NCBI GenBank assembly: GCA_022575985.1
Contig: JAKSXM010000263.1
Coordinates: 11,450,001 to 11,514,000 of the forward strand
Direction of reading: 5' to 3'
DNA length: 64,000 nt
Source: Anagrus nilaparvatae
Lineage: Eukaryota > Arthropoda > Insecta > Hymenoptera > Mymaridae
Shown piece by piece: positions 1 through 64,000 of the stretch. The stretch's first letter is position 1. Every line of letters begins with the position of its first letter. The translations under genes and the position numbers were made by a program. The notes beneath the pieces were generated by a model, which was not told the DNA's origin, did no database searches, and worked only from the letters and a program-made list of their open reading frames with translations.

Positions 1-3000
1 TCTGAGAGTTATATACAATTTAGAGGAATTTAGCTAGTTATGTGATGTAACCACTTGTAAAGTATAAATGCTGCAGGTAATATTAAACATTTAATTAGTA
101 AATTATTACACTTGCGTGATGCAACGCCACTTGCCCGAGGCATGCGGCAACGACTCTTGCCCTAAGCATGCGGAAACGATCCTAACGCGAGGCATGGGGC
201 ATGTACTTTATGCTAAAATGTTAAAAATTATGCTATAAAGAGTTATTTAAGATATAATAGTTTTTATACTATTTTAAAAAATTATACTAAAATTAATAAA
301 AATAATTGAATTTCAATAAATAACTGAAATTAAAGAATTTAACGTTATTTAGCTCAAAAGTAAATTTAAGCTTTTATGATCATTCTTATTTTATTTAAAA
401 TTCGTTACAAGTATGAGAGTTATATACAATTTAGAGGAATTTAGCTAGTTATGTGTTGTAACCACTTGTAAAGTACAAATGCTGCAGGTAATATTTAACA
501 TTTTTGTTTTGAAAAATAAGTTTAAAAGAGGGTTTTAAGATATAATAATATAATAATAGTATTTTACTATATAGTTTAAAACAAATAAATTAAAAGTAAT
601 AAAAATAATTAAAATTTTAATTAAAAAATTGCTACTCTTGCGTGATGCATGCGGCAACGCCTCTTGCTTGAGGCATGCGGCAACGACTCTTGCCCTAAGC
701 ATGCGGAAACGCCTCTAACGCGAGGCATGGGGCATGCATTTTTTGCTGAAATGTTAAAAAATATGTTAAAAAGAGTGATTTAAGACATAATAGTTTTTTT
801 ACTATTTTAAAAAATTATACTAAAATTAATAAAAATAATTGAATAATTTCAATAAATAACTGAAATTGAACAATTTAACGTTATTTAGCTCAAAAGTAAA
901 TTTTAGCTTTTATGATCATTTTATTATTTTATTGTAGTTTAAATTCGCTACAAGTATGAGAGTTACATACAATTTAGAGGAATTTAGTTAGTTATGTATT
1001 GTAACCACTTGTAAAGTACAAATGCTGCAGGTAATATTAAACATTTTTGTCTTGAAAAATAAGTTTAAAAGAGTGTTTTAAGATATAATAATATAATAAT
1101 AGTATTTTACTATATAGTTTAAAACAAATAAACTAAAAGTAATAAAAATAATTGAAATTTCAATTAGTAAATAATTACTACTCTTGCGTGATGAATGCGG
1201 CAACGCCTCTTGCCTGAGGCATTCGGCAACGACTCTTGCCCTAAGCATGCGGAAACGCCTCTAACGCGAGGCATGGGGCATGTATTTTATGCTGAAATGT
1301 TAAAAATTATGTTAAAAAGAGTGATTTTAAATCTTAAATCTTAATCTTAAGATATAATAGTTTTTTTACTATTTTAAAAAATTATACTAAAATTAATAAA
1401 AATAATTGAATTTCAATAAATAACTAAAATTAATAAAAATAAATGAATAAATAACTGAAATTGAACAATTTAACGTTATTTAGCTCAAAAGTAAATTTAA
1501 GCTTTTATGATCATTTTATTATCTTATTATATTTAAAATTCGTTACAAGTATGAGAGTTATATACAATTTAGAGAAATTTAGCTTGTATTGTAACCACTT
1601 GTAAAGTACAAATGCTGCAAATATTAAACATTTCTGTTTTGAAAAATAAGTTTAAAAGAGTGTTTTAAACTATAATAATAGTATTAATAATAGTAAGATA
1701 TAATAATATAAGATATAGAATAATAGTAAGATATATAATAATAGTATATCTTAATATATATAATAGTATATAATAATAGTATTTTACTATATAGTTTAAA
1801 ACAAATAAATTAAAAGTAATAAAAATAATTAAAATTTTAATTAAAAAATAGCTACTCTTGCGTGATGCATGCGGCAACGCCTCTTGCTTAAGGCATGCGG
1901 CAACGACTCTTGCCCTAAGCATGCGGAAACGCCTCTAACGCGAAGCATGGGGCATGCATTTTATGCTGAAATGTTAAAAATTATGTTAAAAAGAGTGATT
2001 TAAGATATAATAGTTTTTTTACTATTTTAAAAAATTATACTAAAATTAATAAAATTAATTGAATTTCAATAAATAACTGAAATTGAACAATTTAACGTTA
2101 TTTAGCTCAAAAGTAAATTTTAGCTTTTATGATCATTTTATTATTTTATTGAATTTTAAATTCGCTGCAAGTATGAGAGTTACATACAATTTAGAGGAAT
2201 TTAGTTAGTTATGTATTGTAACCACTTGTAAAGTACAAATGCTGCAGGTAATATTAAACATTTTTGTTTTGAAAAATAAGTTTAAAAGAGTGTTTTAAGA
2301 TATAATAATATAATAATAGTATTTTACTATATAGTTTAAAACAAATAAACTAAAAGTAATAAAAATAATTGAAATTTCAATTAGTAAATAATTACTACTC
2401 TTGCGTGATGAATGCGGCAACGCCTCTTGCCTGAGGCATGCGGCAACGACTCTTGCCCTAAGCATGCGGAAACGCCTCTAACGCGAGGCATGGGGCATGT
2501 ATTTTATGCTGAAATGTTAAAAATTATGTTAAAAAGAGTGATCTTAAATCTTAAATCTTAATCTTAAGAAATAATAGTTTTTTTACTATTTTAAAAAATT
2601 ATACTAAAATTAATAAAAATAATTGAATTTCAATAAATAACTAAAATTATTAAAAATAATTGAATAAATAACTGAAATTGAAGAAATTCACGTTATTTAG
2701 TTCAAAAGTAAATTTAAGCTTTTATGATCATTCTATTATATCTTATTATATTTAAAATTCGTTACAAGTATGAGAGTTATATACAATTTAGAGGAATTTA
2801 GCTAGTTATGTGATGTAACCACTTTGTAAAGTATAAATGCTGCAGGTAATATTAAACATTTAATTAGTAAATTACTACTCTTGCGTGATGCATGCGGCAA
2901 CGCCACTTGCCCGAGGCATGCGTTAACGACTCTTGCCCTAAGCATGCGGAAACGATCCTAACGCGAGGCATGGGGCATGTACTTTATGCTAAAATGTTAA

Positions 3001-6000
3001 AAATTATGTTATAAAGAGTTATTTAAGATATAATAGTTTATATACTATTTTAAAAAATTATACTAAAATTAATAAAAATAATTGAATTTCAATAAATAAC
3101 TGAAATTGGACAATTTAACGTTATTTAGCTCAAAAGTAAATTTAAGCTTTTATGATCATTTTATTATTTTATTGTATTTTAAATTCGTTACAAGTATGAG
3201 AGTTATATACAATTTAGAGGAATTTAGCTAGTTATGTATTGTAACCACTTGTAAAGTACAAATGCTGCAGTTATTAAACATTTTTGTTTTGAAAAATAAG
3301 TTTAAAAGAGTGTTTTAAGATATAATATAATAATAGTATTTTATTATAATAATATAATAATAGTATTTTACTATATAGTTTAAAACAAATAAATTAAAAC
3401 TAATAAAAATAATTGAAATTTTAATTAAAAAATTACTATTCTTGCGTGATGCATGCGGCAACGCCTCTTGCTTGAGGCATGCGGCAACGACTCTTGCCCT
3501 AAGCATGCGGAAACGCCTCTAACGGAAAGCATGGGGAATGTATTTTATTCTGAATTGTTAAAAATTATGTTAAAAAGAGTGATTTAAGATATAATAGTTT
3601 TTTTACTATATTAAAAAATTATACTAAAATTAATAAAAATAATTGAATTTCAATAAATAACTGAAATTGAACAATTTAACGTTATTTAGCTCAAAAGTAA
3701 ATTTAAGCTTTTATGATCATTTTATTATCTTATTATATTTAAAATTCGTTACAAGTATGAGAGTTATATACAATTTAGAGGAATTTAGCTAGTTATGTAT
3801 TGTAACTACTTGTAAAGTACAAATGCTGCAGGTAATATTAAACATTTAATTAGTAAATTACTACTCTTGCGTGATGCATGCGGCAATGCCTCTTGCCCGA
3901 GGCATGCGGCAACGACTCTTGCCCTAAGCATGCGGAAACGCCTCTAACGCGAGGCATGGGGCATGCATTTTATGCTGAAATGTTAAAAATTAGGTTGAAA
4001 AGAGTGATTTAAGTTATAATAGTTTTCTTACTATTTTAAAAAATTATACTAAAATTAATAAAAATAATTGAATTTCAATAAACAACTGAAATTGAAGAAT
4101 TTAACGTTATTTAGCTCAAAAGTAAATTTAAGCTTTTATGATCATTCTTATTTTATTTAAAATTCGTTACAAGTATGAGAGTTATATACAATTTAGAGGA
4201 ATTTAGCTAGTTATGTGTTGTAACCACTTGTAAAGTACAAATGCTGCAGGTAATATTTAACATTTTTGTTTTGAAAAATAAGTTTAAAAGAGGGTTTTAA
4301 GATATAATAATATAATAATAGTATTTTACTATATAGTTTAAAACAAATAAATTAAAAGTAATAAAAATAATTAAAATTTTAATTAAAAAATTACTACTCT
4401 TGCGTGATGCATGCGGCAACGCCTCTTGCCCGAGGCATGCGGCAACGACTCTTGTCCTAAGCATGCGGAAGCGCCTCTAACGCGAGGCATGGGGCATGTA
4501 TTTTATTAATTGAATTTCAATAAATAACTGAAATTGAACAATTTAACGTTATTTAGCTCAAAAGTAAATTTAAGCTTTTATGATCATTTTATTATTTTAT
4601 TGTATTTTAAATTCGTTACAAGTATGAGAGTTACATACAATTTAGAGGAATTTAGCTAATTATGTATTGTAACCACTTGTAAAGTACAAATGCTGCAGGT
4701 AATAATAAACATTTTTGTTTTGAAAAATAAGTTTAAAAGAGTGTTTTAAGAAATAATAATATAATAATTGTATTTTACTATATAGTTTAAAACAAATAAA
4801 CTAAAAGTAATAAAAATAATTGAAATTTCAATTAGTAAATTACTACTCTTGCGTGATGAATGCGGCAACGCCTCTTGCCCGAGGCATGCGGCAACGACTC
4901 TTGCCCTAAGCATGCGGAAACGCCTGTAACGCGAGTTATGGCATGAATTGTTTTAAACATTTTAAGCTGAATTGTTAAAAATTAGGTTGAAAAGAGTGAT
5001 TTAAGTTATAATAGTTTTTTTACTATTTTAAAAAATTATACTAAAATTAATAAAAATAATTGAATTTCAATAAACAACTGAAATTGAAGAATTTAACGTT
5101 ATTTAGCTCAAAAGTAAATTTAAGCTTTTATGATCATTCTTATTTTATTTAAAATTCGTTACAAGTATGAGAGTTATATACAATTTAGAGGAATTTAGCT
5201 AGTTATGTGTTGTAACCACTTGTAAAGTACAAATGCTGCAGGTAATATTTAACATTTTTGTTTTGAAAAATAAGTTTAAAAGAGGGTTTTAAGATATAAT
5301 AATATAATAATAGTATTTTACTATATAGTTTAAAACAAATAAATTAAAAGTAATAAAAATAATTAAAATTTTAATTAAAAAATTACTACTCTTGCGTGAT
5401 GCATGCGGCAACGCCTCTTGCCCGAGGCATGCGGCAACGACTCTTGTCCTAAGCATGCGGAAGCGCCTCTAACGCGAGGCATGGGGCATGTATTTTATTA
5501 ATTGAATTTCAATAAATAACTGAAATTGAACAATTTAACGTTATTTAGCTCAAAAGTAAATTTAAGCTTTTATGATCATTTTATTATTTTATTGTATTTT
5601 AAATTCGTTACAAGTATGAGAGTTACATACAATTTAGAGGAATTTAGCTAATTATGTATTGTAACCACTTGTAAAGTACAAATGCTGCAGGTAATAATAA
5701 ACATTTTTGTTTTGAAAAATAAGTTTAAAAGAGTGTTTTAAGAAATAATAATATAATAATTGTATTTTACTATATAGTTTAAAACAAATAAACTAAAAGT
5801 AATAAAAATAATTGAAATTTCAATTAGTAAATTACTACTCTTGCGTGATGAATGCGGCAACGCCTCTTGCCCGAGGCATGCGGCAACGACTCTTGCCCTA
5901 AGCATGCGGAAACGCCTGTAACGCGAGTTATGGCATGAATTGTTTTAAACATTTTAAGCTGAATTGTTAAAAATTAGGTTGAAAAGAGTGATTTAAGTTA

Positions 6001-8383
6001 TAATAGTTTTTTTACTATTTTAAAAAATTATACTAAAATTAATAAAAATAATTGAATTTCAATAAACAACTGAAATTGAAGAATTTAACGTTATTTAGCT
6101 CAAAAGTAAATTTAAGCTTTTATGATCATTCTTATTTTATTTAAAATTCGTTACAAGTATGAGAGTTATATACAATTTAGAGGAATTTAGCTAGTTATGT
6201 GTTGTAACCACTTGTAAAGTACAAATGCTGCAGGTAATATTTAACATTTTTGTTTTGAAAAATAAGTTTAAAAGAGGGTTTTAAGATATAATAATATAAT
6301 AATAGTATTTTACTATATAGTTTAAAACAAATAAATTAAAAGTAATAAAAATAATTAAAATTTTAATTAAAAAATTACTACTCTTGCGTGATGCATGCGG
6401 CAACGCCTCTTGCCCGAGGCATGCGGCAACGACTCTTGTCCTAAGCATGCGGAAGCGCCTCTAACGCGAGGCATGGGGCATGTATTTTATTAATTGAATT
6501 TCAATAAATAACTGAAATTGAACAATTTAACGTTATTTAGCTCAAAAGTAAATTTAAGCTTTTATGATCATTTTATTATTTTATTGTATTTTAAATTCGT
6601 TACAAGTATGAGAATTACATACAATTTAGAGGAATTTAGTTAGTTATGTATTGTAACCACTTGTAAAGTACAAATGCTGCAGGTAATATTAAACATTTTT
6701 GTCTTGAAAAATAAGTTTAAAAGAGTGTTTTAAGATATAATATATAATTTTTAAGATATAATATAATAATAGTATTTTACTATATAGTTTAAAACAAATA
6801 AACTAAAAGTAATAAAATAATTGAAATTTAAATTAGTACATTACTATTCTTGCGTGATGAATGCGGCAACGCCTCTTGCCCGAAGCATGCGGCAACGACT
6901 CTTGCCCTAAGCATGCGGAAGCGCCTCTAACGCGAGGCATGGGACATGTATTTTATGCTGAAATGTTAAAAATTATGTTAAAAAGAGTGATCTTAGCGAA
7001 TCTTAGTGAATTTAGCTAGTTATGTATTGTAACCACTTGTAAAGTACAAATGCTGCAGGTAATATTAAACATTTAATTAGTAAATTACTACTCTTGCGTG
7101 ATGCATGCGGCAACGCCTCTTGCCCGAGGCATGCGGAAACGATCCTAACGCGAGGCATGGGGCATGTATTTTATGCTAAAATGTTAAAAATTATGTTAAA
7201 AAGAGTGATCTTATAACTTAAATCTTAATCTTAAGATATAATAGTTTTTTTACTATTTTAAAAAATGATACTAAAATTAATAAAAATAATTGAATTTCAA
7301 TAAATAACTAAAATTAATAAAAATAATTGAATAAATAACTGAAATTGAACAATTTAACGTTATTTAGCTCAAAAGTAAATTTAAGCTTTTATGATCATTT
7401 TATTATCTTATTATATTTAAAATTCGTTACAAGTGAGAGTATACATGAGAGTTATATACAATTTAGAGGAATTTAGCTTGTATTGTAACCACTTGTAAAG
7501 TACAAATGTTGCAGGTAATATTAAACATTTTTGTTTTGAAAAATAAGTTTAAAAGAGTGTTTTAAGATATAATAATATAATAATAGTATTAAATTTCAAT
7601 TAGTAAATTACTACTCTTGCGTGATGCATGCGGCAACGCCTCTTGCCCGAGGCATGCGGCAACGACTCTTGCCCTAATTATGCGGAAACGCCTCTAACGC
7701 GAGGCATGGGGCATGTATTTTATGCTGAATTGTTAAAAATTATGTTAAAAAGAGTTATTTAAGATATAATAGTTTTTATACTATTTTAAAAAATTATACT
7801 AAAATTAATAAAAATAATTGAATTTGAATAAATAACTGAAATTGGACAATTTAACGTTATTTAGCTCAAAAGTAAATTTAAGCTTTTATGATCATTTTAT
7901 TATTTTATTGTATTTTAAATTCGTTAGAAGTATGAGATTTATATACAATTTAGAGGAATTAAGCTAGTTATGTGTTGTAACCACTTGTAAAGTACAAATG
8001 CTGCAGGTAATATTAAACATTTTTGTTTTGAAAAATAAGTTTAAAAGAGTGTTTTAAGATATAATAATATAATAATAGTATTTTACTATATAGTTTAAAA
8101 CAAATAAATTAAAAGTAATAAAAATAATTAAAATTTTAATTAAAAAATTACTACTCTTGCGTGATGCATGCGGCAACGACTCTTGCCCTAAGCATGCGGA
8201 AACGCCTCTAACGGAAAGCATGGAGCATGTATTTTATTCTGAATTGTTAAAAATTATGTTAAAAAGAGTGATTTATCTTATATAATAGTTTTTTTACTAT
8301 ATTAAAAAATTATACTATAATTAATAAAAATAATTGAATTTCAATAAATAACTGAAATTGAACAATTTAACGTTATTTAGCTC
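1..8383 (+). repeat. Satellite A, forward array
   Basis: Tandem monomers, mostly about 430-680 bp apart, seen by the recurring anchors gtaaccacttgtaaagta and gcatggggcatg (about 17 copies). Each monomer is very AT-rich apart from one block of about 100 bp that is GC-rich and built from three 26-bp subrepeats beginning gcatgcgg, closed by gcatggggcatg. Short minus-strand ORFs starting MLRARVVAAC come from this block and are not convincing genes. The first monomer is cut by the window edge. The monomers vary in length by loss or gain of (aat)-rich segments. Confidence 0.93.
3988..6600 (+). repeat. Higher-order repeat in satellite A, about 992 bp
   Basis: Inside satellite A the marker aggttgaaaagagtgattt recurs at 3988, 4984 and 5976, so spacings are 996 and 992 bp. 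Each higher-order unit contains two different monomers, and successive units look nearly identical over most of their length, including the odd variant tatggcatgaattg near 4936 and 5928. This is a recent local amplification of a dimer within an older, more diverged array. The third copy diverges from about 6610. Confidence 0.82.
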
Positions 8384-8900
8384 ATTACGCACAGAGAGCG
8401 TGAATTCCCTTATTTCAGCAATTTTTAAACTAAAAAATGATTCACTTGTATCAATTATATGTGATTCTGTACTAAATGCTTTTGAATCAGATGTATTAAC
8501 ATTGAAATTTGACTTTGCATCTTGTAATTGGGATAACTTGATAAGTGAACACACAAATTATATGGCTACAAAGATTTTCACAAAAAATGGCTGCGTATAA
8601 TTCATTCGCGCATAGATTACTTACAATTCCAATGGAACAATCCGATGACGAAGAAGAGTTAAACATCATAAAACTATCTGTACTTATCTGTACATCATAA
8701 AAATGGCTGCTGCCAATGGATATAAAAGTTCAATAATCGATAAACTTATTTATAAACAACAAATAAAGAAAAAGCATCAACTCTTACCAAAGGACAAACT
8801 CAAGTACTTATCAACTACTTACGGAAATATCACCAATCAAACCTTAGTAGAAGTTTTCAAAAAACTAAACATGACATTCAGTTTGTCCTTTGGTAAGAGT
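8384..8900 (+). pseudogene. Decayed reverse-transcriptase C-terminal remnant
   Basis: This non-satellite segment lies between the forward and inverted satellite A arms. Two plus-strand reading frames, around 8588-8699 and 8703-8900, recall the region after the RT domain in non-LTR or Penelope-like elements of insects: a stretch like FAHRLLTIPM, then ANGYKSSIIDKLI, then YGNITNQTLVEVFKKLNM. The frames are interrupted by a stop near 8698 and no catalytic RT motif remains. The 5' part (8384-8587) is open on both strands but not recognised. The family call rests on remembered pattern and is weak. Confidence 0.4.
8780..8900. repeat. 21-bp inverted repeat at the satellite inversion point
   Basis: Positions 8780-8800 and 8880-8900 are perfect reverse complements of each other, separated by 79 bp. 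The inverted satellite A arm begins directly after the second copy, so this hairpin sits exactly at the orientation switch. Confidence 0.85.
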
Positions 8901-10905
8901 AAACACTCTTTTAAACTTATTTTTCAAGACAAAAATGTTTAATATTACCTGCAGCATTTGTACTTTACAAGTGGTTACAATACATAACTAACTAAATTCC
9001 TCTAAATTGTATGTAATTCTCATACTTGTAACGAATTTAAAATACAATAAAATAATAAAATGATCATAAAAGCTTAAATTTACTTTTGAGCTAAATAACG
9101 TTAAATTGTTCAATTTCAGGTATTTATTGAAATTCAATTAATAAAATACATGCCCCATGCCTCGCGTTAGAGGCGCTTCCGCATGCTTAGGGCAAGAGTC
9201 GTTGCCGCATGCTTCGGGCAAGAGGCGTTGCCGCATGCATCACGCAAGAGTAGTAATTTTTTAATTAAAATTTTAATTATTTTTATTACTTTTAGTTTAT
9301 TTGTTTTAAACTATATAGTAAAATACTATTATTATATTATTATATCTTAAAACACTCTTTTAAACTTATTTTTCAAAACAAAAATGTTTAATATTACCTG
9401 CAGCATTTGTACTTTACAAGTGGTTACAATACATAAATAACTAAATTCCTCTAAATTGTATGTGACTCTCATACTTGTAACGAATTTAAAATACAATAAA
9501 ATAATAAAATGATCATAAAAGCTTAAATTTACTTTTGAGCTAAATAACGTTAAATTGTTCAATTTCAGTTATTTATTGAAATTTAATTATTTTTATTAAT
9601 TTTAGTATAATTTTTTAATATAGTAAAAAAACTATTATATCTTAAATCACTCTTTTTAACATAATTTTTAACAATTCAGAATAAAATACATGCCCCATGC
9701 TTTCCGTTAGAGGCGTTTCCGCATGCTTAGGGCAAGAGTCGTTGCCGCATGCCTCAAGCAAGAGGCGTTGCCGCATGCATCACGCAAGAGTAGTAATTTT
9801 TGAATTAAAATTTTAATTATTTTTATTACTTTTAATTTATTTGTTTTAAACTATATAGTAAAATACTATTATTATATTATTATATTAAAATACTATTATT
9901 ATATTATATCTTAAAACACTCTTTTAAACTTATTTTTCAAAACAAAAATGTTTAATATTAACTGCAGCATTTGTACTTTACAAGTGGTTACAATAAATAA
10001 CTAGCTAAATTCCTCTAAATTGTATATAACTCTCATACTTGTAATGAATTTAAAATACAATAAAATAATAAAATGATCATAACAGCTTAAATTTACTTTT
10101 GAGCTAAATAACGTTAAATTATCCAATTTCAGTTATTTATTGAAATTCAATTATTTTTATTACTTTTAGTTTATTTGTTTTAAACTATATAGTAAAATAC
10201 TATTATTATATTATATCTTAAAAATTATATATTATATCTTTAAACACTCTTTTAAACTTATTTTTCAAGACAAAAATGTTTAATATTACCTGCAGCATTT
10301 GTACTTTACAAGTGGTTACAATACATAACTAACTAAATTCCTCTAAATTGTATGTAATTCTCATACTTGTAACGAATTTAAAATACAATAAAATAATAAA
10401 ATGATCATAAAAGCTTAAATTTACTTTTGAGCTAAATAACGTTAAATTGTTCAATTTCAGGTATTTATTGAAATTCAATTAATAAAATACATGCCCCATG
10501 CCTCGCGTTAGAGGCACTTCCGCATGCTTAGGGCAAGAGTCGTTGCCGCATGCCTCGGGCAAGAGGCGTTGCCCCATGCATCACGCAAGAGTAGTAATTT
10601 TTTAATTAAAATTTTAATTATTTTTATTACTTTTAATTTATATGTTTAAACTATATAGTAAAATACTATTATTATATTATTATATCTTAAAACACTCTTT
10701 TAAACTTATTTTTCAAAACAAAAATGTTAAATATTACCTGCAGCATTTGTACTTTACAAGTGGTTACAACACATAACTAGCTAAATTCCTCTAAATTGTA
10801 TATAATATAATATAACTCTCATACTTGTAACGAATTTTAAATAAAAGAAGATAATAGAATGATCATAAAAGCTTAAATTTACTTTTGAGCTAAATAACGA
10901 TAAAT
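8901..10905 (-). repeat. Satellite A, inverted array
   Basis: The same monomers as at 1-8383 but reverse-complemented, with the GC block read as catgccccatgc at about 9150, 9690 and 10490. The array ends near 10905, where satellite B begins. Together with the forward arm it forms a very large imperfect palindrome around the 8.4-8.9 kb spacer. Confidence 0.92.
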
Positions 10906-12708
10906 TCTATTAGTTTAAACTCTATAGGCTATTAATAAGAGAATAAAAATCTATTGAGGGAAATTCATCTGAAATGATAATAAGATTATCAAGAAACTGA
11001 ATAAAGTCAAAGTACTGTCATGGTGTTTCAATTTTATTCGTTTTTGGAAAGTTCAAATCAGTACTTTAAAGTATCATAGTCTATACGAAAATCTTTGAAT
11101 TACTCATAACAGAATAAATCGTTATTTTTTTATTATGCAGTTGGCAAATTAAATTTTAAGTATGCTTCACCAGCATATTCTGCAGCATAATATCTAATAA
11201 TTTTTGGCTATTAATAAGAGAAGAAAAAACTATTTAGGGAAATTTATCAGAAATTTTACAAAAATTATCAAAAAACTGATTAAAGTCAAAATACTGTCAT
11301 GCTTATTCAATTTTATTCGTTTTAGGAAAGTTCATAACAGTATTTTAAAATAACATGGTCTCTTCGAATATTGTTGACTTACTCTTAACAGAACAAGTCT
11401 TTTTTTTTTAATTATGCAGTTGGCATATTAAATTTTAAGTATGCATTACAAGCAGCATAATAACTAATAATTTTCGGCTATTAGTAACAGAATAAAAATC
11501 AATTCAGGGAAAATCATCAGAAATTTTAATAACTTTATCAAGAAACTGAATAAAGTCAAAGTACTGTCATGGTGTTTCAATTTTATTCGTTTTTGGAAAG
11601 TTCAAATCAGTACTTTAAAGTATCATAGTCTATACGAAAATCTTTGAACTACTCATAACAGAATAAGTCGTTATTTTTTTATTATGCAGTTGGCAAATTA
11701 AATTTTAAGTATGCTTCACCAGCATATTCTGCAGTATAATATCTAATAATTTTTGGCTATTAATAAGAGAAGAAAAAACTAATTAGGGAAATTTATAGTA
11801 ACAGAATAAATATCTATTCAGGGAAAATCATCAGAAATTTTAATGACTTTATCAAGAAACTGAACAAAGTCAAAGTACTGTCATGTTGACTCAATTTTAT
11901 TCGTATTAGGAAATTTCATAGCAGCACTTTCAAATGTAACGTTATCCTCCTAACTTATTGACTTAGACTTAACAGAAACAGGCGTTATTTTTTAATTATG
12001 CAGTTGGCATAATAAATTTTAAGTATGCATCACAAGCAGCATAATATCTAATAATTTTCGGCTATTAATAAAAGAATAAAAATCTATTCAGGGAAATTCA
12101 TCAGAAATTTTAATAAGATTATCAAGAGACTGAATAAAGTCAAAGCTGAATAAAGTCATTTATACTTTCATGGTGATTCAGCAGTACTTTCAAATATCAT
12201 GGTCTCTTCGAAAATTGTTAACCTACTCCTAACAAAATAAGTCGTTTTTTTTTAATTATGCAGTTGGCATAATAAATTTTAAGTATGCATCACCAGCAGC
12301 ATAATATCTAATAATTTTCGGCTAATAATAATAAGAATAAAGTCAAAGTACTGTCATGCTTTTCATTTTTATTCGATTTAGAAAAGTTTATAGCAGTACT
12401 TTCAAATGCAACGGTCTGTTCGAAAGTTATTTACTAAAAATTATTCATACTCGTAGGTGTTCTATTTTATATTTCCTTGAATTTTCAACCTTGAACAGAG
12501 TAACCTGACAGATTGCATCTATGCAAATTTCTGTATTTTATAAGTATGCTGCAGATGAAGCATACTTATAATTTAATATGCCAGCTGTATAATAAAAAAA
12601 TAACGACTTATTCTGATGAAGCATACTTTTAATTTAATATGCCAGCTGAATAATAAAAAAATAACGAACAATTTTCGAAGAGACAATGATATTTGAAAGT
12701 ACTGTTAT
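10906..12708 (+). repeat. Satellite B, left block, with orientation switch
   Basis: A second, unrelated satellite with a period of roughly 260-314 bp, seen from gcagttggca at about 11138, 11416, 11685, 11999 and 12259. Between about 12480 and 12545 the orientation flips: from 12545 to the LTR the units read as the reverse complement (gccagctg..aataataaaaaaataacg). The LTR element is inserted into this reversed part. No coding potential seen. Confidence 0.88.
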
Positions 12709-13340
12709 TGTAACGGCTGGCAAAGCAAAAGGCCAGCTTTACCAAAAGTCATCGACCAAGAGATATCTTGCGTCGATTAAACAGAAATTCGCAGATATAA
12801 ATTCGCTAATATAATGTGTAAAAATGAAAGTAAGCTGGGACTTATGTAAGGCATCGAGCCACGTAATAACGAGGTCAACCACAAAAAAGAGAAACTGGGT
12901 CCTGTTTCCTGGATCCTGGATCCATGATGCCCCACTAAACCAGCTCAACAACAAATCATACAAATACTGCCGAATTTGTCAGAACAGCATTCGATCTCCG
13001 GTCGAGCTTCCGAACAGTCGCAAAATTATCTATCTTAAATCTCTATTTTCGCCACTACTCTAATTATCTGTTTGACTTATAATTATTTATTGTACTTTAA
13101 CTTGTAAACCATTTAAACATTTATTTTATAATAAACTATAAGTTTTAATCAAAGGTATTAAGATTTATTCAGTAAATATAGTCCTAAACATTTGTCCTCT
13201 TACTACAGTTTTGCCTTATTCCTTACGGGAATTTGTCGCTAGTAGTTGAATCCAACATAAAAAATATTAAAGTATTAAAATCCAGTATATAACATAGTAA
13301 AATCAGTTTGTAATCGGTACCAAAATATTTAACCGTTACA
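12709..13340 (+). repeat. 5' LTR
   Basis: 632 bp, TG...CA ends with an 8-bp perfect terminal inverted repeat. It has an AATAAA signal at 13130-13135. No clear TATA box is seen; a TATA-less start is possible. Compared with the 3' LTR it carries 8 extra bp near 12903-12920, and c/t and g/a differences at about 12961 and 13310. Confidence 0.95.
13130..13135 (+). promoter_or_regulatory. Polyadenylation signal in the 5' LTR
   Basis: AATAAA inside a t-rich stretch, about 200 bp before the LTR end. The equivalent in the 3' LTR is at 42131-42136, where it would act for genomic RNA. Confidence 0.6.
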
Positions 13341-13358
13341 TGGGGGCCCATCATCCGG
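13341..13358 (+). promoter_or_regulatory. Putative primer-binding site
   Basis: The 18 bases directly after the 5' LTR begin TGGGGGCCCA. TGG pairs with the universal CCA tRNA end, and the position is right for a minus-strand primer site. I cannot assign the tRNA from memory. Confidence 0.6.
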
Positions 13359-13483
13359 ACGAACTGTATTAAGGAGACAAAGTTTAAGTTTTTATCTCTT
13401 ACTACTTCTTACTATATTACTCAACTATTTTCACTTTTTGTGAAGTTATAAAAACGAAAGTTTTTACAAAATAACCTTACGCA

Positions 13484-13756
13484 CATATTCTTAGTCAGCG
13501 GGGAAACGTCAAGTTTCTATAAACCGAGTAAATATACTGTTATTTACAGACTAAGAAATATGCAAATTTTTCTATCTTTTAGTTGACGGGGAAACATCAA
13601 GTTTCCATCAACCGGGTAAATACAAAGGTATTTACAAACTAAAAGATCTTTATTTTTCTCAATCTTTTTTCATCTATCTAGAAAAAGTTTTATTAACGAG
13701 GAGGTATCAAGCCTTCATAAATCGGGTTAATACAGTGGTATTAACAAATAAAACTT
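13484..13756 (+). promoter_or_regulatory. Three tandem structured RNA units in the leader
   Basis: Units at 13484-13562, 13574-13647 and 13685-13756 share one architecture. An outer stem (13 with one bulge, 11 and 10 bp) encloses two hairpins. Hairpin 1 has a 3-bp base (CGG/CCG, CGG/CCG, CGA/TCG), a 6-bp stem and a five-base RTCAA loop, with a 5-nt bulge ATMAA on its 3' side. Hairpin 2 has 7-8 bp and a 4-nt loop (GTAAATAC/GTATTTAC in unit 2, GTTAATAC/GTATTAAC in unit 3). A single A always joins hairpin 2 to the closing stem. All linker lengths agree and many stem changes are compensatory, which argues for a selected RNA fold. A role in packaging, dimerisation or translation is inferred from its position between PBS and first ORF. 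Confidence 0.75.
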
Positions 13757-13811
13757 CTGTTAAAATTTTATTTCTCTCTTTAAATAAATCAAAATTCTAC
13801 CTACTATCAAA

Positions 13812-14447
13812 ATGAGCGCTTTAAATAGACTAGCCGAACTGTACGAATTTAAAGACGCTATGACAGAGAAAGCATACGACATATTAGTAGGTCATGCACC
13901 GGCCGATTTTGACGATATTAGCGAAATAGGGTTTAAAGAATTAATTAAGAAATACCAAAAATACTATAACGAACACACAAGCAAACTAGCTAACGTACCG
14001 GATCAATCCCTTATTGATACATTAAAAGGTTCTTCCTTCGTAGATAAAGTAGAAAAATTAGCTAAAGACACAACCTTTGTAAATATTTTAAAAGAGTTAA
14101 TTTCTAACGCCATTGACCAATCAGATATAATTAACATAATATTAGATTTAGAAAAAGGAGAAAATCCTTTAAACATTTACTTAGATTCACGTTTTAAAAA
14201 TATATTTAAAAAACATTGTAAATTATCAAAAGATAATATAGACCCAACCACTCACGACTACATTAAATACCTAGCAGTTAAAGTTATTGACGATTCAATT
14301 GAAGGAAAATTAACTATACCAGCAGAAGAACTTTTCAACGTATTAGAAGTAGGGGATGAAGATCAAGAATTATTAGAAAAAGCACTAAAAAACTATGAAG
14401 CATGTGCAATATTAATAGAGTTATACAATAACGACCTAAAACCATAA
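13812..14447 (+). CDS. ORF-A, unknown protein upstream of gag
   Basis: 211 residues, starting with ATG at the end of the structured leader. It is mainly helical in appearance, rich in Lys, Asp, Glu, Leu and Ile, with no signal peptide, membrane segment or zinc motif. I do not recognise it. It is in the same frame as gag and separated from it only by one TAA (14445-14447), followed by CTA and then 11 further open codons up to the gag ATG. It could therefore be an N-terminal matrix-like part of Gag cut off by a nonsense change, a separate leader protein, or a product with stop readthrough. The typical Gag of this group has no such extra ORF as far as I know. Its start MSAL resembles that of accessory ORF Z, which may be chance. 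Confidence 0.8.
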   Translation: MSALNRLAELYEFKDAMTEKAYDILVGHAPADFDDISEIGFKELIKKYQKYYNEHTSKLANVPDQSLIDTLKGSSFVDKVEKLAKDTTFVNILKELISNAIDQSDIINIILDLEKGENPLNIYLDSRFKNIFKKHCKLSKDNIDPTTHDYIKYLAVKVIDDSIEGKLTIPAEELFNVLEVGDEDQELLEKALKNYEACAILIELYNNDLKP

Positions 14448-14480
14448 CTACTAATCACAGAGCTATCGGTAGAGATCGAA

Positions 14481-15926
14481 ATGATAAGAATAGGAAATTC
14501 TCAATACATCGAGACCCCAGTTCTACCCCGAAAACCAAAGAAAATAGCTTTCAATTTAGATGCAACCGAATTCTATAATGAAAAATTTGGGGTAAGTCAA
14601 ACAAACGAAAGTCAGTATCAAACTTTTCAGGACACTGCTACTCAAAGAGGAAATTTAACACATCTGACACATCAGCAAAGTACAAACTTCGCTCACAGTA
14701 CAAATTACAGGCCAAATAGAAGCACCATGCAAGTAAGAACACCGTGCTCTACAATGTACTATACATCAGAAAATATAGAAGAATCATGCAGGTTTTGTAA
14801 CGTCGCTCATGGGCAAAATAATTGCCGATACTCGAGACCAACCATGGAAAACCATACTAATAACACAAGATTAATCTACGGCGAAAACTCAAGTTTAGCA
14901 AAAATTAGGCCATTTTCAATAAAAGACACATTAGAAATGATACCAAAATTCAGTGGAAAAGCGGAAGAACTAGAAGTTTTTGTCATAGGATGTGGCCGAG
15001 CCCGGAATATGATTCCACCGGAAAATGAATACGAACTTACCCAGTTAATACAAACTAGACTATTAGGCGAGGCAAGTAGGGCCACACTAGACCAAACTTT
15101 CAGTAATGTAAATAAACTAACGGAATTTATGGAATTTGCTTTTGGACATCCAAAAACGTCAAACGAGCTAAATGGCGAGTTATCACAGCTCAGGCAAAAG
15201 GAAAAGGAAACAATCATAATTTTTGCTAATAAAATCAAAGAAGTAGGCCGTAAGATCAAAAAAGCAAGGTTAATAGAAGGCAGACATACTGACGACGACG
15301 AAATAGAAAGAGACCTAACTAGATTCTTTCTTAAAGGCATGAGATTCGAGATACGTAATAGAATAATACCTTATGCTTCGCTCGAAGATAATATTAAGGA
15401 GGCTATACGAGTAGAAAGAGATACCTGTATATACGACGAAGTGAAAGTAGCTGACAAAGAAATAAAAATTGTTAACGCAGGAAACAAAGAAAAATGTCAA
15501 ATATGCAACTCCAGTCAACATCTTGCATCCGAGTGTGAAAACGTAACAGTAAAACAAAGCAGTGACAAGAATAAACCTATACAGTGTCAAATATGCAATA
15601 AACTTTATCATTCAGCCGCAGACTGTAGATCACGATTAAAGTGCAATCATTGCGGGAAAACAGGTCATGAAATCGACAAATGCTTTTCTAACCCGGCAAA
15701 TAAAAAACCGGCCGTTCAATCAAATAATAATACCAATCCAAAACCTGCCAGAACGAACACAGAAGCTGGTGTCGAGTGTTATTATTGCCATGCAAAAGGG
15801 CATAGGATTGCGGTCTGCAGGAAAAGAATAAGGTTTGAGAAAATGTCTCAAGAGAACCAGGGAAACTCCAACAGCCAACCGACAGCTGGCGCGAGTCGGG
15901 AGGCAGCAACTGCTCAGCAGAATTAA
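14481..15926 (+). CDS. Gag polyprotein with zinc knuckles
   Basis: 481 residues. The N-terminal third is Asn/Thr/Gln-rich and carries a C-X2-C-X3-H-X4-C motif at residues 103-115, a spacing more like that seen in BEL/Pao Gag. The middle (about 150-300) has the retrotransposon Gag fold pattern (KFSGKAEELEVFV, then RLLGEASR, then LSQLRQKEKETI). Four canonical CX2CX4HX4C knuckles begin at residues 339, 369, 388 and 433, giving a nucleocapsid region that should bind genomic RNA. Its 3' end overlaps the pol frame from 15839 and contains a GGGAAAC slippery site, so Gag-Pol would form by -1 frameshift. The tail is Gln/Ser/Ala-rich. Confidence 0.92.
   Translation: MIRIGNSQYIETPVLPRKPKKIAFNLDATEFYNEKFGVSQTNESQYQTFQDTATQRGNLTHLTHQQSTNFAHSTNYRPNRSTMQVRTPCSTMYYTSENIEESCRFCNVAHGQNNCRYSRPTMENHTNNTRLIYGENSSLAKIRPFSIKDTLEMIPKFSGKAEELEVFVIGCGRARNMIPPENEYELTQLIQTRLLGEASRATLDQTFSNVNKLTEFMEFAFGHPKTSNELNGELSQLRQKEKETIIIFANKIKEVGRKIKKARLIEGRHTDDDEIERDLTRFFLKGMRFEIRNRIIPYASLEDNIKEAIRVERDTCIYDEVKVADKEIKIVNAGNKEKCQICNSSQHLASECENVTVKQSSDKNKPIQCQICNKLYHSAADCRSRLKCNHCGKTGHEIDKCFSNPANKKPAVQSNNNTNPKPARTNTEAGVECYYCHAKGHRIAVCRKRIRFEKMSQENQGNSNSQPTAGASREAATAQQN
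15860..15866 (+). promoter_or_regulatory. GGGAAAC -1 ribosomal frameshift site
   Basis: The heptamer is in the correct phase of the gag frame (G GGA AAC), inside the 15839-15926 stretch where the pol frame is also open. Pol lies in the -1 frame relative to gag. Twelve bases downstream, CCGAC (15879-15883) can pair with GTCGG (15895-15899), and the loop GCTG can pair with CAGC at 15904-15907, giving a possible pseudoknot. GGGAAAC is a known retroviral slippery heptamer. Confidence 0.75.
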
Positions 15927-15964
15927 TTCAAGTCAATTATCAAGACAGCCACGCGCCAACCATT

Positions 15965-18592
15965 ATGTTGACCTCCAATACATTAATTAAGGATTGCGAA
16001 TTTCTCTTGGACACCGGTGCTAACACAAATCTACTAGTAAAAAGTGCCGTCCCTGAGAATGAGACAATCAATAAAAATGAAATAGTAAGATTACGTGGCA
16101 TTACCAACCAACCGGTATATTCTTTAGGTAGCATATCAACCAAAATTTATGGCCACGAAACGAAAATCCATCTTGTCGAGGACAACTTTCCAATAACAGA
16201 AGATGGCATTCTAGGGAACGGGTTTTTCAAGGAGAATAAAGCAAAACTATGCTTCGAAAAAAATGTATTCGAGGTTTCAGGACACAAAATACCGTTTCAT
16301 AGATACACGAAAGTTTACTCTATATCAGCACAGGATGACGAAAATCAGGATACGCACAATTCTCCTATAGAAACCGAGGTCAACAACCATCAAGGAGAAC
16401 AACCAGCTACCAATATAAAAAACATAAATCCGAAGAAAAAACATAAATCCGCTAATTTAAAAATCAAAAAAAATAAAGTCGTAAAATTAAAAATTCATAA
16501 ATCCGTGAAAGCAAAAAATAAAAAATCCGTCAAAACAAAAATTAAATATTCCATGGGAATCCGATATAGAGTCGTAAAATATTATAAAAATAAAAAAATA
16601 AATAAAATTCGCAGAAATAATAAAAATTATTTCCGCAGGGCAAGAAAGCCGCAAAATGAGCCAAGCGCTCCCGAAGACGAGGTCAAGCTAATAGATGAAC
16701 TTCTCAAAAAACATAAATCAGGACAAACGTTGCCAGATCAAAAAAAGCAACTAGAAGATTGTGAAACATTGAAAAATATATTAATAGAAAACCTAAATTC
16801 CGAAAAATTCGAAAATTTAGAAGACATACGAATTTTAACTTCAGAAATAATAAAATTCGTCAGCTGTCAAGGGCTTAAGGAATTAATCGAACCCTTGGAC
16901 AGATTATTAGCGGTACTACCGTTCCGAGAAAAGGTAAATACGACAGAGATATTTACTAAAGCCGTAACGACTCTATCAGATATTATAAACAAAAAGCCGA
17001 TCAATATTCTTGCCATGGAGATATCCGAGAGTGAAAGGATTAAAAAAATAAAAGACCTTTCAAATCTGGACCACTTAAAAGCCGAAGAAAGAAAAATAGT
17101 GGAAAAGATTCTCGAAGAAAATCACGAAAGATTTCAGTTACCAGATGAGCCATTGCCAAGCACTAACGTCTTTCAACATAGAATAATAACGACGAACACA
17201 GTGCCGCTCACCTCACGTATGTATAGAATATCGCCACTGCTTGCCGAAGAACTTAAGGAACAACTTGATAAGCTATTGGCCCAAGGGATCATAACACCAT
17301 CACATTCATCTTACAGTTCACCAGTGATCCTTGTACCCAAAAAACCCAACGCTAAAGGCGAAATAAAACATAGATTAGTTTTGGATTTGAGGAATTTAAA
17401 CAAACATACAATTCCTGACGCTTATCCCCTCCCTAATATTTTGGATTTACTGGACTCCATCAACGGATCTAAGTACTTCTGTACTTTGGACATGGCCCAA
17501 GGTTTCTTACAAATCGAATTGGACCCTAGGGATAGGCACAAAACCGCATTTGCAACTATGTATGGTTTATTTGAATATACTCGCCTAGTTTTTGGGTCTA
17601 GAAACGCTCCAGCCAGTTTCATGCGTCTCATTCAACGTCTTTTCGGAGACATGGCCAACGTTATAGCTTACATAGACGATTTCCTAATACACGCCAAGAC
17701 CCTAGAACATCTACTGGAATTAATTAAAGAAGTTATAAGAAGACTAAAAGAAGCAAATCTGAAACTTCAACCAGAAAAATGTGTATTTTTGAAATCAGAA
17801 GTCGAATATTTAGGGCATATCATAACTAAAGACGGAGTAAGGCCAAATCCCAGAAAATTAGAAGCAGTAAGAAATTTCCCTACTCCGAAAAACGAGAAAA
17901 ACATCAAGCAATGGCTAGGACTAACAGGGTATTATCGTAGACATATCCCGCAGTACGCAAAAATCGCAAAACCCCTCACGGCCTTGTTAAAAAAGGATAA
18001 AGAATTTGTGTGGGATGAAAAGGCACAAGAATCTTTTGAGGTCTTAAAAGATAAATTATGTGAAGCTCCAATTCTTCAATACCCCGATTTCTCCAGAGAT
18101 TTTATCTTAACAACAGACGCTAGTACAAAAAGTATCGGAGCAGTACTTTCACAAGGTGAAATTGGTAAAGATCTACCTATTGCATATGCAAGTCGTGTAC
18201 TAAACGATGCAGAACAAAGATATTCAGTCACTGATCAGGAAGCACTTGCGGTTGTTTGGGCAGTAGAGTATTTTCGCCCTTACTTATACGGCAGAAAATT
18301 TCTTTTAGTGACTGACCATAAAGCGCTAATATTCATGCAATCAAAAAAAGATCCTAATTCTAGGGTAGCTCGCTGGAGGTTGAAAATTGCCGACTACGAC
18401 TATGAGGTAATTTACAAACCAGGAGCGAGTAACGTTAATGCAGACGCTTTATCAAGAAACGTTTTGCACTTTGATATGATACCAATTTGTCCAATAAGAA
18501 ATTTAGAAAGCATCCCAGAAACACAAATAATAGAAGAAAATTCAGAAGAAATCGTCGCAGAATCTCAAGTACCGACGAGAATGCAAACATGA
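15965..18592 (+). CDS. pol: Pol part 1: protease, reverse transcriptase, RNase H
   Basis: 875 residues from the first ATG; the frame is open from 15839, so translation probably enters by frameshift rather than at this ATG. The aspartic protease has DTGA at residues 16-19. Residues about 140-225 form a very basic Lys/Arg linker not usual between PR and RT. RT follows, with LDMAQGF (first catalytic Asp 509) and YIDD at 569-572, then LGHII and the GYYRRHIP connection. RNase H starts near TTDAST (Asp 718), with DQEALAVVW and VTDHKAL. The order PR-RT-RH and motif details are those of Ty3/gypsy. The ORF ends at a TGA (18590-18592), after which the same frame stays open into integrase. Confidence 0.95.
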   Translation: MLTSNTLIKDCEFLLDTGANTNLLVKSAVPENETINKNEIVRLRGITNQPVYSLGSISTKIYGHETKIHLVEDNFPITEDGILGNGFFKENKAKLCFEKNVFEVSGHKIPFHRYTKVYSISAQDDENQDTHNSPIETEVNNHQGEQPATNIKNINPKKKHKSANLKIKKNKVVKLKIHKSVKAKNKKSVKTKIKYSMGIRYRVVKYYKNKKINKIRRNNKNYFRRARKPQNEPSAPEDEVKLIDELLKKHKSGQTLPDQKKQLEDCETLKNILIENLNSEKFENLEDIRILTSEIIKFVSCQGLKELIEPLDRLLAVLPFREKVNTTEIFTKAVTTLSDIINKKPINILAMEISESERIKKIKDLSNLDHLKAEERKIVEKILEENHERFQLPDEPLPSTNVFQHRIITTNTVPLTSRMYRISPLLAEELKEQLDKLLAQGIITPSHSSYSSPVILVPKKPNAKGEIKHRLVLDLRNLNKHTIPDAYPLPNILDLLDSINGSKYFCTLDMAQGFLQIELDPRDRHKTAFATMYGLFEYTRLVFGSRNAPASFMRLIQRLFGDMANVIAYIDDFLIHAKTLEHLLELIKEVIRRLKEANLKLQPEKCVFLKSEVEYLGHIITKDGVRPNPRKLEAVRNFPTPKNEKNIKQWLGLTGYYRRHIPQYAKIAKPLTALLKKDKEFVWDEKAQESFEVLKDKLCEAPILQYPDFSRDFILTTDASTKSIGAVLSQGEIGKDLPIAYASRVLNDAEQRYSVTDQEALAVVWAVEYFRPYLYGRKFLLVTDHKALIFMQSKKDPNSRVARWRLKIADYDYEVIYKPGASNVNADALSRNVLHFDMIPICPIRNLESIPETQIIEENSEEIVAESQVPTRMQT

Positions 18593-18841
18593 AACAGAGG
18601 CAAAAGCCAAAAATACCAAGAGGCCATTGACGCCTTAAAACCGAGGAAAAAGCAAAAAGTAAAAATAAATACACAAGACGTAACTCCTGAAAGCGAAAGT
18701 CCCGTTACTCTTCATGACGTTCCCAGCACATCGACCTCAAACATTCATGACGTCCCAAACATATCAACCGCTGATTACCAAGAAGAGCAGGGTCCGTCCA
18801 GAGAGGTAGAAGGGGAAGAAGAGCTTGTATATTTCAAAAAC
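18593..18841 (+). other. In-frame linker between Pol stop and integrase ORF
   Basis: No stop occurs in the pol frame between TGA 18590-18592 and the integrase ORF, so a single codon separates the two. The stretch would encode a hydrophilic Ser/Thr/Glu-rich linker. The TGA is either a disabling change or a readthrough point; its context ACA TGA AAC is not a recognised readthrough signal. Confidence 0.7.
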
Positions 18842-20269
18842 TTGCCTTTCGCCAACGCAAAATTAAATACGTCAGAGATAAATGCTTACAGAAATATGTT
18901 GAAATCCGACAACCTTGTGTCGTCAAGAGAAAAGATGTACATGAGAAAAGACTACTGGGTATATTTTACGTCAACAAAAGGAGAACCATGTGATATCGGC
19001 TCAACAGAATTACAAGTCACTGGTTATCTCCCTAAAAATATAAAATTAGAACTCTGCATACCAAAATACATGAAAATTGGTTCGAAATCACACATTATAC
19101 TTCCCATACGGGGTGATACGACCATAAGCATGTCCCAAGCAACTGAAAATTTAAAAACATTATTCGAAAAATTATGTAAACTTACAATAGATAAAAACAT
19201 AAAATCGTTTAGCATGGCCAAATCAAAGGTCATATGTAATATAGATTGGATAGATGTCTTAAGGCTATTGAAAAATAGTTTTAAAGACAATAATGAATCA
19301 AAGATAATAATATGCTTAGGCGAAATCACGATACCCAAAGAAAGTGAAAGGGAAAGTATATTAAGATACTACCACGAGTCACTTATAGGAGGTCACAAGG
19401 GACGCACCAAAGTATTACGCAGAATCAAAACGAAATATTTTTGGGAAGGAATGCAGGAGCAAATCCAAGATTTCATAAACCAATGTTTGGATTGTCAACT
19501 AAAAAATTTGGTCAGAGTAAAAACAAAACAGCCAATGATTTTAACGGATACTCCTAAGCAGGCAGGTTACAAAATTTGCCTGGACATTGTAGGTCCATTA
19601 AAAGAGACTAAAAACGGCAACACCTGCATCCTAACAATAATGGACAACTTGACCAAGTTTAGCGTCGCAGTACCCTTACCAAATTCAACGGCTAGCACCG
19701 TCGCTGACGCTCTAATTAAGAGATACATCTGTTATTTTGGATCACCAGCCGTGGTTTTGAGTGACAAGGGGAGTAACTTTATGTCTAAGTTGTTTGCACA
19801 GGTAGCAAAAGTGTTTAAAATAAAGCAAGTAAAAACGTGTAGCTACCACCACCAGAGCTGCACGGTGGAACGATTTCATCATACCTTGACTGAACACCTT
19901 AAATTGTTCATCAATAAACAGAGAGATAATTGGGACGAGTTCATTGATCTCGCAACATTCTCTTACAACACCCAATATCACGAGGCAACTAAAGCAACTC
20001 CGTTCGAGCTGACTTTCGCTAGGGTTGCCAGAATTCCATCAAATGTCGATGACCCTGAGCCAGAATTAACCATCGACGATTACTTGAAAGATCTCCTTCT
20101 TAAACTACATGAAATTCAAAGAATAGCAAGAGAAAACATCATAAAAGCAAAGGAAAGAAACAAACAAAATTACGACCAAAGACTGGTTTGCGTTGATTTT
20201 AAATTTGAATATAAATTAATTTTAAATTTAAATTTAATTTTAAATTTAAACGTTAATTTTAAATTTTAA
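18842..20269 (+). pseudogene. pol: Pol part 2: integrase, C-terminus interrupted
   Basis: 475 residues listed from a TTG; there is no good ATG and the frame continues upstream to the pol TGA, so this is probably the C-terminal part of Pol. The N-terminal zinc site shows HESLIGGH and CLDC. The catalytic core has D248 (CLDIVGPL), D308 (LSDKGSNF) and E343 (TVERFHH), with YHHQSC before the Glu. Only 34 residues separate the last two acids, one fewer than the usual D,D(35)E, and the usual P and N-G of that loop are changed. After about residue 450 the protein runs into an AT-rich inserted stretch and ends at TAA. The proper GPF-containing tail resumes in the same frame at 20312. Integration activity is doubtful. 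Confidence 0.9.
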
Positions 20270-20311
20270 ATTTAATATTGTCTCCTACTTTAAGTAGGAG
20301 ACAATATTTAT
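20190..20311. repeat. AT-rich insertion with a 35-bp palindrome inside integrase
   Basis: About 120 bp of ttaaattt-type sequence followed by a near-perfect palindrome at 20274-20308 (17-bp arms, one central t; core GTCTCCTACTT / AAGTAGGAGAC). It interrupts integrase and supplies the stop at 20267-20269, while keeping the downstream frame. It may be a small MITE or a repair scar. An identical copy sits at 33976-34097. Confidence 0.7.
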
Positions 20312-20491
20312 TTGACGGAGGGAGGTAAAATACATAAGTTCAGCGATCAAAGCAGAGGACCTTTCGCCGTAGCGGAAACTTACCCAGATGGGAATCTAAA
20401 AATCAAGACAGGGCCAGATCATTACGATATAATCCATTCCAATAGAGCTCGAAAATCAAACATATTGGCCAAATTTCCTATAGATGCTTAA
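20312..20491 (+). pseudogene. Integrase C-terminal remnant (GPY/F module)
   Basis: Sixty codons in the same frame as integrase, ending at TAA 20489-20491. They contain KFSDQSRGPFAVAE, the GPY/F signature of the Ty3/gypsy integrase tail, and then a basic end. It lacks its own start and is cut off from the catalytic core by the insertion just upstream. Confidence 0.75.
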
Positions 20492-20802
20492 ATAATCAAA
20501 TAAAACACATCATTTTTACCATAACAAATCAATAATTTTATTAACAGATACATTTTTACGATTATGATTATTAAGAGGAAACTCTCGGTTCATTAAAAAA
20601 AATTTTTTTTTCTCCAATAAGCTTAATAAGATAAATGAAAACAAACGACAAATTTTTTTTTTTCCGGACAGACTTCTTTTTGGTTACTTTCACCGCAAAA
20701 TTTTTTTTTGAGGAAGGGGAAATAGCCAAAATTTAGTTAAAACATTCCTTTACAAAACTATGCTCTTTTTATACATTTATACAAATTCCTAATAAAATTC
20801 AA
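20492..20802 (+). other. AT-rich spacer between pol and env
   Basis: No convincing ORF. Several runs of eight to eleven t after aaa occur here (about 20590, 20650 and 20700), as elsewhere in the non-coding parts of the element. They may serve as polypyrimidine tracts. Confidence 0.6.
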
Positions 20803-20815
20803 TTTTCTTTTTTAG
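20803..20815 (+). promoter_or_regulatory. Putative env splice acceptor
   Basis: TTTTCTTTTTTAG lies ten bases before the env ATG, a textbook polypyrimidine tract plus AG. Env of related elements is made from a spliced RNA. A strong donor-like GGGTAAGT occurs in early gag at 14590-14597. The donor-acceptor pairing is inferred. Confidence 0.65.
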
Positions 20816-20824
20816 CCTATAATA

Positions 20825-21994
20825 ATGCAGACAAAATATATCGCAATTCTATGCCTGGTGTCGTGTTTAAAAATAATAACTGCACAATCTATTATAGCAT
20901 ACGACTGCGGTCAACAATATACCAATATAACCACATTTTCTCTTATCGACGTGGGAGAATGTCGCGTACCAGATAAACCTAATGTAAAAATAGAAAAAAC
21001 AAAAATTGCATTGTTACAATTAAACGATTACACAAAAGTAAAGGCATATTTATGCAAAATCGAAGTTACTCGACAAATATCGTATTGCGATGAGGCTTGG
21101 TATCGATCAGGCATCCCTAAAGACATTGAAATGGGAAAAGTGTCTTACATTGAACCCACGACAAGAATGCTATGCAACCAAATGCATCGCACCAGGACAC
21201 TAGCTTTCAGAAACACCATAAATATTCCAGGGCTAAGATCTAACGGAACCATCACTTCACCTGTTCAATTAGCAGGGCATAAAGGCGAAAAAGGTTCAAA
21301 ATGCACAAACGCTCCTTACATAGATCCGTATGGAGCTTGGACGGAAGTAATTGTAGACGGGTACATAAAAGTAACACTGGAAGATTATTACGCCACAGTA
21401 GACCTTAACAACGATCAGGTGATTTTGAACACAGGAACACGTTGTAGATTATCAGATGAATCATGCACAGACCTTTATGGGGGCGAAGTGTACTGGGACG
21501 CCACACCAAGAGATAATTGCAGAGAAAAATATACAAAATTATATACTGGCATAGTTGATAAAATAACAGATTTTGAAAGACCAAACAGCCCCGTATTCGC
21601 TTTGGAAACATCAATTGTTTTCGCATTTACGGTACAAGGCACCACCAACATCGGTTCTAACCAGGTATATCGAACGGAACATCCGAAAATTTCGATTTTT
21701 GAAGGAGACAGACCAGAATTACTTAAAATACCGGAAGACACCTCTCCAGAAAATTTAGATCTGTTGACATACATGAACTCTAAGTTCATTTATGTAGAAA
21801 AGCATCTTAAGGTTCAGATGCAAAATTTATATCATGACCTACTTTTACAGAAATGTAACTTAGAGAAAAAAGTCATCAGGAATGCGCTAAATATAGCGCA
21901 ATTACAGCCTGATTTGTTTAGTATGCAGATTTTAAATCGTGCAGGTCACATGGGTAAAACTCCCGTCTTCTTGCGAAATATTAATACGGGATGA
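20825..21994 (+). pseudogene. env: Envelope glycoprotein, ectodomain part
   Basis: 389 residues. A hydrophobic signal peptide (about 1-20, ending IITA) is followed by a Cys-rich ectodomain with N-glycosylation sites such as NIT at 34 and NGT further on. It does not read like the F-type Env of gypsy. The YDCG start, the GAWTEV...G.IKVTLEDY block, GTRCRLSDESC and YGGEVYW recall glycoproteins of arthropod mononegaviruses of the chuvirus group, which are known as captured env genes in some BEL/Pao elements; this is pattern memory. The ORF ends at TGA 21992-21994 because the frame is lost near 21940-21990. The membrane anchor continues in another frame. Confidence 0.85.
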
Positions 21995-22289
21995 AATCTA
22001 CAAAGGAACAGTCAACTCTATGCCCCGATTTATCACGCCCCAGGGCAATCTCAAGTTTGGGGATATAAGCAAGTTCTTGACGACTCCTGAACCCATTACA
22101 GAGTCAGTCGTTACAGAAGACGAATCAAGTGATATAGAACCTGAAAATAACAAAATCTTGGCCGGATTGGCGCTAGTCGTGTTATCATTAATCATATTAG
22201 TTGTACTATCACATTATCTCATTAAGAAAAAAAGTTATAAGAGAATAAACGACCAAAATCTAATTAACGAAAGCTACATATACAACTAG
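21939..22289 (+). pseudogene. env: Envelope membrane-anchor part, frameshifted
   Basis: 116 residues in a different frame from the ectodomain, overlapping it by 56 bp. The real Env portion begins around CEILIRDEIYKG. It has an acidic stalk, a single hydrophobic span ILAGLALVVLSLIILVV, then a Lys-rich cytoplasmic tail ending ESYIYN. This is the expected C-terminal anchor, detached by a small indel. From 22003 on it lies in the segment that is tandemly duplicated (second copy at 24745). Confidence 0.85.
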
Positions 22290-22314
22290 ACTCAAATATA
22301 AAAATAATTTTTTA

Positions 22315-23034
22315 ATGGAAAGTTCTATACTCAACACCGACTTGGTTAAGGAAGCAATTCCTTCACTCATCAAGGCCGCAGCAAAACCAGAGGGTCAATG
22401 CCCATTTAAAACGGCAAAATTAGTCAAAATAATAGCCAATAGAATAACAAAAAAAAACCTGTTACAAGGAATTTGTGATATTCTCGAAACCCAAGAAGCA
22501 AGAACACTCACAAATCCCACTATAATTTTCACATACATACTAGCACAAAGTAAACATAAGCACGAAATTATCAAGGCTATTACGGAAGCCATAGAAGAAA
22601 TCGACGATCGATTAACCAAAAACAGGCCACCCAGATGGGTATATAACATCAATTTTGACGCTTTGGAACTTCTAGACCGATACGCGGAAAATATAACCAA
22701 GTCTATGGTCAAAATAAACACTCACTACTACTGTATGAAGGCAACTCTAGATCCAATATACATAGGAAAAGTAAAAATTTCACAAAATCCAAAGTTAGAA
22801 AGACTAAAACTTCTATGTAATACCTGCTGCCTACTATTAAACTGGAAGATCATCGATTGGAAATTAGTGGAAAGTTCTCTTGCATTAGTATTCAGGAAAA
22901 GGTACAACAAGTGCCTAAATTGTAAAAAAACAATAGTTAAATTTTGTGAAATAAACAATTGTATTAAGTGTGTCGAATCATTTAAAAGAAACAAAAGGGA
23001 AGTTTTCAGGAGAGGATACATAAACTTACAATAA
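22315..23034 (+). CDS. Accessory ORF X, unknown, zinc-ribbon-like end
   Basis: 239 residues starting 25 bp after the env stop. Predominantly helical and basic. The C-terminus has cysteines at 200, 203, 211, 216 and 219, forming CLNC and CIKC pairs that could bind a metal ion as a zinc ribbon, followed by a basic tail KRNKREVFRRG. No signal peptide or membrane span. I do not recognise a family. It is inside an LTR element downstream of env, where simple errantiviruses have no gene, so an accessory or regulatory role is suggested by position only. A second identical copy is at 25057. Confidence 0.8.
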   Translation: MESSILNTDLVKEAIPSLIKAAAKPEGQCPFKTAKLVKIIANRITKKNLLQGICDILETQEARTLTNPTIIFTYILAQSKHKHEIIKAITEAIEEIDDRLTKNRPPRWVYNINFDALELLDRYAENITKSMVKINTHYYCMKATLDPIYIGKVKISQNPKLERLKLLCNTCCLLLNWKIIDWKLVESSLALVFRKRYNKCLNCKKTIVKFCEINNCIKCVESFKRNKREVFRRGYINLQ

Positions 23035-23909
23035 GTAAAATTTAAGGAAATTAAGACAAGTTAATCTCGGTATAAGGGTAATAAATAAGTAAAATCAATC
23101 AAGTTTAGATTAATAAAATATATATTAAAACAACCGTACAAAATTTTGTATAAGTATAGCTCAATCAAAAAAAAAGGTCAAAGACATCCTCCGACTGACC
23201 TTCCTCATGTAGCCAAATCCGGTTATATGTGTCAAACTAAACAAAATTTTTTTTTAATTATTATTTTTTTTAACAACACAAAAAAAACTCCTACAAAAGT
23301 AACAACTCACCAAGCTATACCACCATTCATCTTGATTACCTCGGTAAGGAATCCGTTGCAGCACATGCCCTAAAGGAGTCTTTTTGGAATAATGAGATAG
23401 AATGCAACAATAATTCCACTACAAAAACAAAAGAGAAAGATAGATTAGCAAAAAAAACAACTATTTGGACACAAAATTTTGAATCACACCAAATATTCGG
23501 CTTCAAGGGCATCTCCATCGTTCAACACGGCCACATAACGACCTTTGTGATTACAGAGATCCGTAACTCTCATTTTATTTAAAATAATTGACTATTATTC
23601 GAAGCTACTCACTCAGGGCGTAAATTAGTACTCAAGAAATCAATCAGAAAAGACTAATATTCAAATTCCAAGTTCAGGCCAACAAACTCATAAAATTAAA
23701 AAAATTTTTATTCAATTTCAAAAAATTCCAAGAAGAATAAAAAAAAAAAAAAAAAAAAATAATATATCTATAAAATCATAAAAACTTTCAAATAAAAAAA
23801 AAAAAAAATAATAAAACATTTTTTTTTTTGAAGAGTAAAACGAAATACTCTTCCAAAAAGAAAAAAGGAGAAGGGAAGCCACTTATAATATAAAATTTTT
23901 TTTTCTATC
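23035..23909 (+). other. Spacer between X and Y with a possible exon
   Basis: Mostly AT-rich. A frame without ATG is open from about 23262 to TAA 23580-23582 and reads as a normal-looking protein segment (HLDYLGKESVAAHALKESFW, ending RNSHFI), so it may be an exon of a spliced product; a donor-like CGGTAAGG lies at 23339-23346. A small hairpin AAGGTCA...TGACCTT is at about 23173-23203. A 21-base A run lies at 23739-23759. Confidence 0.35.
23830..23854. promoter_or_regulatory. Hairpin with AAACGAAA loop before Y
   Basis: GAAGAGTA and TACTCTTC form the stem around loop AAACGAAA. The same hairpin is arrayed at 29048-29327 and 36009-36132. Here it stands 55 bp upstream of ORF Y. Duplicate at 26572-26596. 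Confidence 0.7.
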
Positions 23910-24242
23910 ATGAATGTGTTAAGACAATTAAGAATTTACCAAGTTACATTACGAAAAAATATATACAACAATTTCAGAATTCTCTTAACTTTAAAAAAAA
24001 TTGAGAAATTAAAATTATCAACTCATGACCTAAGAAAAACTGATATAAGAGATGAACTCAAAATAATAAGGACACTAAACAGGCAAGTGAGCGAAGGAAT
24101 AACCAGACTCCTTAGGAAATGGGCCTGGGAAGCCATCCACGTATATGGGGTTCACATACCTGACGATGGATATTCATCAGGAGACTCACTTGGGGGCGAC
24201 AGTGACAGCGAAGTCTCTACAGAAGACGAAGCCAATCAATAA
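23910..24242 (+). CDS. Accessory ORF Y, acidic-tail paralogue
   Basis: 110 residues. The N-terminal 80 are basic and helical (MNVLRQLRIYQ ... LLRKWAWE). The C-terminal 30 are acidic and Ser-rich, with HIPDDGYSSGDS at 83-93 and SDSEVSTE at 98-105. It aligns without gaps to ORF Z, so the two arose by duplication. DDGYSS resembles the DDG-type beta-TrCP/Slimb degron and the acidic serines fit casein kinase 2 sites; both are inference. No known family. Start context is ATCATGAATG after a t-rich tract. Confidence 0.8.
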   Translation: MNVLRQLRIYQVTLRKNIYNNFRILLTLKKIEKLKLSTHDLRKTDIRDELKIIRTLNRQVSEGITRLLRKWAWEAIHVYGVHIPDDGYSSGDSLGGDSDSEVSTEDEANQ

Positions 24243-24362
24243 AGAAATATTTAACTAAATTCAAAAAAATCAGGTCAACAAAACCTGGCAAAATTTTATA
24301 TATATACGCCTTCAAAATTTTTTTTTAGTATAAGTAAAGACAGTGGCCAATAAACTACGACA
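24243..24362 (+). promoter_or_regulatory. Y-Z spacer with putative splice acceptor
   Basis: AATTTTTTTTTAG at 24316-24328 is a good acceptor 34 bp before the Z start. A small inverted repeat CAGGT...ACCTG is at about 24271-24289. Confidence 0.45.
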
Positions 24363-24686
24363 ATGAGCGCATTAAAAAAACTATATAAATATCAAAGGGT
24401 ACTAAGAGAAAACATAGATGATACTTACAGACTAAAAATAACTATCAGGAAAATTCACAACTTAAACCTATCATCATATGATTTAAGAAGATCTAGTATC
24501 AAAATTGAATTAATCTTATTAAAAAAGTTTAACACACAAGTAATCGACGATATCAATGAACTCCTCAGGAGATGGACTTGGGAAACAACTAATGTATATG
24601 ACCTACATATACCAGACGACGGATATTCAAGCGGAGACTCAGAAGGATTTTATAGTGATAGTGAAGTTTCAACAGAAGAGGAATAA
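24363..24686 (+). CDS. Accessory ORF Z, paralogue of Y
   Basis: 107 residues, ATG in GACAATGAGC context. Basic helical N-terminal part (MSALKKLYKYQ ... LLRRWTWE) and an acidic serine-rich tail with HIPDDGYSSGDS at the same residue numbers as in Y, then SDSEVSTEEE. The two proteins match best in the W-x-W-E region and the tail. Function unknown. The second copy is at 27105. Confidence 0.8.
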   Translation: MSALKKLYKYQRVLRENIDDTYRLKITIRKIHNLNLSSYDLRRSSIKIELILLKKFNTQVIDDINELLRRWTWETTNVYDLHIPDDGYSSGDSEGFYSDSEVSTEEE

Positions 24687-24761
24687 TCATAGTAAAACAA
24701 ATTTTTTTTTAACAAACTTTATTCATACAATTATTGGAACAGTCAAGGAACAGTCAACTCT

Positions 24762-25031
24762 ATGCCCCGATTTATCACGCCCCAGGGCAATCTCAAGTTT
24801 GGGGATATAAGCAAGTTCTTGACGACTCCTGAACCCATTACAGAGTCAGTCGTTACAGAAGACGAATCAAGTGATATAGAACCTGAAAATAACAAAATCT
24901 TGGCCGGATTGGCGCTAGTCGTGTTATCATTAATCATATTAGTTGTACTATCACATTATCTCATTAAGAAAAAAAGTTATAAGAGAATAAACGACCAAAA
25001 TCTAATTAACGAAAGCTACATATACAACTAG
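24762..25031 (+). pseudogene. Second copy of env membrane-anchor end
   Basis: 89 codons from an internal ATG (MPRFITPQGN), identical to the end of the first env anchor, with the hydrophobic span and basic tail but no ectodomain. It is a by-product of the cassette duplication. Confidence 0.85.
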
Positions 25032-25056
25032 ACTCAAATATAAAAATAATTTTTTA

Positions 25057-25776
25057 ATGGAAAGTTCTATACTCAACACCGACTTGGTTAAGGAAGCAAT
25101 TCCTTCACTCATCAAGGCCGCAGCAAAACCAGAGGGTCAATGCCCATTTAAAACGGCAAAATTAGTCAAAATAATAGCCAATAGAATAACAAAAAAAAAC
25201 CTGTTACAAGGAATTTGTGATATTCTCGAAACCCAAGAAGCAAGAACACTCACAAATCCCACTATAATTTTCACATACATACTAGCACAAAGTAAACATA
25301 AGCACGAAATTATCAAGGCTATTACGGAAGCCATAGAAGAAATCGACGATCGATTAACCAAAAACAGGCCACCCAGATGGGTATATAACATCAATTTTGA
25401 CGCTTTGGAACTTCTAGACCGATACGCGGAAAATATAACCAAGTCTATGGTCAAAATAAACACTCACTACTACTGTATGAAGGCAACTCTAGATCCAATA
25501 TACATAGGAAAAGTAAAAATTTCACAAAATCCAAAGTTAGAAAGACTAAAACTTCTATGTAATACCTGCTGCCTACTATTAAACTGGAAGATCATCGATT
25601 GGAAATTAGTGGAAAGTTCTCTTGCATTAGTATTCAGGAAAAGGTACAACAAGTGCCTAAATTGTAAAAAAACAATAGTTAAATTTTGTGAAATAAACAA
25701 TTGTATTAAGTGTGTCGAATCATTTAAAAGAAACAAAAGGGAAGTTTTCAGGAGAGGATACATAAACTTACAATAA
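25057..25776 (+). CDS. Accessory ORF X, second copy
   Basis: Identical in translation to the ORF at 22315-23034, with the same CLNC/CIKC end. It keeps the same upstream and downstream spacers, so any regulatory sites were copied with it. Confidence 0.8.
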   Translation: MESSILNTDLVKEAIPSLIKAAAKPEGQCPFKTAKLVKIIANRITKKNLLQGICDILETQEARTLTNPTIIFTYILAQSKHKHEIIKAITEAIEEIDDRLTKNRPPRWVYNINFDALELLDRYAENITKSMVKINTHYYCMKATLDPIYIGKVKISQNPKLERLKLLCNTCCLLLNWKIIDWKLVESSLALVFRKRYNKCLNCKKTIVKFCEINNCIKCVESFKRNKREVFRRGYINLQ

Positions 25777-26651
25777 GTAAAATTTAAGGAAATTAAGACA
25801 AGTTAATCTCGGTATAAGGGTAATAAATAAGTAAAATCAATCAAGTTTAGATTAATAAAATATATATTAAAACAACCGTACAAAATTTTGTATAAGTATA
25901 GCTCAATCAAAAAAAAAGGTCAAAGACATCCTCCGACTGACCTTCCTCATGTAGCCAAATCCGGTTATATGTGTCAAACTAAACAAAATTTTTTTTTAAT
26001 TATTATTTTTTTTAACAACACAAAAAAAACTCCTACAAAAGTAACAACTCACCAAGCTATACCACCATTCATCTTGATTACCTCGGTAAGGAATCCGTTG
26101 CAGCACATGCCCTAAAGGAGTCTTTTTGGAATAATGAGATAGAATGCAACAATAATTCCACTACAAAAACAAAAGAGAAAGATAGATTAGCAAAAAAAAC
26201 AACTATTTGGACACAAAATTTTGAATCACACCAAATATTCGGCTTCAAGGGCATCTCCATCGTTCAACACGGCCACATAACGACCTTTGTGATTACAGAG
26301 ATCCGTAACTCTCATTTTATTTAAAATAATTGACTATTATTCGAAGCTACTCACTCAGGGCGTAAATTAGTACTCAAGAAATCAATCAGAAAAGACTAAT
26401 ATTCAAATTCCAAGTTCAGGCCAACAAACTCATAAAATTAAAAAAATTTTTATTCAATTTCAAAAAATTCCAAGAAGAATAAAAAAAAAAAAAAAAAAAA
26501 ATAATATATCTATAAAATCATAAAAACTTTCAAATAAAAAAAAAAAAAAATAATAAAACATTTTTTTTTTTGAAGAGTAAAACGAAATACTCTTCCAAAA
26601 AGAAAAAAGGAGAAGGGAAGCCACTTATAATATAAAATTTTTTTTTCTATC

Positions 26652-26984
26652 ATGAATGTGTTAAGACAATTAAGAATTTACCAAGTTACATTACGAAAAA
26701 ATATATACAACAATTTCAGAATTCTCTTAACTTTAAAAAAAATTGAGAAATTAAAATTATCAACTCATGACCTAAGAAAAACTGATATAAGAGATGAACT
26801 CAAAATAATAAGGACACTAAACAGGCAAGTGAGCGAAGGAATAACCAGACTCCTTAGGAAATGGGCCTGGGAAGCCATCCACGTATATGGGGTTCACATA
26901 CCTGACGATGGATATTCATCAGGAGACTCACTTGGGGGCGACAGTGACAGCGAAGTCTCTACAGAAGACGAAGCCAATCAATAA
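26652..26984 (+). CDS. Accessory ORF Y, second copy
   Basis: Identical in translation to 23910-24242, with the AAACGAAA-loop hairpin kept upstream at 26572-26596. Confidence 0.8.
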   Translation: MNVLRQLRIYQVTLRKNIYNNFRILLTLKKIEKLKLSTHDLRKTDIRDELKIIRTLNRQVSEGITRLLRKWAWEAIHVYGVHIPDDGYSSGDSLGGDSDSEVSTEDEANQ

Positions 26985-27104
26985 AGAAATATTTAACTAA
27001 ATTCAAAAAAATCAGGTCAACAAAACCTGGCAAAATTTTATATATATACGCCTTCAAAATTTTTTTTTAGTATAAGTAAAGACAGTGGCCAATAAACTAC
27101 GACA

Positions 27105-27428
27105 ATGAGCGCATTAAAAAAACTATATAAATATCAAAGGGTACTAAGAGAAAACATAGATGATACTTACAGACTAAAAATAACTATCAGGAAAATTCAC
27201 AACTTAAACCTATCATCATATGATTTAAGAAGATCTAGTATCAAAATTGAATTAATCTTATTAAAAAAGTTTAACACACAAGTAATCGACGATATCAATG
27301 AACTCCTCAGGAGATGGACTTGGGAAACAACTAATGTATATGACCTACATATACCAGACGACGGATATTCAAGCGGAGACTCAGAAGGATTTTATAGTGA
27401 TAGTGAAGTTTCAACAGAAGAGGAATAA
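27105..27428 (+). CDS. Accessory ORF Z, second copy
   Basis: Identical in translation to 24363-24686. Sequence downstream of 27472 differs from the first copy and leads into the antisense zinc-finger/JmjC fragment. Confidence 0.8.
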   Translation: MSALKKLYKYQRVLRENIDDTYRLKITIRKIHNLNLSSYDLRRSSIKIELILLKKFNTQVIDDINELLRRWTWETTNVYDLHIPDDGYSSGDSEGFYSDSEVSTEEE

Positions 27429-27512
27429 TCATAGTAAAACAAATTTTTTTTTAACAAACTTTATTCATACAAATATATACACATCTACACAAAAAAAAAA
27501 AAAACAAAATAA

Positions 27513-27878
27513 CTAAGTTAAACGCATCTTTTTTCTATGCTTCTGAGTTAACCGATGTTTAGGTAAATTTCCAGCACGTACGAGTGCCCCACACTCACAC
27601 ACGCGTTGATCTAGTGGTCTAACTCCATGAGTATTCTGGTGTCGCTCAGCATTAAACTTCAAATCAGTTTCGTAATCACAAAGATCACAACGAAAAACAT
27701 GATTATTCTTCACGTGAGCTTCAAGTTCAGCTTCATTCAAAAATTGCTTACCACACCCACGCCTACGACAGGTTAAACGACGATTCTCCTCAAGAATTAT
27801 TAATGGCTGATCGGTCTCCAACTCTCCTATACCACCGATATCTGTATCACAAAAACACAAAGTCGGTGGAAGCCTCAC
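27513..27878 (-). pseudogene. C2H2 zinc-finger part of the antisense JmjC gene
   Basis: 121 codons. C2H2-type fingers are visible: CRRRGCGKQF...H...H, FRCDLCDYET...H..TH and a third CECGALV...H...H, then a basic end KHRKKMRLT and TAA. It is in the same frame as the JmjC exon just upstream and separated from it by one TAG (27888-27890). An AATAAA on this strand (plus 27460-27465) lies 48 bp beyond the stop and may be the poly(A) signal. The fingers suggest DNA or RNA binding. Confidence 0.7.
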
Positions 27879-27887
27879 TGCAGTCAG

Positions 27888-28966
27888 CTATCGTGGCATA
27901 ATATTAGTAGACTCACTAATATTAGCTGCTATACTAACTGTAAAATGTGGCATGTGTGGACTTACATACACCAAATCCGATGGCTGCTGGATAAAGTCGT
28001 AGTATAGTATGTGGTTATCTTCCAAGAACTTAGATGAAGGAAAGAAGCCTGGGCTGTGTAATGTCGCACGCGGACAGGAACAATTCAAGCATAGATATCC
28101 ATCACTACAAAATTCATTTGTGCACTGGTTGGCTTGTAATAACAATGATCCAACCGCCTTACAATAATCAGGCACAATTGGACTAAGAATAATCCGCCAA
28201 GCGTTGGCTCCACCAGATCTGAGCAAATGAGCAGCACCAACGGCTCCTCGCTCTAGACACATGGCCGAACCAGCCCCTTTTTCACCAACATACCACATTG
28301 AAGTATTTATGCCTAGAAACAAAAATTTTTCTTTTATTAGTAATATTCAATAAGCAACAAATTTCTTTTCAAAAAAAAAAAAGAGAACAACTCACCAGGA
28401 GTACAGGATAAGCCTCCAACCAAGACATCACTAGCATAGTGGTCAGATCGGATATCCAAATAACTTTTTCCATAACAAAGCTCCAAATCCCGAGCAATCA
28501 TCCACGGAACGCAACTATTCGCCCGTTTATCCAGAGCTGTTTTAGCCAACCTGGCCAAATCTTCGAGGTTCTCACACTCAGGTATTGGAACAAAGGTATC
28601 CCCCAACATCATAGAAGTCCTAAAATCAACCGCAGAGATAGCAGGAGACTCTAGTTTCGCGTATCGACCAAGGACACCAGTAATCACCATCTCACGAGTT
28701 TTAAACGCAGTTATTTTTTCAAGATACGGTCCATCATCAAAAGACTCATCAACAGCCACAAAATCTGGAAACTATAAAAACAAAAAAAAAAAACTAACTA
28801 AACATATAGATACATCCAAAAACAAGAGGACATTAAACCCACTTACCAACATACAAGAAGCCCACTGTAGAAGAGCCGATTTTCGATCAAGAAAATCACC
28901 AAATTCACCCAAAGGTACCTTCCCAGGAACTATAGTCAAGGAAGGACATCCAAAAAGTTTTCCAGC
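27888..28966 (-). pseudogene. JmjC-domain gene fragment, three exons
   Basis: Three minus-strand exons can be placed by GT-AG sites that keep the frame: 28966-28847, 28771-28396 and 28312-27888, with introns of 75 and 83 bp. The last exon reads like the JmjC fold (INTSMWYVGEKGAGSAM ... YDFIQQPSDLVYVSPHMPHF). JmjC proteins are Fe(II)/2-oxoglutarate oxygenases, many of them histone demethylases. Here the position where the first iron-binding His is expected reads AMCLER, so a Cys may replace it and activity is doubtful. The 5' end is lost at the hairpin repeats near 29040, and an in-frame TAG separates the zinc fingers. It lies inside the LTR element in antisense, with introns, so it was not captured as spliced RNA of its own strand. 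Host or transposon origin is open. Confidence 0.65.
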
Positions 28967-29047
28967 CTGAAAAATTATCGAAAATAGGACACTACCACAA
29001 AAATAAATTTTTTACCAGAAATTTAATTTAGCCAAAATTTTTTTTTT

Positions 29048-29327
29048 GGAGGAGTAAAACGAAATACTCTTCCAAAATGAAAAATTAAATTTCAAAAAAA
29101 AAAAAAAAAAACGCGTTAAAATATAAACTTTTTGTTTTGGAGGAGTAAAACGAAATACTCTTCCAAAAATATATTTTTTATTGTTTTGGAAGAGTGAAAC
29201 GAAATACTCTTCCAAAAAGAATATTTTTTTGTTTTGGAAGAGTAAAACGAAATACTCTTCCAAAACGAAATACTCTTCCAAAAATATATTATTTTTGTTT
29301 TGGAAGAGTAAAATGAAATACTCTTCC
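29048..29327. repeat. Array of five AAACGAAA-loop hairpins
   Basis: Full 26-nt hairpins at 29048, 29139, 29188, 29236 and 29302, stem GGAAGAGTA / TACTCTTCC, usually extended by tttt/aaaa to 13 bp. Loops read AAACGAAA (with GAACGAAA- or AAATGAAA-type variants in two units). Two units have GGAGGAGTA on the 5' side. Same family as 23830 and 36009. Confidence 0.85.
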
Positions 29328-29852
29328 ATACTTATTTTTTCTATATAAAAAGTAAGAGAGAGAAACAAAAAAACTCACTAGACTAAAGCATATTTTTATA
29401 CATAGAGAAAGTGTATACACTAACACGTATACATCTTCTCACATATATTATAAACAGCGCAAAGCAGAGAAAGAGAATTCAAAAAGTAACAAATCTCTTA
29501 TTCTCTTCTTTCATGTATACTTAATATATCAGTCATAACAAATTACGGGTTATTAACTTTAACATGATAATTAAGATAAGTAACCACCTTAATAAAAATT
29601 ATTATTATTATTGAATATTTTTTTTTTCTCTTGTAAGAAAAATACGCACGAAAAAAGGAAAATATACATATATGAAAATAATAATAATAATAATAACTAA
29701 TATTAGTAATAAATATAATAATAATAATAATTTACGGATAATTAACTTTACAACTAATTCGGTAAATAATATATTAATATTATTAATATAAAATTTTTTT
29801 TTGAATTACTAATAATAATAATAATAATATTAATAGTAGTAATAATATATTA
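29328..29852. other. AT-rich spacer, first copy
   Basis: Contains ctatataaaaag (a TATA-like site) near 29342 and (aat)/(taa) microsatellites. No ORF. It matches 36133-36657. Confidence 0.6.
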
Positions 29853-29990
29853 GAGTGATTCTTAGTGAATTCAGCAAAAGTTTCCAGGTCGGGTCGCTGA
29901 AACCGGCTAAAAACTTTTTTTTGCCAATTACCTATCCAAAATGGACTATGTGCCCAAATTTTAGCCCTTAATATTGAAAACTAAGCCCAG
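29853..29990 (+). mobile_element. 138-bp stub of the TIR transposon
   Basis: Matches the first bases of the element at 36658 (gagtgattcttag start) and then breaks at ggc, where it joins pol sequence equal to 16205 onward. It marks the junction of the 13786-bp tandem duplication. Confidence 0.85.
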
Positions 29991-32378
29991 GGCATTCTAG
30001 GGAACGGGTTTTTCAAGGAGAATAAAGCAAAACTATGCTTCGAAAAAAATGTATTCGAGGTTTCAGGACACAAAATACCGTTTCATAGATACACGAAAGT
30101 TTACTCTATATCAGCACAGGATGACGAAAATCAGGATACGCACAATTCTCCTATAGAAACCGAGGTCAACAACCATCAAGGAGAACAACCAGCTACCAAT
30201 ATAAAAAACATAAATCCGAAGAAAAAACATAAATCCGCTAATTTAAAAATCAAAAAAAATAAAGTCGTAAAATTAAAAATTCATAAATCCGTGAAAGCAA
30301 AAAATAAAAAATCCGTCAAAACAAAAATTAAATATTCCATGGGAATCCGATATAGAGTCGTAAAATATTATAAAAATAAAAAAATAAATAAAATTCGCAG
30401 AAATAATAAAAATTATTTCCGCAGGGCAAGAAAGCCGCAAAATGAGCCAAGCGCTCCCGAAGACGAGGTCAAGCTAATAGATGAACTTCTCAAAAAACAT
30501 AAATCAGGACAAACGTTGCCAGATCAAAAAAAGCAACTAGAAGATTGTGAAACATTGAAAAATATATTAATAGAAAACCTAAATTCCGAAAAATTCGAAA
30601 ATTTAGAAGACATACGAATTTTAACTTCAGAAATAATAAAATTCGTCAGCTGTCAAGGGCTTAAGGAATTAATCGAACCCTTGGACAGATTATTAGCGGT
30701 ACTACCGTTCCGAGAAAAGGTAAATACGACAGAGATATTTACTAAAGCCGTAACGACTCTATCAGATATTATAAACAAAAAGCCGATCAATATTCTTGCC
30801 ATGGAGATATCCGAGAGTGAAAGGATTAAAAAAATAAAAGACCTTTCAAATCTGGACCACTTAAAAGCCGAAGAAAGAAAAATAGTGGAAAAGATTCTCG
30901 AAGAAAATCACGAAAGATTTCAGTTACCAGATGAGCCATTGCCAAGCACTAACGTCTTTCAACATAGAATAATAACGACGAACACAGTGCCGCTCACCTC
31001 ACGTATGTATAGAATATCGCCACTGCTTGCCGAAGAACTTAAGGAACAACTTGATAAGCTATTGGCCCAAGGGATCATAACACCATCACATTCATCTTAC
31101 AGTTCACCAGTGATCCTTGTACCCAAAAAACCCAACGCTAAAGGCGAAATAAAACATAGATTAGTTTTGGATTTGAGGAATTTAAACAAACATACAATTC
31201 CTGACGCTTATCCCCTCCCTAATATTTTGGATTTACTGGACTCCATCAACGGATCTAAGTACTTCTGTACTTTGGACATGGCCCAAGGTTTCTTACAAAT
31301 CGAATTGGACCCTAGGGATAGGCACAAAACCGCATTTGCAACTATGTATGGTTTATTTGAATATACTCGCCTAGTTTTTGGGTCTAGAAACGCTCCAGCC
31401 AGTTTCATGCGTCTCATTCAACGTCTTTTCGGAGACATGGCCAACGTTATAGCTTACATAGACGATTTCCTAATACACGCCAAGACCCTAGAACATCTAC
31501 TGGAATTAATTAAAGAAGTTATAAGAAGACTAAAAGAAGCAAATCTGAAACTTCAACCAGAAAAATGTGTATTTTTGAAATCAGAAGTCGAATATTTAGG
31601 GCATATCATAACTAAAGACGGAGTAAGGCCAAATCCCAGAAAATTAGAAGCAGTAAGAAATTTCCCTACTCCGAAAAACGAGAAAAACATCAAGCAATGG
31701 CTAGGACTAACAGGGTATTATCGTAGACATATCCCGCAGTACGCAAAAATCGCAAAACCCCTCACGGCCTTGTTAAAAAAGGATAAAGAATTTGTGTGGG
31801 ATGAAAAGGCACAAGAATCTTTTGAGGTCTTAAAAGATAAATTATGTGAAGCTCCAATTCTTCAATACCCCGATTTCTCCAGAGATTTTATCTTAACAAC
31901 AGACGCTAGTACAAAAAGTATCGGAGCAGTACTTTCACAAGGTGAAATTGGTAAAGATCTACCTATTGCATATGCAAGTCGTGTACTAAACGATGCAGAA
32001 CAAAGATATTCAGTCACTGATCAGGAAGCACTTGCGGTTGTTTGGGCAGTAGAGTATTTTCGCCCTTACTTATACGGCAGAAAATTTCTTTTAGTGACTG
32101 ACCATAAAGCGCTAATATTCATGCAATCAAAAAAAGATCCTAATTCTAGGGTAGCTCGCTGGAGGTTGAAAATTGCCGACTACGACTATGAGGTAATTTA
32201 CAAACCAGGAGCGAGTAACGTTAATGCAGACGCTTTATCAAGAAACGTTTTGCACTTTGATATGATACCAATTTGTCCAATAAGAAATTTAGAAAGCATC
32301 CCAGAAACACAAATAATAGAAGAAAATTCAGAAGAAATCGTCGCAGAATCTCAAGTACCGACGAGAATGCAAACATGA
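29991..32378 (+). pseudogene. pol: Pol part 1, second copy, 5'-truncated
   Basis: It starts inside protease (after the DTG active site), so protease is not functional. RT (YIDD) and RNase H are complete and identical to the first copy, with the same basic linker and the same TGA end. The first in-frame ATG is at 30291. It has no gag, leader or LTR in front. Confidence 0.92.
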
Positions 32379-32627
32379 AACAGAGGCAAAAGCCAAAAAT
32401 ACCAAGAGGCCATTGACGCCTTAAAACCGAGGAAAAAGCAAAAAGTAAAAATAAATACACAAGACGTAACTCCTGAAAGCGAAAGTCCCGTTACTCTTCA
32501 TGACGTTCCCAGCACATCGACCTCAAACATTCATGACGTCCCAAACATATCAACCGCTGATTACCAAGAAGAGCAGGGTCCGTCCAGAGAGGTAGAAGGG
32601 GAAGAAGAGCTTGTATATTTCAAAAAC

Positions 32628-34055
32628 TTGCCTTTCGCCAACGCAAAATTAAATACGTCAGAGATAAATGCTTACAGAAATATGTTGAAATCCGACAACC
32701 TTGTGTCGTCAAGAGAAAAGATGTACATGAGAAAAGACTACTGGGTATATTTTACGTCAACAAAAGGAGAACCATGTGATATCGGCTCAACAGAATTACA
32801 AGTCACTGGTTATCTCCCTAAAAATATAAAATTAGAACTCTGCATACCAAAATACATGAAAATTGGTTCGAAATCACACATTATACTTCCCATACGGGGT
32901 GATACGACCATAAGCATGTCCCAAGCAACTGAAAATTTAAAAACATTATTCGAAAAATTATGTAAACTTACAATAGATAAAAACATAAAATCGTTTAGCA
33001 TGGCCAAATCAAAGGTCATATGTAATATAGATTGGATAGATGTCTTAAGGCTATTGAAAAATAGTTTTAAAGACAATAATGAATCAAAGATAATAATATG
33101 CTTAGGCGAAATCACGATACCCAAAGAAAGTGAAAGGGAAAGTATATTAAGATACTACCACGAGTCACTTATAGGAGGTCACAAGGGACGCACCAAAGTA
33201 TTACGCAGAATCAAAACGAAATATTTTTGGGAAGGAATGCAGGAGCAAATCCAAGATTTCATAAACCAATGTTTGGATTGTCAACTAAAAAATTTGGTCA
33301 GAGTAAAAACAAAACAGCCAATGATTTTAACGGATACTCCTAAGCAGGCAGGTTACAAAATTTGCCTGGACATTGTAGGTCCATTAAAAGAGACTAAAAA
33401 CGGCAACACCTGCATCCTAACAATAATGGACAACTTGACCAAGTTTAGCGTCGCAGTACCCTTACCAAATTCAACGGCTAGCACCGTCGCTGACGCTCTA
33501 ATTAAGAGATACATCTGTTATTTTGGATCACCAGCCGTGGTTTTGAGTGACAAGGGGAGTAACTTTATGTCTAAGTTGTTTGCACAGGTAGCAAAAGTGT
33601 TTAAAATAAAGCAAGTAAAAACGTGTAGCTACCACCACCAGAGCTGCACGGTGGAACGATTTCATCATACCTTGACTGAACACCTTAAATTGTTCATCAA
33701 TAAACAGAGAGATAATTGGGACGAGTTCATTGATCTCGCAACATTCTCTTACAACACCCAATATCACGAGGCAACTAAAGCAACTCCGTTCGAGCTGACT
33801 TTCGCTAGGGTTGCCAGAATTCCATCAAATGTCGATGACCCTGAGCCAGAATTAACCATCGACGATTACTTGAAAGATCTCCTTCTTAAACTACATGAAA
33901 TTCAAAGAATAGCAAGAGAAAACATCATAAAAGCAAAGGAAAGAAACAAACAAAATTACGACCAAAGACTGGTTTGCGTTGATTTTAAATTTGAATATAA
34001 ATTAATTTTAAATTTAAATTTAATTTTAAATTTAAACGTTAATTTTAAATTTTAA
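32628..34055 (+). pseudogene. pol: Integrase, second copy
   Basis: Identical to 18842-20269, including the TTG-labelled start, the shortened catalytic spacing and the AT-rich insertion with its palindrome (34060-34094). The GPF remnant follows at 34098-34277. Confidence 0.9.
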
Positions 34056-34610
34056 ATTTAATATTGTCTCCTACTTTAAGTAGGAGACAATATTTATTTG
34101 ACGGAGGGAGGTAAAATACATAAGTTCAGCGATCAAAGCAGAGGACCTTTCGCCGTAGCGGAAACTTACCCAGATGGGAATCTAAAAATCAAGACAGGGC
34201 CAGATCATTACGATATAATCCATTCCAATAGAGCTCGAAAATCAAACATATTGGCCAAATTTCCTATAGATGCTTAAATAATCAAATAAAACACATCATT
34301 TTTACCATAACAAATCAATAATTTTATTAACAGATACATTTTTACGATTATGATTATTAAGAGGAAACTCTCGGTTCATTAAAAAAAATTTTTTTTTCTC
34401 CAATAAGCTTAATAAGATAAATGAAAACAAACGACAAATTTTTTTTTTTCCGGACAGACTTCTTTTTGGTTACTTTCACCGCAAAATTTTTTTTTGAGGA
34501 AGGGGAAATAGCCAAAATTTAGTTAAAACATTCCTTTACAAAACTATGCTCTTTTTATACATTTATACAAATTCCTAATAAAATTCAATTTTCTTTTTTA
34601 GCCTATAATA

Positions 34611-35774
34611 ATGCAGACAAAATATATCGCAATTCTATGCCTGGTGTCGTGTTTAAAAATAATAACTGCACAATCTATTATAGCATACGACTGCGGTCAA
34701 CAATATACCAATATAACCACATTTTCTCTTATCGACGTGGGAGAATGTCGCGTACCAGATAAACCTAATGTAAAAATAGAAAAAACAAAAATTGCATTGT
34801 TACAATTAAACGATTACACAAAAGTAAAGGCATATTTATGCAAAATCGAAGTTACTCGACAAATATCGTATTGCGATGAGGCTTGGTATCGATCAGGCAT
34901 CCCTAAAGACATTGAAATGGGAAAAGTGTCTTACATTGAACCCACGACAAGAATGCTATGCAACCAAATGCATCGCACCAGGACACTAGCTTTCAGAAAC
35001 ACCATAAATATTCCAGGGCTAAGATCTAACGGAACCATCACTTCACCTGTTCAATTAGCAGGGCATAAAGGCGAAAAAGGTTCAAAATGCACAAACGCTC
35101 CTTACATAGATCCGTATGGAGCTTGGACGGAAGTAATTGTAGACGGGTACATAAAAGTAACACTGGAAGATTATTACGCCACAGTAGACCTTAACAACGA
35201 TCAGGTGATTTTGAACACAGGAACACGTTGTAGATTATCAGATGAATCATGCACAGACCTTTATGGGGGCGAAGTGTACTGGGACGCCACACCAAGAGAT
35301 AATTGCAGAGAAAAATATACAAAATTATATACTGGCATAGTTGATAAAATAACAGATTTTGAAAGACCAAACAGCCCCGTATTCGCTTTGGAAACATCAA
35401 TTGTTTTCGCATTTACGGTACAAGGCACCACCAACATCGGTTCTAACCAGGTATATCGAACGGAACATCCGAAAATTTCGATTTTTGAAGGAGACAGACC
35501 AGAATTACTTAAAATACCGGAAGACACCTCTCCAGAAAATTTAGATCTGTTGACATACATGAACTCTAAGTTCATTTATGTAGAAAAGCATCTTAAGGTT
35601 CAGATGCAAAATTTATATCATGACCTACTTTTACAGAAATGTAACTTAGAGAAAAAAGTCATCAGGAATGCGCTAAATATAGCGCAATTACAGCCTGATT
35701 TGTTTAGTATGCAGATTTTAAATCGTGCAGGTCACATGTATACATTTATTTTTTCTCAAAGATTTTTTTCTTAA
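34611..35774 (+). pseudogene. env: Envelope ectodomain, second copy, 3'-truncated
   Basis: Identical to the first copy up to 35738, then runs 12 codons into foreign sequence and stops. The membrane anchor is absent. The splice acceptor (34589-34601) and signal peptide are kept, so a soluble product is conceivable in principle; nothing shows it is made. Confidence 0.88.
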
Positions 35775-35978
35775 CATCTAAGAAACAAAATAAAAATTAA
35801 ATTAAAAATTTATTTTTAATTTAGAAAAAATTTATTAAACTGCTGTTAATGGATACACGCTATTGGCGATCATTAACAATAAAGCAGTTTAAATATTATT
35901 CATCAATTACATTCATTTGTATTGATAAATAATAATAATAGTCCGTAAAGACCGATAAAAGTAAATACTATTTATCAC
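35739..35978. other. Unique joining sequence with a branched hairpin
   Basis: TAAACTGCT..GTTAATG (about 35837-35853) pairs with CATTAAC..AGCAGTTTA (about 35871-35892), enclosing CGC...GCG. This segment occurs once in the window and fills the deletion junction. It may be an inserted MITE or small RNA-like fold; not identified. Confidence 0.5.
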
Positions 35979-36008
35979 ACTCTTCCAAAAATATATTTTT
36001 GTTGTTTT

Positions 36009-36132
36009 GGAAGAGTAAAACGAAATACTCTTCCAAAAAGAATATTTTTTTTTGTTTTGGAAGAGTAAAACGAAATACTCTTCCAAAAATATATTATTTT
36101 TGTTTTGGAAGAGTAAAATGAAATACTCTTCC
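36009..36132. repeat. Three AAACGAAA-loop hairpins, second array
   Basis: Full units at 36009, 36059 and 36107, preceded by a half unit at 35979-35986. Fewer units than in the first array (five), so the array changed in length after the duplication. Confidence 0.85.
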
Positions 36133-36657
36133 ATACTTATTTTTTCTATATAAAAAGTAAGAGAGAGAAACAAAAAAACTCACTAGACTAAAGCATATTT
36201 TTATACATAGAGAAAGTGTATACACTAACACGTATACATCTTCTCACATATATTATAAACAGCGCAAAGCAGAGAAAGAGAATTCAAAAAGTAACAAATC
36301 TCTTATTCTCTTCTTTCATGTATACTTAATATATCAGTCATAACAAATTACGGGTTATTAACTTTAACATGATAATTAAGATAAGTAACCACCTTAATAA
36401 AAATTATTATTATTATTGAATATTTTTTTTTTCTCTTGTAAGAAAAATACGCACGAAAAAAGGAAAATATACATATATGAAAATAATAATAATAATAATA
36501 ACTAATATTAGTAATAAATATAATAATAATAATAATTTACGGATAATTAACTTTACAACTAATTCGGTAAATAATATATTAATATTATTAATATAAAATT
36601 TTTTTTTGAATTACTAATAATAATAATAATAATATTAATAGTAGTAATAATATATTA
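36133..36657. other. AT-rich spacer, second copy
   Basis: Same as 29328-29852: TATA-like site, (aat) microsatellites, no ORF. It ends with atta, the apparent target duplication of the TIR transposon. Confidence 0.6.
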
Positions 36658-37756
36658 GAGTGATTCTTAGTGAATTCAGCAAAAGTTTCCAGGTCGGGTC
36701 GCTGAAACCGGCTAAAAACTTTTTTTTGCCAATTACCTATCCAAAATGGACTATGTGCCCAAATTTTAGCCCTTAATATTGAAAACTAAGCCCAGGGCGA
36801 ATTTTTAAAAAAAAAAGACGTTTTCATCTTTCCTCAGCCACCCATTCTTCTTTTATGTGCCATTCCTTCTGGAAATCATTAAAAATAATGAAAAAAGAGG
36901 TACTATAGTAAAATTTCCTCAGGAATCCAGTCATGCCATTAGTTTTTGAAAATTCTTACACGGGGAGCCAGAAAATCGATAAATTCACAGGGTATATTAC
37001 GGAAACTACAGAAAAATTGTATATCCGAATTTTTTATTCAGCTTCTCAGGAAAAGCGTGTTTTTATATATATTTTCGGATGCCATATCAACCTAGATGCG
37101 ATCGAACTTCCTAGACCCTAAAATAACCGAAAAATCGTGAATTTTCCTCAATTTTTCTCATTTTTTAGCAGTTTTTTTGAATTTTCCCGCTCTAAATGAC
37201 TCCGAACGATTTAAACAAGGTAAGATTCGGATTCCCAGGGAAATTTCATATATTTTCTTTATTTAAATCCTTTTTAGACTTCGATGTAAACGAGCTCACA
37301 CCAAATGCTTTAAATACAAAATTTTGATTTTTATCGTTTTTTAGCAGTTTTTTTGAATTTTCCCGCTCTAAATGACTCCGAACGATTTAAACAAAGTGAG
37401 ATTCGGATTCCCAGGGAAATTTTACATATTTTCTTTATTTAAATCATTTTTAGGCTTTGATGTAAACGAGCTCACACCAAATGCCTTAAATACAAAATTT
37501 TGATTTTTATCGTTTTTTAGCAGTTTTGTGTGTGCTTTATCTGTTTAAGGTTCCTAATAAGATTTATTATATCGTATATAATAACAACTTAATAAATATT
37601 ATATTATTAAAGATGTAAATTACTAATAATCTTATTTCCGAAAAAAATTTTAAATAATTTAAATTTAGCGCTAAAAATAATAAACATTGTATATTAAAAA
37701 TTTAAAGCTATGTGGCGTGGCAATCGTCAATGTTTACAAGATTTATTATTAAATAA

Positions 37757-38194
37757 ATGAGATACATTAAAAACATTTTTATTGTATTCATATTATTCAT
37801 TAAAACAATAAGCTACGTAAATAGTAAACATGACGTAGTAGCAGTTCAGGTTTTTCATAAATATATTGTAAGGTACATAAAAGAAAATATGCCTCAAATT
37901 AAGAAAATTGAGTATGTTAGCGATGGTTGTCCTGGACAATACAAAAATTGTTCCAACCTATACAATTTATGTCAACATAAAAAGAATTTTGGTATTGATG
38001 CTAAGTGGATATTTTTTGCAACTTCTCACGGTAAATCAACTTGTGATATCATTGGAGGTACGATAAAAAGAGATACAAGCAAAGAAAGTTTACGTCGTGA
38101 ATTTGATAATCAAATAATGAATGTAAGCCGCATTCATGAATTTTGTGAACATCATTTACCTACAATAAAAACAATAATAATAAGCAGAGAGTAG
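37757..38194 (+). pseudogene. Transposase-like protein, N-terminal part
   Basis: 145 residues. VSDGCPGQYKNCSNLYNLC and FFATSHGKSTCDIIGGTIKR recall a protein family multiplied in many arthropod genomes (cc8K15.2-like in parasitoid wasps); SDG may be a catalytic Asp of a DDE-type core. The hydrophobic N-terminus probably comes from a false start. The ORF stops at TAG and the related C-terminal piece follows at 38341 after a decayed stretch. Family assignment is from memory. Confidence 0.55.
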
Positions 38195-38340
38195 TTAAGC
38201 CTGGAACGTGACACAACATCATCAATGGCGCATACCATATTCCAGGAACACGAAATTATCACGACTTTACTCCATTATCAAATACAATAATTGGCTGTAA
38301 ATATTTAAGTTCAGATGAAAGTTATTCCTTAAGATTTAAT

Positions 38341-38652
38341 TTGTTGAAAAAAATAGCTTATAAATGGTCAGCAAATACTTATGTCTCTTTCGTAATCTCA
38401 AAAACTTGGGCGGTAGGTTTTATTACAGATATAATTGAAGATGAATTAATAGCTAAAATATCTGTATTACAAAGTTTTTCAAAAAATATCTACAAATGGC
38501 CTGATACTGAGACCCGTGTTAAAGTAGGCTTTAATGAAATTTTATACAATGTATCGGCTACAATTGAAGATGATAAAATAAAAATAAAATTAGGGCATAC
38601 TCATTCCAAATACACTCAATATCTAAAGAATTTGGATTCTATTTGTGAATAA
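38341..38652 (+). pseudogene. Transposase-like protein, C-terminal part
   Basis: 103 residues with a small beta-rich pattern (TYVSFVISKTWAVGFITDI ... YKWPDTETRVKVGFNEIL) like the C-terminal domain of the same family. Labelled from a TTG; no good ATG. A remnant, since it is separated from the N-terminal part by stops. Confidence 0.5.
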
Positions 38653-39049
38653 ATTATCTAAATTATAAAAATATTTTCTGAATACATTATTGTAAGCTAA
38701 ATATTATATAAATATCAATAAAAATTTTTTTAATAGAATAATTTTCTCTTTATTAAAAAACTCATTCTTTTAAAGATTATTAAAATATGTAATTCAATAA
38801 TATGTATTTAAAGATTATTAAAAATTTTTTTTCTCTAAAGAATAGCTATATTTTATAGAATGTAACTCCGAATTCTACCTAGTGACCAATATAGAGCAAA
38901 AAAATAATTTAAATTTATAGAATTTTCTATGAATTCTTTTACACTAAAGCCAAAAAATTATTAAAGTATAAAAAAAGTTTAAAATTTTACTGGAAATCCG
39001 AATTTGACATTAATTAAATCATCCAGGGTCATGTAGTACGGCAAAATTC

Positions 39050-40110
39050 CAAAATAATGCTAAAAAACGATAAAAATCAAAATTTTATATTTAAGGCATT
39101 TGGTGTGAGCTCGTTTACATCAAAGCCTAAAAATTATTTAAATTAAGAAAATATGTAAAATTTCCCTGGGAATCCGAATCTCACTTTGTTTAAATCGTTC
39201 GGAGTCATTTAGAGCGGGAAAATTCAAAAAAACTGCTAAAAAACGATAAAAATCAAAATTTTGTATATAAGGCATTTGGTGTGAGCTCGTTTACATCGAA
39301 GCCTAAAAATGATTTAAATAAAGAAAATATGTAAAATTTCCCTGGGAATCTGAATCTCACCTTGTTTAAATCGTTCGGAGTCATTTACAGCGGGAAAATT
39401 CAAAAAAACTGCTAAAAAACGATAAAAATCAAAATTTTGTATTTAAAGCATTTGGTGTGAGCTCGTTTACATCGAAGTCTAAAAATGATTTAAATAAAGA
39501 AAATATGTAAAATTTCCCTGGGAATCCGAATCTCACTTTGTTTAAATCATTCGGAGTCATTTAGAGCGGGAAAATTCAAAAAAACTGCTAAAAAACGATA
39601 AAAATCAAAATTTTGTATTTAAGGCATTTGGTGTGAGCTCGTTTACATCGAAGCCTAAAAATGATTTAAATAAAGAAAATATGTAAAATTTCCCTGGGAA
39701 TCTGAATCTCACCTTGTTTAAATCGTTCGGAGTCATTTACAGCGGGAAAATTCAAAAAAACTGCTAAAAAACGATAAAAATCAAAATTTTGTATTTAAAG
39801 CATTTGGTGTGAGCTCGTTTACATCGAAGCCTAAAAATGATTTAAATAAAGAAAATATGTAAAATTTCCCTGGGAATCCGAATCTCACTTTGTTTAAATC
39901 ATTCGGAGTCATTTAGAGCGGGAAAATTCCAAAAAACTGCTAAAAAACGATAAAAATCAAAATTTTGTATTTAAGGCATTTGGTGTGAGCTCGTTTACAT
40001 CGAAGCCTAAAAAGGATTTAAATAAAGAAAATATATGAAATTTCCCTGGGAATCCGAATCTTACCTTGTTTAAATCGTTGGGAGTCATTTAGAGCGGGAA
40101 AATTCAAAAA
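39050..40110. repeat. 176-bp tandem repeat, six units
   Basis: The marker gcatttggtgtgagctcg recurs at 39096, 39272, 39449, 39624, 39800 and 39975. Alternate units share variants (tcactttg with tcattcgg, taccttg with tcgttcgg), hinting at a two-unit higher order. The left arm has only two units (markers at 37301 and 37477). Confidence 0.9.
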
Positions 40111-40626
40111 AACTGCTAAAAAATGAGAAAAATTGAGGAAAATTCACGATTTTTCGGTTATTTTAGGGTCTAGGAAGTTCGATCGCATCTAGGTTGATAT
40201 GGCATCCGAAAATATATATAAAAACACGCTTTTCCTGAGAAGCTGAATAAAAAATTCGGATATACAATTTTTCTGTAGTTTCCGTAATATACCCTGTGAA
40301 TTTATCGATTTTCTGGCTCCCCGTGTAGGAATTTTCAAAAACTACTGGCATGACTGGATTCCTGAGGAAATTTTACTATAGTACCTCTTTTTTCATTATT
40401 TTTAATGATTTCCAGAAGGAATGGCACATAAAAGAAGAATGGGTGGCTGAGGAAAGATGAAAACGTCTTTTTTTTTTAAAAATTCGCCCTGGGCTTAGTT
40501 TTCAATATTAAGGGCTAAAATTTGGGGACATAGTCCATTTTGGATAGGTAATTAGCAAAAAAAAGTTTTTAGCCGGTTTCAGCGACCCGACCTGGAAACT
40601 TTTGCTGAATTCACTAAGAATCACTC

Positions 40627-41717
40627 ATTAGCAATAATAAATATATAATATTAATCGTGTCAAAAAGAAGAGAAACGACATCAATATACGTTTATACATA
40701 CATAGCATTACGATGCATATATAAATTTTTATGGAAGAACTCGACACTTCCGAGCGCTCACGAAAACATCCGAGAATACTCGGCTCATATATTAGTTACA
40801 AAAACGTCTGAATAACGGTTATTTCTTTCTTCTTTTTATACACTCAAGCTTATGATTGATATAAGTCAATAACTCTCACTAATAAGTAATTAATTATTAA
40901 ATAAATATGACTAAATGACTAAACATTTATATTATAAGTTTTTTTTTTATTTTTAAATAATATTATACTTACTGCAGTACACATTTCCTTTCTTTTAAGT
41001 ATACAAATACCGGCAAATCACAAAAATTTTTTTTGATTAATAGAGATGTACAATTAATAAGGATTAGTAAGATACTGTCAAATACCTGTCGAAACATCTC
41101 AATCATTCAAAAAAAAAAAAACCGGATTAATAAATCTCTAATGATATTCAAAATTCTTTACGGTGATGGTATCTTTTTATAAATCACTAACACAAAAAAA
41201 TTCTTCGTCAATTTTTATGTAAAAATATTACAGTATTTTTTTCTGTACCGCAGAAGGGATAAGGGGATGTAAAATAGACATATTTTACTAAAATAATATC
41301 AAAATTTTTTGCAAATTTTACATCTCCTCCTTCACTAACTTACAAATTTTTTCAGATCTCAGCCAAGAACGTTCAAAGTTCAAAACAACATTTTTTTTAT
41401 ATACATATATTAAATACATTTACGATTTACAAAATTACTAATATTGTATAGAAGCATAAATTGAGATTCAAATAATTTTTATTATATCGAATCAACAAAC
41501 TTGTTTATTATATAGAGTCATAAATCAGCATACGTTATATTATATAGAGTCAATATTTTTAAAAAATTATGAAAACAATCTCAAAACGAGAGAAAAATTG
41601 TTAAGTAAGCAATCAGATAATAACAGGTCAAACAATTAAATTAGCGAGTAGTCAAAAAATCAGAAAAGGCATTCTATAAAAAACTTTACGAAAAGTTTTT
41701 TTTTATAAGGAGAGGAG
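40627..41717 (+). other. 3' non-coding region of the LTR element and polypurine tract
   Basis: AT-rich, no ORF of note. It ends in AAGGAGAGGAG at 41707-41717, directly before the 3' LTR, the expected plus-strand primer. Confidence 0.75.
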
Positions 41718-42341
41718 TGTAACGGCTGGCAAAGCAAAAGGCCAGCTTTACCAAAAGTCATCGACCAAGAGATATCTTGCGTCGATTAAACAGAAATTCG
41801 CAGATATAAATTCGCTAATATAATGTGTAAAAATGAAAGTAAGCTGGGACTTATGTAAGGCATCGAGCCACGTAATAACGAGGTCAACCACAAAAAAGAG
41901 AAACTGGGTCCTGTTTGGAGATCCATGATGCCCCACTAAACCAGCTCAACAACAAATCATATAAATACTGCCGAATTTGTCAGAACAGCATTCGATCTCC
42001 GGTCGAGCTTCCGAACAGTCGCAAAATTATCTATCTTAAATCTCTATTTTCGCCACTACTCTAATTATCTGTTTGACTTATAATTATTTATTGTACTTTA
42101 ACTTGTAAACCATTTAAACATTTATTTTATAATAAACTATAAGTTTTAATCAAAGGTATTAAGATTTATTCAGTAAATATAGTCCTAAACATTTGTCCTC
42201 TTACTACAGTTTTGCCTTATTCCTTACGGGAATTTGTCGCTAGTAGTTGAATCCAACATAAAAAATATTAAAGTATTAAAATCCAGTATATAACATAGTA
42301 AAATCAGTTTATAATCGGTACCAAAATATTTAACCGTTACA
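41718..42341 (+). repeat. 3' LTR
   Basis: 624 bp, matching the 5' LTR except for an 8-bp shortening near 41912 and two substitutions seen by eye. AATAAA at 42131-42136. Followed by ctat and resumed satellite B. Confidence 0.95.
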
Positions 42342-43225
42342 CTATTAACTATCCTAAAACGAATAAAATTTAATCAACATGACAGAACTTTGACTTTATT
42401 CAGTTTCTTGATAAAGTTATTAAAATTTCTCATGATTTTCCCTGCATAGATTTTTATTCTGTTATTAATAGCCGGAAATTATTAGATATTATGCTGCTGA
42501 TAAAGCATACTTAAAATTTAATATGCCAACTGCATAATAAAAAAAAAAAATTATTCTGTTTATTGTAAGTCAGCAATTTTTGAAGAGACCATGATATTTA
42601 AAAGTACTGCTATGAACTTTCCTAAGACGAAAAAAATTGAATCAATATGACAGAACTTTGACTTTATTCAGTTTCTTGATAAAGTTATTAAAATTTCTCA
42701 TGATTTTCCCTGCATAGATTTTTATTATGTTATTAATAGCCGGAAATTATTAGATATTATGCTGCTGATAAAGCATACTTAAAATTTAATATGCCAACTG
42801 CATAATAAAAAAAAAAAATTATTCTGTTTATTGTAAGTCAGCAATTTTTGAAGAGACCATGATATTTAAAAGTATTGCTATAAACTTTCCTAAGACGAAA
42901 AAAATTGAATCAATATGACAGAACTTTGTCTTTATTCAGTTTCTTGATAAAGTTATTAAAATTTTTGATGATTTTCCCTGAATAGATTTTTATTCGGTTA
43001 TTAATAGCAGGAAATTAATAGATATTATGCTGCTGATAAAGCATACTTAAAATTTAATTAACATACTTAAAATATTCCAACTGCATAATAAAAAAATAAA
43101 GACTTATTCTGTTAATTGTAAGTCAGTAATTTTCGAAGAGACCATGATATTTAAAAGTACTGCTATGAACTTTCCTAATACGAATAAAATTAATCAACAT
43201 GACAGTACTTTGACTTTATTCATTA
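42342..43225 (-). repeat. Satellite B, right block
   Basis: Units of 268 bp (gacag markers at 42381, 42649, 42917, then 43201), in the same orientation as the reversed units just left of the 5' LTR. The first two units are nearly identical. The block ends near 43225. Confidence 0.9.
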
Positions 43226-43583
43226 TTATAATGCGCATGTGCGTATGAGTACAAAGTCGTCTGATAAATCGGTCTTCAAATTTTTATTTTTTCTTACTTC
43301 TCAAAACGTTAAATAATTTGTTTAAGTATTTATAAATATATTCTTAAGATAGTGAAATAATTTAATCAGATAATTGGACATACAAAGTGTTTTGTAAAAA
43401 TTAAGTTAAAAAGGTTAAGCCTCATGCAATTCATGTCAGTGGTTATCAACTTCAAATAGTGTTAAATTTCATATTATATGATTGTATAAAAAAATTTTTT
43501 CTAACTTATCGACAATCATATGATAAATGCTTATTTACCTTAGTTCTTAGTATTTATTTACTTTAATTCATTAATTTATATAT
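43226..43583. other. AT-rich spacer
   Basis: No gene seen. It starts with an alternating palindrome-like stretch atgcgcatgtgcgtatg at 43232-43248. Confidence 0.5.
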
Positions 43584-44276
43584 TTGAAATATCTATCAAA
43601 TTCTCATAAATTAATCGCAATGCCTGAGCTTCAAGAACTAGTATTAAATAATGATATTATGCAACTTATTCAGGGATGTTATAAAGCATTAGAAGGTTTT
43701 GGGATATCCTTACAAGAAATTGCTCAAGAATTAAAAAATGTTAATTCTCAAGTATTGAAAAATATAGAACAAATTTCTTCATCAAATAATGAAATAAAAA
43801 CTCTTCGCCAAGCAATTATTGTTGCAGAAACTAGTATTGATCAAATTTGCACAAATTTGGATTTTTCTTACAATTGTACTGAAGTCCTTTTAACCGGTTT
43901 ACCAGAAGATTGCTCTTTAGATAACCAGACTATTGTTTTCAACTTTTTAAGTAAAATTGGTGCAGGCTATTTGACTTTTCACATTTTAAATATCCGACAA
44001 TTCAAAACTAACAATCAGAAATCAGATTAGAGCTATAATTCAATAAATTTAGTTATTAAATTTTCGTCGTCACAAGTTCGTAAGTTTGTCATGGATCTCA
44101 AGCGCCGTCATGGAAAAATAATATTTCAAGATATCTTAAATTCAGCTTTTGTATCTCATGTACAAGCAAATAAGAAAATATATTGTAATGATCTTTTAAG
44201 CAATGAATTATACACTGAATATCAGCGCATCAAAAAGCATTTCCAGAATAATAAAGATGGTGTATTGCTGAAATAG
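43584..44276 (+). pseudogene. LINE ORF1-like remnant
   Basis: One frame with a single TAG at 44028-44030. The first part (about 148 codons) has a heptad-rich coiled coil (residues about 25-90) then VLLTGLPEDCSLDNQ, which resembles the RRM of non-LTR retrotransposon ORF1. The second part has SSQVRKFVMDLKRRHGK and the IYCNDLLSNELY end typical of such ORF1 C-terminal domains. It would coat LINE RNA. The partner ORF2 is not the R1-like RT that follows directly, so two elements seem juxtaposed. Confidence 0.55.
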
Positions 44277-44277
44277 A

Positions 44278-45099
44278 TCATCTAAGGAGTGAAAGCTTAA
44301 CTACAAGAAGGAGAGCAACACGTGCAAGGAACAGAACAGACGCTGCTGAGCTGATGGCAGAGCATAAGCAGGTCAAGAAAAGGCTGAGACTTGCTGTTAG
44401 GAGAAGCAAAAGAGCATGCGAGATAGCTTTGTGTAACGAGGTTGATAATGACCCATGGGGTCTTGGGTACAAGATAGTCACCAAGAGAATCGGTGCTCTT
44501 TCCGCAAGTCATGTTATGAATGAAGACGAGGTAGGGCTTATAGTTGACGGACTTTTCCCTACCCACCCGGAGAGGGAGGACTAAAATGACTCAGGTGAAG
44601 ATGATGAGGCTTTCCCCGAATTTACGGAGGATGAACTCTTCACAGCGGTGGACTCTCTCAAGAACGGTAAGGCACCAGGTCCTGATGGGATACCTACCGA
44701 GTTACTGAAGATAGCTGCGCACGAATGCCCAAAACTCATCTTATGTATGTACAATACTTGTGCACGTGCGGGCATCTTCAGTAAACTCTGGAAAAGAGCA
44801 AGACTGGTCCTTATCAGTAAGGGCAAAGGGGACCCAAGACTGCCAAACTCTTGGCGCCCTCTAGGATTACTGGATACAGCCGGCCGAGAAACTGAGGGCC
44901 GTAGAAACTGCGGGAGATCTCTCTCCTAGACAATACGGATTTCGCCGAGGGAAGTCAACAATCGATGCAATAAGCAGTATTGTTCGGGCCATCGACAACG
45001 CACAGACTGGTAATCACTATTCGAGAAAGATCACGCTATTAGTGACCCTCGATGTGAAAAATGCCTTTAACTCAGCAAGATGGAGCGATTTCATGCACT
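44278..45099 (+). pseudogene. R1-clade-like LINE RT fragment
   Basis: The first frame gives SKRACEIALCNEVDNDPWG, and after an in-frame TAA (44582-44584) NGKAPGPDGIPTELLK and KGKGDPRLPNSWRPL. After a frameshift near 44900, QYGFRRGKSTIDA and TLDVKNAFNSA follow. These are the pre-RT region and RT motifs up to the first catalytic Asp of R1-type reverse transcriptases. It is cut at about 45099, before the second catalytic pair. Higher GC than its neighbours, consistent with transposon origin. Confidence 0.85.
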
Positions 45100-45435
45100 G
45101 AAAAAAAAAAACAGACAAAACGTGTATGACCTTAGTGCAACCGTTTTGTATTGACTATCCAAAAAGACTAAAAAAAAATAGACTGAATGTCTGTAAATAG
45201 CCGCCTAGTCATAATGTTCATCTTTTTACGGACAGAGCGTCAATAAATAAGAGACAATACGTCTCCTCTAAGCCGCCTAGAAAGTTCGTGTTTAATGTAT
45301 GGACGTTTTGTCTGTAACGCCGAGCCGCCTACCCATGAAGACTATACTATATAATAAATCTGGTTTCCTCCCCTCTTTTTACTTATGATTTTGATAGTAT
45401 CCTATGAATTTAATATATTCTATGGTGATAAAGAA
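45100..45435. other. Spacer with three gccgccta motifs
   Basis: agccgcct recurs at about 45199, 45271 and 45323 in a loose 50-70-bp repeat also sharing gtctgta and acgtct-like pieces. No gene seen. Confidence 0.4.
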
Positions 45436-46385
45436 TTGAGAAAAATTTAGATTCTATAACAAAGTTTGAGAATTAGATAAGAAATTTTGAAAAATTTTTA
45501 AAATTAAAGATCTACTGCTTCCGGAAAACCGATATCATCCATCTCCTAAGAAAGGGGACTGAAATGTTAAAAAATAATGCATACATATTTTTCTGCTATT
45601 TGGTCACAACACAAAAATCTTGAAATTAGTCCGAAACAAGGCATTCTTTAGAATACATTCCAAATTAATTTTTAACTATCGGGATCATTTTTTTGTTAAT
45701 TTTTTTCTTAAAAAAAATTCTTTCATTGAATAACAATTTGAGTTCATAATAAATTTTTGGATCAGTGTATCTTTTCATTATTTTTTATAAAAATTCAGAT
45801 AAAAAATAGTCTTGAATTAAAAAATTTGTATTTATTTGAAACATAACTTTCATGCCGTGTTGTGATGGACTATATTTTTTATTTATTTGTTAATCACGTG
45901 AATCACTTCACTTATTATAACCTGTAATGAAACTACACACTAAATCATAAAGATTGTTTTTAATACTACTTTTTATTAAATTTTGTATATAATATTTTAA
46001 AAATATTAAATTTAAAAATAAATCTTATAAAACTATTTAATTTCATTTTCAATCTTATTGTTTTTGTTTTTTCAGGAAAAAGATTTTTTTTCGAAAAAAA
46101 TATTTTGAAATGAGGTTATGAGTATATATTTTTTATTTTTAACTCAAGCTTGTTTACCGAATTGGTTCGGTTATCAAAATATGCTTAATTCTTTTTTAAT
46201 TTAACATTATTAATGATTAAAATTAATTTAGTTACTTTTGTTTAAACAAAAAATAGTTAATAATTCCCTAATAAATAGGTGTAAAGTGATAATTCGTATT
46301 TTTTTCAAGTTTAATTAAATGATTTATATATTTTTAAATTAATTCATGATAATTTAGCTTTATTGTGCTTTCCTGTGTGCCTTAA

Positions 46386-48369
46386 GGGGGATCATTGGGT
46401 ACGGCGCTCGAATTTCGAGTGATTTTTAAGTGGAAATAAAAAAAGAACGGTTCGAGGAAATTTAATGAAATTTTTTTTATTAATGAAGAATGTATTTAAG
46501 ATTACAAAAAAATTTTTTTTTTTTTGTTTCCATGACGTCATGCCGGTGTATGAGAGATTATTGAGAGGCACAAAAAAAAAAGGTGCGTTGCGCTGTGCAG
46601 GATAACCCAATTTAGGATCGTCTGAAAAAAAAAAAAAATTTATAATATTTTTCTTAAAGCTTAAAGCCAGGGGTCAACGTAAAGTTTTTTCAAAAATTTT
46701 CTTTTTTCACGCTGTGACGGAAAAAATAAAAAAAAAGTCAAAAAAGTGCCCTGTTTTTTTTTTTTGTAATCGGTCCTAAAAATTTTCTGGGGCTACTTTC
46801 TACTGGGGCTTCTTTCTAAAAAAAAACTATACGTCAATCCCTGGCAAATACTGTAAAAAGTGACTTGTGAAAAGGGCAAATTAATCGGTGGAGTAGTTTT
46901 TCCGTTATCGTGCACAGCGATTTGAAAAAGCACGTTTCGAGAAAAACGCGTTTAAAGTTTTAAAACAAGTTTTTCCATATATAAAATTAAATTTTTTTTT
47001 ATTTTAATTTTTTTTCTGTTGGCACAACTTATTAGGAAGAGAATAAAATAAGAAAATTGAAAATCGGTTTTGTAGTTTTGGAGTTATGTCATTCAAAAGA
47101 TTGAAAAACGCGTTTTTAAAAAATGAGCAAAAATTTTAAACGTCGAAAAAAACAAAAGTATGAGTTGAAAATTACTTAAATACTTAACTTACCAATCTTC
47201 TGCAATTCCAGGACTATACAGCAATCCTTCTAGTGCATCACGATACGATACGATATCGATATTTTAAAATTATTGATATCGTCTCGACAGAACTACTATA
47301 AATATCGTATCGTATCGATATCGACGATATTTTTCAGAACATGATATCGTATCGATATCGTATCGTATCGATATCGTCTCGATATTCGATAAAATATCGA
47401 CATACAAAATAAAAAGCAATTTTTTTTAATTAAAAAATAATGTGACCGACCGTCTTATGTTATTTTTTTTTTTTAAACATACAATAATATAATGCGCCAA
47501 AATATATATAAAAGGGTTCTTTCTATTTAATTTATATGAAAACCAAGTATTATAATTGGACAATTTAAAGACTTCCGTTTTTTGACATGACAAACTTATA
47601 AGGCACAATTTCATCTATGTATTGCATACATAGGGTCATCGTGCCTAAAAATATTTTTAAACAATAGAAAACCGGTATAAGGGTATAATACTTGATATAA
47701 TACGCATACTTATATTTTTTCAAATAATATGTATAGCTAGTTAAATAAATAAATTAATAAATTCACAAAAAAGCGATATCGATAATTTCCGATATTCTCG
47801 GCTTTGAATATCGGCGATACGAGAATATCGGCGATATTGCTAAAACATAATATCGTATCGTTATCGATAAATTTAGCAAAGTCTCGTATCGATATCGTAT
47901 CGATATCGTATCGGATTTCGATACGATATCGATATTAATATCGTATATCGTGATGCACTAAATCCTTCAACTTCCTCAAATTCCATCTATTGAGCAGCAT
48001 TTTCCTCTCTTCATTCAATTTTCCGGTTTTTAGCTAACTCGATACTTAAAATGCTGTCTGATGCTTTATTTTGAATATTTTTAACACTAATACACATTAT
48101 ATGTGTTTGTATATATGTATAATATCAATATAATATGATAATATAACAAAAAATTTAAATTTTAGACCTATTAACGGTATTCAAGCAGCAGCTGCGTTCA
48201 AATTTTAAAAATATACGTCTTGTGGCGCGCGCTATTATACCTCATAGAATCAAAAATAAAGCGAATTTCAAAACAAAAATTTTTTTACATATTCTTGAAA
48301 CATATATGAATACATTAAAAGAATTAAAAAAATTTCGATTACGGAAAAAAAATTACCCAATGATCCCCC
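46386..48369. mobile_element. Non-autonomous TTAA-target transposon
   Basis: Ends GGGGGATCATTGGGTA and TACCCAATGATCCCCC are a perfect 16-bp TIR flanked by ttaa (46382-46385 and 48370-48373). TTAA duplication is typical of piggyBac and Kolobok elements; which one is not decided. No transposase ORF. It carries a hAT-type insertion. Confidence 0.85.
47231..47960. mobile_element. hAT-type MITE rich in CGATATCG
   Basis: The 15-bp ends TAGTGCATCACGATA/TATCGTGATGCACTA (about one mismatch at the inner end) are flanked by a perfect 8-bp duplication aatccttc (47223-47230 and 47961-47968), the hAT hallmark. Both subterminal regions are packed with cgatatcg/tatcgatac repeats, likely transposase-binding sites. 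No ORF of its own. Confidence 0.88.
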
Positions 48370-49545
48370 TTAAAAACCTGGATTAAGTTGAATTAAAACC
48401 TGTTAAAGATTTTAATTTTAGATGATAAGCTACGTTAAGAAATTGCTTGAAGACGAAAGTTATAAAGAATAAATGCAATATAAATGTGTTATTAAAATAA
48501 AAAATATACAATATAGCTTTCAAAAATGTCAATAATCGCTTTTGATAATCCTTGACCTTCAAGATATTTACCTAAACTTCAAAATAACTTCTTCGGAGTT
48601 TGCATATTTGATAATAAATTGAAAAAAGTATTGAATATCATAACTTACGCTTATTTAAAATAAAATTAATTTAATTATTTTTAATTATTAATAACATTAA
48701 ACTAACAAAAAATTAAGTATGTTTCGATAACCGATCAAATTCGGTAAACAAGCTTGAGTTAAAAATAAAAAATATATACTCATAATCTTATTTAAAAATA
48801 TTTTTTTCGAAAATAATCTTTTGCCTGAAAAAACAAAAACAATAAGATTGAAAATGAAAATAAATAGTTTTATAAGATTTATTTTAAAATTTAATATTTT
48901 TAAAATATTAAATACAAATTTTAGTGTTTATTTTTTTAAATTTAATTTTGTTGCTATGTGACACATTGATAAACAAAAAATTGAATAAATAATTAAGTAC
49001 AAATTAGGTACACCACAGAATGTCAATCTACTTCGACTTTTCTTTTAAATTTTTTAGTAAAAAATAGGTTTAAATATTTTCATAAAAAATTTTATCACGT
49101 ATTTATTTTTTGAAAATTGAATTTAATTAAAGTTTTGATTTTGAATTATTTTTTAAAATCCCTTGCTGGGGAAAGTTTTGGCGTTGCAAAAGTATCCGTG
49201 CTATACAAAAAAATATTTTTGAAGAAATAAAAAAATATTTTTTAAAGAAAAAGAAAAAAAATTTAAGAAGAAGAAAGTGGAATCTACAGTTAAAAATTGA
49301 TTTTTGAGCTAATAATTTTTTTTATTTATAAATATGGAAGGTATTCTAAAGAATGCCTTATTTTCGACTAATTTTGAGATTTTCATGGTGTGACAAATAG
49401 CAGAAAAATATGTATGCATAATTTTTTCATTTCAGTCCCATTTTTCAGGAGATCGACTTGCAAGAAGCAGTGGATCTTTAATTTAAAAATTTTTTCAAAA
49501 TTAAAATCTAATTTTTTATCGTTCGTTTGTATTTTGATAATTAAT

Positions 49546-49770
49546 TAAAAAAAAGTGGTATTAATAAATATTTCTCAAATCGAAAAAAATGCCAGAGCCG
49601 GTGGGATTCGAACCCACGATTCTTTAATATCTAATGAAATCGCTTAAAAAAGTGGTATTAATAAATATTTCTGAAATCGAAAAAAATGCCAGAGCCGGTG
49701 GGACTCGAATCAACGATTCTTTCATATCTAGTGAAATCGCTTTAGCCAACTAAGCTACGGCGTCCGGGTC
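49546..49770 (-). mobile_element. tRNA-derived SINE copies in tandem
   Basis: Two pieces read on the minus strand. 49646-49770 has a tRNA-like head with A box TAGCTTAGTTGG (minus of 49746-49757) and a B-box-like GATTCGAGTCC (minus of 49701-49711). 49546-49645 is a truncated copy with a perfect GGTTCGAATCC B box (minus of 49604-49614). The tail aatatttattaataccac is shared. The acceptor stem is mispaired, so this is not a working tRNA gene. Confidence 0.75.
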
Positions 49771-50079
49771 AAGACACCGACTTTATTTTGACATCTTCTT
49801 CGATTCGAGAGTGCAACTCTTCGACCTAGTGCCTATTTTAATTAAAATCTAATTTTTTATCGTTCGTTTCTATTTTGATAAATTAAATGAAATTGGTCTT
49901 TTTACGAACACATGATGTTAATAATTTTTACTACTAAACGTGGTATTTTATTTAAATACTCATCGTAGTAAATATCAAACATTTTGTAGAAAATTATTGA
50001 AAAATTTTTTATCAATTTTCCAATAATTTTTTGCATCTAAATATTATGTAGTGATATTATAAACACAAATAAATTGAAA

Positions 50080-50150
50080 AAAAGTGGTATTAATAAATAT
50101 TTCTCAAATCGAAAAAAATGTCAGAGCCGGTGGGACTCGAACCCACGATT
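50080..50150 (-). mobile_element. Third SINE fragment
   Basis: The same tail and B box region (GGTTCGAGTCC on the minus strand) as 49546-49770, cut at 50150 where the DIRS fragment starts. Confidence 0.7.
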
Positions 50151-50985
50151 AACCGCAAAAGGAAGAAATGCATAAAAATTCCAACCTGACCATTCTAAAG
50201 TAAAAGCCTCAACCTGAAAACAATCTGGCTCAGTACCTCTAGAACAAAATCTAGCACATTTATTATTGCACCTAGATGCAAATAAATCAATGTTAGGAAA
50301 ACCGAAATGACGTACAATCCTCCTGAATGCAAAATTCGCAATTTTCCATTCAGTATCAATATTTTTAACCCTAGAAAATTCATCAGCAATGTTATCAGCT
50401 GATTTTATATAACTAGTAAAAATCCAGATTTTTCACACCACTGCCAAATTTCTTTTGTAATCTTATTCAAAACGGGGTACTGAATACCACCCATACGATT
50501 AATATAGGAGACTGCTGTCGTATTATCAATTCTAAGTAATACTCTACAATTCCTATATCTTTTCAAAAAACATTTAATTGCTAAAAAAGCTGCCTTTAAT
50601 TCTAATAAGTTAATATGCCAATTTCTTTCTTGTTTTCTCCAAAAACCAGAGACCTCCTTACTGTTACAAACGGCACCCCAACCAGATAACGATGCATCTG
50701 AAAATATTTCTAATCGATAATCCAATTATATTCAATTGCAACCTATTCAGGTTGCACACCTGTCATGATATTATTACGCCACCAAGTGAAATCATTCTGT
50801 AACCAAACAGGAATTTGCATCTTTGAATTATAATTATCATCGTTAAAAATAAGGGCCAAAAATTTTGTTTTTTCAAAATTCTTTGTATATAACCAACTAT
50901 ACTGTAGAGCAGGGCATGCAGCTATCAAACAACCTATAAAATGAGCAAATTCACGAATTTTGCACCGTGAACGTGAAAGATTAAA
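50151..50985 (-). pseudogene. DIRS-like RT connection and RNase H fragment
   Basis: Minus-strand frames read KIREFAHFIGCLIAACPALQY then WLQNDFTWW, and after a frameshift near 50735 IFSDASLSGWGAV, HINLLELKAAFLAI and RIDNTTAVSYINRMGG, the RNase H of DIRS-type retroelements with its catalytic Asp, Glu and Asp visible. A further frame holds the downstream FGFPNIDLFAS-type end. No tyrosine recombinase is present. Dead fragment. Confidence 0.75.
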
Positions 50986-51170
50986 AAATTTTTCAATAAT
51001 TTTCTACAAAATGTTTGATATTTACTACGTTGAGTATTTAAATAAAATACCACGTTTAGTAGTAAAAATTATTACCATCATGTGTTCGTAAAAAGAGATT
51101 TAATTAATTTTTCAAAATGTTTTATCTAATTCTCAAACTTTGAGATAAAATCTAAATTTTTCTTAATTCC

Positions 51171-52028
51171 TTCAGTTAAAGTTTAAATAAAAATAAAGAT
51201 TCGAAAATTGAAAAAAATAATATTTTAACCTTAAAATCTTGGTCCACTTGGTTATAAAATAAAATTTTTGAAAATCTTTCAAAAAAAAAAAATTTAATTC
51301 AAAACAAGTTAAGATAAATTTAAGATTTTTAGTCCGAAATATGAACGTCTTGATTTGTTTCATTTCCAAGACATTTTCAAGACGAATTTAATACAAAATA
51401 ACGAAAAACTTCAAGATCTTTATAAGATCTTATCAAGAACTTTTTTATTTTCACGCGGGTGAGAATCAATCTGTACAGCGAGATCCCATTTTTTTCTGAT
51501 CAGGCGTAATGGGCCCCTGGATAGCTAATTGCAAAAAAAAAATTATTAAAATTTTATAAATTATGAAAAAACATTGTTATTTTAGGTTATGGTTCTTGCT
51601 AAAACTTGGTTTTCACTGTATAATTAGTGATTGAATGTGGTAATTTAGATAAAATAAATTGGAAATGTAATCTTTGGCAATTGATTTATCATATTTAATT
51701 AGTTTCATCTCCCTGTGTCATCATTATCATACTTTTTATAAGCTCCAAATATGAATTTCCATAAGAGCAATATTAAACTGCCTACTTTTATTTTGCAATA
51801 AAAAGATAATTAATGTGGTAATAAATGTAAAACCAAGTTCAACTCAACTTTAAAAATGTTTAGCTTTAGTAATTTTCCGGTTTCATTCAGTTCTGTCATC
51901 ATTTTCAATTAAGGTCAAAACTCCTTAAAAAAAAAAAAAAAAAATTCTGTATTCAGTGAGGTGTGAGCCGAAAAGCATTTAAGATATTTCTAAATTAAAA
52001 CCAAAATTCTTGAACCAAAGTTGTTGTC
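51171..52028. other. AT-rich stretch, nothing recognised
   Basis: Low-complexity AT-rich sequence; no ORF, tRNA or clear repeat arms seen. Confidence 0.5.
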
Positions 52029-53602
52029 TTGAATTTAAAAAATACTGATTGCACTGTGTTTGATACGTAAAAATATGTTTACTGGCTAATTTCTAAAGTT
52101 CTAGGTGGCTTTGTCGCGATTTGGCAGCTGTTATTCCAATTTTGATTTTTTTCGAATTCTCAGCCACCCGTTTGTTTTTTATTTTCTAGACACCTATATT
52201 TAAGTAGATAGTAAAATTTTACGCAAAATCCGAATCTGACCATATTTTTTCAGAAAAACCTCAAGAAAAGTCGGAAAATTGGAAAAACTAAAGAAATCCT
52301 TCAAATACAAATTTCTCAAAAAGCATCACTTTTTTTTTTTTAAATGTGTTTACCCATACTTTTCATGGTGGTAAACTCCTTTTTTGTCCCATTTGCCTTT
52401 TAAGTACTTAAAAACCCATTTTAATTATTATTATTATTATTATGAAGTTTATTTGTATAAAACAAAATACAGTAACACTCTTTTACAATTAGTTAATTAA
52501 TATATACATAGTAAATAAAAAATAAAATAAAATAGATTATTACAATTAGGTAACAATATTAAATATCTTTAATAAATATAGTAAATATACTAAAGTAAAT
52601 ACTAGAATGAATAGTTATTTGGTTTAACAATTTGGTTTAATATTAGCAACAATCAGTAGTCAACAAAATATGATAAATTTTAGTCAATCATGGGTATCAA
52701 TAAGGAATCAATTAAGCTCAAAAAATAAAGTTTGAAATTCTGCAATTTCTGAGTTTTCCGATTTTCTCGGTTTTTCTGACTGTAAATGAAATATCTGACT
52801 TGATTTTTGGATTTCTCGGAAAATTTTATCTTGATAACCCTACTGCAAAAAAATCAAATTAAAATGCTAAAAACAAACTAAAATCAAATGAATAAATAGG
52901 ATAAAAAAATAGCATAATTGAATTATTTTTTTATTTTATCTTAAATTTTATGGAAATAAAACTTTTGGATTTTGTAATTTTCTTAACTAATTATTTCCAG
53001 AGAATAGATATTGTAAGGAATTGTAAAGGAATTAAAAAAGAAAATAAAACATTTTGTTAAAATAAATTAAATAAGTTAATTAAAACTTTTTTTTGAGATG
53101 TACTCTTTATTTCATTTTTGGTCAGGAAAATCGGAAAATTCAGAAAATGCAAAATTTTCAAATCCCATTTTTTGAACTTAAAATGGATTTTCTACTTTTT
53201 AAAAGGCAAATGGGACAAAAATGGAGTTTAGCACCATGAAAAGTACGGGAGAACTCATTAAAAAACAAAAAAAAAGTGACTCTTTTTGAGAATTTTGTAT
53301 TTGAAAGTTTTCTTTATTTTTTCAAATTTTCCGGGTTTTCCTAAAGTTTCTCCGAAAAAATATGCTCAGATGCGAATTGGGCGGGAAATTTCACTGCCTA
53401 ACTTTATATAGAAAATATTTTTTAGGCTTATTTAGGGCATCCAGAAAATAAAAAGCAAACGGGTAACTCAGAATTCGAAAAAAATCAAAATTTTAAAAAC
53501 AGCTGCCAAATCGCAATCAAGCCACCTAGAACCTTAAAAATTTTCCAGTAACCGTATTTTTACGTACCAAATACAGTGCAATCGGTATTTTTTAAATTCA
53601 AA
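52029..53602. mobile_element. Foldback element with about 450-bp arms
   Basis: Left arm 52029-52440 (aaaaaatactgattgcactg ... gtcccatttgcc) pairs with right arm 53180-53602. The centre is AT-rich with an (att) run near 52420-52440. Short stretches (cagccaccc, aaaatccgaatctgacc) resemble parts of the 36658-40626 transposon. Confidence 0.8.
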
Positions 53603-53804
53603 ACGCCAACTTCAGACTTAGGTAAAAATAGCTAAGAACTCCCGACTGTCATGCAATAAATAATTCTAAATATACGAACCGAAGTGTATTCAAAATATTT
53701 CTGAATTAAAAACTAACTTTATACCCATATGTAAAAATATATAATGTCAATAATACCATACCTTTAGAAAATAAATTAAAAACAACAAATATTATATATG
53801 GTTA

Positions 53805-55061
53805 GATTTAAATGAAGCATGGGCGGCTTTTATGTTCGGGTCTTCAAAACTGCCCGAAAGTGTTTTTTCTGAAATTTCTACTAAAAATAAGTCACCAGCC
53901 CAATTTTTAGCCTCCCAGAGCAGAATCTCGATTTTCGGCAGCCATTTTTGTGTTTTGGACTTTGGTAAAAAAGTAAGAAAAATGAGTCATAATTTTTTTT
54001 ATTATTGTTGTAAAAAACTTACATTAGCATGAAAAATTTTCTCTTTTTTCGTCCGGATAGGAAATTTCCCTGGCTATCCGATTGCGGGGTCAAAAATTTT
54101 TTTTGAGTAGCGCATGCGCGACGAATCGCTAGGATAGGCTGTTTTCTTCCAAAAGTCGATTTCTTAAATGCCTATTAGTGAAAAATCTTCTAACCAGGCT
54201 TAAAATTTTCCTTAAACCTTATATTTTTTTGCAAAAAATGGGACATTGCTTTTTGGGAGCTCTAGATAAAAAAATAGCAACTTTCAAAAGATCATTTTAT
54301 ACAAATTTCAAATTTCCAGCCAAGTCACGTGACCAATCAAAAATCTGTCCAAAAATTTGGATTCCGCGGAAAATTTTACATAAGGATTTATCTTTTCATA
54401 TTTTTAAGTGCGTTTGTGTTAAAGCAGCGAAATTTTAAATTGAAAGATTATTTTAATTCAAAAGAATTTTTTTATTTTTTAAATAATATTAATTTATTCT
54501 AAATTAATCAGAATTTTTTATCATTTCGCTGCTGTTTCGCTGTTTTAACATAAAGGTTTTGAAAACATAAAAAGATATATCCTTATGTAAAATTTCCCGC
54601 AAAATCCAAATTTTTGGTCAGATTTTTGATTGGTCACGTACTTGCCAGGAAATTTGAAATTTGAAAAAAATGATCTTTTGAAAGCTGCAATTTTTTTATC
54701 TAGAGCTCCCAAAAAGCAGTGTCACATCGAAATTTTTTTTTTGCCAAAAACTATAAGGTTTAAAGAAAATTTTAAGCCTGATTAGAAGGTTTTTCATTAA
54801 TAGGCATTTGAGAAATCGACTTTTGAAAGAAAACAGCCTATCTTAGTTTTTTACAGCAATAATAAAAAAAATTATGACTCATTTTTCTTACTTTTTTTAC
54901 AAAAGTCCAAAACACAAAAATGGCTGCCAAAAATCGAGATTTTCCTCTGGGAGTCTAAAAATTGGGCTGGTGACTTATTTTTGGTAGTAATTTCAGAAAA
55001 AAACACTTTTGGGCAGTTTTGAAGACCCGACCATACAATTCGCCCACGCTTCATTTAAATC
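53805..55061. mobile_element. Foldback MITE, about 600-bp arms
   Basis: Ends GATTTAAATGAAGC and GCTTCATTTAAATC are exact inverted repeats, and similarity continues along almost the whole length to a centre near 54470. The ORFs it contains are mirror images and not genes. Confidence 0.88.
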
Positions 55062-56020
55062 TCCCCATTTGTCAAATGTATTTATTAATGAAATTTCAAA
55101 TAATTTAATCATTATATTTACAAGTAATCAAATATTTCAACAAATCAAATCGGTTTACAAAATACCCTGCAAACTAGCTGGCACTGAGGTTCCTCAAACA
55201 ATGGGCTGTAATCTTAAATTACAACAAATATTATTACAACCATGCAATTATACATACTTTTTTCGTTTTTAGTAGCTGGTAAAGTAGATTATTAAGATCA
55301 TTTTGTTATTAAAGTGAAAATTCTAGCGTCCATGGATTGGTCGCGCCGGCGTAAATGGATTTTAAATCATTTTTGCATAATTAAAAAGAGACAAATATAA
55401 AAAAAGCTAATTTTATTTTTTTTTGTAAAATTTTATTTTATTAGAATATATAATTACCCCTTAATAATTAAAATATTGGGTAACATGATTTTTTTGTTTT
55501 GTCAAAGAATGGTTGGTAACGATGCGAAAATTACAAATATTCGCTCAATTATTATAAAAAGATAGGAGTTTTTACCAGAATTTATAATAATTTCTTATAA
55601 TTTATTTTCTCAGTGTACTTCTTGCATTTGACCAATCTTCCGCAACAATGATAATAATAATAATAATAATATTTTGTAATAAAAAAAATAACCACATTAA
55701 TTGCTTCAAGATTTTAACATTATTTATATTATTTCTATTAATCACAAAATAATAAATTATTTAATTCTATAAATTGTTTGATTCTTTAAAAAATGCCAAT
55801 ATAACTTTTAAATCTTAATTTTAAAATGCAAACATAAACATTTAATATTTTTAGGCTGTTTATTATTGTTTATAATTTCATTAAGCTGCATACATAAATA
55901 AACATAGCAACGAGCAAAATAATCCAAGGAAGCCAAAAAGAGGCAAGATTTCCATCACTCTTTCTTGTGTTTTATAATTTATATTAAAATAAAAAAAAAA
56001 ATTGTGATCGGATACAAAAA
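55062..56020. other. AT-rich stretch, nothing recognised
   Basis: Only an (ata)n run near 55650-55675 stands out. Confidence 0.5.
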
Positions 56021-56790
56021 ATTACTATAAACTAAATTTCTAAAACTTGTACTCTCATTAAAATAAATTAGATATGTCCAAAACGAAAAATAAATTTGGT
56101 GTTTTATGTATTTTTTTGTGACGAAGATTTTGGAGAAAAAAAATTTTCAAAAAATTAATTATCAGATTCAAGATATCGAGTAAAAATCATAATTTCAAAT
56201 ATAAGTAATTTCATGGAAATGAATGAGGTATTGCATCCAAATTAAAAAAAAAAAAAAGTATTTTGAGATTTTTTTAATAAACAAATTTTTGGAAAAAAAA
56301 GTTAGGCATTCATTCGATAATTGTTTTGAAATATCACTGGTTAAAATATTAGTACTTTCATAGAATTAAATGAGGTATTACACCAAAAAAAAAAAAAATA
56401 TTGCAGTTTTTTTTATTTTTCTTTTTTTTTAATCTTGAGAAAAAAATTTTGAAAAAACTAAGTATCAGATCCAAAAAATTACTATAAACGAGGTTCTTAA
56501 AACTAGTACTTCCATGGAAATAAATTAGGCACTACGTCCAAAAAGAAAAAAAAGTTTGGTATTTTTTGTATTTTTTTGTGAAAAAAATTTTAGGAAAAAA
56601 ATTTTCAAAAAATTAAGTATCAGATTCTAGATATCGAGTAAACACCATACTTTCAAATATAAGTACTTTCGTGTAAATAAATGAGGTATTACATCCAAAT
56701 CAAAAAAAAAAAAGTACCTCGAGCTTTTTTGGTGAAAAAATTTTTGAAAAAAAAGTTAGGTCTTAACTCCATAATGTTTGTGAAATATCA
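56020..56790 (+). repeat. About 155-bp degenerate tandem repeat, five units
   Basis: Variants of agtactttcatggaaataaa recur at about 56050, 56205, 56350, 56503 and 56665. Units 1 and 4 (56026 and 56474, aaaaaattactataaac) are the closest, suggesting a three-unit higher order. It is followed by a CA/CATA microsatellite. Confidence 0.75.
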
Positions 56791-56796
56791 CCAATT

Positions 56797-56834
56797 ACAT
56801 ACATACACACACACATACACACACACATACATAC
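56797..56834. repeat. (ACAT/AC)n microsatellite
   Basis: acatacatacacacacac-type alternation of 38 bp. Confidence 0.9.
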
Positions 56835-57225
56835 TTTTTTTAAAAACAGGTTTTTTAGCTTCCTGGGGTCCCAAAACGTGCTTATATGCCAAAAAATAGA
56901 AAATCAAATTTTGACCTAACACAATGGTTCCTCTTTGAGGAACCAAAATTTACATTCTTGCAAAAGTAATTATCAACTATATTCAAGAAAAAAAAAATAG
57001 TGACTTATTATGCTTCGCACGGTCTAACATTGTTAGCAATGATCTAGTTAAATAAAAGACTACCTATTTGTCGTAATATTTTATTTTTTAAATGTGGAAT
57101 AAATTATTTATTTGAAATAATTTAATTGTTACTAAAATTAATTTTCAGTTTTACAATAATAATATCAGCTTAATCTGACTTAAAAAATTTGAGAATATTT
57201 TTTTATCCTAAAAATAGAATTGTGC

Positions 57226-57284
57226 GTGCGTGAATTATACTATAGTATAATTAAGTGCGTGAATTATACTATAGTATAGTTAAG
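57226..57284. repeat. 29-bp direct repeat with inner palindrome, two units
   Basis: gtgcgtgaattatactatag starts at 57226 and 57255; each unit contains the palindrome ttatactatagtataa or a close variant. Confidence 0.8.
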
Positions 57285-57400
57285 ATCAAGGCCTACTTTT
57301 AATAGTAGACGTTACGGACATTATACTTTCAAAAACTAGTTATTTATATTATACAAAAGGGAAGTATCGCTTATTTATACTATTACGGTATATATCTTAT

Positions 57401-57802
57401 TACATGTCGACGCCCCTAGCGAATAAAACGCTTATTCAAAACCCTAAGGAAAAAAATTCCAAGTGAAAGGTAAATGGAATACTACGCCACCTCAAATGTA
57501 GTGGCAAAGACGACGCTTACTCACTTTGGAGGCGAAGACTACTCCAATAAAATTTCCAAAACTCGTATTTTGCTATGTTCTGTCGTATCGACTTCATTTA
57601 AATAACATTAAGTCGGTACGACAGAAAATAGCAAAATACAAGTTTTGGAAATTTTGTTAGAATAGTTTTCGCCTCCAAATTGAGTAGGCGTCGTCTTCGC
57701 CACTACATTTGAGGTAGCGTAGTATTCCATTTACCTTTCACTTAGAGTTTTTTTTCCTTAGGGTTTTGAATAAGCGTTTTTTTCGCTAGGGGCGCCGATG
57801 TA
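57401..57802. mobile_element. Palindromic MITE, 402 bp
   Basis: Ends tacatgtcgacgcccctagc and the inverted gctaggggcgccgatgta; arms of about 190 bp pair throughout with few mismatches. No coding capacity. Confidence 0.85.
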
Positions 57803-60623
57803 AAAATGACGCAAGTTTGTTATATGTGCTTGTATTTTGGCCTTTGTTTTTAGCTGTAAAAATTTATCGCTGCTAAAGTTTTAAGATCTGAAAAACTTTA
57901 CGCAAGTTTTAAATATTTAAAAAATATATATTATCTAAATTTTCTGAATTGAAAATTACCAATTATTATCTGAAGCAAATTTAAAAAAATTTAAAACTTG
58001 CTTAAAGTTTTTCAGATCTTAAAACTTTAGCAGTGACAAAGGCTATTGCCGGATAAATATAGTGATTTGGCCCCCCTCCCCAATCTCAAAAAAATTATTT
58101 GCATCCGAAAAATATTATAAAAACTAACCGATCGCCGTTGGAATTAGCTTCCTAGCCCATATTAGGCGCCCTTAAACCTTAAAAAACCTTAAAAATCGTG
58201 TTTTTTGCGTTTTTTTTTGTTTCTCCGCACTGTGTTGAGCTATTAATCTGAAAGTTGCGTAGAAAAAAAGGGCACAGAGTGTATTTTCAATCTTCATTGG
58301 TGTTAGACCTTTAAGACCATTTTAAGACCCCGAAAATTTATTTTTAATTTTCGAAAAATTGGTTTTTTGAGCATAAAAAAAAATAACCAGCGTTAAATTT
58401 CTTCAAACTGACCTAAAAAGTTGAAAAAAAGTATATTTTACTGATATCAGTATTGTGCTAGAGGGGGAGCTCATCTCAACACCTTCAAAACTCAAAAAAC
58501 GCGTTTTTTGCCTCTACACGATTAAAATGCAATAGAATTGGAAAAATTCGTTTTAGAACCTCCCTAAATCTTTTTGAGCATCTATTTATACATTTTATCT
58601 AAAATATATTTCATTAATTATTGTTTTTAGACCCTTATGACCACTCAAGACCACCTTAAGAGCCCAAAAATTGATTTTATATTTTCGAAAAATCAATTTT
58701 TTTGAAATTAAAAAATTATACCTGCCTTTAATTCTTTCAAATTGGACTAAAAAGGCAAAGAAAATTATTTTTTAACGATATCAGTCCTGTCCTGGAGGGG
58801 GAGCTCATCCCCACCCCTTGAAAACTCAAAAAACGCGTTTCTTTGCCCCTACACGATTAACCCATTAATTCCTAAGAAGAAACTGCATTTGACAGAGCTG
58901 TAAAACCTATTCCATTTAGAGCATTTGACTCAAATTAGTAAAATAAAACACAAAAAAAATTTCAAAATGGCTGACATTTATAAATGGCGGACTAATATGG
59001 TGGTCAGAAAAAATTAAATTTTGATATTTTTTGATAAAAATTTGTGTGAATGGTATTTTTTGGGTGCTAATTACGAATATATAGTTATTTATCAAAAATT
59101 TTTAAATGGCGGAACCAATATGGTCGTTGAAAAACTCGATATTTCGAGATTTTTGACGATTTTGAGCCTGAGCAGAAACTGTAAGTTATATAACCATAAA
59201 ACCGGTTTCATTTAGGGCATCTAAACATGTAATGTGAAAAAATATTTATTTATCTATCTATTTTTCAAAAACTCAAAATGGCGAGACTAAGAAGAAACTG
59301 TAAGTTTCTTCTGTGTCCGCTATATTGATCGGCCATTTTGAATTTTAATAAATAATTTTCATTTTTTCATATAACATGTTTAAATGCCCTAAATAAAACC
59401 GGTTTTACGCTTATACTATTTACAGTTTCTTCTCAGGCTCAAAATCGTCAAAAATCTCGAAATTTCGCATTTTTCAGTAGCCACATTAGATCCGCCATTT
59501 AAAAATTTTTGATAAATAACTATATATTCGTAATTAGCACCCAAAAAATACCATTCACACAAATTTTTATCAAAAAATATCAAAATTTATTTTTTTCTGA
59601 CCACCATATTAGTCCGCCATTTATAAATGTCCGCCATTTTGAAATTTTTTTTGTGTTTTATTTTACTAATTTGAGTCTAATGCTCTAAATGGGATAGATT
59701 TTACAGCTCTGTCAAATGCAGTTTCTTCTTAGGAATTAATGGGTTAATCGTGTAGGGGCAAAGAAACGCGTTTTTTGAGTTTTCAAGGGGTGGGGATGAG
59801 CTCCCCCTCCAGGACAGGACTGATATCGTTAAAAAATAATTTTCTTTGACTTTTTAGTCCAATTTGAAAGAATTAAAGGCAGGTATAATTTTTTAATTTC
59901 AAAAAAACTGATTTTTTGAAAATGTAAAATCAATTTTTGGGCTCTTAAGGTGGTCTTGAGTGGTCATAAGGGTCTAAAAACCATAATTAATGAAATATAT
60001 TTTAGATAAAATGTATAAATAGATGCTCAAAAAGATTTAGGGAGGTTCTAAAACGAATTTTTCCAATTCTATTGCATTTTAATCGTGTAGAGGCAAAAAA
60101 CGCGTTTTTTGAGTTTTGAAGGTGTGGAGATGAGCTCCCCCTCTAGCACAATACTGATATCAGTAAAATATACTTTTTTTCAGCTTTTTAGGTCAGTTTG
60201 AAGAAATTTAACGCTGGTTATTTTTTTTATGCTTAAAAAACCAATTTTTCGAAAATTAAAAATAAATTTTCGGGGTCTTAAAATGGTCTTAAAGGTCTAA
60301 AACCAATGATGATTGAAAATACACTATGTGCCCTTTTTTCTACGCAACTTTCAGATTAATAGCTCAACACAGTGCGGAGAAACAAAAAAAAACGCAAAAA
60401 ACACGATTTTTAAGGTTTTTTAAGGTTTAAGGGCGCCTAATATGGGCTAGGAAGCTAATTCCAACGGCGATCGGTTAGTTTTTATGATACTTTTCGGATG
60501 CAAATAATTTTTTTGAGATTAGGGAGGGGGGCCAAATCACTATATTTATCCGGCAATAGCCTTTTTACAGCTAAAAACAAAGGCTAAAATACAAGCACAT
60601 TTATAGCAAACTTGCGTCATTTT
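57803..60623. mobile_element. 2.8-kb near-perfect palindrome
   Basis: The arms run from atgacgcaagtttg (57806) to its inverse ending at 60620. The centre is a perfect small hairpin at 59290-59312 (AGAAGAAACT, gta, AGTTTCTTCT). The left arm is longer because of an inserted MITE at 57863-58040. No ORF is conserved between the arms. A giant foldback element or an inverted duplication are both possible. Confidence 0.88.
57863..58040. mobile_element. Small MITE nested in the palindrome's left arm
   Basis: Inverted ends around gctgctaaagttttaagatc and its inverse ending ctttagcagt. The right arm of the palindrome preserves the empty site (gctgtaaaaa joined to ggctattgcc, read inverted), which fixes the insertion boundaries, with aaa repeated at the ends. 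Confidence 0.8.
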
Positions 60624-60788
60624 GAAATGTAAATGTTTTTTTTGTTGTAAGATCTCATTCATTTCATTAAAGATATACATTGTTACACAGTCAAATTAGA
60701 GTTTTTTCTACAATATAAAACTATGTATAATATCCCTTTCTACTATTAATTGTTATTATTATTATTGTCTCTCTATTCGTATACTTCT

Positions 60789-61071
60789 CCTAGGCCAGAG
60801 ATTAGTTTAGAGAGATTGCCAGCCCCGTGTTAAATTTTTTCCCCGTTTTATTTTACATCGCCGAAGCTGTAACGTGGTCACTTTCTCGCGTCTTTGTTTT
60901 ACATGGTTATTTTCACATATATCATTTCTTGTCTACTTCTCCGACGACTTCCCTTTCACATAAAATTTTTTACTTTCTATTATGAATAACCACGTGACAG
61001 CTTCGGCGATGTAAAATAAACGGAGTCAGCTTCTCTTATATCTCTGGCAATCTCTCTAAACTCTGCCTAGG
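60789..61071. mobile_element. Foldback MITE, 283 bp
   Basis: cctaggc...gagattagtttagagagattgcca on the left and the inverse tggcaatctctctaaactc...gcctagg on the right, with an inner pair acatcgccgaagctgt / acagcttcggcgatgt. Confidence 0.82.
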
Positions 61072-64000
61072 CAGTCACCTTAAGTTTATACTATTTTTTT
61101 AAAAGTACCGCCGCTGCGCTGGTCGAATCGAATCTCTCGAACTTCTCGAATGATAAACTTTCTCTTAAAAGACTAAATTAGAGTGCCAGTCTTTGAAACG
61201 GAAGAGAAAATTCTCGTATGTCTAGGTGTCGTTTAAACTTGCGTCCCGAGGCGACACGCCTCTGTAGATACCATAATGTTCAGAGAGTACTGTTATTGCT
61301 GCTTTTCATAAAATAGTATCATATCAATAAATTTTGATGCTATTAAAACGTATTTTCTGGTAGAAATGCTTATATGTGTATTGGTCATTCTTTGTCAAAT
61401 CAGCCTCCCCCTTCTGAATAACTATTTTAAAACAAATACGCAATAGCTTATGTTTTAAATTAAACTTTAAAATTCTAGTTTTTATCGCAGAATGATATGT
61501 TTTACTTTGAATATTATAGCTGCAAAGTTGCAGTTGAACCATTGAGAAGTGAAATCAAAAATTCAGAAAAATCCTAAAAAGATAAGGTTTAAAAAGTTAT
61601 AGTTTCTTGTAATTTCTATATTTAAAAACAAAAAAATCTCACTAAAAACTTTTGTGCTTAGAAAATTTAAATTATCAGAATCTCAAAACCGGGAAATTGC
61701 CGATTTGGAAACTTTTTAGCAATAATTCTGAAAAACGGTCAATTGATTCTTTTACATTATTAAATTTGACTTTTAGTTTCTATAAGTTATGATAAAAGTT
61801 TAAATCAATAAAAATTCTCAGTTGTTTCAAAATTGTTAGAAGAATTATCGAATTAATAACTGGGTAGTGTTAAAACTTATTTTAACCTTTTTTTTGAACT
61901 TTTCTGATTTTTAATTTTAGTTGAGCTTCTATTTTGCAGCTGTCATCTGCAAAGTAAAAAAGTAAAAGTTAGTTTTGAGCCTTGATATCGAAGACTGAAA
62001 ATCTTTAAAACGTTTATCTAATAGTAATAAAAGTTAATAATTTGAATTAAGATTTAATCAGGTGAATAAAAATAGCAAAGATAGTAGCACTTATAATTTC
62101 CTTCATTTTTGAGCTACTTAATTAATCCAGACTTTTTTATAAAATATCTAATTTAAAAAATTTTTGAAGATAATATTTAGGACATTATTTAGCATCGATT
62201 TAATGAAAAAAGCTTTTTATGTTCTAAATTTTCCAGGAGAAATCAATATTTTTAAAATTATAGATTAGGTTAAAAATCAAAAATCTTGAAAAATGTTGTA
62301 TTATTGTATTATAAATTGAAATTCTTTTAGTGAATCGATGCTTAATAATAACGCAAATATTATATTACAAGATTTTTAAAATCAGAAGCTTTATAAAAAA
62401 AGTCTTGATTAATTTAGAAGCTTAAAAAAAAAGAAAATTTTAAGTGCTAATATGCTCTGTCTGCAGTCAATAAATTTTCAAACTCTTTATTTTTAAATTC
62501 TGAGGGACATATAACTTTTTAAATGGCTTTAAGAATTAAATATTCCAGAATTTTGGTTTTTCAGAAATCTTAAATCGAAAAATGCTGTTTTTATCGACCT
62601 GATTCAACCTCAAGTAAACAAAATCAAAATTTTGATTTAATATTTAATAATTTTTTTATAAAAAAGACGCAAATAGTGATCGTTACTAAAATTACTTTTG
62701 GGATTTTTTAAAAAATAATTTCTATTTTTTTGTAAAGTCTGATAATATGTAATATAACATTCAAATCATTTTATGGTTTTGGCTTTTATTATTCTGTGAC
62801 AGATAAATACAGAAAATTACTACCATGCTTATATTGAGTATCATATTATGACCAACCGAGGCGGTGGACAATGGGACGAAGTCCTATTGTGCCACCCAAA
62901 TTACTCTACAGGTCGTAGATTTTTAGTTTATGAATAAATTTTTTTTTTTTTAATTCTTGTTTTTGATTTCTCTAACAATCCCTCATTCCGATTTTTTAAT
63001 TAGAACTTGCAGTTTTTTTTTTTATTTGTTAGAAACTCATTTTTTTTTAAAAAAACGCATTTTTTATGGTAAAATTAACTCTAAAATCGATGCCTCCTAA
63101 AAAGGCAGGCCTAGCTCAGTCCGCTTTTTTATACAGTCCTAGTTGAAATTATTTTATAATATAGTCTTTATCCAATTTTGTTTTTAATATAGTCCTAGAT
63201 CATGGAATATTATAATAAAGTCCCAACTGACAAAAATCCCAATAACACAGAAAAAAAAGAAACGGGCGTGATGATTTTTTTTAAATTGTCAAAAAATTAT
63301 AATTTTCATCTTAAAATATTATTAAATGTTTAAAAAATGAGATAGAGTCACAATGACCAATGTTAATTAATAGATTTTATTTTTTACTTTTGAATTATAT
63401 ATATTTAATTTTTTTTCTAGACATAAGTTTCTTTCAAATAAATGATAATATTGTACATTTCTACGAAAAAATATGTTTTATCAGTACCAAAATTAAAAGA
63501 AAAAATTTTGACGAGGCCGCGACTACCACCTTGATTTTCTGGTAGTTTGGACCTTATACAATGAAAAAAAAAAAAAGTGAACACAAAATCGGCCATTGAT
63601 GCCAAAAATATTTTGCCACTTTTAAGTGAAAACCCGAGTTTTTCGTATCTGAGCTACCCTAATTTTCAAAATAACTTTTTAGATGAATAAAATTTTAAAA
63701 AAATAGATAAAAAATTTATTTAAATTGAATGTCAAAAAAAAACTTTTCCCGTTGGTTTGGTGCTTGGTCAAACTAAAATTGTGAAGCAAAATAAGGAAAA
63801 CCGCTACTCAATGGCTTTTTCCATATATTTTAAATGGGAGACGTATTAATAAATATCTCGAAGAGGATGACTGATTTTGATAAACAAGTTTGATCATGTT
63901 TCTGGGGACCAAAAAAGCAACCTTTCCTGAAAATTTCAGCCTGATCCGAGCAGGGCAAATTTTGGCTTATTTTCACGTCCCCCGAGGGACACGTTTTATC
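61072..64000. other. AT-rich terminal stretch, no gene recognised
   Basis: No ORF above about 70 codons that looks coding on either strand. There is an imperfect hairpin around 62870-62905 (gtggacaatgggac / gtcctattgtgccac) and three loose repeats of atatagtcct near 63130-63230. Confidence 0.5.

What the first reader, a model, noticed from the sequence alone, without database searches (positions are those of the whole stretch)
20825..27472. Retrovirus-like insect element with three unknown accessory genes (X, Y, Z)
Seen: downstream of env, inside near-identical LTRs, three ORFs of 239, 110 and 107 codons on the element's sense strand; Y and Z are paralogues aligning without gaps, X ends in two CxxC pairs. 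Known: simple errantiviruses carry gag, pol and env only. Inference: this lineage may have evolved complex-retrovirus-style accessory genes of its own, even amplified by a 2742-bp tandem duplication.
Basis: partly seen in the sequence, partly recalled or inferred. Interest (0 to 1): 0.9.

Follow-up and report, generated by a model that had tools for sequence, protein, structure and literature searches.

The report
Retrovirus-like element with conserved accessory genes
A family of retrovirus-like elements in this genome carries extra genes that natural selection has kept intact, including a second envelope gene and a gene on the opposite strand, which makes them look more like complex retroviruses such as HTLV than like simple insect retroviruses.

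The parts
12709..13340 (+). 5' LTR, TGTAACGG...CCGTTACA, followed directly by a PBS-like TGGGGGCCC...
   Evidence: LTR family with 42 matches in the genome
13812..15926 (+). gag, split by one in-frame stop at 14445-14447; one frame of about 680-720 aa in many siblings
15965..18592 (+). pol: protease, reverse transcriptase, RNase H
   Evidence: Pfam RVP, RVT_1, RT_RNaseH
18593..20269 (+). pol: integrase, separated from the previous part by a stop codon
   Evidence: Pfam Integrase_H2C2, rve
20825..21952 (+). Env1, N-terminal part of a Jingchuvirales-type fusion glycoprotein; cut off by a deletion near 21952
   Evidence: PF24664 E 2e-101 over profile 8-372 of 653; a 663-aa sibling covers 8-648
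21953..22289 (+). Env2, C-terminal remnant (transmembrane-like segment and tail) of the F-type envelope
   Evidence: matches the end of sibling Env2; Env2 of two siblings hits Baculo_F
22315..23034 (+). X, 239 aa, C-terminal zinc-ligand pattern (this copy has L at the otherwise conserved H189)
23910..24242 (+). Y, 110 aa, predicted helical hairpin plus acidic tail with DDGYSS
24363..24686 (+). Z, 107 aa, paralogue of Y with the same motif
24745..27476 (+). tandem copy of 22003-24734: second Env2 tail, X, Y and Z
   Evidence: seen in no other copy
27513..28316 (-). J, last exon: JmjC-like domain and C2H2 zinc fingers; in-frame stop at 27888-27890 in this copy
28337..28771 (-). J, upstream exon and the start of the short intron that follows it
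29991..35738 (+). exact second copy of 16205-21952 (pol to Env1), between 97% repeats 29157-29993 and 35979-36798; recent rearrangement or assembly error
41718..42341 (+). 3' LTR, preceded by a purine-rich AAGGAGAGGAG; outer flanks of the LTR pair TTAT / CTAT

Best explanation
This is a rearranged, broken copy of a Ty3/gypsy (Metaviridae) endogenous retrovirus lineage of complex type, about 18 kb in three of four LTR-paired siblings: LTR-gag-pol-Env1-Env2-X-Y-Z-(antisense J)-LTR. SHOWN: gene order, recurrence, LTR enclosure, purifying selection on X, Y, Z, Env2 and J, a GT...AG intron at one place in J. INFERRED: Env1, a chuvirus-type class III fusion protein, took over entry, while the older F-type Env2, which lacks a furin-type site in its ectodomain, stays on as an auxiliary glycoprotein, as some baculoviruses with GP64 keep an F protein (recalled). 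X, with a C-terminal zinc-ligand pattern, is most likely a regulator of viral expression or an antagonist of host silencing, made from a spliced subgenomic mRNA. Y and Z are adaptors that dock on beta-TrCP/Slimb through a degron-like DDGYSS motif. J is transcribed from the 3' end on the minus strand, spliced, and acts on chromatin of the provirus. J keeps its intron because the packaged sense RNA cannot splice it.
Against: No RNA or protein data, so expression, splicing and all functions are unproven. 48 of 88 Env1 matches of 900 bp or more have neither X nor X' detected. 107 of 145 J rows are not within 9 kb downstream of an Env1 row, so J-like genes also exist elsewhere. X gave an unusable structure model (pLDDT 39.7). 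J lacks the iron-binding residues in five of seven aligned copies, the window's sublineage included. Three fetched siblings have Y but no Z. Close pairs give dN/dS up to 0.69 on a handful of changes, and pairs between sublineages 0.2-0.8 at near-saturated dS. Two of four Env2 proteins gave no Baculo_F match. X against X' rests on 76.5% probability with shallow alignments; with one sequence it was 16%.
Confidence: 0.6

Rival explanations
1. X, Y, Z and J are captured host or foreign genes carried passively, without function for the element.
For: No homologue of known function was found for X or for Y/Z (Pfam, protein search). J resembles cellular KDM4-type JmjC domains and C2H2 zinc fingers. 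The window copy's J has a stop.
Against: Purifying selection and codon periodicity on each gene; fixed place of X after Env1 in copies down to about 27% protein identity.
Confidence: 0.12
2. J is not a gene of the element but a repeatedly nested other transposon or host gene family.
For: 107 of 145 J rows are not within 9 kb downstream of an Env1 row; some JmjC rows sit in open frames of 450-650 aa and in a tandem array near C62:66.76 Mb.
Against: 37 of 38 linked rows are antisense, 32 of them 5.0-7.1 kb downstream of the Env1 start; J lies inside LTR pairs in 4 siblings and the window; one intron position.
Confidence: 0.12
3. The apparent gene set is made by assembly error or by one composite locus.
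For: The window holds an exact 5748-bp copy, a 99.96% tandem duplication and a deletion that ends at the same base, 21952.
Against: The same genes occur in order in siblings on many contigs. This rival stays open for the window's own rearrangements, not for the gene set.
Confidence: 0.03
4. X, Y and Z are diverged structural pieces (further envelope or gag-like parts) rather than accessory regulators.
For: They follow two envelope genes; Y is predicted to be a helical hairpin.
Against: No transmembrane-like stretch in the 14 X, 8 Y and 5 Z sequences scanned; no Pfam match above cut-off; X carries a zinc-ligand pattern.
Confidence: 0.13

Closest known systems
Errantiviruses (Metaviridae, e.g. 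Drosophila gypsy, ZAM)
   Same: LTRs, gag, pol with Ty3/gypsy domain order, an F-type envelope (Env2, Baculo_F), 4-bp target duplications in two siblings
   Different: Second, chuvirus-type envelope; X, Y, Z; antisense J with an intron; 14-18.6 kb between LTR ends. The ICTV profile gives one to three genes (PMC7879559, whole text)
Anakin, a BEL-Pao element with a chuvirus glycoprotein (PMC7642597, passages)
   Same: Retroelement that carries a Chuviridae-type glycoprotein as envelope
   Different: BEL-Pao, not gypsy; 'accessory' occurs 0 times in its main text; the passages read name no second envelope
Env-carrying gypsy elements with type III fusion glycoproteins (PMC13172572, abstract and passages)
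   Same: Gypsy elements whose envelope is a type III glycoprotein shared with RNA viruses, so the Env1 type in gypsy is already known
   Different: 'accessory' 0 times in its main text. The survey it cites (eLife 108449) is not held, so a description of dual envelopes or extra ORFs there cannot be excluded
MDG1-group sORF1 and sORF2 (PMC11952523, passages)
   Same: Insect gypsy-type elements with small accessory ORFs under constraint
   Different: Upstream of gag, no envelope; sORF2 is a transmembrane fusogen-like protein, unlike X, Y, Z
HTLV-1 HBZ and complex retroviruses (recalled, no call)
   Same: Antisense, spliced gene near the 3' LTR; several accessory genes after env
   Different: Retroviridae, not Metaviridae; J is JmjC/C2H2, not bZIP; no sequence homology claimed
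Group I alphabaculoviruses with GP64 plus a remnant F protein (recalled, no call)
   Same: A class III fusion protein beside a retained F-type protein
   Different: DNA viruses; the parallel is one of arrangement only

Membership tests
Metaviridae (Ty3/gypsy) | gag and pol with protease, RT, RNase H, integrase in that order between LTRs | tested here: met
   gag by zinc-knuckle and weak Retrotrans_gag matches below cut-off
Errantivirus genus | RT places it in the monophyletic errantivirus clade | not tested
   no RT tree was built
Errantivirus genus | F-type (baculovirus F-like) env | tested here: met
   Env2 of two of four siblings tested hits PF12259, E 4.5e-10 and 4e-6; the two group-1 Env2 gave no such match and are tied to it by 34-37% identity
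Errantivirus genus | 4-bp target site duplication (recalled as typical) | tested here: met
   TTAC/TTAC and TGAC/TGAC in the two siblings compared; the window's flanks differ at one base
Jingchuvirales-type glycoprotein | full-length match to the Monjiviricetes fusion profile | tested here: met
   663-aa sibling, E 1.9e-193, profile 8-648 of 653
Complex retrovirus by analogy | conserved non-structural genes after env under selection | tested here: met
Complex retrovirus by analogy | accessory mRNAs made by splicing, regulatory function | not testable with these tools
   no RNA data
F-type envelope as a working fusogen | furin site in the ectodomain | tested here: not met
   no RX[KR]R in the ectodomain of 9 of 9 Env2; 3 have one only after the transmembrane-like segment
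JmjC hydroxylases/demethylases | JmjC domain | tested here: met
   5 of 6 J last exons above Pfam's cut-off, 1 below; the upstream exon of L029 has no match; best JmjC chain in the 60 PDB rows shown of 189 is KDM4A, E 6.4e-7
JmjC hydroxylases/demethylases | iron-binding HxE...H (motif recalled) | tested here: inconclusive
   present by eye in L043 and L050, absent in the other five sequences of A8
beta-TrCP/Slimb ligands | DSGxxS or acidic variant | tested here: met
   DDGYSS in 13 of 13; compare Emi1 DSGYSS and CDC25B DDGFVD; binding itself untested

The most novel reading that the evidence does not exclude
A retrovirus lineage outside Retroviridae has on its own evolved the full complex-retrovirus plan: two envelopes of different origin, a zinc-binding X, degron-mimic adaptors Y/Z, and an HBZ-placed antisense, spliced KDM4-like chromatin protein J that counters piRNA-directed H3K9 methylation of the provirus.
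Probability: 0.2. Interest if true: 0.95.

Novelty: new variant of a known kind. Interest (0 to 1): 0.85.

Why it matters
Complex retroviral genomes (many accessory genes, antisense gene) are known to me from vertebrate Retroviridae (recalled). A Ty3/gypsy lineage with the same plan, including a constrained antisense gene with an intron, would be an independent origin and would let one ask what pressures produce such genes in a host that silences retroelements with piRNAs. It also bears on a point left open in 2023 (PMC10084718): here a Jingchuvirales-type glycoprotein sits inside LTR-bounded gypsy elements, beside the older F-type envelope.

Full report
What is in the window. LTRs of 632 and 624 bp at 12709-13340 and 41718-42341 differ by 5 substitutions and one gap. 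Between them on the + strand lie gag (one stop), PR-RT-RNase H, integrase (behind a stop), a 389-codon env ORF, a 116-codon ORF, X, Y and Z. The copy is rearranged: 22003-24734 is repeated at 24745-27476 (99.96%), and 16205-21952 recurs without a mismatch at 29991-35738. Both pol-env copies end at the same base, 21952. I cannot tell recent rearrangement from assembly error.

The envelopes. The env ORF is the front of a Monjiviricetes (Jingchuvirales/chuvirus-type) fusion glycoprotein, E 2e-101. In a sibling the gene is 663 aa and fills the profile, E 1.9e-193. Siblings carry a second ORF of about 470 aa with a C-terminal transmembrane-like stretch between Env1 and X. Of four tested, two (L034, L040) hit the baculovirus F family, E 4.5e-10 and 4e-6; two from the window's sublineage do not but are 34-37% identical to the others. 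The window's ORF 21939-22289 is its tail: a deletion at about 21952 fused Env1's front to Env2's end. Of 45 Env2 matches of 900 bp or more, 33 follow an Env1 match on the same strand, 31 of them 2.08-2.53 kb from its start. None of 9 Env2 scanned has a furin-type site in its ectodomain. Dezordi et al. 2023 (PMC10084718; abstract, Results and Discussion read) found Jingchuvirales glycoproteins near gypsy fragments but 'no clear evidence' of capture by Gypsy; here LTR-bounded gypsy elements carry one. Chary et al. 2026 (PMC13172572; abstract and passages) speak of gypsy elements with type III fusion glycoproteins, so that type of env in gypsy is not new in itself.

Age of X. A 278-aa ORF after Env1 in locus L051 has 27 matches, 17 of them downstream of an Env1 match; 11 of the 17 start 2.06-2.17 kb after the Env1 start, which leaves no room for Env2 there, while three lie at about 3.8 kb. 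It keeps, in order, the cysteines and histidine C140, C168, C171, H189, C200, C203, C216, C219 of X. Profile comparison gives 76.5% probability, E 2.2e-5 over 100 columns, while a single sequence gave only 16%. Its copies L056, L057 and L058 have pairwise dN/dS 0.14-0.20. So X probably predates the pairing with Env2. Yet 48 of 88 Env1 matches of 900 bp or more have neither X nor X', so X is not universal. The window's X has lost H189.

The antisense gene J. Window 27513-28771, minus strand, encodes a JmjC-like domain and C2H2 fingers. The JmjC piece has 145 genome matches. Of these, 38 lie within 9 kb downstream of an Env1 start: 37 antisense and 1 sense, 32 of the 37 at 5.0-7.1 kb. Upstream of Env1 the same count gives 1 antisense and 3 sense. 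The other rows are unlinked. In four siblings and the window J lies between the LTRs. An upstream exon and the JmjC exon are separated by a short GT...AG stretch at the same place in 13 of 13 copies of four sublineages, read by eye; three of the 13 are near-identical copies. dN/dS is 0.15-0.28 in comparable pairs; the close pairs L041-L042 and L025-L027 give 0.61 and 0.30, and pairs between sublineages 0.37-0.83 near saturation. Pfam JmjC reaches E 2e-14 in L043 and 2.7e-14 in L050; five of six last exons pass the cut-off. The best JmjC chain among the 60 PDB rows shown is KDM4A; the zinc-finger part scores higher still, against many C2H2 proteins. The HxE...H iron site (recalled motif) is present in L043 and L050 and absent in the other five aligned, the window's sublineage included. 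An intron in the antisense direction survives retrotransposition because the packaged RNA is sense; that is an argument, not a test. Antisense, spliced and near the 3' LTR is the placement of HTLV-1 HBZ (recalled).

Likely function. Y: the AlphaFold model (mean pLDDT 67) is a helical hairpin with a disordered acidic tail. All 13 Y and Z copies scanned carry DDGYSS. beta-TrCP binds DpSGxxpS and acidic variants such as DDGFVD; Emi1's degron is DSGYSS and its acidic variant DEGYSE behaves as a constitutive degron (PMC9606124, passages). I therefore think Y/Z dock on Slimb, as HIV-1 Vpu (recalled) docks on beta-TrCP. X: zinc-ligand pattern at the C-terminus, no transmembrane-like stretch; regulator or silencing antagonist, unresolved. 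J: chromatin protein, possibly catalytic in some sublineages, perhaps decoy or DNA-binding in others.

Novelty. Accessory ORFs are known in insect gypsy-type elements of the MDG1 group (sORF1/2, PMC11952523, passages), but upstream of gag and unrelated in features. Listings of the held library for chuvirus, errantivirus, accessory, dual-envelope, type III and JmjC terms showed no title or abstract start that describes this gene set; most listed papers were not opened, and the most relevant survey (eLife 108449) is not held. I call it a new variant of a known kind.

Noticed in passing
window 1-10906 and 10927-12341: Long higher-order tandem repeats (units repeated at roughly 80-97% identity, partly inverted) just upstream of the element; relatives of the second block recur inverted after the 3' LTR at 42343-43222.
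   Followed up: no
window 36658-40626: 176-bp repeats and large inverted arms (870 nt at 98.7% between 36658-37527 and 39757-40626) inside the element's 3' region.
   Followed up: no
window 58026-60575: A near-perfect palindrome: the stretch matches its own reverse complement at 94.9% over 2564 aligned positions.
   Followed up: no
window 29157-29993 and 35979-36798: Minisatellite-bearing 97% repeats (GGAAGAGTAAAACGAAATACTCTTCCA-like units) flank the exact pol-Env1 copy; related arrays occur in L025 and L027.
   Followed up: partly
L030, L031, L032: Three siblings have Y but no Z; an 88-aa ORF sits at Z's place.
   Followed up: no
L043: Element with an X of the 27% class but a J of the type with the iron-binding residues, as in L050: a possible recombinant.
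   Followed up: no
C62:66759929-66765385: Tandem array of JmjC-like open frames of about 120-130 aa, away from any Env1 row.
   Followed up: no
window 49690-49764: tRNA-Ser (AGA) gene on the minus strand.
   Followed up: no
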